The notes beneath the pieces are model-generated. The model was not told where the DNA came from and did no database searches. It saw only the letters and a list, made by a program, of their open reading frames with translations. Shown here piece after piece: positions 1 to 56,703 of a DNA stretch of 56,703 bases (position 1 is its first letter; each line of letters opens with the position of its first letter). Source of the stretch: a virus; IMG/VR virus record IMGVR_UViG_3300033141_000963, positions 1-56,703 of that record. The stretch is one strand, 5' to 3'. The translations under genes and the position numbers were made by a program.

Positions 1-220
1 ATTTGGATTAGAGAAATCTTTGAATTATAACGAGTCTGTAGGAAATAGACTAAATGCACCAACTGGTGTTACTTCATATGGAGACGGTGCTAGTGGTGTT
101 GCAGGTAATAACCTAACTCCTCTGGACGCACAAGGTATCTGGTTAAAGATGGAACTAGCTGCCGGAACTTCAAGTACCAATAGTTTTTATAGAATCCAAG
201 TTGAAGGAACAACTATATAA
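1..220 (+). CDS. Virion protein, C-terminal fragment (5' end outside window)
   Basis: The reading frame is open from the first bases of the window to a TAA at 218-220, so this is the 3' end of a gene that begins upstream. An internal TTG at 20 could be read as a start, but the frame is open before it and no ribosome binding site precedes it. About 72 residues are visible, rich in Gly, Thr, Ser and Asn. They end in a beta-type segment (IWLKMELAAGTS, then YRIQVEGTT) typical of phage fibre or head-surface proteins. The stop overlaps the next start codon as TAATG, so translation of the following virion gene is probably coupled to it. The exact role is unknown. Confidence 0.6.
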   Translation, partial: FGLEKSLNYNESVGNRLNAPTGVTSYGDGASGVAGNNLTPLDAQGIWLKMELAAGTSSTNSFYRIQVEGTTI

Positions 221-1980
221 TGCCTACTCCACTAACAGTTGAATTTATTGGATCAAGAGTTACCTCTCTTCAAAATGCTGACTTAGGTGATTGTTCAGCA
301 GAAAAGGTAGCTGGTGGTGGTGCTGCTGTTGGTGAGCAGACTTCTTCTTTGTCTGTGCAAGGCGGTGAAGCTATCGCGATGGATTATCCTACAGCTTCTC
401 GTTTTTGTACTTTAACCTTTGATATTGTTAGTGCCGGTGGAACTGCTTTAGATTTTACTTCTGGAGGAACTGAAGAAGGACAGCTTCTTTGGATTTGGGG
501 AAATGCACTTTTGCCTTTAACTTCAACCGGAACCAATACTGATGGTGCAATCGGTGGTTTTGGAATTATAGTTTCTGATAACGCTACAGCGGCAGGAAAC
601 TCTTATGCTGGATGGACCTTTTATGGATCTGAAAACTATCCCGGTGGTTTTCAAAAAATGGTTATTGATCCAACGATAAGGCCAACTTTTTCTGGTGGTG
701 GATTTGCAGCCACAGATCTTGCGGCTATTAGAAAAGTGGGTGTGTTTTTTGTATCTGACGCACTTGCAAAGGGTGGTGCTGATGCATGTATTTTTGATGC
801 AATTGACATTGGCTCTGGACTGAGAATCTATGGAAGTGGAACTCCAGACGCAGGATTTAAAGACCTTATTGATGCAGACGAAGGAGATACCAATAACAGA
901 TATGGTGTTATCAAATCTTTGGATTCCTCATCTACTATTGTTGAAATTCAGGGTGTGCTAGAGATCGGTAGCGGTAATAATGCTCAAACTGTATTTGATG
1001 ATATTAATAGAATTGTAAATTTTGGTGCTCCTCAATCTATTGATACATCAGTAACTCCTCAAGTATTTAGTAATAGTATTCCTACTAATTTTCAAAAAGT
1101 TTTAATTAACGGTAACACAACATCTGGAACCATCGTACAGATGGGAGAAAAAGTTGGTGATGGAGATACAGCTAGAGGACGAAACGGATGTTTTCTTCTT
1201 GGCAACGCTAATTATGATCTAACCTTTAAACCTAACAATAATGGTGAAGTAGACAATTGCCTACTTTACGGTACTACTATTCGTGATTTTAGAGAAGAAA
1301 TAGCTTGGTTAAACACTCCGACTGGTCACGAGTTTATTGGTTCTACGATTGACGGTGGTGCTGAATTTACGGCAGATAGCGGTGTTATTATTAGAAACTC
1401 TACCTTCCAGAACGCTTTTGATGATATACTAGAGATGAATCCGGCATTTAGGTGGAACTCTGGAACAAATATTAAGAACAGTAACTTTATTGCAAACGAG
1501 TATGGTGTTCATCATCCATTTACAGGAACATTTATCTACGATAATTTGCAGTTCTCTGATAATACTACTGCTGATATCTTGTTTACTTATGCTACTCCTC
1601 CGGGCGGAAATCTTCTTATCCAAGCTACAAATGGTGCTAATCCCGCAACTTCAAGTATCGGAACTAGTGGTCAGCTTGGTAACACGATTACTATTGAAAA
1701 TACTGTTCTTTTAACATTAACAGATATTGTTCCGGGGTCGGAAGTAAGAATATATAAATCTAATCCAACAGGCGTTTTTCCAACAGAATTGGCTGGTATA
1801 GAATCAGAGGATGATGGAACCTTTGAATATGCTTATAATTATACTGGGGACTTTGACGCAGATATCGTTATTGTGAATACAGGATATGTCTATTTTAGAC
1901 AGGACGATAATACATTAACGAACACTCCAAATACGATTAAAATTAACCAAGTTTTTGACAGAAATTACGAGAATCCTTAA
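220..1980 (+). CDS. Beta-helix virion/appendage protein
   Basis: This 586-aa protein is rich in Gly, Thr, Asn and Asp and has no signal peptide or membrane segment. Residues about 330-480 contain successive short rungs (DNCLLYGTTI, HEFIGSTIDGG, VIIRNSTFQN, NIKNSNFIAN, FIYDNLQFSD). These look like turns of a right-handed parallel beta-helix, a fold common in phage fibres and tailspikes. A compact C-terminal domain (about 490-586, with a GSEVRIY strand) ends in DRNYENP. The 846-aa protein two genes downstream ends in a very similar ERNYSNT. The start overlaps the previous stop (TAATG). Its place among late genes upstream of the neck genes supports a structural role, probably a fibre or capsid-bound appendage. 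No catalytic polysaccharide-lyase residues could be assigned. Confidence 0.6.
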   Translation: MPTPLTVEFIGSRVTSLQNADLGDCSAEKVAGGGAAVGEQTSSLSVQGGEAIAMDYPTASRFCTLTFDIVSAGGTALDFTSGGTEEGQLLWIWGNALLPLTSTGTNTDGAIGGFGIIVSDNATAAGNSYAGWTFYGSENYPGGFQKMVIDPTIRPTFSGGGFAATDLAAIRKVGVFFVSDALAKGGADACIFDAIDIGSGLRIYGSGTPDAGFKDLIDADEGDTNNRYGVIKSLDSSSTIVEIQGVLEIGSGNNAQTVFDDINRIVNFGAPQSIDTSVTPQVFSNSIPTNFQKVLINGNTTSGTIVQMGEKVGDGDTARGRNGCFLLGNANYDLTFKPNNNGEVDNCLLYGTTIRDFREEIAWLNTPTGHEFIGSTIDGGAEFTADSGVIIRNSTFQNAFDDILEMNPAFRWNSGTNIKNSNFIANEYGVHHPFTGTFIYDNLQFSDNTTADILFTYATPPGGNLLIQATNGANPATSSIGTSGQLGNTITIENTVLLTLTDIVPGSEVRIYKSNPTGVFPTELAGIESEDDGTFEYAYNYTGDFDADIVIVNTGYVYFRQDDNTLTNTPNTIKINQVFDRNYENP

Positions 1981-1994
1981 TAGAGGTGTATTAA

Positions 1995-2234
1995 ATGACA
2001 GATAGGAAAGTTGAATATGGACTGATAGAAACCTTTTGCCCGGCTCCTGAAAACGCAGACTGTACGGATTTTAAGTGTACTAGGGTAATTAAGTTTATGG
2101 ATAAGTGTTTTATTGACCATAAAACCGGAGAATTGTACTGCCATGATTGTGGAACAATTCAAAAGTATGAAAGGAAAATGGCTCAGAGAAGAAAAAGTAT
2201 GGGTATACCTGAAGTTAAAATTAACGGAGAATAA
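1995..2234 (+). CDS. Small Cys-rich protein, likely zinc-binding
   Basis: This 79-aa protein contains seven cysteines, including CPAPENADC, FKC, KCF and a C-terminal CHDCG knuckle. They are spaced as in small zinc ribbons. The C-terminus is basic (ERKMAQRRKS). It lies 14 nt after the beta-helix protein and 3 nt before the 846-aa virion gene, so it is expressed in the same late unit. A start-proximal AGAGGTG (1982-1988) serves as ribosome binding site. It could be a minor virion component or a nucleic-acid-binding regulator; I do not recognise a named family. Confidence 0.5.
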   Translation: MTDRKVEYGLIETFCPAPENADCTDFKCTRVIKFMDKCFIDHKTGELYCHDCGTIQKYERKMAQRRKSMGIPEVKINGE

Positions 2235-2237
2235 TAA

Positions 2238-4778
2238 ATGGCAATTATAACCGATCCAGATAATCTAGACAGGCTACAGGTGCTTGTGGATTATTATAAT
2301 CAGAAGATAGGTATTAAGCCTGTCTTCTCTACAACTCCATTGGTCAATTATAACCTACTTGCTGAGACTGGTGTTGGTGAAACTCAAGGCGATCAGGCAT
2401 ATCCCTATGCTTTTAAAGCTGCTAGTTTTGCAGGTTCCGGTGTTGCAAGTGGTGACATTTTGACTATTTTGAACGGTCAGAACATCGACCACTGGACTAT
2501 TACAGGTCTTGTTGATTCAACTGGCCTTTTGGTCAGTTCACCTTTTGGTGCGACTGGTGAAACAGATATTAACTATGCAATTTTGACCCCTACAGGTGGT
2601 ACTGTAACTGATGGTGCTACACTACAGGCTATCTACTCGTTCCTCAAGGAAGAGTGGAAAACAGCGGGTTCAGGTTTCGTAGATTTGATTCAGTTTATTT
2701 TCCCACTTGAATCTATCACGAGAGAGCAGTTTGAAATTGGTGGTGCTACTCACGGTGACTTCGACTGGAGAGATAACGATACGAGAGAATTGATTCGTAC
2801 TGGTGGTTGGGCTAAACTAGACAGTGCTGGTACAGTAAAGCAAACTTACGCTGGGGTTATCACTCTCGGTAGCTTGGATTCAGACACTCAAGTTTACTAT
2901 CAGCAAGTCGATTCTACATCTGGTACTGTAACTGACCCTAAGAACTTCGTTTTGACAGGACCAGTGAATCAGGCCATTTTGGTTCAAGATACTGATGCCG
3001 GTGACGACTTCAGAACATTCTTGAAGATTTTTGCTAGAAAGAAAGGTAAATCATACTCTCAGTCCGAAATCGCTGATATTGGTGTTAGCACTCTTGAGTC
3101 TATCGTGAACAGATTCCCTGTTACTCACGGTGACGATCCTGCTATTGTTGACTCTGATGGTGATCTTGCTGGTGGTGTAAAAATTTACCAAACTGGTGTC
3201 ATTCTAGGTACAGGAACAGACTATACAACAAGTGTTTCTTCCGCTTCGGCACAAGAAAAGACATTCACTGTTACTGTTGCTGCTGGTGACTTCCAAGCAT
3301 CTGGTGTTACAGCTAAAGATTTTATCAACCTTCAAGGTACTGATGCTGCTTTAGATGATGATTTCTTTGAAATTATTTCTGTAGATAGTGCAACTCAACT
3401 TACTCTTCTACAAGAGCCTACAGTTGCTATTCCAGCAGAAGCATCTATTACAGGCGTTTTATACAGTAGAAGAAGAGCAAATGAGAGAAGTGACGGACAA
3501 ATCCAAAATATTGGTGGTTCGGATCTTTCTGGTACTCTCACAAGTGCTGCTTCTGACTTTGTTAGCTCTGGCGTTGCCGCAGGTGATATTGTTGGTATCC
3601 TTGCATCTGGATCTACTTCATTAGATGAAAATGTTGGTACATACAAAGTTCTTAGCATAACAGATCTTAATAACGTAGTTCTTGATACGCAAGATCAACC
3701 ATTCCCAACTACTCAAAGTGCTGCTACATTTAACTTTGAAGTTTATCGTCCCGGAATGTACTTGCAATACAAGAGGGAAGTTGCTGCTAATGTCGGTGCT
3801 GACGCAACATCTGGTCTTGTAATGAGTAGTGCTTCTCCTGATACTATTCAGCGTAGAGATGGTGGAAACTTCGCAACAGACGGATATGTTGTTGGTGGTG
3901 TTATTAGAGTTGGAAATGCAGAAGACGCTGGTAACATCGGAAGCTATGTTATCTCTGGTATCTCTACAACTACTGAAACTAACGATACTGTTAGCTTGTT
4001 CCAGAACACAACATTGACTGCAAATGCTGCTGATACTACTGCTACACTTAGTGGTGAGAACGGATTCCTTCGCTCTCCACAAAACCAAGCATTTAGCTAC
4101 AACTGGAGATTGTTCGGAAACGATGGTACTCTTGCTAACTGCTTCCAGTGGTTGCAGAAACAGCTTCGTCGTGGTGCTTCCGTTGCACTTGACGATTCTG
4201 ACTTCAGAACTCTTTCTGATATCAGTACAGCAAGTGGTGTTTTCCGTGGTGATGTTACCGACCTTCTCATGAACTTCGCTTCTCCAAACGGTACTACATT
4301 GAACTTGTTCATTGACGACCTTAATGCAAACGAGAAAAACAATGTTACCTTTGAAGACGTTCTTGGGGTTGGAAGAAACTTCGCCTTCTTGTCTGTTATT
4401 AGTATTTCTGTTAATGCTAACATTATTGACGATGATGATACCAAATTGGTTGTATTCTTCACAAATGATGATGCTGGTGACAACACTGGTCGTGACTACG
4501 GAACAGATGAAGCAATTATCGTACAAGACACAAGCAATTCAGATATGATCGCTGGTGTTAGTGCAGATATTACATCTTCTCCTGTGAACTTTGAGTATGA
4601 CTTTGATAACAATACTCAAAGAGGAGCAGCTTCCGCTGGTACGCCCGCACCTGTTACTATTGTTGCTATCGGATTGAACACAGCACAGTATGTGTCAACC
4701 GCTGGTACGGTTACGAGACAAAGTACAAATACTTTCTCGCTCGTGTCCGCTCTTGAGCGTAACTATAGTAATACTTAA
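2238..4778 (+). CDS. Large virion structural/fibre protein with repeated domains
   Basis: This 846-aa protein resembles, from memory, a virion protein family widespread in uncultured aquatic phages. Recognisable stretches include AIYSFLKEEWKT, QFIFPLESITREQFE, LIRTGGW, YAGVITLGSLDSDTQVYYQQ and FVLTGPVNQA in the N-terminal 260 residues. The middle carries four degenerate copies of a beta domain beginning F-x-x-S/D-G-V/Y-x-x-G/K-D near residues 62, 350, 435 and 540 (for example DFVSSGVAAGDIVGI). Similar domains recur in phage fibre proteins. The C-terminus ends ERNYSNT, matching the end of the 586-aa virion protein. A perfect 9-bp hairpin followed by T5 lies just downstream, so this gene closes a late transcription unit. 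Whether it sits on the head, neck or tail is unknown. Confidence 0.6.
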   Translation: MAIITDPDNLDRLQVLVDYYNQKIGIKPVFSTTPLVNYNLLAETGVGETQGDQAYPYAFKAASFAGSGVASGDILTILNGQNIDHWTITGLVDSTGLLVSSPFGATGETDINYAILTPTGGTVTDGATLQAIYSFLKEEWKTAGSGFVDLIQFIFPLESITREQFEIGGATHGDFDWRDNDTRELIRTGGWAKLDSAGTVKQTYAGVITLGSLDSDTQVYYQQVDSTSGTVTDPKNFVLTGPVNQAILVQDTDAGDDFRTFLKIFARKKGKSYSQSEIADIGVSTLESIVNRFPVTHGDDPAIVDSDGDLAGGVKIYQTGVILGTGTDYTTSVSSASAQEKTFTVTVAAGDFQASGVTAKDFINLQGTDAALDDDFFEIISVDSATQLTLLQEPTVAIPAEASITGVLYSRRRANERSDGQIQNIGGSDLSGTLTSAASDFVSSGVAAGDIVGILASGSTSLDENVGTYKVLSITDLNNVVLDTQDQPFPTTQSAATFNFEVYRPGMYLQYKREVAANVGADATSGLVMSSASPDTIQRRDGGNFATDGYVVGGVIRVGNAEDAGNIGSYVISGISTTTETNDTVSLFQNTTLTANAADTTATLSGENGFLRSPQNQAFSYNWRLFGNDGTLANCFQWLQKQLRRGASVALDDSDFRTLSDISTASGVFRGDVTDLLMNFASPNGTTLNLFIDDLNANEKNNVTFEDVLGVGRNFAFLSVISISVNANIIDDDDTKLVVFFTNDDAGDNTGRDYGTDEAIIVQDTSNSDMIAGVSADITSSPVNFEYDFDNNTQRGAASAGTPAPVTIVAIGLNTAQYVSTAGTVTRQSTNTFSLVSALERNYSNT

Positions 4779-4797
4779 TCCTTTGAGATATTAATTA

Positions 4798-4839
4798 CCT
4801 ACCTCGTATATAATAACTATGTGCGAGGTAGGAATTTTT
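4798..4839 (+). terminator. Rho-independent terminator after the 846-aa virion gene
   Basis: CCTACCTCG (4798-4806) pairs perfectly with CGAGGTAGG (4824-4832) across a 17-nt loop. AATTTTT follows at 4833-4839. It lies 20 nt after the stop codon and before a late-type promoter, so it separates two late units. Confidence 0.8.
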
Positions 4840-4846
4840 ATAAATA
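4839..4846 (+). promoter_or_regulatory. T4-type late promoter candidate (TATAAATA)
   Basis: An exact TATAAATA octamer, the T4 late promoter consensus read by the small phage sigma factor gp55, begins in the T-tract of the terminator at 4798-4839. It lies 27 nt upstream of the ATG at 4874. It is the only intergenic exact match I found in the plus arm. The phage encodes its own sigma-70-like factor (45535-45978). In AT-rich DNA the octamer can occur by chance, so position is the main support. Confidence 0.5.
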
Positions 4847-4873
4847 GGACAAACAAAAAATAGGTGATAAAAA

Positions 4874-6508
4874 ATGGCAATAAATGAAAACGGCTTTATT
4901 AGGCTACCGCCTGACAGTACGGGTAAAAAATCCGCTGCTGCCGGTAGACTAGTAATCTTCTTTACCGGAGAAGGGTCTACAAAATTTGAAGTTGGTCAAA
5001 CTGTCACAGGTGGAAATAGTGGTGCTAGTGGTGAAATCGTTGGTATTGAGCGTGCTGGTTTTGCTTCGGGCGAAGGAGAGTTATTTTTAGATTTATCTAC
5101 AATTACTAATGGGCCATTTCAAGTTTTAGAAAATCTTCTTGTTGGTGTCACCATAATTGCTACAGTTAAATCTGATGCAGACTTGAGTGAGCTTTACTAT
5201 CAAAAAAGCACAATTGTAGATAGAGATGATCCTGCTCACTCGCTAAAAATCGACAGAAATGGAGATGGATTTGTTAGGTTTGATGAAGGTTCTCCTGCAC
5301 TTAGTACCTTTGGTGGATTAATCAGTGAACCTACAGAAAGTTCTCGTCAATACGTTTATGCTTACGATGAAAGACCAAATGAATTTTATGATGTAACTGC
5401 TGGAAGTGGAACTTTAACTTACGCATCAAGTCAAAGATCTATTGTTCTGGATACAAATGGAACTGCAAGTGGCGACCTAGTTACTAGGCAGAGTCACCTT
5501 TATCATCCATATCAGCCCGGAACTATGAGCAAGATTATGCAAACATTGGCGGTTGGAGATACAGGTAAAGCTAATGTTAGAAGAAGATGGGGTTACTTTG
5601 ACGAAGAAAACGGAATTTTTTGGGAACTAGATGGAACAGATTTATATGTTGTAGTTCGATCTAATACTACTGGTTCTGTTGTTGATACAAGAGTAATACA
5701 ATCAGATTGGAATAGAGACGAGCTTGATGGAACAACAAACTTCAATTTAGACATAACAAAAGAAAATCTTTATTGGATGGATTTCCAGTGGCTTGGTGTT
5801 GGTGTTGTTAGATTTGGAATTTACGAATCAGATGGTAGAAAAACTACTTGCCATGTGGTAGAAAACCCAAACAATGAAACAAACCCCTACATGCGTCAAG
5901 GTACTTTACCTATAAGATATGAATGTGAAAATACTAATAACGCCGCTTCTTCTAGTGAGCTAAAGGCAACTTGTGCTGTTGTTCAGCTTGCTGGTACTAT
6001 CAAAAGACAATTTTCTTCATTTGGTGCTACCTGTGCTTCTCCTACTCCTGTAGCTTTTGGCGATGGAGAAGTTCCAATAATGAGTATAAGACCTAAAGCG
6101 ACATTCAATGGGTTAGTAAATCATGCATTAACTATTCCAGAAGAATTCCATGTTATTTCAGATCCAAACACATCTAGTGGACTTTTTAATGTAAGATTAA
6201 GAAATAATAGCATTACTCAAGGTGGCAGTTTTACAGGAATAAATGCAAACAGTGTTACAGAAGTAAACCATGCTGTTACTGGCCTCCTTGCCTCTGGAGT
6301 GGTTCAATATGCCTCAACAATCAAAGGTGGCGATGCTTACAGTCAGCAATTTGAAAGTTTCAACCCTTACCAACAAAAGAGTTTAATTACTACTGTATTG
6401 TCAGACAATGTTACACAACCTGCGATGACAATTACTGTTGAAGCTATGACAGCAAGTTCCACTGGTGATTTTTTCGCAACAATGAATCTAAATGAGATGG
6501 TATACTAA
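4874..6508 (+). CDS. Virion structural protein (fibre/appendage type)
   Basis: This 544-aa protein begins with RLPPDSTGKK and contains the central signature HLYHPYQPG, then RRRWGYFDEENGIFW, LYVVVRS, QSDWNRDELDG and WMDFQWLGVGVVRFG (residues about 210-330). This combination recurs in structural proteins of many uncultured tailed phages (memory-based family assignment, no named domain). The composition is beta-rich with no membrane segment. It has its own late-type promoter candidate upstream and AGGTGAT as ribosome binding site. Its TAA stop overlaps the next ATG (TAATG), giving coupled expression with the 224-aa protein. It is probably a fibre or virion-surface component. Confidence 0.6.
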   Translation: MAINENGFIRLPPDSTGKKSAAAGRLVIFFTGEGSTKFEVGQTVTGGNSGASGEIVGIERAGFASGEGELFLDLSTITNGPFQVLENLLVGVTIIATVKSDADLSELYYQKSTIVDRDDPAHSLKIDRNGDGFVRFDEGSPALSTFGGLISEPTESSRQYVYAYDERPNEFYDVTAGSGTLTYASSQRSIVLDTNGTASGDLVTRQSHLYHPYQPGTMSKIMQTLAVGDTGKANVRRRWGYFDEENGIFWELDGTDLYVVVRSNTTGSVVDTRVIQSDWNRDELDGTTNFNLDITKENLYWMDFQWLGVGVVRFGIYESDGRKTTCHVVENPNNETNPYMRQGTLPIRYECENTNNAASSSELKATCAVVQLAGTIKRQFSSFGATCASPTPVAFGDGEVPIMSIRPKATFNGLVNHALTIPEEFHVISDPNTSSGLFNVRLRNNSITQGGSFTGINANSVTEVNHAVTGLLASGVVQYASTIKGGDAYSQQFESFNPYQQKSLITTVLSDNVTQPAMTITVEAMTASSTGDFFATMNLNEMVY

Positions 6509-7182
6509 TGTTTCATCATGGTTGGCCTATGAATCAAGATTTATGGACGTTATACCACAAAGTTACATTTGATGGTCCAAATAAACTTATTATAGTAAAT
6601 GCGGGCGAACTTAATATTAATATTAAACAGGATATTTATTCAGCTTGGAAAGAATGGGCAAAACAAAGAGATTATTTAAAGTTTTTGGCAGCGTGTAGAA
6701 GTGTGGGTGGCGACCCTACGGTTGAAGGAGCCTTTCTAGGTTCTACATTTTTCACTATTAACGGTTGGCAAATAGAAATATCGGAAGGTACTACATTTGT
6801 TGGTAATATCTTCTCGGACGATTTCAATAGTCCATTTACCACAGAGCCGAATGTTGACTTAGCTACATCACAGGTTTCAAACCTTATTGATGCTATCGAA
6901 GTTAGCACTAGCGATTTGATTCAAGCTGGCATTGCCACTACAGGCACTATCAGCGAACAAACAACAGTGATACAAAACACACTACCTACTGGAGTTGTAA
7001 ACGAATTAAATAATACACTTTACGATGGAGTGCCATATGAAGATATTATGGCTATACTACTATCAATGGCACAAGGCAGGATAGTCGAAAGTTCTTCTGG
7101 CGTATTTGATTTTTACGCACAGAATAATACGGGTGTCCTTTATACACTTACAAAATCGGGCAATGAAAGAAACAGAAGCTAA
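6508..7182 (+). CDS. Virion protein, conserved in aquatic phages
   Basis: This 224-aa protein contains a stretch I recognise from many phage structural clusters: LIIVNAGELNINIKQDIYSA, WKEWAK, CRSVGGDPT, STFFTINGWQIEIS and VGNIFSDD, then SPFTTEP (residues about 25-115). The C-terminal half has a helical region and SSSGVFDFYAQN. The start and stop codons overlap both neighbours as TAATG, so it is made stoichiometrically with the 544-aa and 287-aa proteins. It probably forms part of the same appendage or its attachment site. The molecular function is unknown. Confidence 0.55.
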   Translation: MFHHGWPMNQDLWTLYHKVTFDGPNKLIIVNAGELNINIKQDIYSAWKEWAKQRDYLKFLAACRSVGGDPTVEGAFLGSTFFTINGWQIEISEGTTFVGNIFSDDFNSPFTTEPNVDLATSQVSNLIDAIEVSTSDLIQAGIATTGTISEQTTVIQNTLPTGVVNELNNTLYDGVPYEDIMAILLSMAQGRIVESSSGVFDFYAQNNTGVLYTLTKSGNERNRS

Positions 7183-8045
7183 TGAGTATCGGAACAGATT
7201 TAACGTCTGTATCAACCCAAGGTTGGTATACCGAGCCTTCACTAACTGACAGACTGACTCCAATATCAACTTTTGGTTGGTATTACTCGGAGGCAGCAGT
7301 AAATACGATTTCTGTTGTTCTTTCACTTCCTATAGAAACACTACAAACTATATCGTTAAACTTTAATAAACCGATAGAGAACCTATCAAGCATTAAATTT
7401 ATAAACAATGTTCCAATAGAAAATTTAGGAGGTTTCAAGTCACCTGAACAAAACTTACCAATAGAATTTAGAGAGGCTATATCTGTATTAACTCAGCAAA
7501 ATCTGCCTATCGACATTCTTTCAACTACCTTGATTTCTAATAACTTACCAATAGAAAACTTACTGAATATTCAGTTAATAAATAACATACCAGTTGAAAA
7601 TCTGTCAAAGATAGGTGCTTCAAACCAGAACTTACCTATAGAATTCAGAGAAGCTATTGCTGTTTTAAGTCAACAGAACCTACCGATTGAGGTACTTTCA
7701 GATATAGTAGTTGCAAATAATGCACCTGTAGAAAACCTATCTAAAACTAATTTTATTAATAATTTACCTATTGATAACTTAGCGACATTAGATACTCAGA
7801 CATACAATTTGCCGATTGAATTTAGAGAAGTTATTTCTGTATTCACTCTGCAAGATATGCCGATTGAGATCCTTTCTACTTTAACTGCTAATAACGATTT
7901 GCCTATAGATATTGTTGGTGAAACAAGAATTTGGGTCTTGGATAGAAGAGGGGTAATTTGGGCAGTTCCAGAGCGAGGAAATGAATGGATAAGAGTCGCT
8001 CAATCAGATACTTGGATAGTGAATGAAAGAGGAAACTCTTGTTAG
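7182..8045 (+). CDS. Repeat-built virion protein with 14 PI(E/D) repeats
   Basis: This 287-aa protein has a 49-residue N-terminal part containing two Gly-Trp-Tyr turns (TQGWYTEP, TFGWYYSE). From residue 50 to 242 it carries fourteen copies of a short unit centred on N-x-P-(I/V)-(E/D)-x-L. The proline spacings are 14, 14, 15, 16 repeated three times, so the real unit is 59 residues made of four unequal sub-repeats. The fourth sub-repeat always reads NLPIEFRE. The C-terminal 40 residues carry a W-x(3-6)-R pattern (WVLDRRG, WAVPERG, WIVNERG). Such regular hydrophobic/acidic repeats suggest a thin beta-solenoid or trimeric fibre. It is translationally coupled to the preceding virion gene. The function is inferred only from repeats and position. 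Confidence 0.55.
   Translation: MSIGTDLTSVSTQGWYTEPSLTDRLTPISTFGWYYSEAAVNTISVVLSLPIETLQTISLNFNKPIENLSSIKFINNVPIENLGGFKSPEQNLPIEFREAISVLTQQNLPIDILSTTLISNNLPIENLLNIQLINNIPVENLSKIGASNQNLPIEFREAIAVLSQQNLPIEVLSDIVVANNAPVENLSKTNFINNLPIDNLATLDTQTYNLPIEFREVISVFTLQDMPIEILSTLTANNDLPIDIVGETRIWVLDRRGVIWAVPERGNEWIRVAQSDTWIVNERGNSC
7329..7907 (+). repeat. Coding repeat array, 177-bp higher-order unit
   Basis: The region codes for fourteen P-(I/V)-(E/D) units. Prolines at protein positions 50, 109, 168 and 227 are exactly 59 residues (177 bp) apart, as are those at 64/123/182/241, 78/137/196 and 93/152/211. This gives just over three copies of a four-part unit. The DNA is diverged, so the array is conserved at protein level rather than recently duplicated. 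Confidence 0.85.
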
Positions 8046-8075
8046 ACAGAAAAACCGTTTTTATGGAAAATTTAT

Positions 8076-8381
8076 ATGTCAATTACAGCAAATCAAAGAC
8101 TTTGTAAACAGCCAGTGGAAAAAAGAAAATTCGCTATGGAGTTTAATGCACTTTTAGCTTCTGGCGAAACGATAACTGGCATAACCAGCGTAGCTTCAGA
8201 AGAAATAAATGGTGGGGCAAGTGATTTAACGATTACTGGTCAAACTGTAAATGGTACAAAAGTAGAAATGTTTATTGAAGGTGGTACTTCTGGTATTACT
8301 TATCGAATTGAAGTTACTATTACTACTAACGGTTCCCAAATCCTTCAGGGTGACGGAATACTATACGTCTCGGATAGATAA
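8076..8381 (+). CDS. Small virion-associated protein, unknown
   Basis: This 101-aa protein starts MSITANQRLCKQPVEKRKF. It is followed by a beta-rich part with ITGITSVASEEI, LTITGQTVNGTKVEMFIEGG and YRIEVTITTNGSQ. This looks like a single immunoglobulin-like or beta-sandwich domain, as in head decoration proteins or small tail proteins. It lies directly upstream of the head-tail adaptor gene. The ribosome binding site is weak (GGAAAA, 7 nt before the ATG). I have no secure family; a decoration or neck role is an inference from size and place. Confidence 0.45.
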   Translation: MSITANQRLCKQPVEKRKFAMEFNALLASGETITGITSVASEEINGGASDLTITGQTVNGTKVEMFIEGGTSGITYRIEVTITTNGSQILQGDGILYVSDR

Positions 8382-8395
8382 TAAGGTAAATAATA

Positions 8396-8938
8396 ATGGC
8401 AAGTTGGCAAAATACAAGTTTACTTATGCTTAGAACCATGCTAAATGATGCTGGGTGTGGTGAAAGCAAATACTCAAATAACAGGCTTGAAGATCTGTTG
8501 ATTACTGCTGCGTACTTTATACCTATTGATGTTAATTTTAATAGTACATATGTAGTTGATGTAGAGGCTTACACAATAACGCCAGATCCAATTGGTCAAT
8601 CAGATGGTGCAGAATTTATAAATTTCATGGTTTTAAAAGCTGCATGTATCGCTGATGAGGGTAACTTTAGAAACTCTGCATTGCTACAAGGTGTTACCGC
8701 TAGATGTGGTCCAGCAGTACTAAATACGAACTCATACGGTCAGTATTTAAACGAATTACTTACAAATGGCCCATGTAAGGTGTATCAAGATGTGAGTAGT
8801 GATTATAACTTTAGTTACGAGGGCAAGAAAATTATTAGAGCTATAATGAGTCCGTTTGTCTCTAATGATTTTTATCCTCCTATGGGTGATACTGGTGGTG
8901 CTGATAGACAAGGCCCGAACAATGTTTACTGGTTCTAA
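8396..8938 (+). CDS. Head-tail adaptor protein candidate
   Basis: This 180-aa protein opens with a helical region (LLMLRTMLNDAG, then NNRLEDLLITAAYFI). It also has FINFMVLKAACIADEG and a C-terminal extension ending VYWF. The size, all-helical start and position as first of the neck genes fit the portal-binding adaptor family (SPP1 gp15/HK97 gp6-like), which joins the portal to the head-closure protein. Similar sequences sit at this place in other phages with this virion gene set (recollection). AAGGTAAATAATA precedes the ATG. Moderately secure, because the family is defined more by fold than by sequence. Confidence 0.5.
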   Translation: MASWQNTSLLMLRTMLNDAGCGESKYSNNRLEDLLITAAYFIPIDVNFNSTYVVDVEAYTITPDPIGQSDGAEFINFMVLKAACIADEGNFRNSALLQGVTARCGPAVLNTNSYGQYLNELLTNGPCKVYQDVSSDYNFSYEGKKIIRAIMSPFVSNDFYPPMGDTGGADRQGPNNVYWF

Positions 8939-8962
8939 AAATAAATTTTCGGAGAAATAAAA

Positions 8963-9187
8963 ATGGCAATTATATACCAACCTAAAGGTACAGCTACGGA
9001 GCATAAAGAGGGCACAATCGTTATTGCCGCCCCAAGAGGTGCTTTAAGTGGCACAGTTCCAGCCGGTTCTGGATGGGCAGGTACAAATTATACTATAGAT
9101 ACATATGTGTCAAATCTTCCTACAACTGGAACGATTGATGCCAAATACAGCGTTAGATTTACGGGGTGTGATATTTGCAGTAATTAA
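8963..9187 (+). CDS. Small protein in neck gene cluster, unknown
   Basis: This 74-aa protein is beta-rich (TIVIAAPRGALSGTV, YTIDTYVSNL, KYSVRFTGCDIC) and ends CDICSN. It has a good ribosome binding site (GGAG, 8 nt upstream) and lies between the adaptor and head-closure candidates. It could be a small stopper or decoration protein. No family recognised. Confidence 0.4.
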   Translation: MAIIYQPKGTATEHKEGTIVIAAPRGALSGTVPAGSGWAGTNYTIDTYVSNLPTTGTIDAKYSVRFTGCDICSN

Positions 9188-9209
9188 TAGTCTCTAACTG
9201 GGGTGCGTC

Positions 9210-9398
9210 ATGAATATTTTAAGAAAGATGATGGTGATGGTTTTGGGTATTAGAATGTCTTTAATCGCATGTAGAATAAGACGTAGGGATTTTCGCTCAA
9301 AGAAGTTTCAATTACGCACAGATGTTTTAGTTAGTAGATACTATAGATTAAAAATGGTAAAGAAAGACCTACAGAAGAAATTAAAAAATGATAAATAA
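9210..9398 (+). CDS. Small, very basic protein, unknown
   Basis: This 62-aa protein has a short hydrophobic N-terminus (MMVMVLGIRMSLIACRI) and then a strongly basic part rich in Arg and Lys (RIRRRDFRSKKF, KKDLQKKLKNDK). Its stop lies 11 nt inside the next gene, consistent with translational coupling. The ribosome binding site is weak (GGGGTG). The charge suggests DNA or membrane contact, but it may be a minor linker gene. It is the least certain of the plus-strand genes. Confidence 0.35.
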   Translation: MNILRKMMVMVLGIRMSLIACRIRRRDFRSKKFQLRTDVLVSRYYRLKMVKKDLQKKLKNDK

Positions 9399-9909
9399 TT
9401 TTTCAGGCATTATTAGTGCAGACTTCAAGGCGTTATTCACCAATGCTATATCGGCATTGCTGTATGACGATGCACTTACTCAGCCATGCAAAATATACTA
9501 TGGTATCACACGCTATGAGGACTGTACCAATTGCGTCTACGATCCGATTGGTCAAAAATCATCAAATAGATTTCAAGACGGTGGGCCGGTTCCTTTTCCG
9601 TTTGGCACTATATGTCCTATGTGTAATGGCAATGGAAAGCGTCCTGTTGAATCATCAGAAGATATTAATCTAATGATAGTTTGGGACCATAAAGAGTTTA
9701 TGAACGCTGGAACAGTAAACAACCCAGAAGGAATGGTTCAAACAATTACGTTTGCAAGCAATATTCCTAAGTTGAAAAGAGCAAAAGAAATAATCGTTAA
9801 TTCAGATCAAGGCTCATACGGAAGATATAGGTATCAAAGAGCTTCTGAACCACAACCATGCGGCTTCAGTAGTGAATTTGTAGAATGTCTTTGGAAGAGG
9901 TCTGGATAA
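9388..9909 (+). CDS. Head-closure/connector protein candidate with zinc knuckles
   Basis: This 173-aa protein carries two Cys pairs, Cys46-x2-Cys49 and Cys76-x2-Cys79. The second reads CPMCNGNGKR, a DnaJ-like C-x2-C-x-G-x-G zinc knuckle. Around them are strands such as CKIYYGIT and MIVWDHKEF. The position between adaptor and connector genes, the length and the all-beta C-terminal half fit a head-closure (stopper) protein of siphoviruses. The zinc site would stabilise a loop. The TAA stop overlaps the next ATG (TAATG at 9907-9911). Confidence 0.45.
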   Translation: MINNFSGIISADFKALFTNAISALLYDDALTQPCKIYYGITRYEDCTNCVYDPIGQKSSNRFQDGGPVPFPFGTICPMCNGNGKRPVESSEDINLMIVWDHKEFMNAGTVNNPEGMVQTITFASNIPKLKRAKEIIVNSDQGSYGRYRYQRASEPQPCGFSSEFVECLWKRSG

Positions 9910-10541
9910 TGACTATCGAAGCATCTATTCAACTACTTAATTTTGACAGTCAATTTGATAAGAATGTCAAGAAAGAAATAAATAAAAAGATAGCCTCGGT
10001 TATGTCTGCGGCTACTAAAGCAATAAAGAAAAAATTAGAAGTAGAGTTATACAACGCAATTGAATCATCGCAAACTTGGCAAGCTGTCAAGGGCGGTGTT
10101 TTGCGTGGTGAGCTTGGTATACAAAATGTCTCATCTATAGATAATATTCTAAATACTTGGGCAGAAGGTATACAAGTTACATATGAAAGAAACACAGAGT
10201 TTGGGATTATAAAGATAGGTATGATACGTTCAGATTATTCTGACGTTCTTTCTTTACCCCAATCTTCTTTTCCGTATGTTAGCAGTAGAAGTAGTGGCAT
10301 CATTGAGTGGTTACGTTGGTTGCTTCTCGAAAGCACTCAAACGATTGTCTCTGGTTATACTTTTAACCCTCGGAACTCAGGAAGGACTGGATTGGGAATC
10401 ATGGTTAAGACGGGAGGTGGCTGGTCGGTTCCTCCGCAATATGCGGGATCAGCTACAGATAACTTTGCAACTAGATCTTTGGCAGATATAGAAAAAGTCA
10501 TAGATAGGGTTGTGAAAGAAGAAGTGAGTAGGAGATTCTAA
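9909..10541 (+). CDS. Head-tail connector / tail completion candidate
   Basis: I choose the ATG at 9909, giving 210 aa, because it forms a TAATG overlap with the previous stop and has GAGGT upstream. An in-frame ATG at 9885 would add eight residues inside the preceding gene. The protein opens with a lysine-rich amphipathic helix (FDKNVKKEINKKIASVM, then KAIKKKLEVELYNAIESS). It contains SGIIEWLRWLLLEST and ends with a basic helix (VIDRVVKEEVSRRF). This layout is like the HK97 gp10-family connector proteins at this point in siphovirus gene orders. The assignment rests on order and helical pattern. Confidence 0.4.
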   Translation: MTIEASIQLLNFDSQFDKNVKKEINKKIASVMSAATKAIKKKLEVELYNAIESSQTWQAVKGGVLRGELGIQNVSSIDNILNTWAEGIQVTYERNTEFGIIKIGMIRSDYSDVLSLPQSSFPYVSSRSSGIIEWLRWLLLESTQTIVSGYTFNPRNSGRTGLGIMVKTGGGWSVPPQYAGSATDNFATRSLADIEKVIDRVVKEEVSRRF

Positions 10542-10542
10542 A

Positions 10543-11499
10543 ATGGCTAATGCTGATTATACAAAATTAAATAAGCACGTTACTCAGATAGGAAAGACGT
10601 TATTAACGTCCCAACTTGAGAGTAATTTAAAAACTTATTTCGATTGGGGACTTCTTGGCGTTGGTAGTTTTAGTAATGTCTCAATACCGACTTCAGGTGC
10701 ATATGGTGGTACGTTCGACAAACTGCGACTTGTTGATGATCCCTCATATACTCTTGGGCAGGTATGGGAAGGGCCAAGAAAGGACTGGGTTTGGGAAACA
10801 GGAGTTGATTACGATACCCAACCCAATGTTTTAACAGGTGTTTATGTAAATGGTACATTCTATGGGACTGGCGATGCCACTTATGGTCATCATTACAACT
10901 ACCCCCTCGGTAGGGTTGTATTTGATAATGCAGTAACAGAAAACAGTACCGTCCAAGTAGACTATGCCTATAGAAATGTTCAAGTCTATATTGCGGATCA
11001 AGCCCCTTGGTGGGATGAATTGCAATACGACTCATTTAGAGTGGACGATCCTACACTTTATGATGTTGGCTCTGGTAATTGGCAAATACTTGCTAATAAC
11101 AGGGTTCAGCTTCCAGCGGTTGTGATTGAGGCTGTTCCAAGAAGAACACTTCAGCCTTATGAATTAGGAACCGTTGGAAATTGGGTGTATCAGGATGTGC
11201 TATTTCACATATTATCCGAATCTAGGTGGTGGAGAAATCAACTTATTGATGTAATATCTCTAGAAAAAGATAGAACAATATGGTTATATGATAACAACAC
11301 TGTTGCGAGTGCCACTGGCTATCCTTTGGATTATAGAGGCATGAGGAGCAGTCAAGCGATAATGTACCCAGAGTTAGTCGAAAGCTACAGGTACAAAATG
11401 GCCCGTTACTACAACATGGTCGTTACAGAAATGTCTTCTCCTAATAGTAGATTTCATAGAGGAACTGTAAGAGCTACTTTTGAAGTGGTAATGGCATAA
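10543..11499 (+). CDS. Tail terminator / neck protein candidate
   Basis: This 318-aa protein has an N-terminal helix (LNKHVTQIGKTLLTSQLESNL). It then has a Trp/Tyr-rich beta domain (WVWETGVDY, GVYVNGTFYGTG, VQVDYAYRNVQVYIAD). The C-terminal part includes YELGTVGNWVYQDVLFHILSE and RGTVRATFEVVM. Sitting immediately before the tail tube gene, it occupies the slot of tail-terminator or tail-completion proteins. Its domain that reads like a tail-terminator (AVVIEAVPRRTLQPYELGT) supports this weakly. AGGAGA lies 8 nt before the ATG. It is longer than usual terminators, so an extra surface domain is likely. Confidence 0.4.
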   Translation: MANADYTKLNKHVTQIGKTLLTSQLESNLKTYFDWGLLGVGSFSNVSIPTSGAYGGTFDKLRLVDDPSYTLGQVWEGPRKDWVWETGVDYDTQPNVLTGVYVNGTFYGTGDATYGHHYNYPLGRVVFDNAVTENSTVQVDYAYRNVQVYIADQAPWWDELQYDSFRVDDPTLYDVGSGNWQILANNRVQLPAVVIEAVPRRTLQPYELGTVGNWVYQDVLFHILSESRWWRNQLIDVISLEKDRTIWLYDNNTVASATGYPLDYRGMRSSQAIMYPELVESYRYKMARYYNMVVTEMSSPNSRFHRGTVRATFEVVMA

Positions 11500-11504
11500 T
11501 TTAA

Positions 11505-11512
11505 TATAAATG
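11505..11512 (+). promoter_or_regulatory. T4-type late promoter candidate (TATAAATG)
   Basis: TATAAATG matches seven of eight bases of the T4 late consensus. It lies 63 nt upstream of the tail tube ATG in the 76-nt gap after the preceding gene. Together with the terminator at 12762-12801 it would isolate the tube gene as a monocistronic unit. Confidence 0.4.
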
Positions 11513-11575
11513 GTGTATTCTCTTTTAGAAAAAAGGTAATATACATACTTTTTCAATTTCAGGAGAAGAATAAAA

Positions 11576-12739
11576 ATGGCTAATAATAGAATTTACTACC
11601 CAATTCAACAGGTAGCTTTTCGTAAGCCGGGAAGCGTTGGTTCTGCTGATGCGGTAGAGGCACATGGTGTCCAGTCCGTAGCAATTACGACAACCTTCAA
11701 CCTAGAACAAGCATTTGAACTAGGTCAGCTTGCGATTTATGAAAATATCGAAGGTGTTCCAGATGTTGAAGTAAGTCTAAGTAAGGTCTTAGATGGGTAT
11801 CCGACACTTTTCTGTCTTGCAACTGCTACCGATGCGGAAGGTGGAAACCTTTCCGGTCCACAGCTTGCAAAGCGTGCTCCAGCAGAGACTCTCGTTCAGT
11901 TGGGAATCTTTGGTGAAGATCTAGAGTCATCTAGTGGAGTTGCTAAGCAGTATGTTGAAATGTCTGGATTGACAGTTTCTTCCGTTGCTTATAACTTCCC
12001 ACTTGAAGACAATTTCTCAGAAGATGTAACACTTGCTGGGAATAATAAGGTTTGGGGAGCATATAATAATGAAGACGTTCTTGGTGTTACTTGTAACTCA
12101 CCTTTTGTGAGAACAGGTATTGACGGTCAGTTTACTGGCAATAATGATGCACCTATTGGCTCTGGTGGTGTTAATCGTCGTGAAAACATGATTTTCGCAA
12201 CCACTACAGCACAAGCAGCGGACGCAGATTATACAAGACTTCCGGGCGATATCTTTGGTGTTAGTGATGGTGGTGTTAAGTCTGGTCTTGTACGTGTTAG
12301 CTCAATGACAGTTTCGACTGACTTGGCTCGTGAAGATTTGTTTGAGCTTGGTGCTAGAACACCATACGCAAAAACAGTTACATTCCCAGTTGAAGTTACA
12401 TGTGATATCGAAGTTACTTCGGTTTCTGGTGACTTGGTTAATGCAATTGATGATTGTGGAAATGAAACTCAGTGCGTAAGTCCAAACAACTTGAAAGACA
12501 GAAAGATTCGTATCGCAACATGCGAAGGAACTAGAATTTACCTCGGTGAAAAGAATAAACTTTCTTCGGTTTCATACGGAGGGGGTGATGCTGGTGGAGG
12601 AAACGTAACAGTTACTTACTCCTATCAGACATTTAATGATTTTACAGTCCTTCACTCTGGTGATGATTTCAACTCACTAGGTCAAACTTGGTGGGCTGCT
12701 AGATCCGGCTACATGGGTGCTGATACTCAAGGTCAATAA
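11576..12739 (+). CDS. Major tail tube protein candidate
   Basis: This 387-aa protein is beta-rich and has a strong ribosome binding site (AGGAGAAG). Features typical of tube proteins are an early strand-loop AITTTFNLEQAFELGQLAIYEN, then VEVSLSKVLDGYPTLF, and a central VKSGLVRVSSMTVSTDLARE. The C-terminal SVSYGGGDAGGGNVTVTYSY and FNDFTVLHSGDD are also typical. It sits between neck genes and tail-assembly genes, where siphoviruses place the tube gene. It is the only gene in the module with its own candidate promoter and a strong terminator, as expected for a high-copy protein. At 387 aa it is longer than most tube proteins, so an extra surface domain is likely. No sheath gene precedes it. Confidence 0.55.
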   Translation: MANNRIYYPIQQVAFRKPGSVGSADAVEAHGVQSVAITTTFNLEQAFELGQLAIYENIEGVPDVEVSLSKVLDGYPTLFCLATATDAEGGNLSGPQLAKRAPAETLVQLGIFGEDLESSSGVAKQYVEMSGLTVSSVAYNFPLEDNFSEDVTLAGNNKVWGAYNNEDVLGVTCNSPFVRTGIDGQFTGNNDAPIGSGGVNRRENMIFATTTAQAADADYTRLPGDIFGVSDGGVKSGLVRVSSMTVSTDLAREDLFELGARTPYAKTVTFPVEVTCDIEVTSVSGDLVNAIDDCGNETQCVSPNNLKDRKIRIATCEGTRIYLGEKNKLSSVSYGGGDAGGGNVTVTYSYQTFNDFTVLHSGDDFNSLGQTWWAARSGYMGADTQGQ

Positions 12740-12761
12740 AAGCTGGTATGCTTTATTATCT

Positions 12762-12801
12762 GGCTTGGGGGTTTTACGACCCCCTTGCCTTTTATTTTTT
12801 T
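12762..12801 (+). terminator. Strong terminator after the tail tube gene
   Basis: GGC-TT-GGGGG (12762-12771) pairs with CCCCC-TT-GCC (12780-12789) around an eight-base loop. TTTTATTTTTTT follows at 12790-12801. It lies 22 nt after the stop of the tail tube candidate. Confidence 0.85.
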
Positions 12802-12817
12802 CAGGATTTTAGGATAA

Positions 12818-13873
12818 ATGGAAGAAAACATTAGAAAATCTGTCCTTAATAGGATAGACACAGGAATAACATTTCTAAATATAAAGAATTCTCTTTATTC
12901 TATGCATATGCCCACAAAGGAACAAAGGGCTATCTCTGAGCTTGTATATCGCGAAACGATAGAAGATTCCAAGTATAGTGAATTAATAACAAGAGCACAA
13001 GCAAAGCATTATCTCGCTATGAAGGGTATCTGGAACGCTAATAACGATACTGAATTAGAGAAACTAAATAAGTATCTAGAAGATTTAAAAATACAATTAT
13101 ATGAATCTATTTTTAATGATAAAAAGAAAAAGCAATTAAGAAGACAGATAAAGAATGTCAAGAGCAGCGTAAATAAGAATCTCTGCAAAAAATATTCTTT
13201 AGATCATGTAACCCTTGAAAATCATGCTGAAACAACAAGAGATGAGTTTTTAGTAGCAATAACTATTAAAGACAGTGAAGGCAAGCAGGTATACTCTTAT
13301 GATAAATGGTCAGAGACAGACAATCTAATTTTACAACGATTCCTGAACTTCATACTTGCTAATACTTTATCCACAGAGGATTTTAGAGAACTCGCAAGAA
13401 CAGAACCATTTAGGAGTAAGTGGTCGTTACATAAAAGCAATACATTTGGTACAACTGAAAATTCTCCTGAACAGCTTACCCTAATGATGTATGCTAGAAT
13501 GTATGATAATGTATATGAGCATCCTGAAAAGCCGGGGGATGATATTATCAATGATGATGATATGCTAGACGGTTGGTTTGCTAAACAAAGACGAGAGGCA
13601 GAGCAGGCAAGGAAGAAAAAAGAAATTGACGACATACTTGGAAACAAGGGGGTCAATAAAGATGGTGGTGGTGAAATGTTTGTTGTTGCAAACAGTGCTG
13701 CCGAGGCTGCAAAAATTCGAGGTGTAAACGATATTGCATCTAGAATGAAGATGAAACAAAGACAGGCTGCTATCGACAAAACAGGTAAAATAGAAGAACA
13801 AAACCTTCCAGATGTTAAGATGGACTTAAAGGCAGAAGCCATGAAGCAAATGGCTGATCGCTTCAAAAAGTAA
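12818..13873 (+). CDS. Tail assembly-associated protein, unknown
   Basis: This 351-aa protein is mostly helical and highly charged. Residues about 85-125 form a lysine-rich probable coiled coil (LNKYLEDLKIQLYESIF, DKKKKQLRRQIKNVKSS). A central region has DNLILQRFLNFILAN and MMYARMYDNVYEHPEKPGDD. Then an acidic turn (INDDDMLDGWFAKQRREAEQ) leads to a long basic tail ending ADRFKK. I recall similar proteins next to tail chaperone genes in other aquatic phages. The position between tube and tape measure implies a role in tail assembly, for example as a tape-measure chaperone. No catalytic motif is visible. It starts after the tube terminator. Confidence 0.45.
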   Translation: MEENIRKSVLNRIDTGITFLNIKNSLYSMHMPTKEQRAISELVYRETIEDSKYSELITRAQAKHYLAMKGIWNANNDTELEKLNKYLEDLKIQLYESIFNDKKKKQLRRQIKNVKSSVNKNLCKKYSLDHVTLENHAETTRDEFLVAITIKDSEGKQVYSYDKWSETDNLILQRFLNFILANTLSTEDFRELARTEPFRSKWSLHKSNTFGTTENSPEQLTLMMYARMYDNVYEHPEKPGDDIINDDDMLDGWFAKQRREAEQARKKKEIDDILGNKGVNKDGGGEMFVVANSAAEAAKIRGVNDIASRMKMKQRQAAIDKTGKIEEQNLPDVKMDLKAEAMKQMADRFKK

Positions 13874-13887
13874 AGGAAATAATAAAA

Positions 13888-14202
13888 ATGAGCGAAGAAA
13901 AAAAGTACAACGAATTTTCAAAGAAGAGATTGTTGAATAATCTTGAGAAAAAATTCAATACAACAATAATTGGATCTTTAGCTGTATTCGAGGAAGAGTT
14001 TGGTCATCTTTGGGGTCATGGACTTCCAAGCGATCAACTCACAGAAGAACAGAAAGATTTGAAAAAGTTGTGGAAGAGGGCTAGGGTTAAGATACTTGAT
14101 AATGGCGGGTCCAATTTGAGGGCGGCACAAAGTGAACTAGCACAATATAGTTTTCATTGGAATCGTTATGTTACACATTTTAATTTAGGTAATAGGGAAT
14201 AA
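13888..14202 (+). CDS. Tail assembly chaperone candidate, small
   Basis: This 104-aa helical protein has SLAVFEEEFGHLWGHGLPS, an acidic LTEEQKDLKKLWKRARVKIL and NLRAAQSELAQYSFHWNRY. AAGGAAAT precedes the start. It lies 14 nt after the 351-aa gene and 13 nt before the 303-aa gene. Small helical proteins directly upstream of the tape measure gene are often tail chaperones. No overlapping frame or slippery heptamer links it to the next gene, so the classical frameshift arrangement is absent. The function is inferred from position. Confidence 0.4.
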   Translation: MSEEKKYNEFSKKRLLNNLEKKFNTTIIGSLAVFEEEFGHLWGHGLPSDQLTEEQKDLKKLWKRARVKILDNGGSNLRAAQSELAQYSFHWNRYVTHFNLGNRE

Positions 14203-14215
14203 ACAGGAGAATATT

Positions 14216-15127
14216 ATGCCAAAGGTAGAGAAATTAGAAGATCGTAGAGTTTTTGAAGTAGCTGGTGAAAAGTACGCAGTTAGACGACCCACCATGCAGG
14301 AGCTTACTAAAGCTAACGAGATGAGAAGAAAAACCTTTAATGAGGAGCTTGCTGCTGGTACTATGCTAAGGGATCAGCTAGATGAAGAACTAAGAAAAAG
14401 GAAATTATGGTCTGATGATAGAGAAGCTAGATATCAGCTATTGAGGCAAGAGGTTGTAGACGGGGAATATTCGCTTGCAAAGGGTGGAATCAGTCTAAGT
14501 CAGGCAAAAGAAATCGCAATTGATATGCGTAGAAAAAGAGCAGAAATGGTACAAATGCTTTCTTCTCGTACAGATTTAGATGCAAATACCTGCGAAGGCA
14601 AGGCCGATTCTGTTAGGTTCAACTTCCTTTTTGCTAACTGTTTGGTGTATAATGATACAGATGAACCATTTTTCAAAAATGGGCTTGGTGATTATTTACT
14701 AAAGCAGGAACATCCAGTATCCATAGTAGGTGCTACAGAGTTCTTTTATCTGATTTCAGAGTCAGATGATGTGGACGCAAGGTTGCCAGAAAACAAATTT
14801 CTGAAAAAGTACAAGTTTGCAAACGAAGAGTACAACCTTGTTGACGCAGATGGGAAACTCGTTGATACCGAAGGGAAACATATCGACGCAGATGGAAATT
14901 ATATTAAGTGGACATCTGATACAGACTATGTTTTAGTCGATGCAAGCGGTAGAGAACTCGATGCAGAAGGTGAATTTAAAGTCGAATTTGCTGGGTTCTT
15001 GGATGACAGCGGTAAAAAAATTGATGAATCATTATACTCTGAAGATGCAACACCAGAGAATGAAGAGTCAAAACCAAAGCCCAAAAGACGGACACGTAAA
15101 AAGACCGAGGCTTCAGCAGAGGCTTAA
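14216..15127 (+). CDS. Tail assembly chaperone-like protein with V-D-A-D-G repeats
   Basis: This 303-aa protein starts like many tail chaperones: EDRRVFEVAGEKYAVRRPTM, then QELTKANEMRRKTFNEEL, describing a substrate to be assembled and a helical core. Residues about 204-228 and 242-255 carry five seven-residue repeats of the form (V/I/L)-D-(A/T)-(D/E/S)-G-x-x (VDADGKL, VDTEGKH, IDADGNY, VDASGRE, LDAEGEF). The tail is basic and acidic (KPKPKRRTRKKTE). AGGAG precedes the start. The position just upstream of the tape measure gene supports a chaperone role. I recall similar repeat proteins in the same place in other aquatic phages, but no named domain. Confidence 0.5.
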   Translation: MPKVEKLEDRRVFEVAGEKYAVRRPTMQELTKANEMRRKTFNEELAAGTMLRDQLDEELRKRKLWSDDREARYQLLRQEVVDGEYSLAKGGISLSQAKEIAIDMRRKRAEMVQMLSSRTDLDANTCEGKADSVRFNFLFANCLVYNDTDEPFFKNGLGDYLLKQEHPVSIVGATEFFYLISESDDVDARLPENKFLKKYKFANEEYNLVDADGKLVDTEGKHIDADGNYIKWTSDTDYVLVDASGRELDAEGEFKVEFAGFLDDSGKKIDESLYSEDATPENEESKPKPKRRTRKKTEASAEA

Positions 15128-15145
15128 AGTCATTAACATTTGGAT

Positions 15146-15193
15146 AAGCGACCTTAAACTTGAAGACATACTTTCAAGAGGGGTCGCTTTTTG
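15146..15193 (+). terminator. Nested-hairpin terminator before the tape measure gene
   Basis: AAGCGACC (15146-15153) pairs with GGTCGCTT (15182-15189), which runs directly into TTTT. Inside the loop CTTGAA and TTCAAG form a second short stem. It lies between the chaperone-like gene and the tape measure gene. It may be a partial terminator that sets the ratio of tube/chaperone products to the tape measure. Confidence 0.7.
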
Positions 15194-15211
15194 CTTATAA
15201 GGTAATATCAA

Positions 15212-18200
15212 ATGGCATTTAATATAAACGCAGCAGTAGTTCTTAGTGGCCCAAAGAACATTGGTAAAGTTAGTAGTAGCATTAAAAAGCAGCTATCTGG
15301 CATAAATGTTCCTGTAAATATAAAACTTGACAAAAACACCGCAAGGGGTATAAGATCTGTCAACACCCAATTACAGGGACTCAACACTACTTTATCAACG
15401 CTACAGAAAAACGCAGCTACCACAGCTTCTTCTTTCAGATCTCTTGCTAATTCCACCAAGTCAATTCAGAGTGGTGCGAAAGCAGTAAGCTCTGCCACAT
15501 CCAATGTAAATAAGTCATTGGGGCAAACAGCCAAGGCTGCAAATGTTGCTGGTGGTGCTTTACAAAACTTTGGTAAAGATGCTGCTCTTGCTGCACGTAG
15601 ATTTGCTGCGTTTAGTGTTGCCACTGGTGTTATATTTGGTTTTACTAGAGCCGTTGGTACTGCCACAAAAGAAGCAATTCAATTTGAACGTGAACTTGCT
15701 AAGATTACTCAGGTTACTGGCAAAGCAGGTAAAGATCTTGATGGCCTTAGAAAGACTGTTGACTCCTTGGCTACTGGTTTGGGGCTTGGTGCTAATGAGC
15801 TTTTAGGTGTTGGCCGTACATTTGCACAAACTGGTCAATCACTAAATCAAATCGAAAAATCATTAAAGGCTGTTGCTAAAGCATCTCTTGCACCTACTTT
15901 CGGTGATATTCAGAAAACAACAGAAGGTGCTATTGCTGCTCTTAGTCAGTTCAAGCTAGAGGCAGATGCACTAGAGGGTGTTCTTGGATCTTTGAATCAA
16001 GTATCTAAAAGATTCGCTGTTGAATCTGACGACTTGATCTCTGTTATTCGTCGTGCTGGTGGTGTGTTTGCTGCATCATCGCAACAGCTTGGTGCTCCAG
16101 AAGAAAGACTTCGTGAGCTTATTGGTATCTTCACCGCTGTTAGATCTACAACTCGTGAATCTGCTGATACAATTGCTACTGGTTTGAGAACTATCTTTAC
16201 TCGTATCCAAAGACCTCAAACAATTGAATTCCTGAAGCAATTCGGAGTTCAGTTAAGAGCAACTAAGGATGATGCAAAGGCACTTGGTGTTGCAGAAGGA
16301 GACTTTATTGGTATTTTTGAAGCCCTTAAAAGAATATCTAAAGCATCAAAGGGTCTTGATACTCTGCAAACTGCTAGGTTGGTTGAAGAACTTGGTGGTG
16401 TTCGTCAGGTAGGTAAATTGATTCCTGCTTTGCAGAACTTTGAAAAAGCAGAAAAGGCTGTTCAGGTCGCACTCAAGGGTAGAGGTAGTATTGCAAAAGA
16501 TGTTGGAATTGCGACACGAACACTTTCTGTTCAGATAGAGCAGCTACAGCAACGATTCGGAAAACTTATTCGTGATATTGCCGACTCGTCTACATTCCAG
16601 AATTTAGCTAGATTTGCTATACAAACAGCAAACGCATTTATTACTCTTGCTGATGCTTTAAGGCCAATTCTTCCTGCACTCACAGCCATTGCTGCTGTAA
16701 AAATCGGTGCTGGTGCTATCGGATTCGGAAGAGGTTTTCTTGGGGGTCTTTCCAAAGGTGGAGGAGCAACTGGAGTAGGTTCTGGTCTTGCTAGTGTAGC
16801 AACAGGTGGCGGCAGTGCCCAACAAACAGCGACACAAAAACAAGCTGCATCTGCTGCTTCTAAAAATACTACTGCTTTAAATTCTAATACATCTGCATTA
16901 AAGACATTAAATACATCTATCAGCAACCTACAGAGATCTTCTCAAACATTAAACACAAGTGCTGGTAAACTAACAACTCAAGCCTCAACCCTTAATGCTA
17001 CTTTAACAAGGCTTCCTGCTCAGATTGCCGCTTCGACTCGTGGTGGTGGTGCTATACCCATTGGTGGAGGAAGAGGCAGGAGGCGTGCTGCTGGTGGTAA
17101 AATCCCTAAGTTTAAAAAAGGCGGCTTTGTTGAAGGTGCTTCTCATGCTCAGGGCGGTGTTGTTGCTGAACTTGAGGGTGGTGAGCTTGTTGTTCCAAAG
17201 GAACAGGCAAAGAGACTTGCTGTTGGTGGTTTGGCGAAGGCTGCTTCTAAAAGAGCGTCTTCTGGTAGAGGATTAGGTAAAACTGAAGATTTATTCAAAC
17301 CATCTAGTGCTGGCGGTCTTGGCATCGAACTTACTGCTGGCTTTGGTAAATTCTTAGGTAAAAATTTGCCGGGAACAGGTGGTAAAACAAATAGATTCGC
17401 TAACTTGCCACCAGCAGAGCAAAAAAGATTAGCAACCGAATATAGAAAAAGCAAAAGAGGACAAGGAACTTCTGGTGTTGCGGCAAGCAACGCTGGAGCT
17501 AAGAATGTAAGATTAAATCTTTTACCAAATAAATTTGCTGGACTTTTCTTGACTGGTACTGAAAGTCGAGGTACTGGTACTGGTGCTGGTATTGCTCCTT
17601 CTGCAAAAGTACAAGCTGCACTTGTTGCAAAAGCCAAAAAATCGGGTTTTCCAAAAGCAGAAAGAGTTACTCTATCAGGACCAGTTTCTCAATTTGTTTC
17701 TGATAAGAATGAAAGAAGATCTGGTATAGATAAAGAAACCGCAGAGGCAGCAGAAGAGGCATTTAATTCAGCCACCAAAAAAGCACTTACCTCAGAAAAG
17801 TTAGATATTGGTAATGGAACGCCATTTAAGGTTTCTGACACTGCCATTGCTAATGCTGTAAAACCTTTGTTCCAAAAAGATGGTTTAAAAACTAATAGTG
17901 CCCAAGCAACCATTCAAGGATATCTTCTTGAGGGTATTATCGGCGTTATGGGTAAAATCCAACCACAAAGTTCAGAAGCAAACTTTGATTTTCGTTTTGA
18001 TAAGGGCAAGAATGTAAGTTTTGAAGGGCTTGCAGACTTCTTCGGGCAGCAGGCGAATTTATTTAGACCGTTACGTGCTGGCGATGCTAAAAGACAAGCT
18101 AGTGCAAAAAGTGTTACTTCTATCTTTAATAAAAGTGCTAAATTATTATCTTCTGAACCTATCGGTGATTCTGCATCATTTGTAGCAGCTAGAAACGGAA

Positions 18201-21200
18201 AAATGATTCCGGGAGATGGAATGACTCCTGTTGCTGTTTCAAATGGCGAGGGCGTTATAGCACCCAATGTAGCAAAAGGAAATCTTGCAGATCTAGAGAA
18301 AGCAAGAAAAGGTGATGCGGAGGCTATTTCTCGCGTTGCCAATCTTCCTATATCAAAAATTAAAGGAATAGGTACTGGAACATCTGATAGTATCAAAGGT
18401 GAGCTTCCTGCAAACAGCTTTGTTCTTCCTGCACGATCCATGAAAAAAATGCGAGAGCAGAAACTTAATGTTGGCGGTGTTGTAAGAGGAGTTGGTTCCG
18501 CAGTTAAAAAAGACCCAACTACTGCTTTGTTCTTGGGCCTTGAAGCATCTTTGCTTGCAACCTCTAAGTCATCAGAAGAATTTAAATCTAACTTGGTTAA
18601 TGCTGGACTTACCTTGGCTTTCTTTGGGCCACAACTAAAAGAATTTGCAGCTAATATTAAAAATGCTTCTAATGAATTATCAAAGAGTGCTGGAGCACAA
18701 GCGTCTGCACCTACTAAAAAAGCCCGCAAAGTAACTGCTAATCTTGATGATATTAGACGTGGAAATGCTATAGTAAAGGCTGGAAGCGTTAATCCCAGAC
18801 TTAATGCAGCCACTAATACACAACTCAGTAGCTCAAGCAAAGCTCTTGCTAATGTTGCAAATGATAAGACTGCAAAATCAAATGCACTTGCTGCTAAAGC
18901 AAATAAAGCAACAGCAAATGCAATTACAGAAGTTGAAAAAACAAAAAAATTAACTAGTCAAAGAAATGCTTCTTTAAAAAAATTACAAGGCTCAGAGAAA
19001 AAATTATCAAGCCTGAAAGAGACACAGGCTCGCCAAATTAAAATTGTGCAACAGGCGGAAGCAAAAGTTGCAACCCTAGAGGCAAAAAAAGCTAATCTAA
19101 TACAAACACAAAATAAGATAATCGCTGACCAATCTGCAAAGACAGCAAGATTAAATCAGATTGTCGGTGACAAAGACCCTAGAGCGTTACAGAACCAAAA
19201 AGATCTAAAATTTGCAAAAGAACAACTCAAGGAAGCCCAAGGCGTAAACGCTAGAGGTGGCACTAAAGGTGGACAGAAGTTTGCTCAGGGTCAAATAAAA
19301 ACACTCCAAGCAAATGTTACCAATCTAGAGAGACAAGGGGCAGCAATACAAAAGAGTTTGGCTAACGAGGCAAACGTATTAGCTAGACAAACTGGCGGTG
19401 GAGCACAAAAAGGTCTAGCAAATATCGGCAGCAAAATTTCTTCACTTGATAAAGACATTAAGGGTCTTAATGCCGGTGCTCGTGCCCTTAAAGGAAGCGT
19501 TTTAGACTTAGACACCCAAATTGCAAAACAAGGAAAAATTGTTGCAGACAATACTAAAGCTGCCAAAACTTCACAAGCTGCATTAAAGAGACAAACGCAA
19601 GTTGCCCAAAAAGCAGTTGCAAATCAGCGAACAGCACGTACCGCTGCTACAGCCGCTCGTGGTGTTGCACAAGCAGCAAGAGGAAGACTTGCAGACTTTA
19701 ATACTCTTGCAAAAGCGGAGCAAGGCAGAAGAGCATTATCATCCGGTACTAGGGCTGCAAGAATTGCTGGCAAGGATGGTTTGTCAAGAGCAGCTAGATT
19801 TGAACGTGCTAGAAGTATTAGAGAAGCTAGATTTGCTAGAGTAAATCCGGGAGCTAAAAATCCATTTGCAAAAGGTAGATTTGGATTTAAAGGTTTTCAG
19901 TTGGGTAATTTTGGGATTGCTGGTCGTGCTGGTGGTACTGGTCTTGCAGGACTTGGTGCAAAAGCTGGAACTGTTGCCAAGGCTGGTCTTGGTGGTCCGG
20001 GCGGTATCGCTGCATTACTTGCTAGTTTGTTTGGTGATGCAGTAGTAAATACTGGTACTGAGGCTATTGTTGGAAAACAAAAAACTGTTGCTGGTGCTAA
20101 AGGGTTTAGTCAAGAACAAGGCGGAAGAAGAACTGCCCAAATTACTGGTGGGTTGAAAGGTGGTATTAGCGGTGCTGCACTTGGTGCTAGTATCGGTTTA
20201 TCGACTGGGCCACTTGCTCCGATTTTAGCACCTGTATTTGCTGCTGTTGGTGCTTTGGTTGGAACGGTTGATGGAGTTCTAAGCGGATTAAAAGGTCAGC
20301 TTGAATTTGAAACATTAGAAAAAGCAGAAAATGCTGGGCTAAAGTTAGGAACTGCATTAGATACATTGTCAGAAAAAGGCTTTAAAAATGTTGAAGCTCT
20401 AGATGCTGTTACCGATGCTTCAAATGGTCTGGTTTCTCAGGTGGTTGCAACAAGTTCAAGACTAAATGCCCTAACCTTTAGTGGAAGACAAGAAGGACTT
20501 GCCGTAGCAGGAGGTACTAATATTGCTGGCGGTGCTGTTCAGGCATTTGCTAATTTTTCAGATAACCTGAGTGTTGGTTTCAATTTGCTTGGAAAAGTTA
20601 TATCTCAAGAAACCGGAACGGGCATAGAAGGCTTTTCAAATAGCATCGGAGGTCTTATAGATCAGGCTTTATTGGCAGATCAGACATTATCTGAAAGTTC
20701 AAATGGTCTTGTAAGTTTCTTTGGTTCTATTCGCAAAGGTACGGCAGAACTTCTTGGGTTTGATGTTGAGGGCAGAGCTAACGCCGCTCGACAAAAGGTT
20801 GTTGGTGCTGGTCAGCTTATAAATGCAGAAAATTTCCAAAGATCATTAATTGCAATACCACAAGAAGCACTAGAAAAAGCAAGCATAACATTCCAAGGGC
20901 TTGGTCCAGCTATTGCTAATAGTATTAGTATTGATGACGTTGCAGAAATAGCCGGTCAAGGTTCTGGAAGTTTTGATGACTTACTTGAATCGTTGAAGGC
21001 AGCAGGAGATGGGTCAGAAGAATTCAAAGCTCAGTTGGCAGCACTTAAAGGTCTTGCTGGTGTTGAAGCACTAAAACAAGCCAAAGATTTGTCAGGAGTT
21101 TTTTCTGAAATAGCTGCTGCTGGGAAAGATAGTGGTCGCGAAGGACTTCTAAAAACATTATTTGCTATCGGAGAAAATTCTGCACAAGCATTTGCACAAG

Positions 21201-24200
21201 GCGTTTCTTCTGGAAAATCATTTGAAGAATCGGGTCAGTTGGCTGGTGAAAAATTCACAGATCAAATTCAAGCAAGACTAAATGCTTCTCGAAGCGGTAT
21301 TGATCTAAAGGAGATTGGAATTGATGACCTTGAAGATTTACAAAATAAATTGCAAGAAAATCCTGCACTTTTGACTCAATTATCTGGTGCTCTTGGTGTT
21401 AATTCTCAGGAACTTTCAACACTTATTAATCAAACAGACGGATACATAAGTTCTGTAGAAGAGCAAATTACAGCACAGGTTGCAGCAGAACAAAAACAAA
21501 GGCTAGTAAATGATCTATTGCGTACTCAAGCTCAAGGTCTTGATGCGTTTGCCGCTGCACTAGAAGATTTAGACGCTCGCGTTGGAAATATCGTATCAGA
21601 CTTTACTACTACTGCATCAAATGTTCAGCAAGAAGTTTCAAGAATATTTAGTACTCAGCAAAAAGTAAGTGCTGTAGGAAGAGCTAATGTATTTGAAGGT
21701 GGAGGTAGGGGTCGTTCAAGAGAAGAATTGCAAGCTGGAGTTGACAGGGTTAGAAAATCAATTGCGGGCGATCCTTCTGATTTTGCAGACCTTCCAGATA
21801 CAATCGCTCTTGGAAACAGATTACCACAAGCCTTGAAAGATACAGTAGATCAAATTGATAGAGAGGGAGGCAAATTTACTTTTGAAGAAGTAAAAGATAA
21901 ATTGATTGATAATATCAATGCCGAAGGTGATATATTCTCTGGTCTTTCAGAGCCAGTTAAACAGCAATTGACAGCATCATTAGAAGGTGTATTTGTTGGT
22001 TTAAGACAAGGCGGTGGTGAATTAGGTATTGCTGATATCAAGAATACTTTGCAGGAATTTGGAGGAATCCAAGCTAAATTTACTGAATTAAGTCAGCGAT
22101 CAGCGAGCGTATTGGAAAACGTAACGAATAATTTAAATACATTCAATGCTGCGATACTTGAAAGTGCAAACCTAGTAGTAGAAGCATCAAGACAAAGAGT
22201 AGATGCAGAACTAAGTGTTCTTGAGCGTGGTTCTTCATTCGAGGATCAGTTTGATAGATTTAGAACTGGTAGTAGAGATTCTTTAACTAAAGCAAATTCT
22301 AGATTCGCTGCAAGACAAGCTACTTTACTCAATGCTGGCGGTGCTGGTACTGCAACTGTAGGTGGTGTAAATCTTGGAACAGTTGGTGGTGGCGATTTGC
22401 TTGATAGAAGAACCGGGCTTGAAGACATCAGAAAGGGGCTATTAGACAAGATAGGCGAGCTTACTGGTGTTGACACAACAAATACAAGAGATGTTGTTGC
22501 GGCTGCACAAGGATTTGATGGTGCTGACCAACTTATTACTGAGCTTGGCAATACGACTGCTGCTCTTGAAGGTACAAAACGTGCTATTGAAGAAGCTACA
22601 AGTGAAACCGCTAGGCTTTCTGCAATCGAAGATAGACTTGCTAGTATTAATGAAAGCAGACTAAGTGAAAGACAAAGATTGCAGTCTGGACTTAGCCAAC
22701 TTTCAAATGCAAAAACACCTGAAGAAAGAAATAAAATTCTCAATGAGATTCAAAGACCATTTATTGCTGCAAGCAAACTTGCTGCTGGTCAAGCACTTTC
22801 AGTACAAGAAGGTGCTGCACTTCAAAGTGACTTGCTTTCTGGAAATACTGGTATTGTAGCAAATGCATTTAGGCAACAAAATCCGGGTGCAACAGAAGAA
22901 GAGGTCGCTGACTTTATTGAAAACAGTCTTGCAAACTTCCAAATCGGTGGTCAGAATCTATTCAGAGGTCTTGGTCTTGGTGCAGATGCTACTGCTGCCG
23001 TATTCGGAGCACCAGATGGTCCGGGTGCGACAGCTAAAGGAAAAACAAAAGAAGAACAATCTTTACTTAGTGAAGCAGAGAAAATTCAGCAAGAACAGTT
23101 AAAACTAATTGAGGGTACTGTAAATCAGAATACAGATTTGCTTACTGCACAACAAGATATTTACAAACAAAAAATAATAGAAACAACCGATGCCTTATTC
23201 TCTTCGGCAAATGCGTTTGCAGCACTTAGAGACAAAGAACAAGAGCTTCTTGCACTATCACAGCAAAGACTTGAGCAAACAAAACAGGTTGCTCTTGAAG
23301 AAGCTAAAGTCGAAGAGGAAAAGAAACTTGATGAAGCAGAAAAGAGACTGGGAAAATCAAAAGCAGAAAAACAATCAAGGCTTGATAGCTTTGCTAAAGG
23401 TGAGGAAGCTGTAGGTAAAAATCTTGGAACTAAAGGATTATTAGCGAGTCTAAAGCAGGCTACCGGAAGCAGTGCTGCTGACGCTGCGGCTCAGGCTGAA
23501 AGGTCAATTAAAGGAAATAAGGGTGTCTCAAAAGAAGTAATAAGAGATGATGTCGCTCTACAATTGTCTGGTTTGGTAGAAACATTAGCTTTTGCCGGTC
23601 AGCCGAGAAGTGATGAATCAGAGGCTTTCCAGTTAGGTCTATTTGAAAAACTAGCAGCAGCTACCGCCGGTAAAGATATTGAATCTCCAGAGGTCGCAGC
23701 AGCGTTTAATAAAATTATCTCTGATGCACTTAGTAGTGAAAAGTCTGGTTTTACACAAAGAACAGATAAAATTATTGCTGAAGATGCCGCGATTGTTAAA
23801 AAATCACAAGAAGGTATAGCAGCTAAAAATAAAGAAATTAAAGCATCTCAAGAAGCACAAGCTGAACTCAAGAAGAAAGCACAAGAAGAAGCTGCTAGTA
23901 GAGAGGCAGCAAAGAAAGCAAGAGATGCTGCTAATAAACAAGCTGCTGGTGCTGCTCCGGGAACGCCAACAGTCGGAGATAGGATCAGTAGCAAATTCAC
24001 TGAGGATCAAAAGAAAATTCTTGCCGGAATGGACCCCCCTGCTGCGGATGCACTTGGATCATTAGATCCCGGCGATGGAGTGTCACAATCGGTCAAAGCA
24101 AACGCCCAAGCCAGAGCCAGAGAAGCAAAAGCCGCTGGTATTGATCCGGGAGCAGCAAAAGCCGCTGCTGGAAATCTTAAAGCACCATCTGGCAGATTTG

Positions 24201-25087
24201 CAGGTAGCGGAACAGACTTCGGTACTTTAGAAGAAATAAGAAAAGTAAAATCTTTTAATCAATTTAAAGAAGCTGTTGGTCCTCAAAACGCTCAACTTTT
24301 CCTTGATGAAAAGAAAGATCAAGCCGCAGATAGAGCAAGACAAAAGCAAATAGCAGCAGAAGCATCAGATCCAAGGAAGAGAGCCAGAAGATTGGCGGAT
24401 CTTGAAAAAGAACAAAAAGCACAAGCAAATAGGGAAGCACTTTTGGAAAAGAAAGGTGGTTTTGGGGAAGAAGATGCAGCTAGACTATCAGAACTAAAAC
24501 AAACTGTAGGTCCGCTTAGTGAGGATCAAAGCAGAGAGCTTGCAAGCCTAAAAGCAAGACAAGGACTTTCTACTAGAATTGGTACTGGAGAAAAAAGAAT
24601 ACAAGCACTTAGCCTTGGTGCTGCTACTGGTGCAACCCCTCAAGAGACACAAAATCTTCAACAAGCCGAAGCAGCAAAAGCAGAGCAAACTTCAGTTATC
24701 AATAACGCAAAAGCACAGCAACAAGTACAGCAACAGACAGCACAAGGTGTTCCAACTCAAGCACAAGGAAAAATTCCTAATCCAGCGGGGCAACCAGTAG
24801 ATGCAAAATCAGGAAGTGGTGGAGCACAAGCCGGTGGAGCACAAGCCTTGTCGGATGCAGTAAATACAATAACATCTTCGACGTTCGCGAAAGATTTGCT
24901 CAGTGCTGCTACTAAATTATCAGAACTAGAAACATTAAATATAAATTTTGAAGGATCAATTAAGCCTATCGAGGTTATATTAAATGGGGGAGCTTTATTG
25001 AGAGAAATGAAAGAGGGCATAAAACAGGAACTAATACCTCTTATTAGCGACCAAGTTACCAAAGAATTACAAAACTTGAATCTATAG
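15212..25087 (+). CDS. Tail tape measure protein, 3,291 aa
   Basis: This is the scaffold that sets tail length, fills the tube and is ejected with the DNA. Residues about 155-465 match the TP901-type tape measure family: FERELAKITQVTGKAGKDLD, ANELLGVGRTFAQTG, SDDLISVIRRAGGVF, ADTIATGLRTIFTRIQRP and LVEELGGVRQVGKLIPAL. A hydrophobic Gly/Ala-rich stretch follows at about 480-515. Conserved tape-measure turns AELEGGELVVP (about 650) and MIPGDGMTPVAVSNGEGVI (about 1,000) are present. Coiled-coil, Ala/Gln/Lys-rich blocks occupy about 1,230-1,520 and 2,620-3,220. Glycine-rich hydrophobic segments near 1,590-1,690 could be membrane-active at ejection. No peptidoglycan hydrolase motif was recognised. 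At 1.5 angstrom per helical residue this predicts a tail of about 490 nm. AAGGT precedes the ATG. Confidence 0.9.
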   Translation: MAFNINAAVVLSGPKNIGKVSSSIKKQLSGINVPVNIKLDKNTARGIRSVNTQLQGLNTTLSTLQKNAATTASSFRSLANSTKSIQSGAKAVSSATSNVNKSLGQTAKAANVAGGALQNFGKDAALAARRFAAFSVATGVIFGFTRAVGTATKEAIQFERELAKITQVTGKAGKDLDGLRKTVDSLATGLGLGANELLGVGRTFAQTGQSLNQIEKSLKAVAKASLAPTFGDIQKTTEGAIAALSQFKLEADALEGVLGSLNQVSKRFAVESDDLISVIRRAGGVFAASSQQLGAPEERLRELIGIFTAVRSTTRESADTIATGLRTIFTRIQRPQTIEFLKQFGVQLRATKDDAKALGVAEGDFIGIFEALKRISKASKGLDTLQTARLVEELGGVRQVGKLIPALQNFEKAEKAVQVALKGRGSIAKDVGIATRTLSVQIEQLQQRFGKLIRDIADSSTFQNLARFAIQTANAFITLADALRPILPALTAIAAVKIGAGAIGFGRGFLGGLSKGGGATGVGSGLASVATGGGSAQQTATQKQAASAASKNTTALNSNTSALKTLNTSISNLQRSSQTLNTSAGKLTTQASTLNATLTRLPAQIAASTRGGGAIPIGGGRGRRRAAGGKIPKFKKGGFVEGASHAQGGVVAELEGGELVVPKEQAKRLAVGGLAKAASKRASSGRGLGKTEDLFKPSSAGGLGIELTAGFGKFLGKNLPGTGGKTNRFANLPPAEQKRLATEYRKSKRGQGTSGVAASNAGAKNVRLNLLPNKFAGLFLTGTESRGTGTGAGIAPSAKVQAALVAKAKKSGFPKAERVTLSGPVSQFVSDKNERRSGIDKETAEAAEEAFNSATKKALTSEKLDIGNGTPFKVSDTAIANAVKPLFQKDGLKTNSAQATIQGYLLEGIIGVMGKIQPQSSEANFDFRFDKGKNVSFEGLADFFGQQANLFRPLRAGDAKRQASAKSVTSIFNKSAKLLSSEPIGDSASFVAARNGKMIPGDGMTPVAVSNGEGVIAPNVAKGNLADLEKARKGDAEAISRVANLPISKIKGIGTGTSDSIKGELPANSFVLPARSMKKMREQKLNVGGVVRGVGSAVKKDPTTALFLGLEASLLATSKSSEEFKSNLVNAGLTLAFFGPQLKEFAANIKNASNELSKSAGAQASAPTKKARKVTANLDDIRRGNAIVKAGSVNPRLNAATNTQLSSSSKALANVANDKTAKSNALAAKANKATANAITEVEKTKKLTSQRNASLKKLQGSEKKLSSLKETQARQIKIVQQAEAKVATLEAKKANLIQTQNKIIADQSAKTARLNQIVGDKDPRALQNQKDLKFAKEQLKEAQGVNARGGTKGGQKFAQGQIKTLQANVTNLERQGAAIQKSLANEANVLARQTGGGAQKGLANIGSKISSLDKDIKGLNAGARALKGSVLDLDTQIAKQGKIVADNTKAAKTSQAALKRQTQVAQKAVANQRTARTAATAARGVAQAARGRLADFNTLAKAEQGRRALSSGTRAARIAGKDGLSRAARFERARSIREARFARVNPGAKNPFAKGRFGFKGFQLGNFGIAGRAGGTGLAGLGAKAGTVAKAGLGGPGGIAALLASLFGDAVVNTGTEAIVGKQKTVAGAKGFSQEQGGRRTAQITGGLKGGISGAALGASIGLSTGPLAPILAPVFAAVGALVGTVDGVLSGLKGQLEFETLEKAENAGLKLGTALDTLSEKGFKNVEALDAVTDASNGLVSQVVATSSRLNALTFSGRQEGLAVAGGTNIAGGAVQAFANFSDNLSVGFNLLGKVISQETGTGIEGFSNSIGGLIDQALLADQTLSESSNGLVSFFGSIRKGTAELLGFDVEGRANAARQKVVGAGQLINAENFQRSLIAIPQEALEKASITFQGLGPAIANSISIDDVAEIAGQGSGSFDDLLESLKAAGDGSEEFKAQLAALKGLAGVEALKQAKDLSGVFSEIAAAGKDSGREGLLKTLFAIGENSAQAFAQGVSSGKSFEESGQLAGEKFTDQIQARLNASRSGIDLKEIGIDDLEDLQNKLQENPALLTQLSGALGVNSQELSTLINQTDGYISSVEEQITAQVAAEQKQRLVNDLLRTQAQGLDAFAAALEDLDARVGNIVSDFTTTASNVQQEVSRIFSTQQKVSAVGRANVFEGGGRGRSREELQAGVDRVRKSIAGDPSDFADLPDTIALGNRLPQALKDTVDQIDREGGKFTFEEVKDKLIDNINAEGDIFSGLSEPVKQQLTASLEGVFVGLRQGGGELGIADIKNTLQEFGGIQAKFTELSQRSASVLENVTNNLNTFNAAILESANLVVEASRQRVDAELSVLERGSSFEDQFDRFRTGSRDSLTKANSRFAARQATLLNAGGAGTATVGGVNLGTVGGGDLLDRRTGLEDIRKGLLDKIGELTGVDTTNTRDVVAAAQGFDGADQLITELGNTTAALEGTKRAIEEATSETARLSAIEDRLASINESRLSERQRLQSGLSQLSNAKTPEERNKILNEIQRPFIAASKLAAGQALSVQEGAALQSDLLSGNTGIVANAFRQQNPGATEEEVADFIENSLANFQIGGQNLFRGLGLGADATAAVFGAPDGPGATAKGKTKEEQSLLSEAEKIQQEQLKLIEGTVNQNTDLLTAQQDIYKQKIIETTDALFSSANAFAALRDKEQELLALSQQRLEQTKQVALEEAKVEEEKKLDEAEKRLGKSKAEKQSRLDSFAKGEEAVGKNLGTKGLLASLKQATGSSAADAAAQAERSIKGNKGVSKEVIRDDVALQLSGLVETLAFAGQPRSDESEAFQLGLFEKLAAATAGKDIESPEVAAAFNKIISDALSSEKSGFTQRTDKIIAEDAAIVKKSQEGIAAKNKEIKASQEAQAELKKKAQEEAASREAAKKARDAANKQAAGAAPGTPTVGDRISSKFTEDQKKILAGMDPPAADALGSLDPGDGVSQSVKANAQARAREAKAAGIDPGAAKAAAGNLKAPSGRFAGSGTDFGTLEEIRKVKSFNQFKEAVGPQNAQLFLDEKKDQAADRARQKQIAAEASDPRKRARRLADLEKEQKAQANREALLEKKGGFGEEDAARLSELKQTVGPLSEDQSRELASLKARQGLSTRIGTGEKRIQALSLGAATGATPQETQNLQQAEAAKAEQTSVINNAKAQQQVQQQTAQGVPTQAQGKIPNPAGQPVDAKSGSGGAQAGGAQALSDAVNTITSSTFAKDLLSAATKLSELETLNINFEGSIKPIEVILNGGALLREMKEGIKQELIPLISDQVTKELQNLNL

Positions 25088-25099
25088 GGAATAGAAAAG

Positions 25100-26794
25100 A
25101 TGTCAGCACATACATGCACAACTTTTACATACGGTGAATATGAGTTAAAACCAGCACCGCTATTCAACGCTTCAACTACCTTATTAAAAACACCTGATGG
25201 TAGTGGGTATGGTGTTATCTATAATATTGATTTCAATGGGACTATTCTATTAACCGGAGTAGAGGAAAGAGAATCAGGTATTAAGGGCGTATTCACAGAA
25301 ATAGAGGCTTTCCAAAAGGCTTTCAATAGAGAAGGCAGGCTACTACTAGTTCGTCACTCTGGGGCTGGCGATACCGACTATACTGCTATTTTCAGTGGCT
25401 ATCCTAGAATTGACAGTTATAGTATTAATCAAAGAGGTGGTGATAATTTTGTTTTTGCTGCTGATTACGATTTTTCTCTTAACTTAACTACTTGGCGAGG
25501 TGGGTTTGGGGACGATTATGTTGACCCCTTTAATAATAACACAGGTACGGAACGAGAATTTCCGCAATACCCTCCATATATCGAGTCTATGAATGAGTCA
25601 TGGGATATCGAAATGGATCAAGATAGAGTTCCAAGTGTATGGAGACATGTTGATGAGTTTGGCAATGAAAGCGGTGCTGAAGTTCAGCCATTTTATGCAA
25701 CTGTAAATCACACAGTTGACGTTCAAGCAAGGCTAATATTTACTGGATGGGACTCAAGCAACGACGAAACAGTTCATACAGATCCGTGGGATGATGCAAA
25801 ATCTTGGGTTAGTGGATATCTATATTCAAACGATGGTCTAGCTACTAGAGCTTACGATCAGAAAAAATATGGTTTTGTTACGGGTTTATTGCAGCTAAAC
25901 AAGGTGTATAACCTAAGTGGTCAAGGTTATAAAAACATGATTAGAAACCACTACAGAAGTGTATCATCAAATATAACAGAAGGTACAATTCAGGTTAAAG
26001 AAACATATTTAATAGCACCCCAGCCATCTTCAGGCGATCTACAAAGTAATGACGCAAGAGAAGATTGGACTGCTACAATGAACTTTTCAAATGGACTTTA
26101 TACTTTTAATGTTAATGGTGAGATAAAAGGTCTTGAGACAAATAATTATGCAAATCTTGAAAAACCGGGATTTCAATGGTCAATTGCCGATTCACGTTTT
26201 GCAAGGGCAGAAGAGTATTGGAATCTAGTAGAACCAAGACTAAGAACTAGGGCGATGGTTGCAAGGGAGAAGATAAATAGCGGTGAAGGTGCTTGTGCTT
26301 TTAATGTTCCTAAAATTCCATCGACCCCAACGCAACAAACTGTTGGATTTAATCCAGCAGCGGGTACTATATCATACGACTATTCATATGAACTTTTCCC
26401 AAAAACCTTAGATTGCGGTGACGATTTTTGTATATTATCACAACAGATAAGGGTTGATGATACAAATGCCAACGATGTTTTTGCTTCTCATGTTATACTT
26501 GGAAGGAGACAAGGGCCAATATTACAAGATCTTGGAACAGTAACAGCAAAACAGAGGTCAGTTAGTGTAGAAATACGTGTACCGCCACCAACTTCGATTG
26601 CTACTACTGGATATATGTATCAAACTTTTCCCACTGGTTGTGTAAACGATCTTGTTGCACAACTAACAGGAAATCTTTCCCCAGCACCAGACCAAGTATT
26701 TGTTACACAAAACACTGAGTCATTAGGAATTACAGATGGAACTTACACGAAACAGGTTGCGGTCATATATACACAGTGTGCTCCACCAGCATAG
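25100..26794 (+). CDS. Distal tail protein candidate
   Basis: This 564-aa protein directly follows the tape measure gene and precedes the giant fibre gene, the slot of the distal tail (Dit) protein in siphoviruses. The N-terminal half is beta-rich (GYGVIYNIDFNGTILLTGVE, RLLLVRHSGAGDTDYTAIFS) and includes YPRIDSYSINQRGGDNFVFAADYDFSL, which resembles the N-terminal ring domain of a Dit. The C-terminal half has a second beta domain (TATMNFSNGLYTFNVNGEI) and ends with several cysteines (TLDCGDDFC, QCAPPA). The ribosome binding site AGGGAATAG is suitably placed. The role as hub between tube and fibre is inferred from order. Confidence 0.5.
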   Translation: MSAHTCTTFTYGEYELKPAPLFNASTTLLKTPDGSGYGVIYNIDFNGTILLTGVEERESGIKGVFTEIEAFQKAFNREGRLLLVRHSGAGDTDYTAIFSGYPRIDSYSINQRGGDNFVFAADYDFSLNLTTWRGGFGDDYVDPFNNNTGTEREFPQYPPYIESMNESWDIEMDQDRVPSVWRHVDEFGNESGAEVQPFYATVNHTVDVQARLIFTGWDSSNDETVHTDPWDDAKSWVSGYLYSNDGLATRAYDQKKYGFVTGLLQLNKVYNLSGQGYKNMIRNHYRSVSSNITEGTIQVKETYLIAPQPSSGDLQSNDAREDWTATMNFSNGLYTFNVNGEIKGLETNNYANLEKPGFQWSIADSRFARAEEYWNLVEPRLRTRAMVAREKINSGEGACAFNVPKIPSTPTQQTVGFNPAAGTISYDYSYELFPKTLDCGDDFCILSQQIRVDDTNANDVFASHVILGRRQGPILQDLGTVTAKQRSVSVEIRVPPPTSIATTGYMYQTFPTGCVNDLVAQLTGNLSPAPDQVFVTQNTESLGITDGTYTKQVAVIYTQCAPPA

Positions 26795-26824
26795 TAATAT
26801 TAAAAATAAGGAACAATAAATACA

Positions 26825-29800
26825 ATGGCAATTAATAATTGTACTCCTCCGAGAATATTTGGACCACCTGCACAAACATTATTTTTAGGTGCAAGCGTAA
26901 AAGATTTTACTCTAACTGCTGGGTGGAACGAGCAGGCTTCAAATCTTACAGTAACTCTTGTTGAAGATACTAGATGTGCAGGAAATAAAGTTTACTGGGA
27001 TGAGAATCTAAATAGACAGTCTGGGGTTATGGTAGATCCGGGTTTTGTTGAACCAGAACCGGGAAGTGCAGTTTATTTCAGAATGGAAGAAGATCCAAGA
27101 GCGGAAGATGCTTCTGATAGGAAAGGTATAGAATATGCTGGTCTTGTTCAAAGTTGGACTAAGGCATATAATAATCAAGGAAATCCAGTATATACTGTCC
27201 AAATTACAGACCCTAGAATCGTATTACAAAATACTCAGGTCGTTGTAAATAATTATGCTGGTGCTACTGCTGGAGTGCCAAACTTATTAAATGCATATGC
27301 TTTCACAGAAGGACAAGTACGAGGTTCAGATATATGTGGTTCTAGTCCAGTTGGAAGGTTTGGTGGTGTTACATTTGATGGTACTCCGGGTTTTCCTGCA
27401 AATGCTAGAGGTATGGCTTGGAATGATATCAAATGTGCCATTCATACACTTACATCATGTCCAAATGCAGCTATAGCTCAGGGGTTTTACGGAAGTTATC
27501 TAAATGGCTCAAGGATAAGGTATATTGAAGGTGCTGATCTTAGTTACGGTACTATTCGTACTAATGATGGATACATGGTTGACTTATCAGATGTGCCATT
27601 TGCACCAACAGACTATAGAATATCCGGCCCCACATTATCTGTTATGGAGCTTGTCACTCAGGTATGTCAAGATGCAGGTTGTGATTTTTATGTAGAATAT
27701 CAGCCAACCAAAAATGGCTCTACTATCTATAATATTATTAAAATTCGCACAGCACAGCGTCAAAACCAACCAGCTATGGGTGCATTGCAAACCTTTATAG
27801 ATCAACAAAGCGGTCTTGCTGAAGAAGCCCAAGGTGGCATTATATCTTGGACTGAGGGTGAAGAAGTAAGAAATGAAGATACTTCTATTTATTTAATTGG
27901 TGGAGAACAAAGATTTGATCTAGAGATCACTAATTTGGGTATGCTCCCATATTGGGGTCTTGACAATGACGGAGCACTAATACAAGCACAGGTTGCCGCT
28001 GGTGAGTATCAAGTAAGGCTAGATGTAAGGAGACTTAACGGATCTCTATACACCTCGTTTGCTACTTCATTTATTTGGGTGTCTGAATCGGAATTGCGTG
28101 CTGCTTTAGGAGATTTTGACGCTTGGAAACACGTAACTCTGGCTAAAGGTCTTGGCGTTGCAACTCATTTTGCAAGTATAAAACAGCAAAAGTTTTTAAG
28201 TGCTGAGAAGATACAGCAGGCAGCAGATGGTGAAATACCTGCTCATGGTTTGGTTATTCCATCAATTGATGCTACATCTAATGATAATGATCCTAACAAT
28301 TCTTCTGCTAAAGATGTAACAAAAATATATGATTTTATTAAGTCGTTTGCTGATGAATTTTATGGAAAACAATTTATAGCTGCTACGGATTTTATATGCT
28401 ACGTTCCAGATACCGATGCGAACAAATTCAAGTATTCTCATGAGCCATCTACAGAAGGCTGCTGGATTGATGGCGGTACAGTAATTGGTCTTGATGTAAC
28501 AAGCTCTGCCGCTGACTTTTTTACCAGTAATGATGGAAGATTCCAACCAATAATTAGATATCCATACTCTGCTGGCTTTACATATGCTGGTGCAGGAGGT
28601 AGTCTTGTTGCCGACCCATCTAATCTTGGTGATAATAATTATATTACTAATGGTACTTACATTTGGCAAAAGGCCGATATTGACACAAGAATAATTTTTG
28701 GAAACCCTCAAGCTCCCGGAAATGGTGTTCCCGGAATGTTGTTAAAGGTCGGTGCTCCTGTTTACAATACAACAAGTAGAGATACTGGCGGAACAGACGG
28801 TGTGGATCAAAACCAAGCCGGTGCTGACTTCCTAGCAGAAGAGACTGGTGGTGCTGGATTAACTGTTCCTAGTTGGAGAGATAGATCCGCATTTTCTCTT
28901 TCAATGGTTGGCAATGCAATATCTCCTGATGCAGCTATGGTTCCTATTTGGAGTCATGTAGATGTATATGGTCCTTGGGGTGTTGCTGGACCACCGGGAC
29001 AAACTAGGGTTGTAAATGACGACAGCTTTGTTCCTTGGGAATTTGGTAGTGCATCATTGATGGCTGCTGCTGCTATAGATAAAGTTAGTAATGCAACGAC
29101 TAGTATGTTAAAGGGTGAGCGTGGAACAGTTCAAATCGCTGGGTTCTTAGGTAGACCTCTTGGTTCTGAGCTTTTAGCTGCTCCGGGAAATAATGATTAT
29201 ATTGAAAGTAGAACGCCATCCTTCACTCAATGTGCTGATGCTGTAGCTTACACATACCTATCAAAACCGGGATGGCAGGGGTCAAATGGACCAAACATAA
29301 CAAATATTAATGTCGGTGTTGGTGCTAACGGTTTTACAACAGAATATCAATTCAGTACATATACTCCAAGATTCGGAAGATTTGATAAAGATAATGCTGA
29401 CAGACTAAAGCAAATAGGTCAACAAAGATTAGCTCAGGCAAGAAACGCTAGAGCGAAACAAGCACTAGCACAACAAATTACTGCCGCTGTTTCAAACATA
29501 AGACAAAGAATCAATGACCAATTAGGTAAAAGTGCAAGAGCACCAAAATCTGCAAGTCATATGTTTATCGGTGGATTTGCTGGGGAAAGAAATGAATCAT
29601 TTACTTTGAACGCAAAAGAGGCTTCACTTACTTTCCCAAATGATGCTAAGTATGCCGAATCCGCCATGATGAGTATAGACGGTTTGATTCGTCCTGTATC
29701 AAAGGCTGGTGATGGATCTTTACCTCGTTTTATTAATTATACTGAATCTACATGCTCTGGTAATGTAAATCAATCAATTGCTCCAGACGGTCCAAAATAT

Positions 29801-32800
29801 ACATACTCTGGAATAAAAGTAAGTCAAGACTTCTTAGACCCACTTTCTAATCCCGGAGAGGGAGTTTCAGTAAGAGATACCGCTGCGTCTGGACATGACA
29901 TTGAAATTCTAGGCAGGAATACATCAGCACCTCCTTCTGGATGGGCAATCGCTGAAGGTGAAGAAGAGGGTTCAACTGGATATGCAGATGATTATAGATT
30001 CTTTGCAATGAGAGGTCCGCTTGTACTCCAAGGTTGGGGTTATGATACAGCAGGAAAACCAGTTCCAAATGCTTCTGATAGTGATGCAAATGCTGAAGCT
30101 GGTACATTTACAACTTCAAGTCTACAAGATGAATTTCTAGCTGGCTTTTTAAAGAAACCAAAAACTTGGCCTGTAGCACCAGTTGATTTGCGTCTTGATA
30201 GAAAACGTGGTGTATGGACTGTTCCACCTCCTCCAAGAAACCTCCATGTCAATGCAACAGGTAGTTGCTTGTCTGAAGATACTATCGCTTCTGTAACCAA
30301 TGCTCAGACTACATATGACGATACTGGCGGCACTGTAGACAATGATATTAAGATAACAGCAAGTCCTTGGGATGTTGAGCTACCAAAAGCAGTTGGTAAA
30401 ATTCCAGTTTATTATGATACAAGTGATTGTAAATACTATCCTTTTCCAGTTAATAGACTAGATATAACTTCTAGTGGCGTAGGTGGCACAGGAACCGCTG
30501 GATACTTTGATAGATTTTCAGATGTTAAGCATATTGTTTTTGCCAGCGGCTTCTCAGGTATTAGCCTGACTAGCGGTTGTGATAATACTGTATATATTCA
30601 TGCGATACAGCAAACTGGGGATACCGTAGAGAATCTTGCTCAATACAAGCAAAACACTAGTCCTTTCTGGCCCGATTCTATAAGTTCCTCCTGTTCAGGT
30701 AACTTGCCAACTACAGTAGACAGTTGTAGTGGTACTGATTGTCTTACAATTGGCAAAGGGCTAACATTATCTGTTGATGGAACCGGTCTTTTACTTGACT
30801 CTTGGCAGTTTATCGAGGATATAGGTTATACATGTAGTGCCGGATCATTTACATCTGGTTCGTTAGGATGTAATCCTTATAATTCATTACAAATTGGGTC
30901 TGGCTTGGTAGTATCAGAAGAGACTGCCGATTCCGTATATACCATTAATAGCCTGATAGACGTTTATGGTCGCACCGTCACAACTTGCGTTAATCCTACT
31001 GGTCCAACTGCCAGAGTTGCAAATGCAGCAGAACACGGGTTAGATTTTGTTGGCTGGTTATCTACTTCAGTTGATTCCTCCACCTGTAGAGTTCGAGTAA
31101 GTGGTGTTGAGCCTACGATACGTGTCTTAAATACACCTACTTGTCCTGCCTCCGAATCGCCAACCGATCTTGGACTAGCAAATTCAATAGTCTTTACAAC
31201 CGGACTGAAAGCCACGATTGATGGTTGTCGTGCAACAGTAACATCTACATTTGGTGTTGAAGGTTTTGATAATAATTGCGACCAAAATGTAAGTACATAC
31301 ACACCGATAACAGGCATCAGTTTTAGCACTGGTTTGAATGTTTGGGACGATGGTTGCGGTAGGGTTAAAGTTGCCTCAACATTGTTTATCTCTGGAAAGC
31401 CAGTATGCAATGAGCTTAGTCCGGGCGTAGGTAGAAATCCATATTATTATAGTAATACTCCTACTGGTCTTGTATTTGGCAAGGGTATAAAAATTGTTGA
31501 AGCTGACTCACCAGTATTCTGTCAGCCGAATATATCTGTTAGTTTACACGTTAGCGGTACTAACTCATATACAAATTTAAAAGAAAAAATAAGCGATTGG
31601 GATGCTCTTATTTTTACAGGTAATTTAAGTGTTGACTCAACTGATGCTTGTACTGTAACAATTAGTGGCGATAATCGGATATCATTCTCTGGTGAAGAAA
31701 ACTGTGGTCAAAGCAAAGTGGCTGATTTTCTCCAAAGAAGATTAATTGCTAGTACAGGCTTGATGATAGAACAACAGGCCGAAGGTGCTGTTATTAGCTC
31801 TAATTTTATCGCCAATGGTTATTCTGACGCATGTATCCAAACTCCATCTGAGGAAATCACAGATGTGCGAATAAGAGAGCTTAGTTTTGGAACTGGTCTT
31901 ATATTCACAACCGGATTATGTAGTGCAACAATTGATTCTCCTTACTTTATCAAAACTACTGGCGATTGTCGGGGAACAAGCTATGAAAGAACCACAACAG
32001 GACTTCGCATCGGTGCAGGTCTAAGGGTAGATGGTATTGGTTGTAATCCTTTGATATCAGCAAATCTGTTTGCTAGTGGTGCGGCTGGTGCGGGTGGTGC
32101 TATACAGAAGATACAGGGGTGGAATAATATCCAAGTCACTGGTGATATTTATGTAGAACAAATAGATGATTGCACTATCCAAATAAGTGGTGCTGCTGGT
32201 GGTGGTGAAGTTGCTGTGACTGGAAGCACTAATGCATGTGTTTGGAGTGCAGATACAACAAATAATTCTATAGAAGGCATTATATTCGGAACCGGACTGT
32301 CAACTACAGTCAGTGGTAATAGTATTCACGTTAATTCACGATTCGGAGTTACTGGAACTCCAGATGGTTGCAGAGGAGAATACTATTCCGACAGAAATAT
32401 AACAGGAATTGAAGTAGGTAGGGGTCTTGCATTATCATCTAACGCCTCATGTAGACCAATATTGAGATCAAATATCTATGCCAGTGGTGCTTCTTCGGCT
32501 GGCGGAGCCGTTGATGTTAAAACAGCAGCATGGGACGCTATTCAGTTTACTGGAAATTTAACAACAACATATAGTGCAAGCGATTGTAAGATAGTTGTAA
32601 GCGGCGTTAATACTTCTAGCATTGCTGTAACCGGCAGCGACGATCCATGCACTGTAAACCAAAATACAAAAAACAATGATATAGCTGGTTTCTTATTCGG
32701 AACTGGCCTTAAAGTCACCGATGATGGTGGTTTGATTAATGTTAATTCTCGATTCTTGGTAGGCGGTGTTAAAGATGGATGTAGAGGAACTGAGGTCAAC

Positions 32801-35800
32801 GCTGCAAATGCTACTGGAATTAATGTTGGTAAAGGTCTTTTATTAACTAATAGTGCTGGTTGTAGTTCACTTATTTCAACTAATCTTGCTATAAGTGGTG
32901 CTTCAACACTTGGTGGTGCAGTCAATAAATACACTGGATGGGATGCTATTCAGGTAACTGGCAGTTTAGTTGTAGAACAAGTTGATTCCTGTACTGTTAG
33001 AATTAGCGGTGTTGATAACTCCTTTCCTATCACGGTAACAGGAAGCACAAACCCATGCACCCTTGGTGCTGACACGGTAGTGCAAGAGACTGCTGGAATT
33101 GTGTTCTCGACAGGACTAAAAACTATAACGTCTGCGGATGGCGTTTCTGTTTCCGCACCATTTTCCGTTTCCGGTGATGGTAGTGCTTGCCGTGGAGAAT
33201 ATTTCGCTCAATCAACTACAACTGGTATAGTAGTTGGTAAAGGCTTGAAGGCAAGTGCAGATGCCTCATGTGCTACTTTAATTGATTTTAATGTAGCTGC
33301 TAGTGGTGGTCCCGGAGATACAAAATTACAAGGCTGGGACGGTATTCAATTTACAGGCAATCTTACTGTTTCATCTATTGACGGTTGTACCATTCGTGTT
33401 AGCGGATCTCAAAGCCCAATTGCTATAACCGGAAGTACGAATCCTTGCACACCAGCAAACGATACTGTTGTCAATTCTGCTGATGGAATAATATTTGGAA
33501 CTGGCCTAAAAACAACACAAGATGCTGATGGCGGTGTCCATGTTAATTCAAAGTTCTACGTTTCGGGCGATGGTGGAGTGTGTGGAGGAACATACGCTGC
33601 TGGGGCACATACGACAGGAATTGTTGTTGGTGCTGGACTAAAGGCAACAAACTCTAGCTGTAGCTCAAATATTGAATTGAATTTCTTGGCATCTCAAGGT
33701 GCTGCTTGTGGTGCTGGGGCTGGTTCTGAATCTGCTATCAGTAAAATGGTTTATGGAACTGGTTTAACATTCACCGCAAATGGATGTACTGGTACACTCC
33801 TATCAAATATTACTGCCAATGGATCTACATATGCTAATCCATGTGATGTTGCAAGCAGATCAGACACTTTTGCTAATAAGCGTTTCCAAAATATTGAGTT
33901 CGCTGGCTACCTCAACTCTGCAATAGACGGTTGTGACGTTGTTGTTAGTGGTGGAAAGTCGCCTATCAATATGGGTCCAGATGGCTCATTATTTGAAGCT
34001 GTTGGATTAGTTGCTGGCAAAAGAATAGATATCACTTCTAGCGGAACATGTACTGGGGTTATTAGTGCAACCTCAATATCTATTACTGGTAGTTCTGATG
34101 AATGTACTGACGCAAGAGATGTAACTGCTAGTGATATTGATGGAATCATATTTGGAACTGGCTTACGAGCAACATCTACTGATGGTGGATTAATTATAGA
34201 CAGTCCATTTGAAGTAGAAGGATTAGGTGTGTGTAGCTCTGCTGCCTATGCCGCATCTCAATCTTCTAAGTTACAATTCGGAAAAGGACTTCTTGTTACC
34301 GAAAATACTGCATGTGAGCAATTAGTACAGTCAAATATTAAAGTATTGGCGACTGGAACTTCTGGCACTTTTGATAATATTGAATTTGTTGGAAATCTAT
34401 CGACAACTTGGGATGGGTGTGGAGTAACAGTAAGCGGTACATCATCTGCATTGATATCAGTTAGCGGTGATAATTCATGTGGCAAAAGTTACTATAATAA
34501 TGGAAGTGTTACTGGATTGATGTTCAGTACTGGTCTTGCTGTTTCAGAAGATGGTGCTGGCAATGCTGTTATTTCAAGCACGATCAGGGCACAGGGTGGT
34601 GCTATTACTGATGAGTGTGCAGTTCCGCCAACCAGAGATGCTGCATTTGATAGCTTATTCACTAACCTTATCTTTACTGGATATTTAAGTTCATCAACTG
34701 ATGGATGTGATGTAACAATCGAAGGTAAGAGAAGTCCTATAACTATCTCAAAGAGTGGAACATTCTGTGGTACGGAAGTAAGCGAGAGCGGAAATATCAC
34801 TAATCTTAGTATTGGTAGTGGTCTAGCCTTAACAGGTGTTGCAGGTTGCTCCGCTACTTTATTAACAGATATGAAGATTAGTCAGGCCGAAACTTGTAAT
34901 AGAAGTGCTGTACCAGAAGCCTTGTTCACAAACCTAGAGTTTAAAACTGGTCTTGCAATTACCCAAAAGGCTGGTTCATCGTGTACTTGGGAAATCAGTA
35001 ATGTATTTAATGTTGAGGGTAATAATGACTGCGGCTATGGAGGTGGAACAACTTCTGTAAATGGTGTTGAGAAAATAGTATTCTCATCAGGCTTGGCAAT
35101 TCAGGATGATGGAAATTGTCAAGTAACTGTTACTTCTAAAAAGCTAGTCGGTGGAGGCGGAAGCAATGGATGTTTAGGCGGAACCGCTTCTCCTGTTCCG
35201 TTTGACACACTATTATTCTCTGGACTTAGTGTTTCAACAGACGGATGTACCACAACAATTGGTGGTCCAACACTAACTGTTGCACACAATGGTTCTTGTA
35301 ACTCAAGCACACTGGCTACATCTTGCTTTAATAATCTTATATTCTCTACGGGTATTAAGATTGAAGGAAGCAACGGAACCTACGAAGTTGCAGGTGGAAT
35401 CGAATTCCTTAAAACAGGGTGTGGTGCTCCTTCAAATATCAATAATTATAGCAACTTTGCAAATGTGATAGTCGGAGAAGGTCTTAATGCACGAGATGTT
35501 GGCTTATGTACTGTAAAAATTGATGCCGGTCTATCTGGTATTAGAAGTGGTAGTCAAATTCGCGGCCAGCAAGTCAACTGTGGAACACCAAGTGCGGTTC
35601 CTCCGGGGACTTGTAGTACTGATTGCTTGGCTGCTGGGTATGAAGGTCCATTTGACGATAGAAGCATACCTTTGGCTGTTAATGGTCTTTATTCTGGTCC
35701 GGGTATTGGATTTGCTTCATGTGAAGGCGATTGTGATCTTATTATATTCCAAAATAGTGCTGTATCTGGACTTAACAATACCTGTGGTGGCGAGCTTGGT

Positions 35801-36130
35801 CTTCAGGTTTACTCAACATACTTCTCAAATGCATTTACAATCAACGGAAATAAAGGTGTTGACCTAACAACCAATACCCCTGTTGATGGTGCAACATTCA
35901 GTCATGGTGTTAATGTATTCATGAATGAGGGCGGTGGAGCTTGGAATTGCAGTCTTGTTACTGGAGTTGAGTTTGAACAAACCAAAGTCGATGGATATGT
36001 GACAAATGTAACTGTAACACCATTATTCGGAGTCCTTGGTGGTTCAAGCACATGTGATCCGGGTGATGCGACATCTAAAGATCTGCCGGGAGAGTCCAAA
36101 AAATTCTGGGTAACAACTATTCCATGCTAA
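26825..36130 (+). CDS. Giant tail-tip / central fibre protein, 3,101 aa
   Basis: Residues 1-about 1,000 look like a tail-tip hub: a beta start (GPPAQTLFLGASVKDFTLTA), then EYAGLVQSWTKAY and VYTVQITDPRIVLQNTQV. ISGPTLSVMELVTQVCQDAG and a helical coiled segment near 870-900 (ARAKQALAQQITAAVSNIR) follow. From about 1,308 to 2,890 the protein is a string of short beta units. One type is (I/V/F)-x-(F/V)-(G/S)-x-G-(L/I), about 25 copies. A second is a (F/V)-(T/V/A)-G-x-L...C-x-(V/I)-x-(I/V)-S-G unit, about nine copies. Four to five long units of about 130-137 residues are clearly tandem (32213, 32624, 33032, 33422). Regular cysteines recur in each unit. The last 190 residues are unique and may carry receptor contact. 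It is the last large gene of the late arm, as expected for a receptor-binding central fibre. Confidence 0.6.
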   Translation: MAINNCTPPRIFGPPAQTLFLGASVKDFTLTAGWNEQASNLTVTLVEDTRCAGNKVYWDENLNRQSGVMVDPGFVEPEPGSAVYFRMEEDPRAEDASDRKGIEYAGLVQSWTKAYNNQGNPVYTVQITDPRIVLQNTQVVVNNYAGATAGVPNLLNAYAFTEGQVRGSDICGSSPVGRFGGVTFDGTPGFPANARGMAWNDIKCAIHTLTSCPNAAIAQGFYGSYLNGSRIRYIEGADLSYGTIRTNDGYMVDLSDVPFAPTDYRISGPTLSVMELVTQVCQDAGCDFYVEYQPTKNGSTIYNIIKIRTAQRQNQPAMGALQTFIDQQSGLAEEAQGGIISWTEGEEVRNEDTSIYLIGGEQRFDLEITNLGMLPYWGLDNDGALIQAQVAAGEYQVRLDVRRLNGSLYTSFATSFIWVSESELRAALGDFDAWKHVTLAKGLGVATHFASIKQQKFLSAEKIQQAADGEIPAHGLVIPSIDATSNDNDPNNSSAKDVTKIYDFIKSFADEFYGKQFIAATDFICYVPDTDANKFKYSHEPSTEGCWIDGGTVIGLDVTSSAADFFTSNDGRFQPIIRYPYSAGFTYAGAGGSLVADPSNLGDNNYITNGTYIWQKADIDTRIIFGNPQAPGNGVPGMLLKVGAPVYNTTSRDTGGTDGVDQNQAGADFLAEETGGAGLTVPSWRDRSAFSLSMVGNAISPDAAMVPIWSHVDVYGPWGVAGPPGQTRVVNDDSFVPWEFGSASLMAAAAIDKVSNATTSMLKGERGTVQIAGFLGRPLGSELLAAPGNNDYIESRTPSFTQCADAVAYTYLSKPGWQGSNGPNITNINVGVGANGFTTEYQFSTYTPRFGRFDKDNADRLKQIGQQRLAQARNARAKQALAQQITAAVSNIRQRINDQLGKSARAPKSASHMFIGGFAGERNESFTLNAKEASLTFPNDAKYAESAMMSIDGLIRPVSKAGDGSLPRFINYTESTCSGNVNQSIAPDGPKYTYSGIKVSQDFLDPLSNPGEGVSVRDTAASGHDIEILGRNTSAPPSGWAIAEGEEEGSTGYADDYRFFAMRGPLVLQGWGYDTAGKPVPNASDSDANAEAGTFTTSSLQDEFLAGFLKKPKTWPVAPVDLRLDRKRGVWTVPPPPRNLHVNATGSCLSEDTIASVTNAQTTYDDTGGTVDNDIKITASPWDVELPKAVGKIPVYYDTSDCKYYPFPVNRLDITSSGVGGTGTAGYFDRFSDVKHIVFASGFSGISLTSGCDNTVYIHAIQQTGDTVENLAQYKQNTSPFWPDSISSSCSGNLPTTVDSCSGTDCLTIGKGLTLSVDGTGLLLDSWQFIEDIGYTCSAGSFTSGSLGCNPYNSLQIGSGLVVSEETADSVYTINSLIDVYGRTVTTCVNPTGPTARVANAAEHGLDFVGWLSTSVDSSTCRVRVSGVEPTIRVLNTPTCPASESPTDLGLANSIVFTTGLKATIDGCRATVTSTFGVEGFDNNCDQNVSTYTPITGISFSTGLNVWDDGCGRVKVASTLFISGKPVCNELSPGVGRNPYYYSNTPTGLVFGKGIKIVEADSPVFCQPNISVSLHVSGTNSYTNLKEKISDWDALIFTGNLSVDSTDACTVTISGDNRISFSGEENCGQSKVADFLQRRLIASTGLMIEQQAEGAVISSNFIANGYSDACIQTPSEEITDVRIRELSFGTGLIFTTGLCSATIDSPYFIKTTGDCRGTSYERTTTGLRIGAGLRVDGIGCNPLISANLFASGAAGAGGAIQKIQGWNNIQVTGDIYVEQIDDCTIQISGAAGGGEVAVTGSTNACVWSADTTNNSIEGIIFGTGLSTTVSGNSIHVNSRFGVTGTPDGCRGEYYSDRNITGIEVGRGLALSSNASCRPILRSNIYASGASSAGGAVDVKTAAWDAIQFTGNLTTTYSASDCKIVVSGVNTSSIAVTGSDDPCTVNQNTKNNDIAGFLFGTGLKVTDDGGLINVNSRFLVGGVKDGCRGTEVNAANATGINVGKGLLLTNSAGCSSLISTNLAISGASTLGGAVNKYTGWDAIQVTGSLVVEQVDSCTVRISGVDNSFPITVTGSTNPCTLGADTVVQETAGIVFSTGLKTITSADGVSVSAPFSVSGDGSACRGEYFAQSTTTGIVVGKGLKASADASCATLIDFNVAASGGPGDTKLQGWDGIQFTGNLTVSSIDGCTIRVSGSQSPIAITGSTNPCTPANDTVVNSADGIIFGTGLKTTQDADGGVHVNSKFYVSGDGGVCGGTYAAGAHTTGIVVGAGLKATNSSCSSNIELNFLASQGAACGAGAGSESAISKMVYGTGLTFTANGCTGTLLSNITANGSTYANPCDVASRSDTFANKRFQNIEFAGYLNSAIDGCDVVVSGGKSPINMGPDGSLFEAVGLVAGKRIDITSSGTCTGVISATSISITGSSDECTDARDVTASDIDGIIFGTGLRATSTDGGLIIDSPFEVEGLGVCSSAAYAASQSSKLQFGKGLLVTENTACEQLVQSNIKVLATGTSGTFDNIEFVGNLSTTWDGCGVTVSGTSSALISVSGDNSCGKSYYNNGSVTGLMFSTGLAVSEDGAGNAVISSTIRAQGGAITDECAVPPTRDAAFDSLFTNLIFTGYLSSSTDGCDVTIEGKRSPITISKSGTFCGTEVSESGNITNLSIGSGLALTGVAGCSATLLTDMKISQAETCNRSAVPEALFTNLEFKTGLAITQKAGSSCTWEISNVFNVEGNNDCGYGGGTTSVNGVEKIVFSSGLAIQDDGNCQVTVTSKKLVGGGGSNGCLGGTASPVPFDTLLFSGLSVSTDGCTTTIGGPTLTVAHNGSCNSSTLATSCFNNLIFSTGIKIEGSNGTYEVAGGIEFLKTGCGAPSNINNYSNFANVIVGEGLNARDVGLCTVKIDAGLSGIRSGSQIRGQQVNCGTPSAVPPGTCSTDCLAAGYEGPFDDRSIPLAVNGLYSGPGIGFASCEGDCDLIIFQNSAVSGLNNTCGGELGLQVYSTYFSNAFTINGNKGVDLTTNTPVDGATFSHGVNVFMNEGGGAWNCSLVTGVEFEQTKVDGYVTNVTVTPLFGVLGGSSTCDPGDATSKDLPGESKKFWVTTIPC
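30750..35490 (+). repeat. Coding repeat array in the central fibre gene
   Basis: About 25 copies of a G-x-G-L/I-type unit and nine copies of a (F/V)TG-x-L...C...SG unit alternate through this stretch. The most regular part starts at 32213, with equivalent (A/T)-(V/I)-T-G-S codons at 32213, 32624, 33032 and 33422, that is spacings of 411, 408 and 390 bp. A further related long unit lies near 34080. The repeats are diverged at DNA level. Confidence 0.8.
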
Positions 36131-36171
36131 CCTGTAATCGGTGTAGTATATAATATAAGGAGGACTTAAAA

Positions 36172-36492
36172 ATGACACAAGAAGGTTCAAAAGCACATCT
36201 GCAAGAAGTTGTAGATTATTTAGAGAAAGAAGAAGATATAAAACTGGAAAACTTCAAACATAAAGACCCAGAAGGCGTTGGTGATAGTCTTGAAAGAGCA
36301 TTTGCAAAGTTCGGAGTCACTGAAGAAACAGTAGAAAAATTTTCAGGTATTGGGGGATGTGGATGTCAAAAGGTTAAGAAGTTTCTTAATCAGATTTTCC
36401 CATACAGAAAGAAAGATGAGTCTGCTGCTGAAGAACCACCTCAAGAAAATTCAGGCGGTGGCGGTGGCGGTAGCGGCGGCGGTGCAAAGTAG
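36172..36492 (+). CDS. Small protein with Cys-rich motif and Gly-rich tail
   Basis: This 106-aa protein has an acidic N-terminal helix (LQEVVDYLEKEEDIKLENF) and a core motif GIGGCGCQKVKKFLNQIFPY (residues about 58-77). Its C-terminus consists almost only of glycine (SGGGGGGSGGGAK). The GCGC-(K/Q)-x-x-K-x-x-L-N-x-x-F-P-Y motif recurs, in my recollection, in small phage proteins encoded near tail fibre or glycan genes; its function is not known to me. A strong AAGGAGG ribosome binding site lies 8 nt before the ATG. It is the last gene of the late arm, next to the convergent terminator. It may be a fibre-associated or metal-binding accessory. Confidence 0.5.
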   Translation: MTQEGSKAHLQEVVDYLEKEEDIKLENFKHKDPEGVGDSLERAFAKFGVTEETVEKFSGIGGCGCQKVKKFLNQIFPYRKKDESAAEEPPQENSGGGGGGSGGGAK

Positions 36493-36501
36493 AAATAAAA
36501 A

Positions 36502-36533
36502 AGGGGCTGGCTATTTAACCAACCCCTCCTTTT
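36502..36533. terminator. Bidirectional terminator between the two arms
   Basis: AGGGGCTGG (36502-36510) pairs with CCAACCCCT (36519-36527), with one C-A mismatch and an eight-base loop. On the plus strand CCTTTT follows. On the minus strand the hairpin is followed directly by TTTTTTATTT (36501-36492 complement). It sits between two convergent gene arms and can stop both transcripts. Confidence 0.85.
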
Positions 36534-36555
36534 AAAAAAATATAGTATTAATACA

Positions 36556-36945
36556 CTATGACTTTTTAAAGATATACCAGCCGTTGTTTGGCAACCATCC
36601 ATTATGACTATCTGCATAGTCTTTTTCATCTGATCTCTGAGACTGCTGTGTTTCAGAGAGATGGTTCCATCGCGTTTTTGGATAGATGTCTCCACTTTTG
36701 CCTTTAACTGTGCTGTATACAAGTTTTGCACCACAGTCTTTAAAGTTTTGGCAAACAATTTCTAGCCAGTCATTCTCATCTTTGTCTTTTCGACAAACGA
36801 AATTAAACTTTCTACCATTACATCTTCCACACTTCTCATGCTTAAAGATTTCTGTGATTCTAGAAAGAGCTTTGAAGGCATCAACTTCCTTCTCTACTTC
36901 TTCCTCAATCCACACTCCATCTCCTATTTGAACTTTTACTAACAT
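36556..36945 (-). CDS. Zinc-ribbon protein, unknown function
   Basis: This 129-aa protein has two Cys pairs, CGRC near residue 40 and C-x5-C (CQNFKDC) near 66-72. Between them is FNFVCRKDKDENDWLEIVC, a zinc ribbon typical of small phage DNA-associated proteins. It ends in GWLPNNGWYIFKKS. The start overlaps the stop of the probable annealing protein as TAATG. It is therefore co-translated with a recombination gene and may bind single-stranded DNA or a replication protein. It is the last gene of the minus arm. The function is an inference. Confidence 0.5.
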   Translation of the reverse strand: MLVKVQIGDGVWIEEEVEKEVDAFKALSRITEIFKHEKCGRCNGRKFNFVCRKDKDENDWLEIVCQNFKDCGAKLVYSTVKGKSGDIYPKTRWNHLSETQQSQRSDEKDYADSHNGWLPNNGWYIFKKS

Positions 36946-37655
36946 TATTTAGCTCCGAATGTTTCTTCCCAATTATCATTATAACCAGATAGGTCATCTG
37001 GAGTACCTTCACGTTGATACCCAGACAGTTTATTAATCATCAACCGTCCCTCTAGGTTCTTGATATCCCGAATTGATTTAGGATCGTCACTATTAGCTTT
37101 AACGAAACTAACCAAATCTACATTATTCCTTTTGCACAAAGTCTTGATTGCTACGATTTGCTGATCGTTAATAGGTTCGTCGGTGTTGAACTCTTCATCA
37201 GACTCAGATGAGATTTCTTCAGCAGTTTGAACCCTGATCTTCAATGCACGCCTCAAAGCCTTTCCTTCAGCCTTAGTACATGCAGTAGCAACAAGATGTT
37301 TATTAAATGGTGCAGGAATCGTATCACCAAGAACATCAACGCAAGCACTGACAACAATTTCTGTGCCATTAAACTTACGAATAACAAGAGTATGTTTTGC
37401 AGTAACTTTACCGATATACTTTTGCTTTGGAATTTCTAAGATGTCTGTATCCGATCTAACAATCTCACCATATAGTTTTTCTGTAACTCTTCTAAGTCCA
37501 TCAGTTGTTGGATTGCCATCTAGTAGCTCATGATCTGAAAGTTCATCTAAGATATAATCAACCCACTTAGGATCAGTAGGATTAACCTTAAAGTCATTAA
37601 TCTCAAGAGCACCATCCTCAACAACTTCTTCCACAATGTCCTGAATCTTTGTCAT
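36945..37655 (-). CDS. ssDNA-annealing recombinase candidate (Rad52/Erf-like)
   Basis: This 236-aa protein has a core of residues about 50-148 resembling phage single-strand annealing proteins: TDGLRRVTEKLYGEI, VTAKHTLVIRKFNGTEIVVS, then HLVATACTKAEGKALRRALK. The last motif is like the 'E-x-x-A-x-G-R-A-L' helix of Erf/Rad52-type proteins. A short acidic linker (SSESDEEFNTDE) and a C-terminal helical domain (NDQQIVAIKTLCKRNNVD) follow, as in many phage annealing proteins. It would anneal strands during recombination or repair alongside the RecA-like protein at the other end of this arm. ATGA overlap with the upstream endonuclease gene shows coupling. Recognition is from motifs, not certain. 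Confidence 0.45.
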   Translation of the reverse strand: MTKIQDIVEEVVEDGALEINDFKVNPTDPKWVDYILDELSDHELLDGNPTTDGLRRVTEKLYGEIVRSDTDILEIPKQKYIGKVTAKHTLVIRKFNGTEIVVSACVDVLGDTIPAPFNKHLVATACTKAEGKALRRALKIRVQTAEEISSESDEEFNTDEPINDQQIVAIKTLCKRNNVDLVSFVKANSDDPKSIRDIKNLEGRLMINKLSGYQREGTPDDLSGYNDNWEETFGAK

Positions 37656-38446
37656 ATTTCAAAATACCTTTCATTCTTCTTAGGAAAATTATCTCTTACT
37701 TTTTCTAATATGTTTAAAACAGAGGAAGCTACATTCCTGAACTGCCTTTGAGAATCTCTTTTAACCAATTTTACTCTGATAAGTACCATATCGGCAGATA
37801 AAATTAATCCATTTTTCTGTGTATCAGCAGCCATTCTTTTTTGTAACTTTTCTTCACCACGTATAGGCTCGAAGTGCATAGGTCCATCAATCTCAATAGC
37901 TGTCCTGCAATCCCTAACATAAAGGTCAATATGGAACTTCTCATTCTGTAACAAGTGTTCCTTATGCTTATCCACTTTATAACCTTCTTCAATCAAGAAA
38001 TCGAACAGGTATTTCTCCATTTTAGACCCGTTTCTAGATGCCTCCTGCATTGCCTCTGACGATCTTTTAAAAAAGTGCGTCTTCTCATGCTCTGTTTTTT
38101 TATTCCAAGATTCTGTGCCTATTTGTGACCTATATTCTCTCTCTTCGTCAGTCATAGAATCCCAGACTTTCCCCTGACTCTCACTGATTTTCATCTTAGT
38201 TTCCGCTGATTGTTTTTTACCAGCAGTAGGATGCTCAACCTTTCCTTCCGAGAGAGCTATTTTCTGTGCATCTGATTTACTTCTGGATTCAATTCCAAGT
38301 TTCTTGGCATCTCTACGAACTCTATTTGGGTATGTACCCAGCATATCTGCTATTTCTTTCCAGCTTTTATTTCCATTGGAATAATACTTCGTATAATATG
38401 CCAGCCTTATAGAATCTAAATCAGTAAAAAATGTTTCTTTAGCCAT
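37652..38446 (-). CDS. Homing-endonuclease-like protein with HTH and VSR/DUF559-type nuclease
   Basis: I start at the ATG at 38446 (264 aa), which has AAAGGTGAT upstream and forms TAATG with the previous stop. An ATG at 38479 would add 11 residues inside that gene. Residues 28-51 (SWKEIADMLGTYPNRVRRDA) are a helix-turn-helix. Residues 76-91 (GKKQSAETKMKISESQ) match the NUMOD3 DNA-binding repeat of homing endonucleases. Residues about 145-230 form a restriction-enzyme-like core with HIDLY (Asp174) and AIEIDGPMHF (Glu185, Asp187, His191), as in VSR/DUF559/EDxHD nucleases. It is probably a free-standing mobile endonuclease between the glycan block and the annealing protein. A phage DNA-processing role is possible. 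Confidence 0.6.
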   Translation of the reverse strand: MAKETFFTDLDSIRLAYYTKYYSNGNKSWKEIADMLGTYPNRVRRDAKKLGIESRSKSDAQKIALSEGKVEHPTAGKKQSAETKMKISESQGKVWDSMTDEEREYRSQIGTESWNKKTEHEKTHFFKRSSEAMQEASRNGSKMEKYLFDFLIEEGYKVDKHKEHLLQNEKFHIDLYVRDCRTAIEIDGPMHFEPIRGEEKLQKRMAADTQKNGLILSADMVLIRVKLVKRDSQRQFRNVASSVLNILEKVRDNFPKKNERYFEI

Positions 38447-38889
38447 TATATCACCTTTAACAATTCTGAAGCTCTCCAATTATAAACTACTTTATCAACA
38501 GGTCTAAATAGTTTTGAAACAACTTCTTTGTGCTTTTCGCTTCTAACAACAACCTCTAATTGCGTATTCAAGAAAAGATTGCTAACCTGTTGTGCTTGAA
38601 AGTTTTGTAGCTTGGTCCATTCTAAATCCTGAAGATACAATAGCTTCTTTTTTGGGGTCATTGATTTCGCAACGACTTGTGAAGATAACATGTCAGTCGC
38701 TATCAATGTTCCTTGATGGGACATAGCTTCTATTTGTTGCAAGATAGTAAATTTATTTTTAATTGGCAATTGCCTGACTCCGTTTGAAAAAACAAAAACA
38801 GGCATTTGGTCTGATAGTTTATTTAGTTCCCTAAACATAACGTAGAATTTAGGGTTGTTGATAATTTCTTCGGTTACGATTCCTATCAT
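38446..38889 (-). CDS. Glycan-block protein, glycosyltransferase-like, unknown
   Basis: The start is set at 38889 (147 aa) because this ATG forms an ATGA overlap with the previous stop; a longer frame from 38919 would intrude into that gene. It contains NPKFYVMFRELNKLSDQMPVF, a KFTILQQIEAMSHQGTLIATD core, LLYLQDLEWTKL and a C-terminal VVVRSEKHKEVVSKLF. From memory, such proteins with a 'Y-x-x-D-L-E-W' motif recur in glycosyltransferase clusters of aquatic phages. No catalytic residues can be assigned. It may be one half of a GT-B fold or a partner of the neighbouring 259-aa protein. Confidence 0.4.
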   Translation of the reverse strand: MIGIVTEEIINNPKFYVMFRELNKLSDQMPVFVFSNGVRQLPIKNKFTILQQIEAMSHQGTLIATDMLSSQVVAKSMTPKKKLLYLQDLEWTKLQNFQAQQVSNLFLNTQLEVVVRSEKHKEVVSKLFRPVDKVVYNWRASELLKVI

Positions 38890-39665
38890 TTGTAAAGTTC
38901 CTCTATTAATTTGACGCAAAAATCTGTATATGTTTCAAAGGTTGCTTTTTCCACATTCTTTTCTAAAAGATTGCCGCAAACACTCTCAAGTTGCTCATAA
39001 TTAGCAAACTCAAATTCACCTAATCCAACCCACAATTTATTGCCGTTATTCCACATGAGAGGTGCTTTACCATTAGATATTGCTGTATTAAACCACTCTT
39101 CATTAAACATAAGAACAACCTTAGTGGATGCAATTAAGTTTTTATATTCAAGTCTATTAACAGATCCTAAGTAATAAAGAGATGGTAGTCTATTATTACC
39201 ATAAGCCTTGACCTTGTACTTATTACCAAGTGAATCAATCATTCTGGTAATATAGGTATTTGAAACATCATGACCATCAGTAATTAAAAGCACATCACTC
39301 TGATATACTTCATTCATAGTACCGTCACAGTGCCATTGATTTACAAGGTAATCCAGATACATCCCTTGAGTATTTTTGTCTGAAAGATGAATTACTTTGT
39401 CATAAGCATCGTATTCAACACCTGCCTTATCTGTTATTACGACAAACTTGGTTGCCGGAAAATCTTTTTTAGCATATCTAACATGTTCTGGATTCTCTGT
39501 GCCGTTTAGAAATACAATAGTCGGGTTCTTTTCTTCTAATAAAGAAAACAATGGAGTAGTTCCATCAACCCAATGGCTATTTTGTTCAACGATTTCCATT
39601 GACTCTGCAAGATGCAGAATTCTTTGATCCGCTGTTGCAGGATGATAAAAATATATACTTTTCAT
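38886..39665 (-). CDS. Glycosyltransferase-like protein (GT-B type), weak
   Basis: This 259-aa protein has Rossmann-like alternation in two halves: MKSIYFYHPATADQRILHLAES with NPTIVFLNGTENP, and SDVLLITDGHDVSNTYITRM with KVVLMFNEEWFNTAISNGKAP. The last stretch resembles the C-terminal domain of GT-B enzymes, where a nucleotide-sugar donor binds (position of E-E-W...A-I-S-N-G-K-A-P versus the usual E-G-x-P-x-E-A-x-A-x-G-x-P). The length is short for a full GT-B enzyme. The start overlaps the nucleotidyltransferase stop (ATGA). The assignment is from fold pattern and context only. Confidence 0.4.
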   Translation of the reverse strand: MKSIYFYHPATADQRILHLAESMEIVEQNSHWVDGTTPLFSLLEEKNPTIVFLNGTENPEHVRYAKKDFPATKFVVITDKAGVEYDAYDKVIHLSDKNTQGMYLDYLVNQWHCDGTMNEVYQSDVLLITDGHDVSNTYITRMIDSLGNKYKVKAYGNNRLPSLYYLGSVNRLEYKNLIASTKVVLMFNEEWFNTAISNGKAPLMWNNGNKLWVGLGEFEFANYEQLESVCGNLLEKNVEKATFETYTDFCVKLIEELYK

Positions 39666-40366
39666 ATTACTTCTTTTACCTTTTCTAAATCCTTTGAGCT
39701 ATCAATATCAATAATCTTAGCGTCATCATCACTACAAGCAGAGATGACACCTCCATTACTTATAAGTTCATTTATTGCCTCGAATCCAAACATATTGTAA
39801 TTGTCTGGACACCAGCATATCTTTTTAAATATTTCCAATTCCCTATTTTTCAGGAAGATGAGTTGGCCCCACTTATTATCTAGGTCATACATAAGGTTCT
39901 CAATCTTTCCTTTATTGTTTACTATGCACCCAACTTCTGAGTTTTTCATAATGTTAGTGCCAGTAAACAAAGATGTCTTGTTAAAATTCATATTCTCAAG
40001 AGCTTCAGAATTAAATACAAGATCACCATATAGAACTAGAACATCCCTTTTGCAAGCACGAAGTCCCATACCAATAGACCTCACAACATTTGTGGACTCA
40101 TAATGCTCATTCTCTACTTTAACAATATCTGATGGAGTATTGTTCATTAGAGTAATCGCTTCAAATCCACATACCAAGATAATATTAGCATTTGGTATTA
40201 ATGCCTTGATTATTCTTAGCTGGTTGTCAATTATTCTAGACCCATCTTTTAATTTAATCAGCGGCTTAGGCCCATAAGACTTCATTCTTTTACCTAGCCC
40301 AGCCGCAGGAATAACGACATCTATTGGTGTTTTTTCATCTATATTTTTTATGTATTTAATACTCAT
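39662..40366 (-). CDS. Nucleotidyltransferase (sugar-phosphate NTP transferase family)
   Basis: This 234-aa protein begins with the family signature IDVVIPAAGLGKRMKSYGPK (residues about 15-34), the G-x-G-x-R-M...P-K loop that binds nucleotide. PLIKLKDGSRIIDNQLRIIK and NIILVCGFEA follow, with a mid-region MGLRACKRDVLVLYGDLVF that holds the metal-binding Asp (D in LYGDLVF). This is the MobA-like/NTP-transferase fold of enzymes that make nucleotide sugars or CDP-alcohols. In a glycosyltransferase block it probably activates a sugar or phospho-alcohol for transfer. The substrate cannot be told from sequence. ATGA overlaps link it to both neighbours. This is the most secure biosynthetic enzyme of the block besides the large GT4. 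Confidence 0.7.
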   Translation of the reverse strand: MSIKYIKNIDEKTPIDVVIPAAGLGKRMKSYGPKPLIKLKDGSRIIDNQLRIIKALIPNANIILVCGFEAITLMNNTPSDIVKVENEHYESTNVVRSIGMGLRACKRDVLVLYGDLVFNSEALENMNFNKTSLFTGTNIMKNSEVGCIVNNKGKIENLMYDLDNKWGQLIFLKNRELEIFKKICWCPDNYNMFGFEAINELISNGGVISACSDDDAKIIDIDSSKDLEKVKEVI

Positions 40367-40749
40367 GCACTAAATCCGAAGTAAGGATCTGCTACATGCT
40401 CAATCTTAAATCCATTGTTTATATACGACTGAGCAACCGAAATCAGTTTATTATTTGGGTTTACTGATATCTGAAATCCAGACACCTTTTTAATAAAATA
40501 CGGGTTGTCATTGATATCGTTAGCAGGAGCACTAACGTATACCCTCATCCCATTATCGAAAATTTCATGATCCGTTGTTACAATTCCAACGCTAGGATCA
40601 TTTTCAAAGACATCTTTAATCCGACCAAAGAATCCCTGCAACTCGAATGATTTATTTGACAATACAAATACTTCACCTTCTTGCAAGCTACTCCACTGAG
40701 ATTCTAAGTTGTCAATCTCTACAATCTTTATTTCTTCATCGAAGGACAT
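40363..40749 (-). CDS. GT-A (GT2-like) fragment or accessory, unknown
   Basis: This 128-aa protein contains GEVFVLSNKSFELQGFFGRI, then DPSVGIVTTDHEIFDNGMRV and PYFIKKVSGFQISVNPNN. These resemble the second half of GT2-type glycosyltransferases (D-x-D region and acceptor loop), but too little is present for a complete enzyme. It overlaps the 274-aa gene by 22 nt and has AGGTGAT upstream of the start. It may cooperate with the 274-aa protein as a split enzyme or be a decayed one. Confidence 0.35.
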   Translation of the reverse strand: MSFDEEIKIVEIDNLESQWSSLQEGEVFVLSNKSFELQGFFGRIKDVFENDPSVGIVTTDHEIFDNGMRVYVSAPANDINDNPYFIKKVSGFQISVNPNNKLISVAQSYINNGFKIEHVADPYFGFSA

Positions 40750-41552
40750 ACATCACCTATTTCGTAAATAAATTTTTCACCGTTCTCTTCGTATTTTAGA
40801 ATCTTATCTTCTAAAGCGACACCGAAAGCATTACCACCATGTTTTTTATGTGTTGTCTTGTTTACAATCATTCCATTGATATCATCAACAGGCTTCACGA
40901 AACCAAGCTGCATCATTTTTATTAATACTGAATTATTTAATTCATCACTAAATTCTTCTGGTATATCAAACTCAGCATTAAAAACAACATAGAATGGCAA
41001 TGGCTTGTCTTTAACACCGTCAAAAACTAAGTCAACCAACGCTCTGTCGTCTAATTCGTCATCATAGATATTCTTTAGGCTATATTGATGAAACTCGGCA
41101 TTTCCCAAAAGTTCGAGAAACTTGCTAGGTGCGATATAATTTTCTGGATCATTAACATAGCTAGTGTAAGACTTGTTAATAATAGTAACAAGATTAGGGG
41201 ATATCTTTTGCGATTTAAGTTTAATCAGGGAACGCTTGATATTCTTAAATTCAGTATCCTTATCCACGATAATCATCGCGTGATATGGAACCTTTGTTTG
41301 AAGTTTTACGATTTTTTCCCAAGTATCTTTTGGTAGACCTTCCATTAGTCTTTCATTTCTGAAAAACATACAGAATCTTCCATCAATAATATCAAATTCC
41401 TTGTCCTCATCCCTAACAGAAACGATCTCAATTCCAGCATCCTCGTAATCCTTTAGCTTGCCTAGCTTACAGCCAACCTGAGTTGACTTTTCCCACTTTG
41501 CAAACACACAAGTTTTACATGATGTATGAATTGTGCTTATTTCCTTAGTCAT
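40728..41552 (-). CDS. Glycosyltransferase-like protein with N-terminal Cys4 cluster
   Basis: This 274-aa protein carries Cys12-x2-Cys15, Cys28 and Cys61 in a compact N-terminal part (SCKTCVFAKW, QVGCKLGKL, GRFCMFFR), a likely zinc or Fe-S site. It is followed by a Rossmann-like domain (YHAMIIVDKDTEFKNIKRSL, NLVTIINKSYTSYVND). A later stretch, PLPFYVVFNAEFDIPEEFSD, is as in GT2-related proteins. I recall this Cys4 plus GT2-like arrangement in other phage glycan clusters; its chemistry is unknown. The start overlaps the methyltransferase-like gene (ATGA). It is probably a glycosyltransferase or sugar-modifying partner. Confidence 0.45.
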   Translation of the reverse strand: MTKEISTIHTSCKTCVFAKWEKSTQVGCKLGKLKDYEDAGIEIVSVRDEDKEFDIIDGRFCMFFRNERLMEGLPKDTWEKIVKLQTKVPYHAMIIVDKDTEFKNIKRSLIKLKSQKISPNLVTIINKSYTSYVNDPENYIAPSKFLELLGNAEFHQYSLKNIYDDELDDRALVDLVFDGVKDKPLPFYVVFNAEFDIPEEFSDELNNSVLIKMMQLGFVKPVDDINGMIVNKTTHKKHGGNAFGVALEDKILKYEENGEKFIYEIGDVCPSMKK

Positions 41553-41941
41553 ACCTTTTGTGCCTCCACTAAATATCTACCGTTATCAACACCGGCAAAC
41601 TTGATTTGAAGTCCCTTGCTTTCCAGTAAAGTTCTTATAGATGTTATAGAGTTGATCCTTTTGCACCTACCGAAGAAACCAGAAGCCTCTTCGATGGCAG
41701 ATTCACCAAAGAATACTTTTCTACATACTTCTAGTCCGTCAATGCCTGACAAAATCAAAACACCATTCTTTCTGATCTTTTGAACAACACTAGCGAGTAC
41801 ATCGTTATTTTCAGAAAACTCTAACACATCTGATACGAATATGGAAGTAAAATAACTATCTGGAGCAAGAACTAAATCCTGTTCGCTTAAATCATTTTCA
41901 TTCCTTTTGTTTACAACCAGATTAATATTCTTGCTAATCAT
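41549..41941 (-). CDS. SAM-methyltransferase-like C-terminal half, unknown
   Basis: This 130-aa protein contains IFVSDVLEFSENNDVLASVV, then QKIRKNGVLILSGIDGLEV. These match the post-motif-I region of class I methyltransferases (...D-V-L-E-H...V-L-K-P-G-G-x-L-I-L). The glycine-rich SAM-binding motif I is absent. RINSITSIRTLLESKGLQI resembles the C-terminal helix-strand of the same fold. It is a truncated or specialised methyltransferase relative and may be a binding partner rather than an enzyme. It starts immediately after the 313-aa stop. Confidence 0.4.
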   Translation of the reverse strand: MISKNINLVVNKRNENDLSEQDLVLAPDSYFTSIFVSDVLEFSENNDVLASVVQKIRKNGVLILSGIDGLEVCRKVFFGESAIEEASGFFGRCKRINSITSIRTLLESKGLQIKFAGVDNGRYLVEAQKV

Positions 41942-42883
41942 TTAATTCCTCACAAAACCTTTATTACAGACATGACCTAATAAGTTATTCCACTTGTTTC
42001 CAAACTCTTCTTCAGTAAATTTAGATACATAGTTATACGCATTTTCCACTAATTGTGGCAAACCATCAAATTTTAAAACTTGTTCATAGTTTGCAGGATC
42101 GTTAAACATTGTAGGGCTTTCAACAACAAGACAAAGCTGCTGGGATGCTAAATCCCCAAGATCTTGCGATCCTTTAGGAACTATCACAGGTATCCTGTTT
42201 CTCATGCAATCATACAGCATTGTGTTCTTGTTATGCCACAGATACAAGTACATTGATGCTTTTTCTATTACATTTGTATAAAGACCATTATTTACATTAA
42301 CTCCTAAGCCCTCAACACTTTGTTTAGGTAATGTATTGTCTAATAAAATAAAATTGGCATCCTGATCCTTCTGAATAGTCCTTCCCGGATAATTGATTTC
42401 AACGCTCAGGCATGGAATCTGGCTAATCCAGCTTCTACTAACATCCTTACTGTTGGCTACACAAGCATCTCCACTTCTACCATATAGAACTTCAGGGTTT
42501 GGCAAATTCAAAGTAGCGTGAAGAGGACAAGGAACCTTGGTAATGCTAGAAGCAAAATCGACAACGATAAGAGGCACATGAAGATTGCGTGAAGCATTTT
42601 CAGCACGCTCATACATAGCACCTCTGTTGAATACAATAATTGCATCAACGTGTCTACTAGGAATCTCGTGCATAAAGTCAACGATATGGATATTTGATGG
42701 CTTACTTTCCGTTCCCCACTGTGGGAAATTAGCAATTCCTGTAACCAGATAAAAATCATGAGGTAGTGAATTAGCAAGCATTGAACAATACTCATCCATT
42801 GTCTCATTGACGAGTAAGATTGTTAGCTTTTCTTTTTCCTCAGAAGAGGCATTTCTAATTATATTTTCTATTGCGAACATCAT
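41942..42883 (-). CDS. Glycosyltransferase (GT-B type) candidate
   Basis: This 313-aa protein shows two Rossmann-like halves: KEKLTILLVNETMDEYCSML with VDAIIVFNRGAMYERAENAS, and ANFILLDNTLPKQ with MLYDCMRNRIPVIVPKGSQD. The last resembles the donor-binding loop of GT4/GT-B enzymes (an acidic or polar residue, A-x-x-x-G/N-x-P-V-I). The order within the block, directly after two other glycosyltransferases, supports this. The start TAATG overlaps the previous stop. Donor and acceptor are unknown. Confidence 0.5.
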   Translation of the reverse strand: MMFAIENIIRNASSEEKEKLTILLVNETMDEYCSMLANSLPHDFYLVTGIANFPQWGTESKPSNIHIVDFMHEIPSRHVDAIIVFNRGAMYERAENASRNLHVPLIVVDFASSITKVPCPLHATLNLPNPEVLYGRSGDACVANSKDVSRSWISQIPCLSVEINYPGRTIQKDQDANFILLDNTLPKQSVEGLGVNVNNGLYTNVIEKASMYLYLWHNKNTMLYDCMRNRIPVIVPKGSQDLGDLASQQLCLVVESPTMFNDPANYEQVLKFDGLPQLVENAYNYVSKFTEEEFGNKWNNLLGHVCNKGFVRN

Positions 42884-43911
42884 TATCCCTTATTATAACT
42901 TAGAATGTACTGCTTACACTTGTCAACCACTTCGCTATTGACCATTTTCATCTTCCTTCCAATATCTGTGCTGGATGGCACTCTCCAAGAGTTTCTCCCA
43001 GAGTTGATTCCGGGCATAGGTCTGTTATTTAGTAAGCATATTTGCTCGCAAGACTGAACCGAGAGAGGATATTCATCATTGATATTTAGTACATCAAGAA
43101 CAATCGAAGGCTTGGCGTACCTCATCGCATTGGAAAGAGAGTCATTAATCTTACCACCATACTCAACATTGATATAGCAATCAAAGTTTGCATGTGCATA
43201 GTTAAGTAAAGTTTCATCTTTACTATTAACGACCGCAACATCTTTATAGTTTCTTTTATCGGTAAAAATACCAAGCCTTTCCTTTGTCTCTTCAATAAGT
43301 TTCATGACCGCTTCTTTTTCATTACTATCGCAAAAGACAAACATCATTACATTGTCACAAACATAATAGCTTGAAAGAAAAGCAGCAATCGTTTCTGTTA
43401 GTCCAGAAGACTCAGATGGAGATGCGTCTGTGTAGAACTTGACGGTATTCTTATACAAGTCCAAATTAAGTCCCATATCTTGCATACCAGCAAAAGGCTT
43501 ATCGCCAAGACTATGAACAGTGATCCCTGTAGTAACACCCGATTCTTCTAGTAGTTTTTTCTCATTATCACTAAATACAACAACTGCATCAAATAAGTTT
43601 AAAGATTGAGTCCATCCCAAGTCCTTAATATGAGAGTCAACCATAGTAACAGCAATATTCTCGTTAAAGTCACCGTTGTATGCCAAGTTCATAGGAAGTC
43701 CAAACTGAATTAAAACATCCTTACTTTCTACATTATTTTGCTCGTACTTTTCTAGATCACCGATGTCATTTCTCAGATTATTATAGCTATAATACAGTGG
43801 CCTGAGACATAGCTCATCACCTTTGAGTTTTGCCATATCCTTAGCAAGCTCTAGGCTTTTTCTTCCCCAACCGTCTGTTTGTCTATAAGGTGCAATTAAC
43901 AATACACTCAT
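42883..43911 (-). CDS. Glycosyltransferase (GT4-like) candidate
   Basis: This 342-aa protein opens with LLIAPYRQTDGWGRKSLELA, the G-x-G-x-x-S/R loop at the N-terminus of GT4 enzymes. It continues with DAVVVFSDNEKKLLEESGVT (the usual 'serine/threonine, then x-W' acceptor-side region). The C-terminal half has VMMFVFCDSNEKEAVMKLIE and FDCYINVEYGGKINDSLSNA, where a GT4 would have E-G-F-G-x-P-x-x-E-A. Here the motif reads E-Y-G-G-K-I-N-D-S-L-S-N-A. It probably transfers a hexose. ATGA overlap with the 545-aa glycosyltransferase indicates a paired step. Confidence 0.55.
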   Translation of the reverse strand: MSVLLIAPYRQTDGWGRKSLELAKDMAKLKGDELCLRPLYYSYNNLRNDIGDLEKYEQNNVESKDVLIQFGLPMNLAYNGDFNENIAVTMVDSHIKDLGWTQSLNLFDAVVVFSDNEKKLLEESGVTTGITVHSLGDKPFAGMQDMGLNLDLYKNTVKFYTDASPSESSGLTETIAAFLSSYYVCDNVMMFVFCDSNEKEAVMKLIEETKERLGIFTDKRNYKDVAVVNSKDETLLNYAHANFDCYINVEYGGKINDSLSNAMRYAKPSIVLDVLNINDEYPLSVQSCEQICLLNNRPMPGINSGRNSWRVPSSTDIGRKMKMVNSEVVDKCKQYILSYNKG

Positions 43912-45545
43912 TTCTTAACTCTCCTATTTGCTTCCATAATAAAAGCTGGGCCTGTTGTTTTATTGACTCTTTGACTGTCGAAGAAATGCCTTTGTTGTGC
44001 CATTCCAAGAACTTGCTCAAATGCTTTTTTCTGGTCAAATGGTGAAAGATCAACACCAAAGTTAGCACCATAGTTTAAATTTCTCAACATATTTAACATG
44101 TCATATTCGTAAAGTTTGCTTTGGTCTTGAATTACACTTCCGTAGATCCACTCGCAGAATTGAAGGTTGTTAAGACCTTGTGGGATTTCCGTTGGGACTG
44201 GCCTTATAGTTGGTGGCGTATCCCATTTTCCTTGCAGCGGTTTTGTAACCTGAACATTGTCGAAGTAATTCATCCAAGCGTTTGCTGCTATATCCCAAGT
44301 ATACCTTGTAATACATCCTTTCCTTGACTCAAGACGCTTCTTTTTTGCTTGAGCTTCTGTTTGAGTAGCACATTTCAGCATAATGTCTGTTAGTGCCGCA
44401 TTGTTTGGGCCAGATCTATCTGCATTGGTTTCCATTTCTCTAGCCAATTGTGGCTTGATGGGGTATCCATTACAGTGTTTGACGACATCTTCCATAGCAC
44501 TATAATCAATACATGCGATTGGCGTTCCTGCTGCCGCTGCTTCAACCTGTGGCATACCAAAGCCTTCACAAATAGCATATTGAACGTACAAATCCATTAG
44601 ATTGTAAATGTCATTAAGCTCAGAGTGTTCAATACCATTCTGAACTCCCGGCATAGTAGCAGCATGAGATCCACAATGTTCACAAACAGTGATTGCATCC
44701 CTATATCTGGAAACAAAGTGCTTCTTGCAGTTTCTACAAACATATGTAACAAGAAGTTTTGTTCCAAATTCATGGGCTAATGAAGTAATGTTCCATCCCA
44801 TTTTCTCTGGATAGCTTGTATGCAAATATAAAAGAGATCTATCTGCAACATCTTTCGGTGCTTTCTTTAAAAAATCAGAAAAGGAACGCATTAGATCTGG
44901 GAACATTTTACGCTTTTGGTTACGCATAACAGTTCCAACAATAAAGCTGTCTGGATCAAGACCAAACTTTTCTTTGTGTGCTTTCTTATTCGGAATAATA
45001 TTAAATTCAGATGGATCAATGGCAGGAGAAGCACAATCACTTACTTTAAGCCTTCCATGAGTTTGCTCTTCTAAAGTCCTAATTCCATATTCAGAATATG
45101 CCATCAGACCATCACATTTATTAAACCAGTATAGCCATTCGTTTTTCTGAGGCTCACTGTCTACTGTTGGCATCCATACCCAATGAAAGAATGGCAGTAA
45201 CGAAGAATTTGCCACATACGCATCCATCCAAGGATCTCGATATGTAACAACAATGTCTGGCTTGAACTCTAAAACTGCAAATTCAAATCTAGTACATCCC
45301 CATTGGACATTTGGGTTTTCTGTATGTTGCTTTGCATAGTCCTTTTCATTATCCAGTGGTGCATTTCCATAGATTACCCAGTCCGTATTCTCAAAATCAG
45401 TAGAACTAGCATAACATGCGAACTCAGCAATTTCATATTTGCCAGACTTATGTATTCTGGTTAGAATCTCTTTTGCATATGTGCCAAACCCAGAAGCTAG
45501 TTTATGAGATTCAGTTACAAACAATATACGTTTCTTATTTTGCAT
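43908..45545 (-). CDS. GT4-family glycosyltransferase with inserted zinc ribbon
   Basis: This 545-aa protein has the GT-B/GT4 layout. The N-terminal acceptor domain opens with RILFVTESHKLASGFGTYAK. The C-terminal donor domain holds CEGFGMPQVEAAAAGTP (about 326-342), the E-x7-E glycosyltransferase group 1 motif. Between them residues 270-291 form a rubredoxin-like zinc ribbon (Cys270-x2-Cys273, Cys288-x2-Cys291) not usual in GT4 enzymes. A C-terminal extension of about 120 residues follows. The first gene after the sigma factor, it overlaps that gene by 11 nt. It is the most certain glycosyltransferase here; donor sugar and acceptor (virion protein, DNA base or host glycan) are unknown. Confidence 0.8.
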   Translation of the reverse strand: MQNKKRILFVTESHKLASGFGTYAKEILTRIHKSGKYEIAEFACYASSTDFENTDWVIYGNAPLDNEKDYAKQHTENPNVQWGCTRFEFAVLEFKPDIVVTYRDPWMDAYVANSSLLPFFHWVWMPTVDSEPQKNEWLYWFNKCDGLMAYSEYGIRTLEEQTHGRLKVSDCASPAIDPSEFNIIPNKKAHKEKFGLDPDSFIVGTVMRNQKRKMFPDLMRSFSDFLKKAPKDVADRSLLYLHTSYPEKMGWNITSLAHEFGTKLLVTYVCRNCKKHFVSRYRDAITVCEHCGSHAATMPGVQNGIEHSELNDIYNLMDLYVQYAICEGFGMPQVEAAAAGTPIACIDYSAMEDVVKHCNGYPIKPQLAREMETNADRSGPNNAALTDIMLKCATQTEAQAKKKRLESRKGCITRYTWDIAANAWMNYFDNVQVTKPLQGKWDTPPTIRPVPTEIPQGLNNLQFCEWIYGSVIQDQSKLYEYDMLNMLRNLNYGANFGVDLSPFDQKKAFEQVLGMAQQRHFFDSQRVNKTTGPAFIMEANRRVKK

Positions 45546-45978
45546 TTGCTTCTCTTAATCTTTTAACGAGTTTATAGAATTTATTTTTGACTTTAGACGG
45601 TGTTTCATTAACTATGTCACAAATTTCATGGAATTTATAACCATGCTGTCTAAGTTCTAATAGAGTTTTTTCTTCATCGGTCATGTCGTCCAGATAACAT
45701 TCCCAAATCTTATCTGTTGTTTCAGTTGTTGGAGAAGCAATACTGTCTATATTTACAAAACTCTTTCTGTTTTTAATCTCTCTTATGATAGACCACCTGA
45801 TAGGTCGCCAAGCATATGTAGAAATTAGACCGTTGCTTTTGTCGTATTTTTTCAATGCCTTCCAAAGACCAATTCTTCCGGCATCCATCAAGTCTTCACG
45901 CTCTGTATGATTTTTTGGGCCAAATGAGTTTACTATAGAAACTACTAGCCCCATGTTTTGTTCAATCAGTTCGTCCAT
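45535..45978 (-). CDS. Phage sigma-70-like factor (late sigma candidate)
   Basis: This 147-aa protein has a sigma region 2 (residues about 8-68): NMGLVVSIVNSFG, then REDLMDAGRIGLWKALKKYD and ISTYAWRPIRWSIIREI, which binds core RNA polymerase and the -10 region. A short region 4-like helix-turn-helix (about 100-145, KFHEICDIVNETPSKVKNKF) follows. The size and lack of regions 1 and 3 resemble the T4 late factor gp55, though sequence identity to it was not tested. An exact TATAAATA site upstream of late virion genes fits this role. It has its own ribosome binding site (AAGGA) and overlaps the glycosyltransferase start. It would direct host RNA polymerase to late promoters. Confidence 0.75.
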   Translation of the reverse strand: MDELIEQNMGLVVSIVNSFGPKNHTEREDLMDAGRIGLWKALKKYDKSNGLISTYAWRPIRWSIIREIKNRKSFVNIDSIASPTTETTDKIWECYLDDMTDEEKTLLELRQHGYKFHEICDIVNETPSKVKNKFYKLVKRLREANAK

Positions 45979-45990
45979 ACTATATCCTTA

Positions 45991-47625
45991 TTATATACAT
46001 TGTTCTAGAGTTTGTGCTTTTTTTACTAAAAAACTTCCTCTTTTTTTATCTCTTTCGCCCCTCAACAATAATATCTTGCCTACGACAATTTTACTCTTGA
46101 GTTTTGACCAATCATCAGAAAAAACAGTGATGTTATCAAGAGAGCAAGTACCGTCTGATACTTTCAAGAAAGCCATTTTCTCACCCTTATGCTGACCACC
46201 TCTGATTTTCCACTCTCGGACATCGCTTATTTGTGCTGCAATAGCAATATAGTTGTTATCAAACCCCTTAATATATTCTCGACAGGTGCAATTTGCATTT
46301 GATGTATCATACTCATCCACTTCTGAACAAGTAATTTCAACTCCAAGCAAATCTCTCTCCTGCTTTGCTCGCCAAGACCACCTATCAATCAATTCATATG
46401 GAGGGTTTTTCAAAGCTGCAATTGACCCATTAACCTGCTCTAAATGCCTTTCTCTATGTACTGTGGCCTTTTTAGACTGTTTGATATGGGGAATTGTTTT
46501 CTCAAGTCCTTCTAAGAATGTCTTTGCTTCAACCTTGGTCAGATAATCTTTATCAGAATCTTTTAATTCTTTATAAATGTTATATTGATACAGCATTTCG
46601 TTTCTTTGTCTTCCATAACAATCAAAAACTCCTGCCCTAATCATAGCATCGAATGAGTTAGACTTAATATATCGTCCAACCTTCATCAAGAACTCATCCC
46701 ATGACATTGCAGCTACATTATAATTGTTTTCATTTACGACACCCTCAATTTGCTTGAAAACACTGACACCAACGCTTTTGACATTCACAAGACCGAAGGT
46801 AGGCAATTTATCAACTAAGCAAAAGTTTTCGTTCATATTAGCGATACTAGGAGGATTAGTATCAATATCCATAGTTCTTGCGTTGTTCACAAGATCATTG
46901 ATCTCTTCAAACGGTTTTGGTTTACCATCTGCATGACGAAGGTATGAAGTAAAGAAGGCTCTAGGAAAGTGAGCTTTGGCATATGCGGTCTGATATCCGT
47001 TTAGTGCATAGCTTACAGAGTGAGACTTATTGAAAGAATACTTCTGAGACTTCTCGATCCAACTAAAAATCTCTTCGGCATCTTTCTCAGTAAAGTTTCC
47101 TTGACTAACAGCACCCTCTAGGAACTCTTTCTTTACTTTAGCCATAAGCTCAACATTCTTTTTACCAATAGCTTTACGAAGATTGTCAGCTTGACCTAGA
47201 GAGAAATTAGCAACCAATTGTGCAATCTGCATAGCTTGTTCCTGATAAACAAGAATCCCTTGGGTTGATTCTAGAATAGGCTTTAGTCTGGGGTCAAAGT
47301 ATTTAACCTCATCTTTACCAGCTTTACGATCAATATAGTGCTGGGTCAGAGACTTACCATCAACAATAGCATCACCACAACCCGGACGAATAATAGCAAT
47401 AAGGTCAGAAAGTTCTTCCACAGTTCTAGGTTTAACTTCTCTTGCCTTGCTTTGCCCAAGCTGAGATTCTAGCTGGAAAACACCTTTAGTATTTCCCTCA
47501 CATATCATGTCCCATGTTCTATCACACTCTAGGGGTAGTGCTTCAATATTCGGGTTGAATACTGGCAAACCCTTAGAGTTTTTTTCAAATTTACAACCGC
47601 ATGGGAACTCGATAAAATCACTCAT
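45991..47625 (-). CDS. dnaE: DNA polymerase III alpha, C-terminal part (fingers to OB)
   Basis: This 544-aa protein carries the second half of a bacterial-type replicative polymerase. The fingers open with TWDMICEGNTKGVFQLESQL and VEELSDLIAIIRPG, then LVYQEQAMQIAQLVANFSLG, RKAIGKKNVELMAKVKKEF and YSFNKSHSVSYALNGYQTAY. The helix-hairpin-helix/beta-binding-like region (SFDAMIRAGVFDCYGRQRNE) and a C-terminal OB fold (IAAQISDVREWKIRG, MAFLKVSDGTCSLDNITVFS) follow. No classical QxxLF clamp motif was seen. None of the three catalytic aspartates is here; they lie in the separate 629-aa ORF. It begins MSDFIEFPCGCKF with its own GGAGATG ribosome binding site. It must pair with the N-terminal part to make an active enzyme. 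Confidence 0.9.
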   Translation of the reverse strand: MSDFIEFPCGCKFEKNSKGLPVFNPNIEALPLECDRTWDMICEGNTKGVFQLESQLGQSKAREVKPRTVEELSDLIAIIRPGCGDAIVDGKSLTQHYIDRKAGKDEVKYFDPRLKPILESTQGILVYQEQAMQIAQLVANFSLGQADNLRKAIGKKNVELMAKVKKEFLEGAVSQGNFTEKDAEEIFSWIEKSQKYSFNKSHSVSYALNGYQTAYAKAHFPRAFFTSYLRHADGKPKPFEEINDLVNNARTMDIDTNPPSIANMNENFCLVDKLPTFGLVNVKSVGVSVFKQIEGVVNENNYNVAAMSWDEFLMKVGRYIKSNSFDAMIRAGVFDCYGRQRNEMLYQYNIYKELKDSDKDYLTKVEAKTFLEGLEKTIPHIKQSKKATVHRERHLEQVNGSIAALKNPPYELIDRWSWRAKQERDLLGVEITCSEVDEYDTSNANCTCREYIKGFDNNYIAIAAQISDVREWKIRGGQHKGEKMAFLKVSDGTCSLDNITVFSDDWSKLKSKIVVGKILLLRGERDKKRGSFLVKKAQTLEQCI

Positions 47626-47635
47626 TGCATCTCCA

Positions 47636-48325
47636 TTAGATATCTACGTTTTCAAAACTTCCTTTGAACTTCGAGATAGACGATTGTTTTCTATGAAACT
47701 TCATGAATCTAGTAATAATTGCTGCTTCTTCAAAAACATCAACTAGTGCATCATGAGCAACACCCAATGCTTTCATTCCAAAGAATTTACGCCAAGTGTC
47801 CATCTTAAAGTCGTATGGCTCTTCGAGATTCTCAAACCACCAGAACAGATTATCCATAGCATCTAACTTAGTTACCGAGGAAAACGGCATCTTAACTTTA
47901 TGCTTCTTGCACAAACGCTCTGCAATCGGAATATCAAACCCTGTAATATTATACCCTGCTGGAATCGGTTCTGGGAACCATTGTCCGGGTTTTTTGTCCA
48001 CAGTAAACTTTTTACAGTAGGTTGCAAAGTTTTTCCAAGCAACTTTCTCGGAAACACCCTGCTTCCATCTTTCGATTACTTCTTCGTATGTAATTCCATA
48101 GTTTTGGGCGTGCCAATTAATAGTACCTTCTCTCTTTGGAACTTCAAAGTATTCTGGCTTATCAATACCGTCTGGCTTAATCATAGTATTAAATGCCTGA
48201 TCTTTTTTGACCTCAAGAGTCTCTGGGTCAATAGGAACAGCAGCAAGCTGAACCGGATTACACAGATCCTTATCTGGCAAGTCAGTCTCAAAGTCAAAGC
48301 AAATAATCCATCTATTATTCTTCAT
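47636..48325 (-). CDS. DnaQ-like 3'-5' proofreading exonuclease
   Basis: This 229-aa protein has all DEDDh motifs: Asp11 and Glu13 in CFDFETD, Asp131 in ITGFDIPI, and His191/Asp196 in VAHDALVDV. It corresponds to the epsilon proofreading subunit of DNA polymerase III. It is encoded between the two parts of the alpha subunit, starts 11 nt inside the 70-aa gene and ends 10 nt before the C-terminal alpha gene. It would remove misincorporated 3' ends during phage DNA synthesis. A fused or separate C-terminal alpha-binding segment is possible but not recognisable. Confidence 0.88.
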   Translation of the reverse strand: MKNNRWIICFDFETDLPDKDLCNPVQLAAVPIDPETLEVKKDQAFNTMIKPDGIDKPEYFEVPKREGTINWHAQNYGITYEEVIERWKQGVSEKVAWKNFATYCKKFTVDKKPGQWFPEPIPAGYNITGFDIPIAERLCKKHKVKMPFSSVTKLDAMDNLFWWFENLEEPYDFKMDTWRKFFGMKALGVAHDALVDVFEEAAIITRFMKFHRKQSSISKFKGSFENVDI

Positions 48326-48527
48326 CTACTTTCTCCACATAGAGCTTTTCAAAACACATAGATCCATTTTTAACTTGAATATGCTTTTCTGTTTCTCCTT
48401 TTTCATTGCCAAGCATTACATCAAAAGACTCGCACATTTTTGACCAAGACTTTCCATCAATAATTACTTTTTTAACAAAAGGATATTTTTGAGAAAGAGA
48501 AATCATATCTCTTCTAAATTCTAACAT
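48315..48527 (-). CDS. Small protein inside the polymerase gene block, unknown
   Basis: This 70-aa protein (MLEFRRDMISLSQKYPFVKK... ending YVEKVDEE) is mixed alpha/beta with no known motif. Its ATG (48525-48527) overlaps the last seven bases of the N-terminal polymerase part, and GGAGGTGA inside that gene is its ribosome binding site. It is placed between the two polymerase parts and before the exonuclease. It may be a small adaptor of the polymerase complex, but this is only positional. Confidence 0.5.
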   Translation of the reverse strand: MLEFRRDMISLSQKYPFVKKVIIDGKSWSKMCESFDVMLGNEKGETEKHIQVKNGSMCFEKLYVEKVDEE

Positions 48528-50410
48528 AGGTCTTCACCTCCAACGATGTTTACAACGTCCATAACTTTGTCTAGTCCTCTAATAGCCAAACAGTCTAATT
48601 TCAATAGTCCAGAGTCTTCACAACTCGGCCCATCGAATCCAGCACGATAGCTTTTACCCTTGCTATCTAGAACCATTGGACATGATTCACTGATTGGTTT
48701 ACTTGATACAACAATACCAGCGGCATGTGTACCTGAAATAATTTTAGTATGCTCGATTCGGATTGCTTGTTCAAATATTTTTGCAAGCCTTCCTTCAAGC
48801 TGTCCATCCTTTCCAAGATGACACCATTCTTTTAGTTTCTCAGGGGTATTTTCTAAAGCCCAAAGAATACTAGATGAATAGCCATATTCTTCTTCAATAT
48901 CTTTTAGTTCGTCAGAAACCTTTGCTTCGTCTTGAAGACACTTAGTAATCGCCTTTTGCTCATCAAACGATATATTTCCGCGAGCAGACATTACTCTTGT
49001 AAGAGATGCCTTACCCTTGAGCGTCTGGAATGTTTGGATTTGTGCAACACACTCCTCTCCGTACTTTCCTTTGATGTATTCAATAGTCTCTTCTCTTGCT
49101 GCCTTTGGAATATCAAAGTCAATATCAGGCCAAGAGATTTTCCCCGGTGCATTACGACCCGCATTATAAAATCTCTCAAAGATAAGATTGAATGGGATAG
49201 GATCTACCTGAGTAATTCCCAAAAGATTAGACACCATACACCCAGCAGCGGAACCACGCCCCGGCCCAGTAATGTATCCTCTGGACCTAACAAAGCGGAG
49301 AATATCATCGACAATAAGAAAATAGCTAGAAAGGCCAATCGAGGTAAAAACTTCCAATTCATTATTCACCCTTTCACCGTATTTAGCAAATTCATCGCTG
49401 TTCTTGTCAACGTGACCCATTTTCCTTTGCCATCCATCACGGTTCAGTTTCCTGAGATACTCTTCTGGAGTCATACCGTTTGGGCATTTAAATTCTGGTG
49501 GCTCTGGGGATTTAAGGATATTATAATCTTCGCACATATCCAAAATCAAGTTGGTGTTCGCAAGCTCCTCATCAGTATGAAACTGCTTCATATCTTCATA
49601 AGAAGGAATATGATAATTGTTTGACTGAAAGAATGTAATCAAAGACCTGTTAGCAACACCCTGTTTAAGCTCTCTCTGGATCTGTGAGATGTTCTTTTTA
49701 AAGTATGTGCATAGAAGCACTCTCTGATCTTCTGCGTCCTCTCTCTCACAATAGTGAGCGTCTGGAGTCGCAACACATGGAGCACCAACTACTTTAGCAA
49801 TTTGCCTAAGAGCATTTCCTACCATTCCAGCAAACTTATTAATCTTAGAATCAATTAGCTGAATTTCAACAAAGAAGTTTTCTTTTCCAAACATAGTTTG
49901 AAGATTCTTTGCCATATGAACACCCTTCTTCATCCAGTCTGGATCAAGACGTTCTCCATCTGTGATAGCGTCAGCAAGTACAGAACCAAGATGTCCGCTA
50001 AAGCAAATTAGATTTCCTCTGTCGGCAGCTTGAGCCAACATATCCATATCAATTCTTGGCTTGTGGTAAAAGTTTTCTTTCTTATTAGATAAAGAAATTA
50101 CCCTTAGTAGGTCTTTCCACCCATTAAGATTCTTTGCGATGATTGGCTGATGAACTAATCTTTTGTTCTCTTTTTTCCTTACTGTCGCATCATCATCTGG
50201 GCAAATGTAAAGTTCGCTACCAAGAAGAGGTCTTAGTCCAGCAGATTTCATCTCTCTTGAGAAATCAACAGCACCGCTAACCGACCCATGATCTGTCAAT
50301 GCACATGCAGATGCACCAATTTTCTGGATACGCTCTGCAATATCATCACATTTGCTTAGACCGTCTAGTAGACTATATTCTGAGTGAACGTGTAACGGCG
50401 TGTATTTCAT
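48521..50410 (-). CDS. dnaE: DNA polymerase III alpha, N-terminal part (PHP and palm)
   Basis: This 629-aa protein opens with the PHP domain (LHVHSEYSLLDGL, with His8 and His10; LTDHGSVSG; VATPDAHYCERED). The palm follows with GPGRGSAAGCMVSNLLGITQ near residue 385. Two catalytic aspartates lie in WPDIDFDIPKA (about 425-430) and the third in LLKLDCLAIRG (about 605). It stops 24 residues later, just where an intact DnaE would enter the fingers. No intein or intron sequence is present at the break. The stop is embedded in the ribosome binding site and start of the 70-aa gene. It should assemble with the 544-aa C-terminal part. The start TAATG overlaps the RecB-like nuclease stop. Confidence 0.9.
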   Translation of the reverse strand: MKYTPLHVHSEYSLLDGLSKCDDIAERIQKIGASACALTDHGSVSGAVDFSREMKSAGLRPLLGSELYICPDDDATVRKKENKRLVHQPIIAKNLNGWKDLLRVISLSNKKENFYHKPRIDMDMLAQAADRGNLICFSGHLGSVLADAITDGERLDPDWMKKGVHMAKNLQTMFGKENFFVEIQLIDSKINKFAGMVGNALRQIAKVVGAPCVATPDAHYCEREDAEDQRVLLCTYFKKNISQIQRELKQGVANRSLITFFQSNNYHIPSYEDMKQFHTDEELANTNLILDMCEDYNILKSPEPPEFKCPNGMTPEEYLRKLNRDGWQRKMGHVDKNSDEFAKYGERVNNELEVFTSIGLSSYFLIVDDILRFVRSRGYITGPGRGSAAGCMVSNLLGITQVDPIPFNLIFERFYNAGRNAPGKISWPDIDFDIPKAAREETIEYIKGKYGEECVAQIQTFQTLKGKASLTRVMSARGNISFDEQKAITKCLQDEAKVSDELKDIEEEYGYSSSILWALENTPEKLKEWCHLGKDGQLEGRLAKIFEQAIRIEHTKIISGTHAAGIVVSSKPISESCPMVLDSKGKSYRAGFDGPSCEDSGLLKLDCLAIRGLDKVMDVVNIVGGEDLC

Positions 50411-51498
50411 TAATCTTGAACCTTTCCTCCTCCAGAACCATACTTGCCTACAGTATATCCGGGAGCCATGTAGTGTTTAGTAACCCAGTCAATTCCTTTG
50501 AGCTTAATCATGTATCTGACTTGCTCACACTTACTCATTGTTTCACCATACTTCGTTCTCTGTCCGGGTCTATGTTCCTTTAGAGGTTCAATGTTAGTCC
50601 CTTCAAAAGTTGTCTTTCCAGCATGGCACATCGTTCGACACTTCCAGCAATCCTTTGGTCTGATTCTTGGAAGTATCTGTGGCTCATCCGTATCCCTGAT
50701 TTCCTCAAATCTTTTTCTCAGAATTTCTTCTGTTTGTTTCATGTCGGAATCTTGATAGTGGACAGTAAATGGACCACCAGTGTTGATGAAGTAGATTGTC
50801 ATTAGGAATGTGTGAGCTTCTGGATATAGCCTTTTACAAGCATAGTGGTACATTCGCAACTGCGGATTATTGAATAAATTATTCTGATTATATTCTTTAC
50901 CAGATGCCCAGTCTTTTCTCATTCCTGTTTTCCAGTCTACAACCTCATAGACACCATCACCGAGATCACTAACTAAGTCAATAGTCCCTTTTAGTGCTAA
51001 GTGTCCAGATAAATTATACTCTGGATATTCGTACTTTGCCCAATCTTCTTCGATCTCAAAGTCAAAATGAGGTTCCGCATCAACAACATCTCGCTGTCTC
51101 GGATCATACATGCCATCCTTATACTTTAGAGCTTTCCATGCCCAGCTTAGACAATCCTCAAAGTCTCTATCCCTCCAAGCGTTTTTGCCGGTATGGTAGT
51201 TGAAGAGTTGGGTGTAATGCTCGTATACCCTAGCACCGATTGAGTTTAGATATTCCGGCTCATAATTATCAGTAAAAACTTCTCCAATATCTTCGTCATC
51301 AATTACAGCTTTGCCTTCTTGTGCTGCCTTTTTGCATAGTGCTGTAATTTCTAGAATTTTATGAGTAATAGTGCCCTTGTCAGCTTTTTTACCACCAAGT
51401 CCACGCAAACCAAGCGTATATTCGGTATAGAACTGCATGGGACAAGTCCTATGAGTATTAAAGGAACTACTTCTGAAATATACGATTGGGATACCCAT
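50410..51498 (-). CDS. RecB/Cas4-like PD-(D/E)XK nuclease with Fe-S cluster motif
   Basis: This 362-aa protein has the RecB-type nuclease motifs: His46 (TITHKILE), Asp174 (KGTIDLV), Asp188 and Lys190 (EVVDWKTG), and the Q-L-x-x-Y helix (NPQLRMYHYACK). Cys19 near the N-terminus, with Cys284-x2-Cys287-x3-Cys291, matches the four-cysteine [4Fe-4S] arrangement of Cas4/AddB nucleases. It would trim DNA ends for recombination with the RecA-like protein. It lies immediately before the polymerase gene (TAATG overlap). Gene order is consistent with a recombination-replication role rather than CRISPR; no array is present. Confidence 0.8.
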   Translation of the reverse strand: MGIPIVYFRSSSFNTHRTCPMQFYTEYTLGLRGLGGKKADKGTITHKILEITALCKKAAQEGKAVIDDEDIGEVFTDNYEPEYLNSIGARVYEHYTQLFNYHTGKNAWRDRDFEDCLSWAWKALKYKDGMYDPRQRDVVDAEPHFDFEIEEDWAKYEYPEYNLSGHLALKGTIDLVSDLGDGVYEVVDWKTGMRKDWASGKEYNQNNLFNNPQLRMYHYACKRLYPEAHTFLMTIYFINTGGPFTVHYQDSDMKQTEEILRKRFEEIRDTDEPQILPRIRPKDCWKCRTMCHAGKTTFEGTNIEPLKEHRPGQRTKYGETMSKCEQVRYMIKLKGIDWVTKHYMAPGYTVGKYGSGGGKVQD

Positions 51499-51499
51499 A

Positions 51500-52249
51500 T
51501 TAAACTCCTAAATCTGTAAGGTTCTGACATTCCAGATCTTTCAATGCAAAGTAAACCTTTTTATTTAGTTCTGGAATCTGAAGGTTTTGATTATTGATAA
51601 CAGTGTGGCACAATGACAAATTGACCTTTTCACTAGCATGTGTATCTTTTGATTTAAAGATGTCACGCTTCAAGCCAAGGATCAGTGCCCCTTTTTCTTT
51701 CAATAAATTAATTTCATTCTCAAACCTAACATCGCAGACAAGTGCAATCTTAGGATTATCTTTATTAATTCTTCTAACAAGCGTATCAACCCAGATATTC
51801 TCATACATATTCCTGAATACTTCCGTACCCATATATTGTAGAAACTCTCTAATGGTCATAAAGCCTGTTTTTCCGGGAACCTTCTTTGGCATATCTTTCC
51901 ACTTCAGGTGCGTAGACTCATTCTTATCATCATCCGTTCCATATACCTTATTCTCAGGTATTCCAAAAACGTCAATCGCCATACGCTTCAATGGATCTGC
52001 CAACGCATACAGCTTTACGGAGTCCATTTGCTCCATAACAGCCTTTACATTTACGAAAGGTTCCTTGAATGGAAAATAGTCGTCATCAGTTGTTTCTCCA
52101 AAAACATCTGACACTTCTATGTTGCCATGCTTATCAAGTCTAGCTTTCTTGCAAACACCATCCTCAATTAACTTGAGCATAATGATGAAATTGCAGCATG
52201 TGTTTTTGCCGCTTTGCTTTTTACCGGCAAATCCAATAATCTGTGTCAT
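51500..52249 (-). CDS. Deoxynucleoside monophosphate kinase
   Basis: This 249-aa P-loop protein begins IIGFAGKKQSGKNTCCNF, the dNMP kinase version of the Walker A loop (G-K-K-x-S-G-K-N-T, with Asn where most kinases have Ser/Thr). ALADPLKRMAIDVFGIPE (about 81-100) and REFLQYMGTEVFRNMYENIW (about 135-155) match the T4 gene 1-type kinases. KIALVCDVRFENEINLLKEK is the Walker B/Asp region. It phosphorylates dNMPs to dNDPs for phage DNA synthesis. It lies directly between the small 75-aa gene and the RecB-like nuclease. A role in modified-base metabolism cannot be excluded. Confidence 0.85.
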   Translation of the reverse strand: MTQIIGFAGKKQSGKNTCCNFIIMLKLIEDGVCKKARLDKHGNIEVSDVFGETTDDDYFPFKEPFVNVKAVMEQMDSVKLYALADPLKRMAIDVFGIPENKVYGTDDDKNESTHLKWKDMPKKVPGKTGFMTIREFLQYMGTEVFRNMYENIWVDTLVRRINKDNPKIALVCDVRFENEINLLKEKGALILGLKRDIFKSKDTHASEKVNLSLCHTVINNQNLQIPELNKKVYFALKDLECQNLTDLGV

Positions 52250-52477
52250 TTACTGATCTCCATATTTTTCTTCGAGCAATTCTAGCATTTCTAGCCTGTC
52301 TGTTGCGTCAACTAATTTGTTCAATGCTTCGTCTAGGTTGTCCAGATAGTCTTGTGTCGAATGTTCTCCGACACCAGCAGAACTATGAAACAGTAGCTCG
52401 AACGACATCAAGGCAGCTTGATAGTCTGATTCAGCTTTGTTATACAAGTAGTCGATTGCATGTCTTTTAACGCTCAT
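52250..52477 (-). CDS. Small acidic helical protein, unknown
   Basis: This 75-aa protein is predicted helical throughout (DYLYNKAESDYQAALMSFEL, LDNLDEALNKLVDATDRLEM). It ends next to the dNMP kinase start and begins with ATGA overlap in the primase gene. No motif is seen. Position suggests a helper of the replisome or nucleotide kinase, but nothing in the sequence proves it. Confidence 0.5.
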   Translation of the reverse strand: MSVKRHAIDYLYNKAESDYQAALMSFELLFHSSAGVGEHSTQDYLDNLDEALNKLVDATDRLEMLELLEEKYGDQ

Positions 52478-53619
52478 TGATATACCTCTTTTGCTTGATT
52501 GATTAATGGTAAAATATCTTCTGTAACCTCGTTGGTGCTCATTTCACCAACATCGCTTTTATTAATATCAACTATATAAACCCTATAGGTTCTTTCAAGT
52601 TGATCTTTAATTTTCTCAGCAGCCTCTTGTCCGGCATTGTTTTCATCATTATCCATTATAATAACAACTGTTAATGCACCCGATTCATCTATAAGATGTC
52701 TCTGAGGTGGGTTTAGCGATGTACCGAACAGGGCTACAGAGTTATGAATACCTGATTCCTCAAGTCTCCATACGTTTCCGGGGGATTCTACAAGTATTAT
52801 CACTCCGCTAGAGACAATATGTTCTTTGGCCTTATGATAATTATACAATGCTTTTTCCTTCTCAAACCCTTTTGTGTGCCTCCATTTCGGAAAATAAAAG
52901 CAATCTTTTTGAGGATCGTGATAAGAGCCGCATTTTTCACATGCATCGAATATACTTCTTCCAGTAAACCCGATGATAGTTTCTCCGAGGTCATCATAAA
53001 CTGGAACAACTGCTCGATTAAACATTGGCTTACCATAGGTCTTGCAAGTACCAACGTCATAATCATCAAGGACTTCTATTCCGTATCCACGTTTGAGATA
53101 ATATTGAGATGGAATCTCTACTCTGTCTCTATAAAAGTCTCTTGTTATTGTTCCACGAGCTTTGCTGCCAGACAAGCCAGAAACCATTCGGTTAAATTCA
53201 TGGTTGCCAGAATCAATTGATTGACCCTTTAGACCATTAAAGTTTAATTTATATCTGTCCAGCAAGAACTCGATAGTCTGATCGAAAGATACTGTTTTAT
53301 CCCCCGGAACATTCCAACCATATTTGATTCGTGAAAGTCCTCCACGAATCATACTTAACAATGAAGTCCCAAAATGAGCTTCACATCCATGAGTCCTACA
53401 TTTGTAATGAACTCTATAGTCTGCATCATAGTAAAGATTCAAAGCTGTCTTGTTATCACCGCCGTGAATAAAACATTCTGAGAAATAAACTTTCTGACCT
53501 CGATGGTGTTCAACATCAAAGTAGTCATAAATATCTTCAAGATTATCTAGGACGACTTCTGTTAGCTCATTTATCTTTGATTGATCTTTATATTTAGAAA
53601 GCCACGTCTTCTTCGTCAT
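52474..53619 (-). CDS. dnaG: DnaG-type DNA primase
   Basis: I choose the ATG at 53619 (381 aa), preceded by GGAAGAAG; an in-frame ATG at 53643 would add eight residues. A CHC2-like zinc site occupies residues about 49-79 (ECFIHGGDNKT, YKCRTHGCEAHFG). The middle has YYLKRGYGIEVLDDYDVGTC and a second Cys pair, FDACEKCGSYHD. The TOPRIM centre has Glu278 in VIILVESPGNVWRLEE, and Asp323/Asp325 in VVIIMDNDENNAGQEAAEKI. It makes RNA primers on the lagging strand. It overlaps the helicase gene by 26 nt, as expected for a primase-helicase pair. Confidence 0.85.
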   Translation of the reverse strand: MTKKTWLSKYKDQSKINELTEVVLDNLEDIYDYFDVEHHRGQKVYFSECFIHGGDNKTALNLYYDADYRVHYKCRTHGCEAHFGTSLLSMIRGGLSRIKYGWNVPGDKTVSFDQTIEFLLDRYKLNFNGLKGQSIDSGNHEFNRMVSGLSGSKARGTITRDFYRDRVEIPSQYYLKRGYGIEVLDDYDVGTCKTYGKPMFNRAVVPVYDDLGETIIGFTGRSIFDACEKCGSYHDPQKDCFYFPKWRHTKGFEKEKALYNYHKAKEHIVSSGVIILVESPGNVWRLEESGIHNSVALFGTSLNPPQRHLIDESGALTVVIIMDNDENNAGQEAAEKIKDQLERTYRVYIVDINKSDVGEMSTNEVTEDILPLINQAKEVYQ

Positions 53620-55048
53620 CTTCTTCTTCCGTATAAGAACCACCTTCTGCTAATTCATAAGCTGTTTGTCCTTCGGTGAGTTTTGCATATGCACCTTTCA
53701 TGAGGACATTGATATAATCGCCATCGTCTAGTCCCTCGCCATGTCTAGCGATAATTGGTACTAGCTTTCGGTTGCCATTTTCAGGCCCATCTTGTGCGAT
53801 CTCTTCATCTGATTTCTGCTTATAAATCGTAAAGTTTGAACATAGCCACATGATTCTATCAGAACCACTAGCCGCATCAGTTGATTCTTTATTAATACCA
53901 TCCCTATTAAGCTGAATGAAAGAAAGGATTGGTACTTCGTATCGAAGTGCGAAGTTGTGTAACGCAGTCATCATGAAACCTAGAAGCTGAAATTCCTTGA
54001 GGTCGCTCTTGGCAAGCTCAGATGCTTCCATAAGTTTCAAATAGTCATAAACAATAACGCAGTCTTTTGCTTTGCCTTGGTCATTAAGACCAACTACTTT
54101 GGCAATCCAACGCCGCATGATTGATACTTGATCCTCGAATGGTTTGCCACCAATGTTTTTATGGTAGAACGGAATGTTCTTTTTCTTATTAGCCAACTCC
54201 ATAAGGGAGTTTTTCCTAAAGTCATTCTTAGCAAATTGACCAGTTTCAATATCATTGATAGTGGCTTTACCAGCAGTTCCATATGAAAGCATGGAGCCTC
54301 CACGATTTTGCTGGTCTTTCTTTGTCATCTCGGTATCGAGATAGAGAACAGGAATATCTCGGTTAGCAATATCCGCCCCCATGTTAAGGCCAATCAAGCT
54401 CTTACCAACCTTGGTTCTAGCTCCGATAACATTCACGGTTCCCTTTCTCAATCCACCACCGATTGCAAAGTCATACTTTGTAAATCCAGTGGCAATACCG
54501 ATTTGGTCAATTTGATTCTCTGCCCTATCTTCTAGGTACTCATCCAAGTCACCGAACAAAAGTTCAGGTGCATCGTCATGGTCATTAAGAAGAGAGGTGA
54601 AGTCAAAGATTGATTCTTCTGCAAGCCCCAAGATATGAGATACAGACTCATCACCCTTTAATTGCAAATATTTCTCTTTGGTATCATCAAGCTGATCTAC
54701 CATCATTCTAGCTATTTGTAGCTTCCTCGCCTTTGCAGCGAACTTTCTGACGTTCTCAAAAAGAACAGGAAACTTCATGATTGCATTTAGATGTGCGATC
54801 TCATTTTTATTGTTAAAGAAATCACTAAGACCTATCTCTTTAGCAGATGATAAGATCGAAGGTACATCAATTTTCCTTGTATCATCTTCCTCTAATAGTC
54901 TTTTTACGCAAGCAAAAATTATAGAGTTAGAATCAATAGTAAAAGTGTTGGTATCTACAATGTCAGCAACATCAAAATACGCCTCAGAGCCATGTCTAAC
55001 AATACCTGATAGAACTGCTCTCTCTGCTGCTGGATCAGCTAAAATCAT
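53594..55048 (-). CDS. dnaB: DnaB-type replicative helicase
   Basis: This 484-aa protein has the usual two-domain layout: N-terminal helical domain (about 1-120) and RecA-like C-terminal domain. Walker A is GARTKVGKS (about 209-217), and LDTEMTKKDQQNR (about 238-250) holds the catalytic Glu. Walker B is VIVYDYLKLM (331-340), and a late HNFALRYEVPILSFIQLNRD matches the DnaB sensor region. It unwinds DNA ahead of the phage polymerase and works with the overlapping primase gene. The C-terminal tail is acidic (YTEEEDDEEDVAF). It lies 5 nt after the basic zinc protein. Confidence 0.88.
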   Translation of the reverse strand: MILADPAAERAVLSGIVRHGSEAYFDVADIVDTNTFTIDSNSIIFACVKRLLEEDDTRKIDVPSILSSAKEIGLSDFFNNKNEIAHLNAIMKFPVLFENVRKFAAKARKLQIARMMVDQLDDTKEKYLQLKGDESVSHILGLAEESIFDFTSLLNDHDDAPELLFGDLDEYLEDRAENQIDQIGIATGFTKYDFAIGGGLRKGTVNVIGARTKVGKSLIGLNMGADIANRDIPVLYLDTEMTKKDQQNRGGSMLSYGTAGKATINDIETGQFAKNDFRKNSLMELANKKKNIPFYHKNIGGKPFEDQVSIMRRWIAKVVGLNDQGKAKDCVIVYDYLKLMEASELAKSDLKEFQLLGFMMTALHNFALRYEVPILSFIQLNRDGINKESTDAASGSDRIMWLCSNFTIYKQKSDEEIAQDGPENGNRKLVPIIARHGEGLDDGDYINVLMKGAYAKLTEGQTAYELAEGGSYTEEEDDEEDVAF

Positions 55049-55053
55049 TTAAA

Positions 55054-55617
55054 TCACCATCCCGCTTGAGTAGAACAAGAATTACATTTCCAACGATTAA
55101 CATTTGCGACAAGTGCAGAAGAAACTTCATATTCATCTCCACACACACAACAATCGACATCAACTAAAGATGACTGCCTTTTAGGTTTTTTAAAGCTAGT
55201 TCTTTGACTTCTAGCCTTCTCATCTTCTGCTGATGCGTTACTCAATTCTACTCGCTCATTTGCATCAAGACCAGCATTACCGATCATTTCTTCAAACTTA
55301 TTTTCTCTTGGTCTATCAATATCCATAGGTAAAACTCTACAGGACTTTCCCCTAGAGCCTCTGCTTTTACCTTTTCTCTTGGATTTTCTCTTGCCAGACC
55401 TTCTGCCTGAATCCTCTTGAGCTTGAGCTTTACTCTTAGAGTTTCCTCTGCCTTTTCTTCTTTTATTAGGTGAGCCTTCCCTTGTAGAATGAATGTGAGT
55501 GTTAAACGTCTTTTCTTCTTCTTGGGGTTGTGGCTCATTATTACCACCCAGCAACTCTACTAAATCATCCTCGCTTAATTTATCTAATAGTTTTGCTATG
55601 AGTTCTTTTTTATTCAT
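55054..55617 (-). CDS. Basic linker protein with C-terminal zinc knuckle, unknown
   Basis: This 187-aa protein has a short acidic helix at the start (ELIAKLLDKLSEDDLVELLG), then about 60 residues that are mostly Lys, Arg, Gly and Ser (NKRRKGRGNSKSKAQ, SGKRKSKRKGKSRGSRGKS). It ends in a zinc knuckle (Cys-Cys-x-Cys-Gly...Cys-x2-Cys, VDCCVCGDEYEV and KCNSCS). The basic middle is likely disordered and binds nucleic acid. It lies between the 162-aa unknown and DnaB genes (ATGA overlap upstream). It could load the helicase or bind single-stranded DNA; no family recognised. Confidence 0.5.
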   Translation of the reverse strand: MNKKELIAKLLDKLSEDDLVELLGGNNEPQPQEEEKTFNTHIHSTREGSPNKRRKGRGNSKSKAQAQEDSGRRSGKRKSKRKGKSRGSRGKSCRVLPMDIDRPRENKFEEMIGNAGLDANERVELSNASAEDEKARSQRTSFKKPKRQSSLVDVDCCVCGDEYEVSSALVANVNRWKCNSCSTQAGW

Positions 55618-56102
55618 TTCATCACCTTTGCCCTTTGCAGGTTCACAAACAAATCTCCTATATTTTTTACAGAAGTTGCTAAATATGTTAATCTCTCTGC
55701 ACGTTGCTCTGCATAATTTTTAAGACGCAACAAGTCTTTTGTGTGGGAGTTCTCATTTACAGCTTGTATGAATTGACTATCCCATGAGCCTCTGTACTGA
55801 GCTTCCTTGCCAGAAATCAGAGACTTTATTTTATTAGCTGCCCACTTTGCTCTTGCAGATTCTCTATTGTAGCACCTTTGCAGATGAAAAGAAAAACCAG
55901 CAAGAAGAATAGCCGCTTGAGCACAATCTTCAATACTCAACCGTTCCATTTGTTCTCTGGACATAGACATATATTTCTTGACTTCGGTTTCCTGTTCATG
56001 CGTTTCAGAATAACCAGACAATCCGACCTTGGTTTCATATTCATCCAAAGCGACATCTAGTTTTCCCATCTGGTCTAACGCGATTGAATTATCTCTTTCC
56101 AT
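55614..56102 (-). CDS. Recombination/replication-associated protein, unknown
   Basis: This 162-aa helical protein starts at an ATG with AAGGTGGAGGA immediately upstream; it overlaps the nuclease gene by 28 nt. It contains LDEYETKVGLSGYSETHEQE, SREQMERLSIEDCAQAAIL, FSFHLQRCYNRESARAKWAA and RLTYLATSVKNIGDLFVNLQ. I recall similar proteins beside RecA- or UvsX-like genes in aquatic phages; the name is unknown to me. A recombination mediator role (UvsY-like) is a guess from order and helical pattern. Confidence 0.45.
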   Translation of the reverse strand: MERDNSIALDQMGKLDVALDEYETKVGLSGYSETHEQETEVKKYMSMSREQMERLSIEDCAQAAILLAGFSFHLQRCYNRESARAKWAANKIKSLISGKEAQYRGSWDSQFIQAVNENSHTKDLLRLKNYAEQRAERLTYLATSVKNIGDLFVNLQRAKVMK

Positions 56103-56482
56103 TCCTCCACCTTTTTATCATATGGTAGTTCAATGAGAGTGATGTTATTTGTTTCACACCAATCTCTTTTGTCGGTATCATTCTTTCTCTGATTTAGAAA
56201 GTCCTGTGCGGAAGCATGGTACATAGTATTAAACTTATAATGCTGTTGACCATGAACTTCCACAGCTAATTTAATATTATTAATAAAGAAGTCTAGATAT
56301 TGAGTCTTACTTCTTGGTTTGATAGGAACTTCTTCAAGAATACGCATTGTCGGAAACAACTCGTAAAGAATTTTCCTAGCCTCAGTGTGGAGTTTTGATC
56401 TACGTCTAGAATCGCTTGCAGTAACAATATCTCCAGTTGGCTTCCAAGTGCTTACATTTCCATGTAAATCTCTTACTTTCAT
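56075..56482 (-). CDS. VSR-like/restriction-fold endonuclease
   Basis: This 135-aa protein has a compact restriction-endonuclease-like core: TQYLDFFINN (Asp64), KLAVEVHGQQHYKF (Glu75, His77, His81), then FLNQRKNDTDKRDWCETN and ITLIELPYD. This E-x-H-G-x-Q-H pattern recurs in phage nucleases near recombination genes. It starts with ATGA overlap at the end of the RecA-like gene. It may process recombination intermediates or nick DNA. The family is related to, but shorter than, the 264-aa homing-type enzyme at 37652-38446. Confidence 0.65.
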   Translation of the reverse strand: MKVRDLHGNVSTWKPTGDIVTASDSRRRSKLHTEARKILYELFPTMRILEEVPIKPRSKTQYLDFFINNIKLAVEVHGQQHYKFNTMYHASAQDFLNQRKNDTDKRDWCETNNITLIELPYDKKVEEWKEIIQSR

Positions 56483-56703
56483 GCCATGCCTACCATCTCG
56501 AATACCTGTTGCCTTAATTCATCATAGTATTCTGGGTTATTCTCTAGATAAGTTGCAAAGTTAGACATACCTTGAACCTTCTCACCATTAGGTAAAGTTA
56601 GCCAAGTCTTTCCTTCTACTAATCCATAATCCTTAGCCAATTCAGCTAATTCATATTCATTCCAGATACCATGCCCATACTTAATTATACTCGTAACTTT
56701 TTG
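56479..56703 (-). CDS. RecA-family recombinase, C-terminal fragment
   Basis: The frame is open from the window edge to TGA at 56479-56481, giving the last 74 residues. It ends with a RecA-type C-terminal domain: IIKYGHGIWNEYELAELAKD, then EGKTWLTLPNGEKVQGMSN and FATYLENNPEYYDELRQQV. This is close in order to RecA's W-Y-x-x-x-G-E-K-I-G-Q-G-K-x-N-A...L-x-x-N-P-x-x-x-x-E-I. ATPase motifs lie outside the window. It probably does strand exchange for phage recombination. The stop overlaps the start of the nuclease gene (ATGA). Confidence 0.7.
   Translation of the reverse strand, partial: QKVTSIIKYGHGIWNEYELAELAKDYGLVEGKTWLTLPNGEKVQGMSNFATYLENNPEYYDELRQQVFEMVGMA

What the first reader, a model, noticed from the sequence alone, without database searches (positions are those of the whole stretch)
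45991..50410. DNA polymerase III alpha broken into two ORFs around an exonuclease and a 70-aa gene
The 629-aa ORF has the PHP domain and all three catalytic aspartates and stops 24 residues after the third one. The 544-aa ORF resumes with the fingers and runs to the OB fold. Nothing of the conserved chain seems lost: the break falls in the linker between the last palm strand and the fingers. Between the parts lie a small gene and a complete DnaQ-like proofreading exonuclease, each with its own start and ribosome binding site. No intein or intron motif is visible. This differs from the cyanobacterial split DnaE, which is rejoined by a split intein at a more C-terminal site (established). The phage may use a polymerase held together by non-covalent assembly, with the exonuclease and small protein as possible partners.
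Basis: partly seen in the sequence, partly recalled or inferred. Interest (0 to 1): 0.8.

Follow-up and report, generated by a model that had tools for sequence, protein, structure and literature searches.

The report
Phage replicase split into two proteins
A large group of uncultivated phages makes its only recognisable DNA-copying enzyme as two separate proteins, cut at the same domain boundary in every member found and most likely assembled without being spliced, which shows that a bacterial-type replicative polymerase can live stably as two pieces.

Summary
The minus strand of the window encodes DNA polymerase III alpha (DnaE) as a 629-aa part (PHP, palm, thumb, all three catalytic Asp) and a 544-aa part (fingers, HhH, OB), with a 70-aa gene and a DEDDh exonuclease gene between them. 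The arrangement is not damage. All 179 related loci in this phage clade (61 clusters at 90% identity, down to about 41% identity) have the same break, 18-27 residues after the third Asp in 60 of 61 clusters, with the exonuclease between the halves in 61 of 61. Both halves are under strong purifying selection (dN/dS about 0.045). Twenty-five relatives of 65-224 kb have no PolA or PolB and exactly one PolIII fingers domain. No intein or intron was found. Best explanation: a two-subunit, non-covalently assembled PolIII alpha. The 70-aa protein is probably not an essential partner (absent or replaced elsewhere); the exonuclease may be. The fingers half usually begins with a CxC...C head that no readable fused DnaE linker shows. 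Split polymerases are known (T4-like and archaeal PolB, a minimal jumbo-phage PolIII), so this is a new variant. Assembly itself has not been shown.

The parts
48521..50410 (-). PolIII alpha, N part (629 aa): PHP domain, palm with D431, D433, D606, thumb; last helix 611-624 then stop
   Evidence: Pfam PHP 6e-34 and DNA_pol3_alpha 1.2e-60; AF2 pLDDT 89.0, pTM 0.89; Foldseek best hit Taq PolIII alpha 2hpi
48315..48527 (-). 70-aa gene of unknown function; overlaps the end of the N part and the start of the exonuclease gene
   Evidence: ORF with TTGGAGG upstream; homologues in the window subclade only
47636..48325 (-). DnaQ-like DEDDh 3'-5' exonuclease (229 aa), D11 E13 D131 H191 D196
   Evidence: PHROG 192 'DNA polymerase exonuclease subunit' 9e-11; invariant DEDDh residues; profile matches exonuclease chains in PDB
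45991..47625 (-). PolIII alpha, C part (544 aa): fingers, HhH, OB fold
   Evidence: Pfam DNA_pol3_finger 1.9e-45, HHH_6 5.6e-6, tRNA_anti-codon (OB) 3.7e-5, just below its cut-off; AF2 pLDDT 90.1, pTM 0.82; Foldseek hits PolIII alpha 7pu7, 4iqj, 2hpi
47524..47625 (-). CxC...C head of the C part (C9-G-C11 ... C34), typical of the split clade
   Evidence: Alignment A1: C34 invariant, C9 and C11 at least 90%; not seen in the palm-finger linkers printed for fused DnaE
50410..51498 (-). neighbour: PD-(D/E)XK (Cas4/RecB-like) nuclease; its end overlaps the start of the N part by 1 base
   Evidence: PDDEXK_1 5e-20; present upstream of the N part in most relatives
45535..45978 (-). neighbour: sigma-70-like factor, downstream of the C part
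   Evidence: Sigma70_r2 4e-11; downstream of the C part across the window subclade

Best explanation
The phage replicase alpha subunit is a two-chain enzyme. One chain carries PHP, palm and thumb with the whole metal-binding triad; the other carries fingers, HhH and OB. The chains are translated separately from one gene cluster, each from its own start, and assemble non-covalently into one active polymerase. The exonuclease encoded between them supplies proofreading and may help hold the complex. The fission happened once in the ancestor of this phage clade and has been kept. Shown: the gene anatomy, conservation, purifying selection, absence of another PolA or PolB in relatives, absence of intein or intron signatures. 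Inferred: physical assembly, activity, the role of the exonuclease, docking by the CxC head.
For: 179 of 179 clade loci are split (61 clusters at 90% identity); the N part ends 18-27 residues after the third Asp in 60 of 61 and the exonuclease lies between in 61 of 61. 76 of 80 bacterial-genome loci are fused; two of the three split ones are contigs of this phage clade and the third looks like a single in-frame stop. The sampled split loci plus L118 form one clade. dN/dS about 0.045 in both halves against L003 (dS near saturation, so approximate). In 25 relatives of 65-224 kb there is no PolA and no PolB and exactly one PolIII fingers domain, in an open frame of 532-583 aa. Each half gives a confident AlphaFold2 model that matches PolIII alpha; in the N part the weak stretch is residues about 381-430, the active-site loops that would face the fingers. 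No Rfam intron, no intein domain in either half, and only short, unconserved tails at the break.
Against: No structure prediction of the complex, no protein or RNA data. IMG/VR contigs may be incomplete, so a second polymerase cannot be ruled out genome by genome. Co-occurrence of adjacent genes does not prove binding.
Confidence: 0.85

Rival explanations
1. The halves are rejoined covalently, by a very short or unrecognised split intein or by trans-splicing of RNA.
For: Split inteins rejoin cyanobacterial DnaE (established). This clade does carry an intein-like insert in a neighbouring gene and a LAGLIDADG gene inside the N part in the L035 group.
Against: The N part ends within 27 residues of the third Asp in 60 of 61 clusters with unconserved tails; the head before the fingers motif has no intein motif. 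No Rfam intron in the window or the region. A complete exonuclease gene fills the gap, with overlaps of a few bases and no room for an intron.
Confidence: 0.04
2. The halves are remains of a broken gene and the host replicase, or another polymerase, does the work.
For: The gene is in two pieces; frameshifted dnaE fragments occur in databases (PMC3919608).
Against: Same break in 61 clusters, dN/dS about 0.045, all catalytic residues invariant, no other PolA, PolB or second PolIII in 25 relatives.
Confidence: 0.02
3. The halves work as two separate proteins, for example the N part as a PHP nuclease or regulator and the C part as a DNA-binding accessory, and do not form a polymerase.
For: Each half folds well on its own in prediction.
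Against: The N part keeps the metal triad and the C part keeps the fingers core in all relatives; neither is useful for DNA synthesis alone, and the phages encode no other PolA or PolB detected here.
Confidence: 0.06
4. Refinement, not exclusive with the best explanation: the exonuclease (and not direct palm-finger contacts alone) is the bridge that makes the two chains one enzyme.
For: Its gene lies between the halves in 61 of 61 clusters. In known Pol III the exonuclease binds the PHP domain (established).
Against: In L118, a deep split relative, RNase HII lies there instead; phiT1 has only a 49-aa gene there. Gene position is not contact.
Confidence: 0.2

Closest known systems
Bacterial DNA polymerase III alpha, DnaE type (e.g. 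Taq 2hpi, E. coli 2hnh/5fkv)
   Same: Same domains in the same order, same catalytic residues; best sequence and fold match of both parts
   Different: One chain in bacteria and in the fused phage enzymes sampled; two chains here, cut between palm and fingers
Minimal split PolIII alpha of group 2.2 jumbo phages (Iyer et al. 2021, PMC7824862)
   Same: A phage PolIII alpha in two proteins, proposed to reconstitute one enzyme
   Different: There: core only, without the other PolIII domains, genes far apart, N unit NTP-binding and C unit metal plus template binding, alongside a PolB. Here: full length with PHP, HhH and OB, adjacent genes, metal triad wholly in the N part, and no PolB
Cyanobacterial split dnaE
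   Same: DnaE encoded by two genes
   Different: No intein here
Rossellomorea phage phiT1 gp20/gp19/gp18 (PV767480)
   Same: Cultured phage with PolIII alpha cut at the same palm-finger junction, with a small gene between
   Different: Only about 30% identical, no exonuclease gene between, no CxC head; its closest cultured relative found (Moorella phage MTATph1, 36%) is fused, which suggests a separate event, although one origin is not rejected (p-AU 0.425)
Split family B polymerases (Aeromonas T4-like phages gp43A/gp43B; Methanothermobacter PolB)
   Same: Replicative polymerase working as two chains
   Different: Unrelated polymerase family; recalled from general knowledge, no source found in the held library

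Membership tests
C-family polymerase, DnaE type | PHP, palm, thumb, fingers, HhH, OB in this order | tested here: met
   Pfam and PDB profile matches, over two genes; the OB hit is just below the Pfam cut-off but the E. coli alignment covers it
C-family polymerase, DnaE type | three catalytic Asp in the palm | tested here: met
   D431, D433, D606 invariant in 29 sequences
C-family polymerase, DnaE type | polymerase activity | not testable with these tools
   needs purified proteins
Split-intein DnaE | intein halves at the break | tested here: not met
   no intein domain, short unconserved tails
Split-intein DnaE | ligated product | not testable with these tools
   needs proteomics
Minimal split PolIII of jumbo phages | lacks PHP, HhH and OB domains | tested here: not met
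   all present
Minimal split PolIII of jumbo phages | accompanied by PolB, genes far apart | tested here: not met
   no PolB in 25 relatives; genes adjacent
DnaQ / epsilon exonuclease superfamily | DEDDh catalytic residues | tested here: met
   D11, E13, D131, H191, D196 invariant in 12 sequences
DnaQ / epsilon exonuclease superfamily | binds PolIII alpha PHP domain | not testable with these tools
   no complex prediction available

The most novel reading that the evidence does not exclude
The CxC...C head of the fingers chain is a metal-binding docking module that arose with the fission and replaces the lost peptide link between palm and fingers, so these phages run an obligate two-subunit Pol III alpha whose assembly can be regulated or exchanged.
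Probability: 0.25. Interest if true: 0.75.

Novelty: new variant of a known kind. Interest (0 to 1): 0.6.

Why it matters
The palm-finger connection is at the heart of every Pol III alpha. A whole phage clade that has lived with that connection cut, apparently as its only DNA polymerase, gives a natural, testable system for how much of a replicase needs covalent linkage. It is also a lead for split replicases as tools and a warning for annotation, since these genes are easily read as fragments.

Tried and rejected
Nucleotide search against cultured phages: no match, so no close cultured relative. Intron by Rfam: none in the window or region, none in L035. The 70-aa gene as conserved partner: rejected. 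Beta clamp in the phages: no PF02767 match in 18; the gp45 clamp search is uninformative because no control rang. AU tests on the large tree did not finish; a 27-row set did. Literature: no description of an intein-free palm-finger split of PolIII alpha in the held library; Kazlauskas & Venclovas 2011 and Dassa 2009 are not held. One call failed on a stop codon.

Full report
What is there. Four minus-strand genes overlap or nearly touch: N part 48521-50410, 70-aa gene 48315-48527, exonuclease 47636-48325, C part 45991-47625, with Shine-Dalgarno-like sequences before each start. The N part has PHP and DNA_pol3_alpha domains, the C part DNA_pol3_finger, HHH_6 and a weak OB hit. They lie in a replication block with DnaB-like helicase, Toprim primase, dNMP kinase, PD-(D/E)XK nuclease and a sigma-like factor. 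The record is a 56,703-base IMG/VR virus contig.

Where the break lies. Profiles of 29 N parts and 30 C parts align to solved PolIII alpha up to Taq residue 627 and from Taq 641 (E. coli 584) respectively. In the predicted N model the last helix is 611-624 and the residues after it are weak. The break is therefore in the loop after the helix that follows the third palm Asp, before the fingers. In the fused DnaE whose linker could be read, 51-60 residues separate the third Asp motif from the fingers FQxE motif, and none of the printed linkers has a CxC (several sequences escaped the pattern). In the split clade most C parts begin with an extra F-x-CxC-x-F ... C segment: 51 of 61 clusters by a narrow pattern, about 55 when CNC and CAC are read by eye; L067, L076, L252, L264, L273 and L274 lack it. 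L118 has a CTC ... C version.

How conserved. Scans of IMG/VR with the C part, the N part and a distant C part, plus two phage contigs in genome bins, gave 179 loci of the main clade with both parts identifiable; the scans overlap, so the independent count is 61 clusters at 90% identity. All are split; the exonuclease lies between in 61 of 61; the N part ends 18-27 residues after the third Asp in 60 of 61. In the genome collection 76 of 80 loci are fused, two split ones are phage contigs and L140 looks like one in-frame stop. Two loci hold only one part (L029/L222). Among other phages sampled, 37 of 37 relatives of a gut-phage DnaE keep palm and fingers in one ORF.

History. In the tree the main split clade is together at SH-aLRT 100, L118 is its sister at 94, or 97 in a smaller set. 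phiT1 falls among fused enzymes, and its nearest cultured relative found is fused, which points to a second, independent break at the same junction, but a single origin is not rejected (p-AU 0.425).

Is it used. dN/dS against L003 is about 0.047 for the N part and 0.044 for the C part; dS is near saturation, so these are rough, but pN is 0.06-0.09 against pS 0.64-0.72. Twenty-five related contigs of 65-224 kb have no PolA and no PolB, with positive controls ringing, and exactly one PolIII fingers domain. They may be incomplete, so this is strong only in aggregate.

How it works. The most likely mechanism is non-covalent assembly of two chains. AlphaFold2 gives confident separate models (pLDDT 89.0 and 90.1) whose best solved matches are PolIII alpha. 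The stretch of lower confidence in the N part, about residues 381-430, is the nucleotide-binding and active-site loop region that in whole enzymes faces the fingers; this is an inference. A complex could not be predicted with the tools at hand. No beta clamp was found in 18 relatives, so the host clamp may be used; also inference.

The partners. The exonuclease has the complete DEDDh set and matches exonuclease chains. The 70-aa gene has homologues only near the window; the other branch has an unrelated ~60-aa VSCCK family in the same place and some lineages have nothing. It is not needed for the split enzyme in general.

Known relatives of the idea. Iyer et al. 2021 (PMC7824862) described a minimal PolIII alpha split in two in group 2.2 jumbo phages, with a different division of the catalytic parts, distant genes and a PolB. 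PHROG families that match only part of these proteins suggest other break points in phage PolIII (PHP only, before DxD, mid-fingers), but among the PHROGs matched none starts or ends at the palm-finger junction. So the kind is known and the variant is new to the sources I could search.

Noticed in passing
L035:3414-4262 and the same contig group (L036, L037, L038, L040, L041, L044): The N part is broken a second time just before the catalytic DxD by an ORF with a LAGLIDADG_3 domain, giving a three-piece polymerase gene; no Rfam intron was found there.
   Followed up: partly
L035:135-2126: The neighbouring PD-(D/E)XK gene carries an in-frame insert of about 315 aa with a LAGLIDADG_3 domain and intein-like ends.
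   Followed up: partly
L118:1569-6030: Deep split relative with RNase HII and a zinc-ribbon protein between the halves instead of the exonuclease.
   Followed up: partly
L294, L295, L310, L315; L119:1831-6057; L110:3926-7384: Other break points in phage PolIII alpha: PHP separate from palm-fingers, PHP / exonuclease / polymerase in three ORFs, and a break at the DxD in Bacillus phage Jayan.
   Followed up: partly
L296, L297, L298, L308: Fused phage DnaE with about 280-340 extra residues inside the fingers domain, possibly inteins.
   Followed up: no
window 15212-25087 and 26825-36130: Two very large ORFs of 3291 and 3101 aa on the plus strand, not identified.
   Followed up: no
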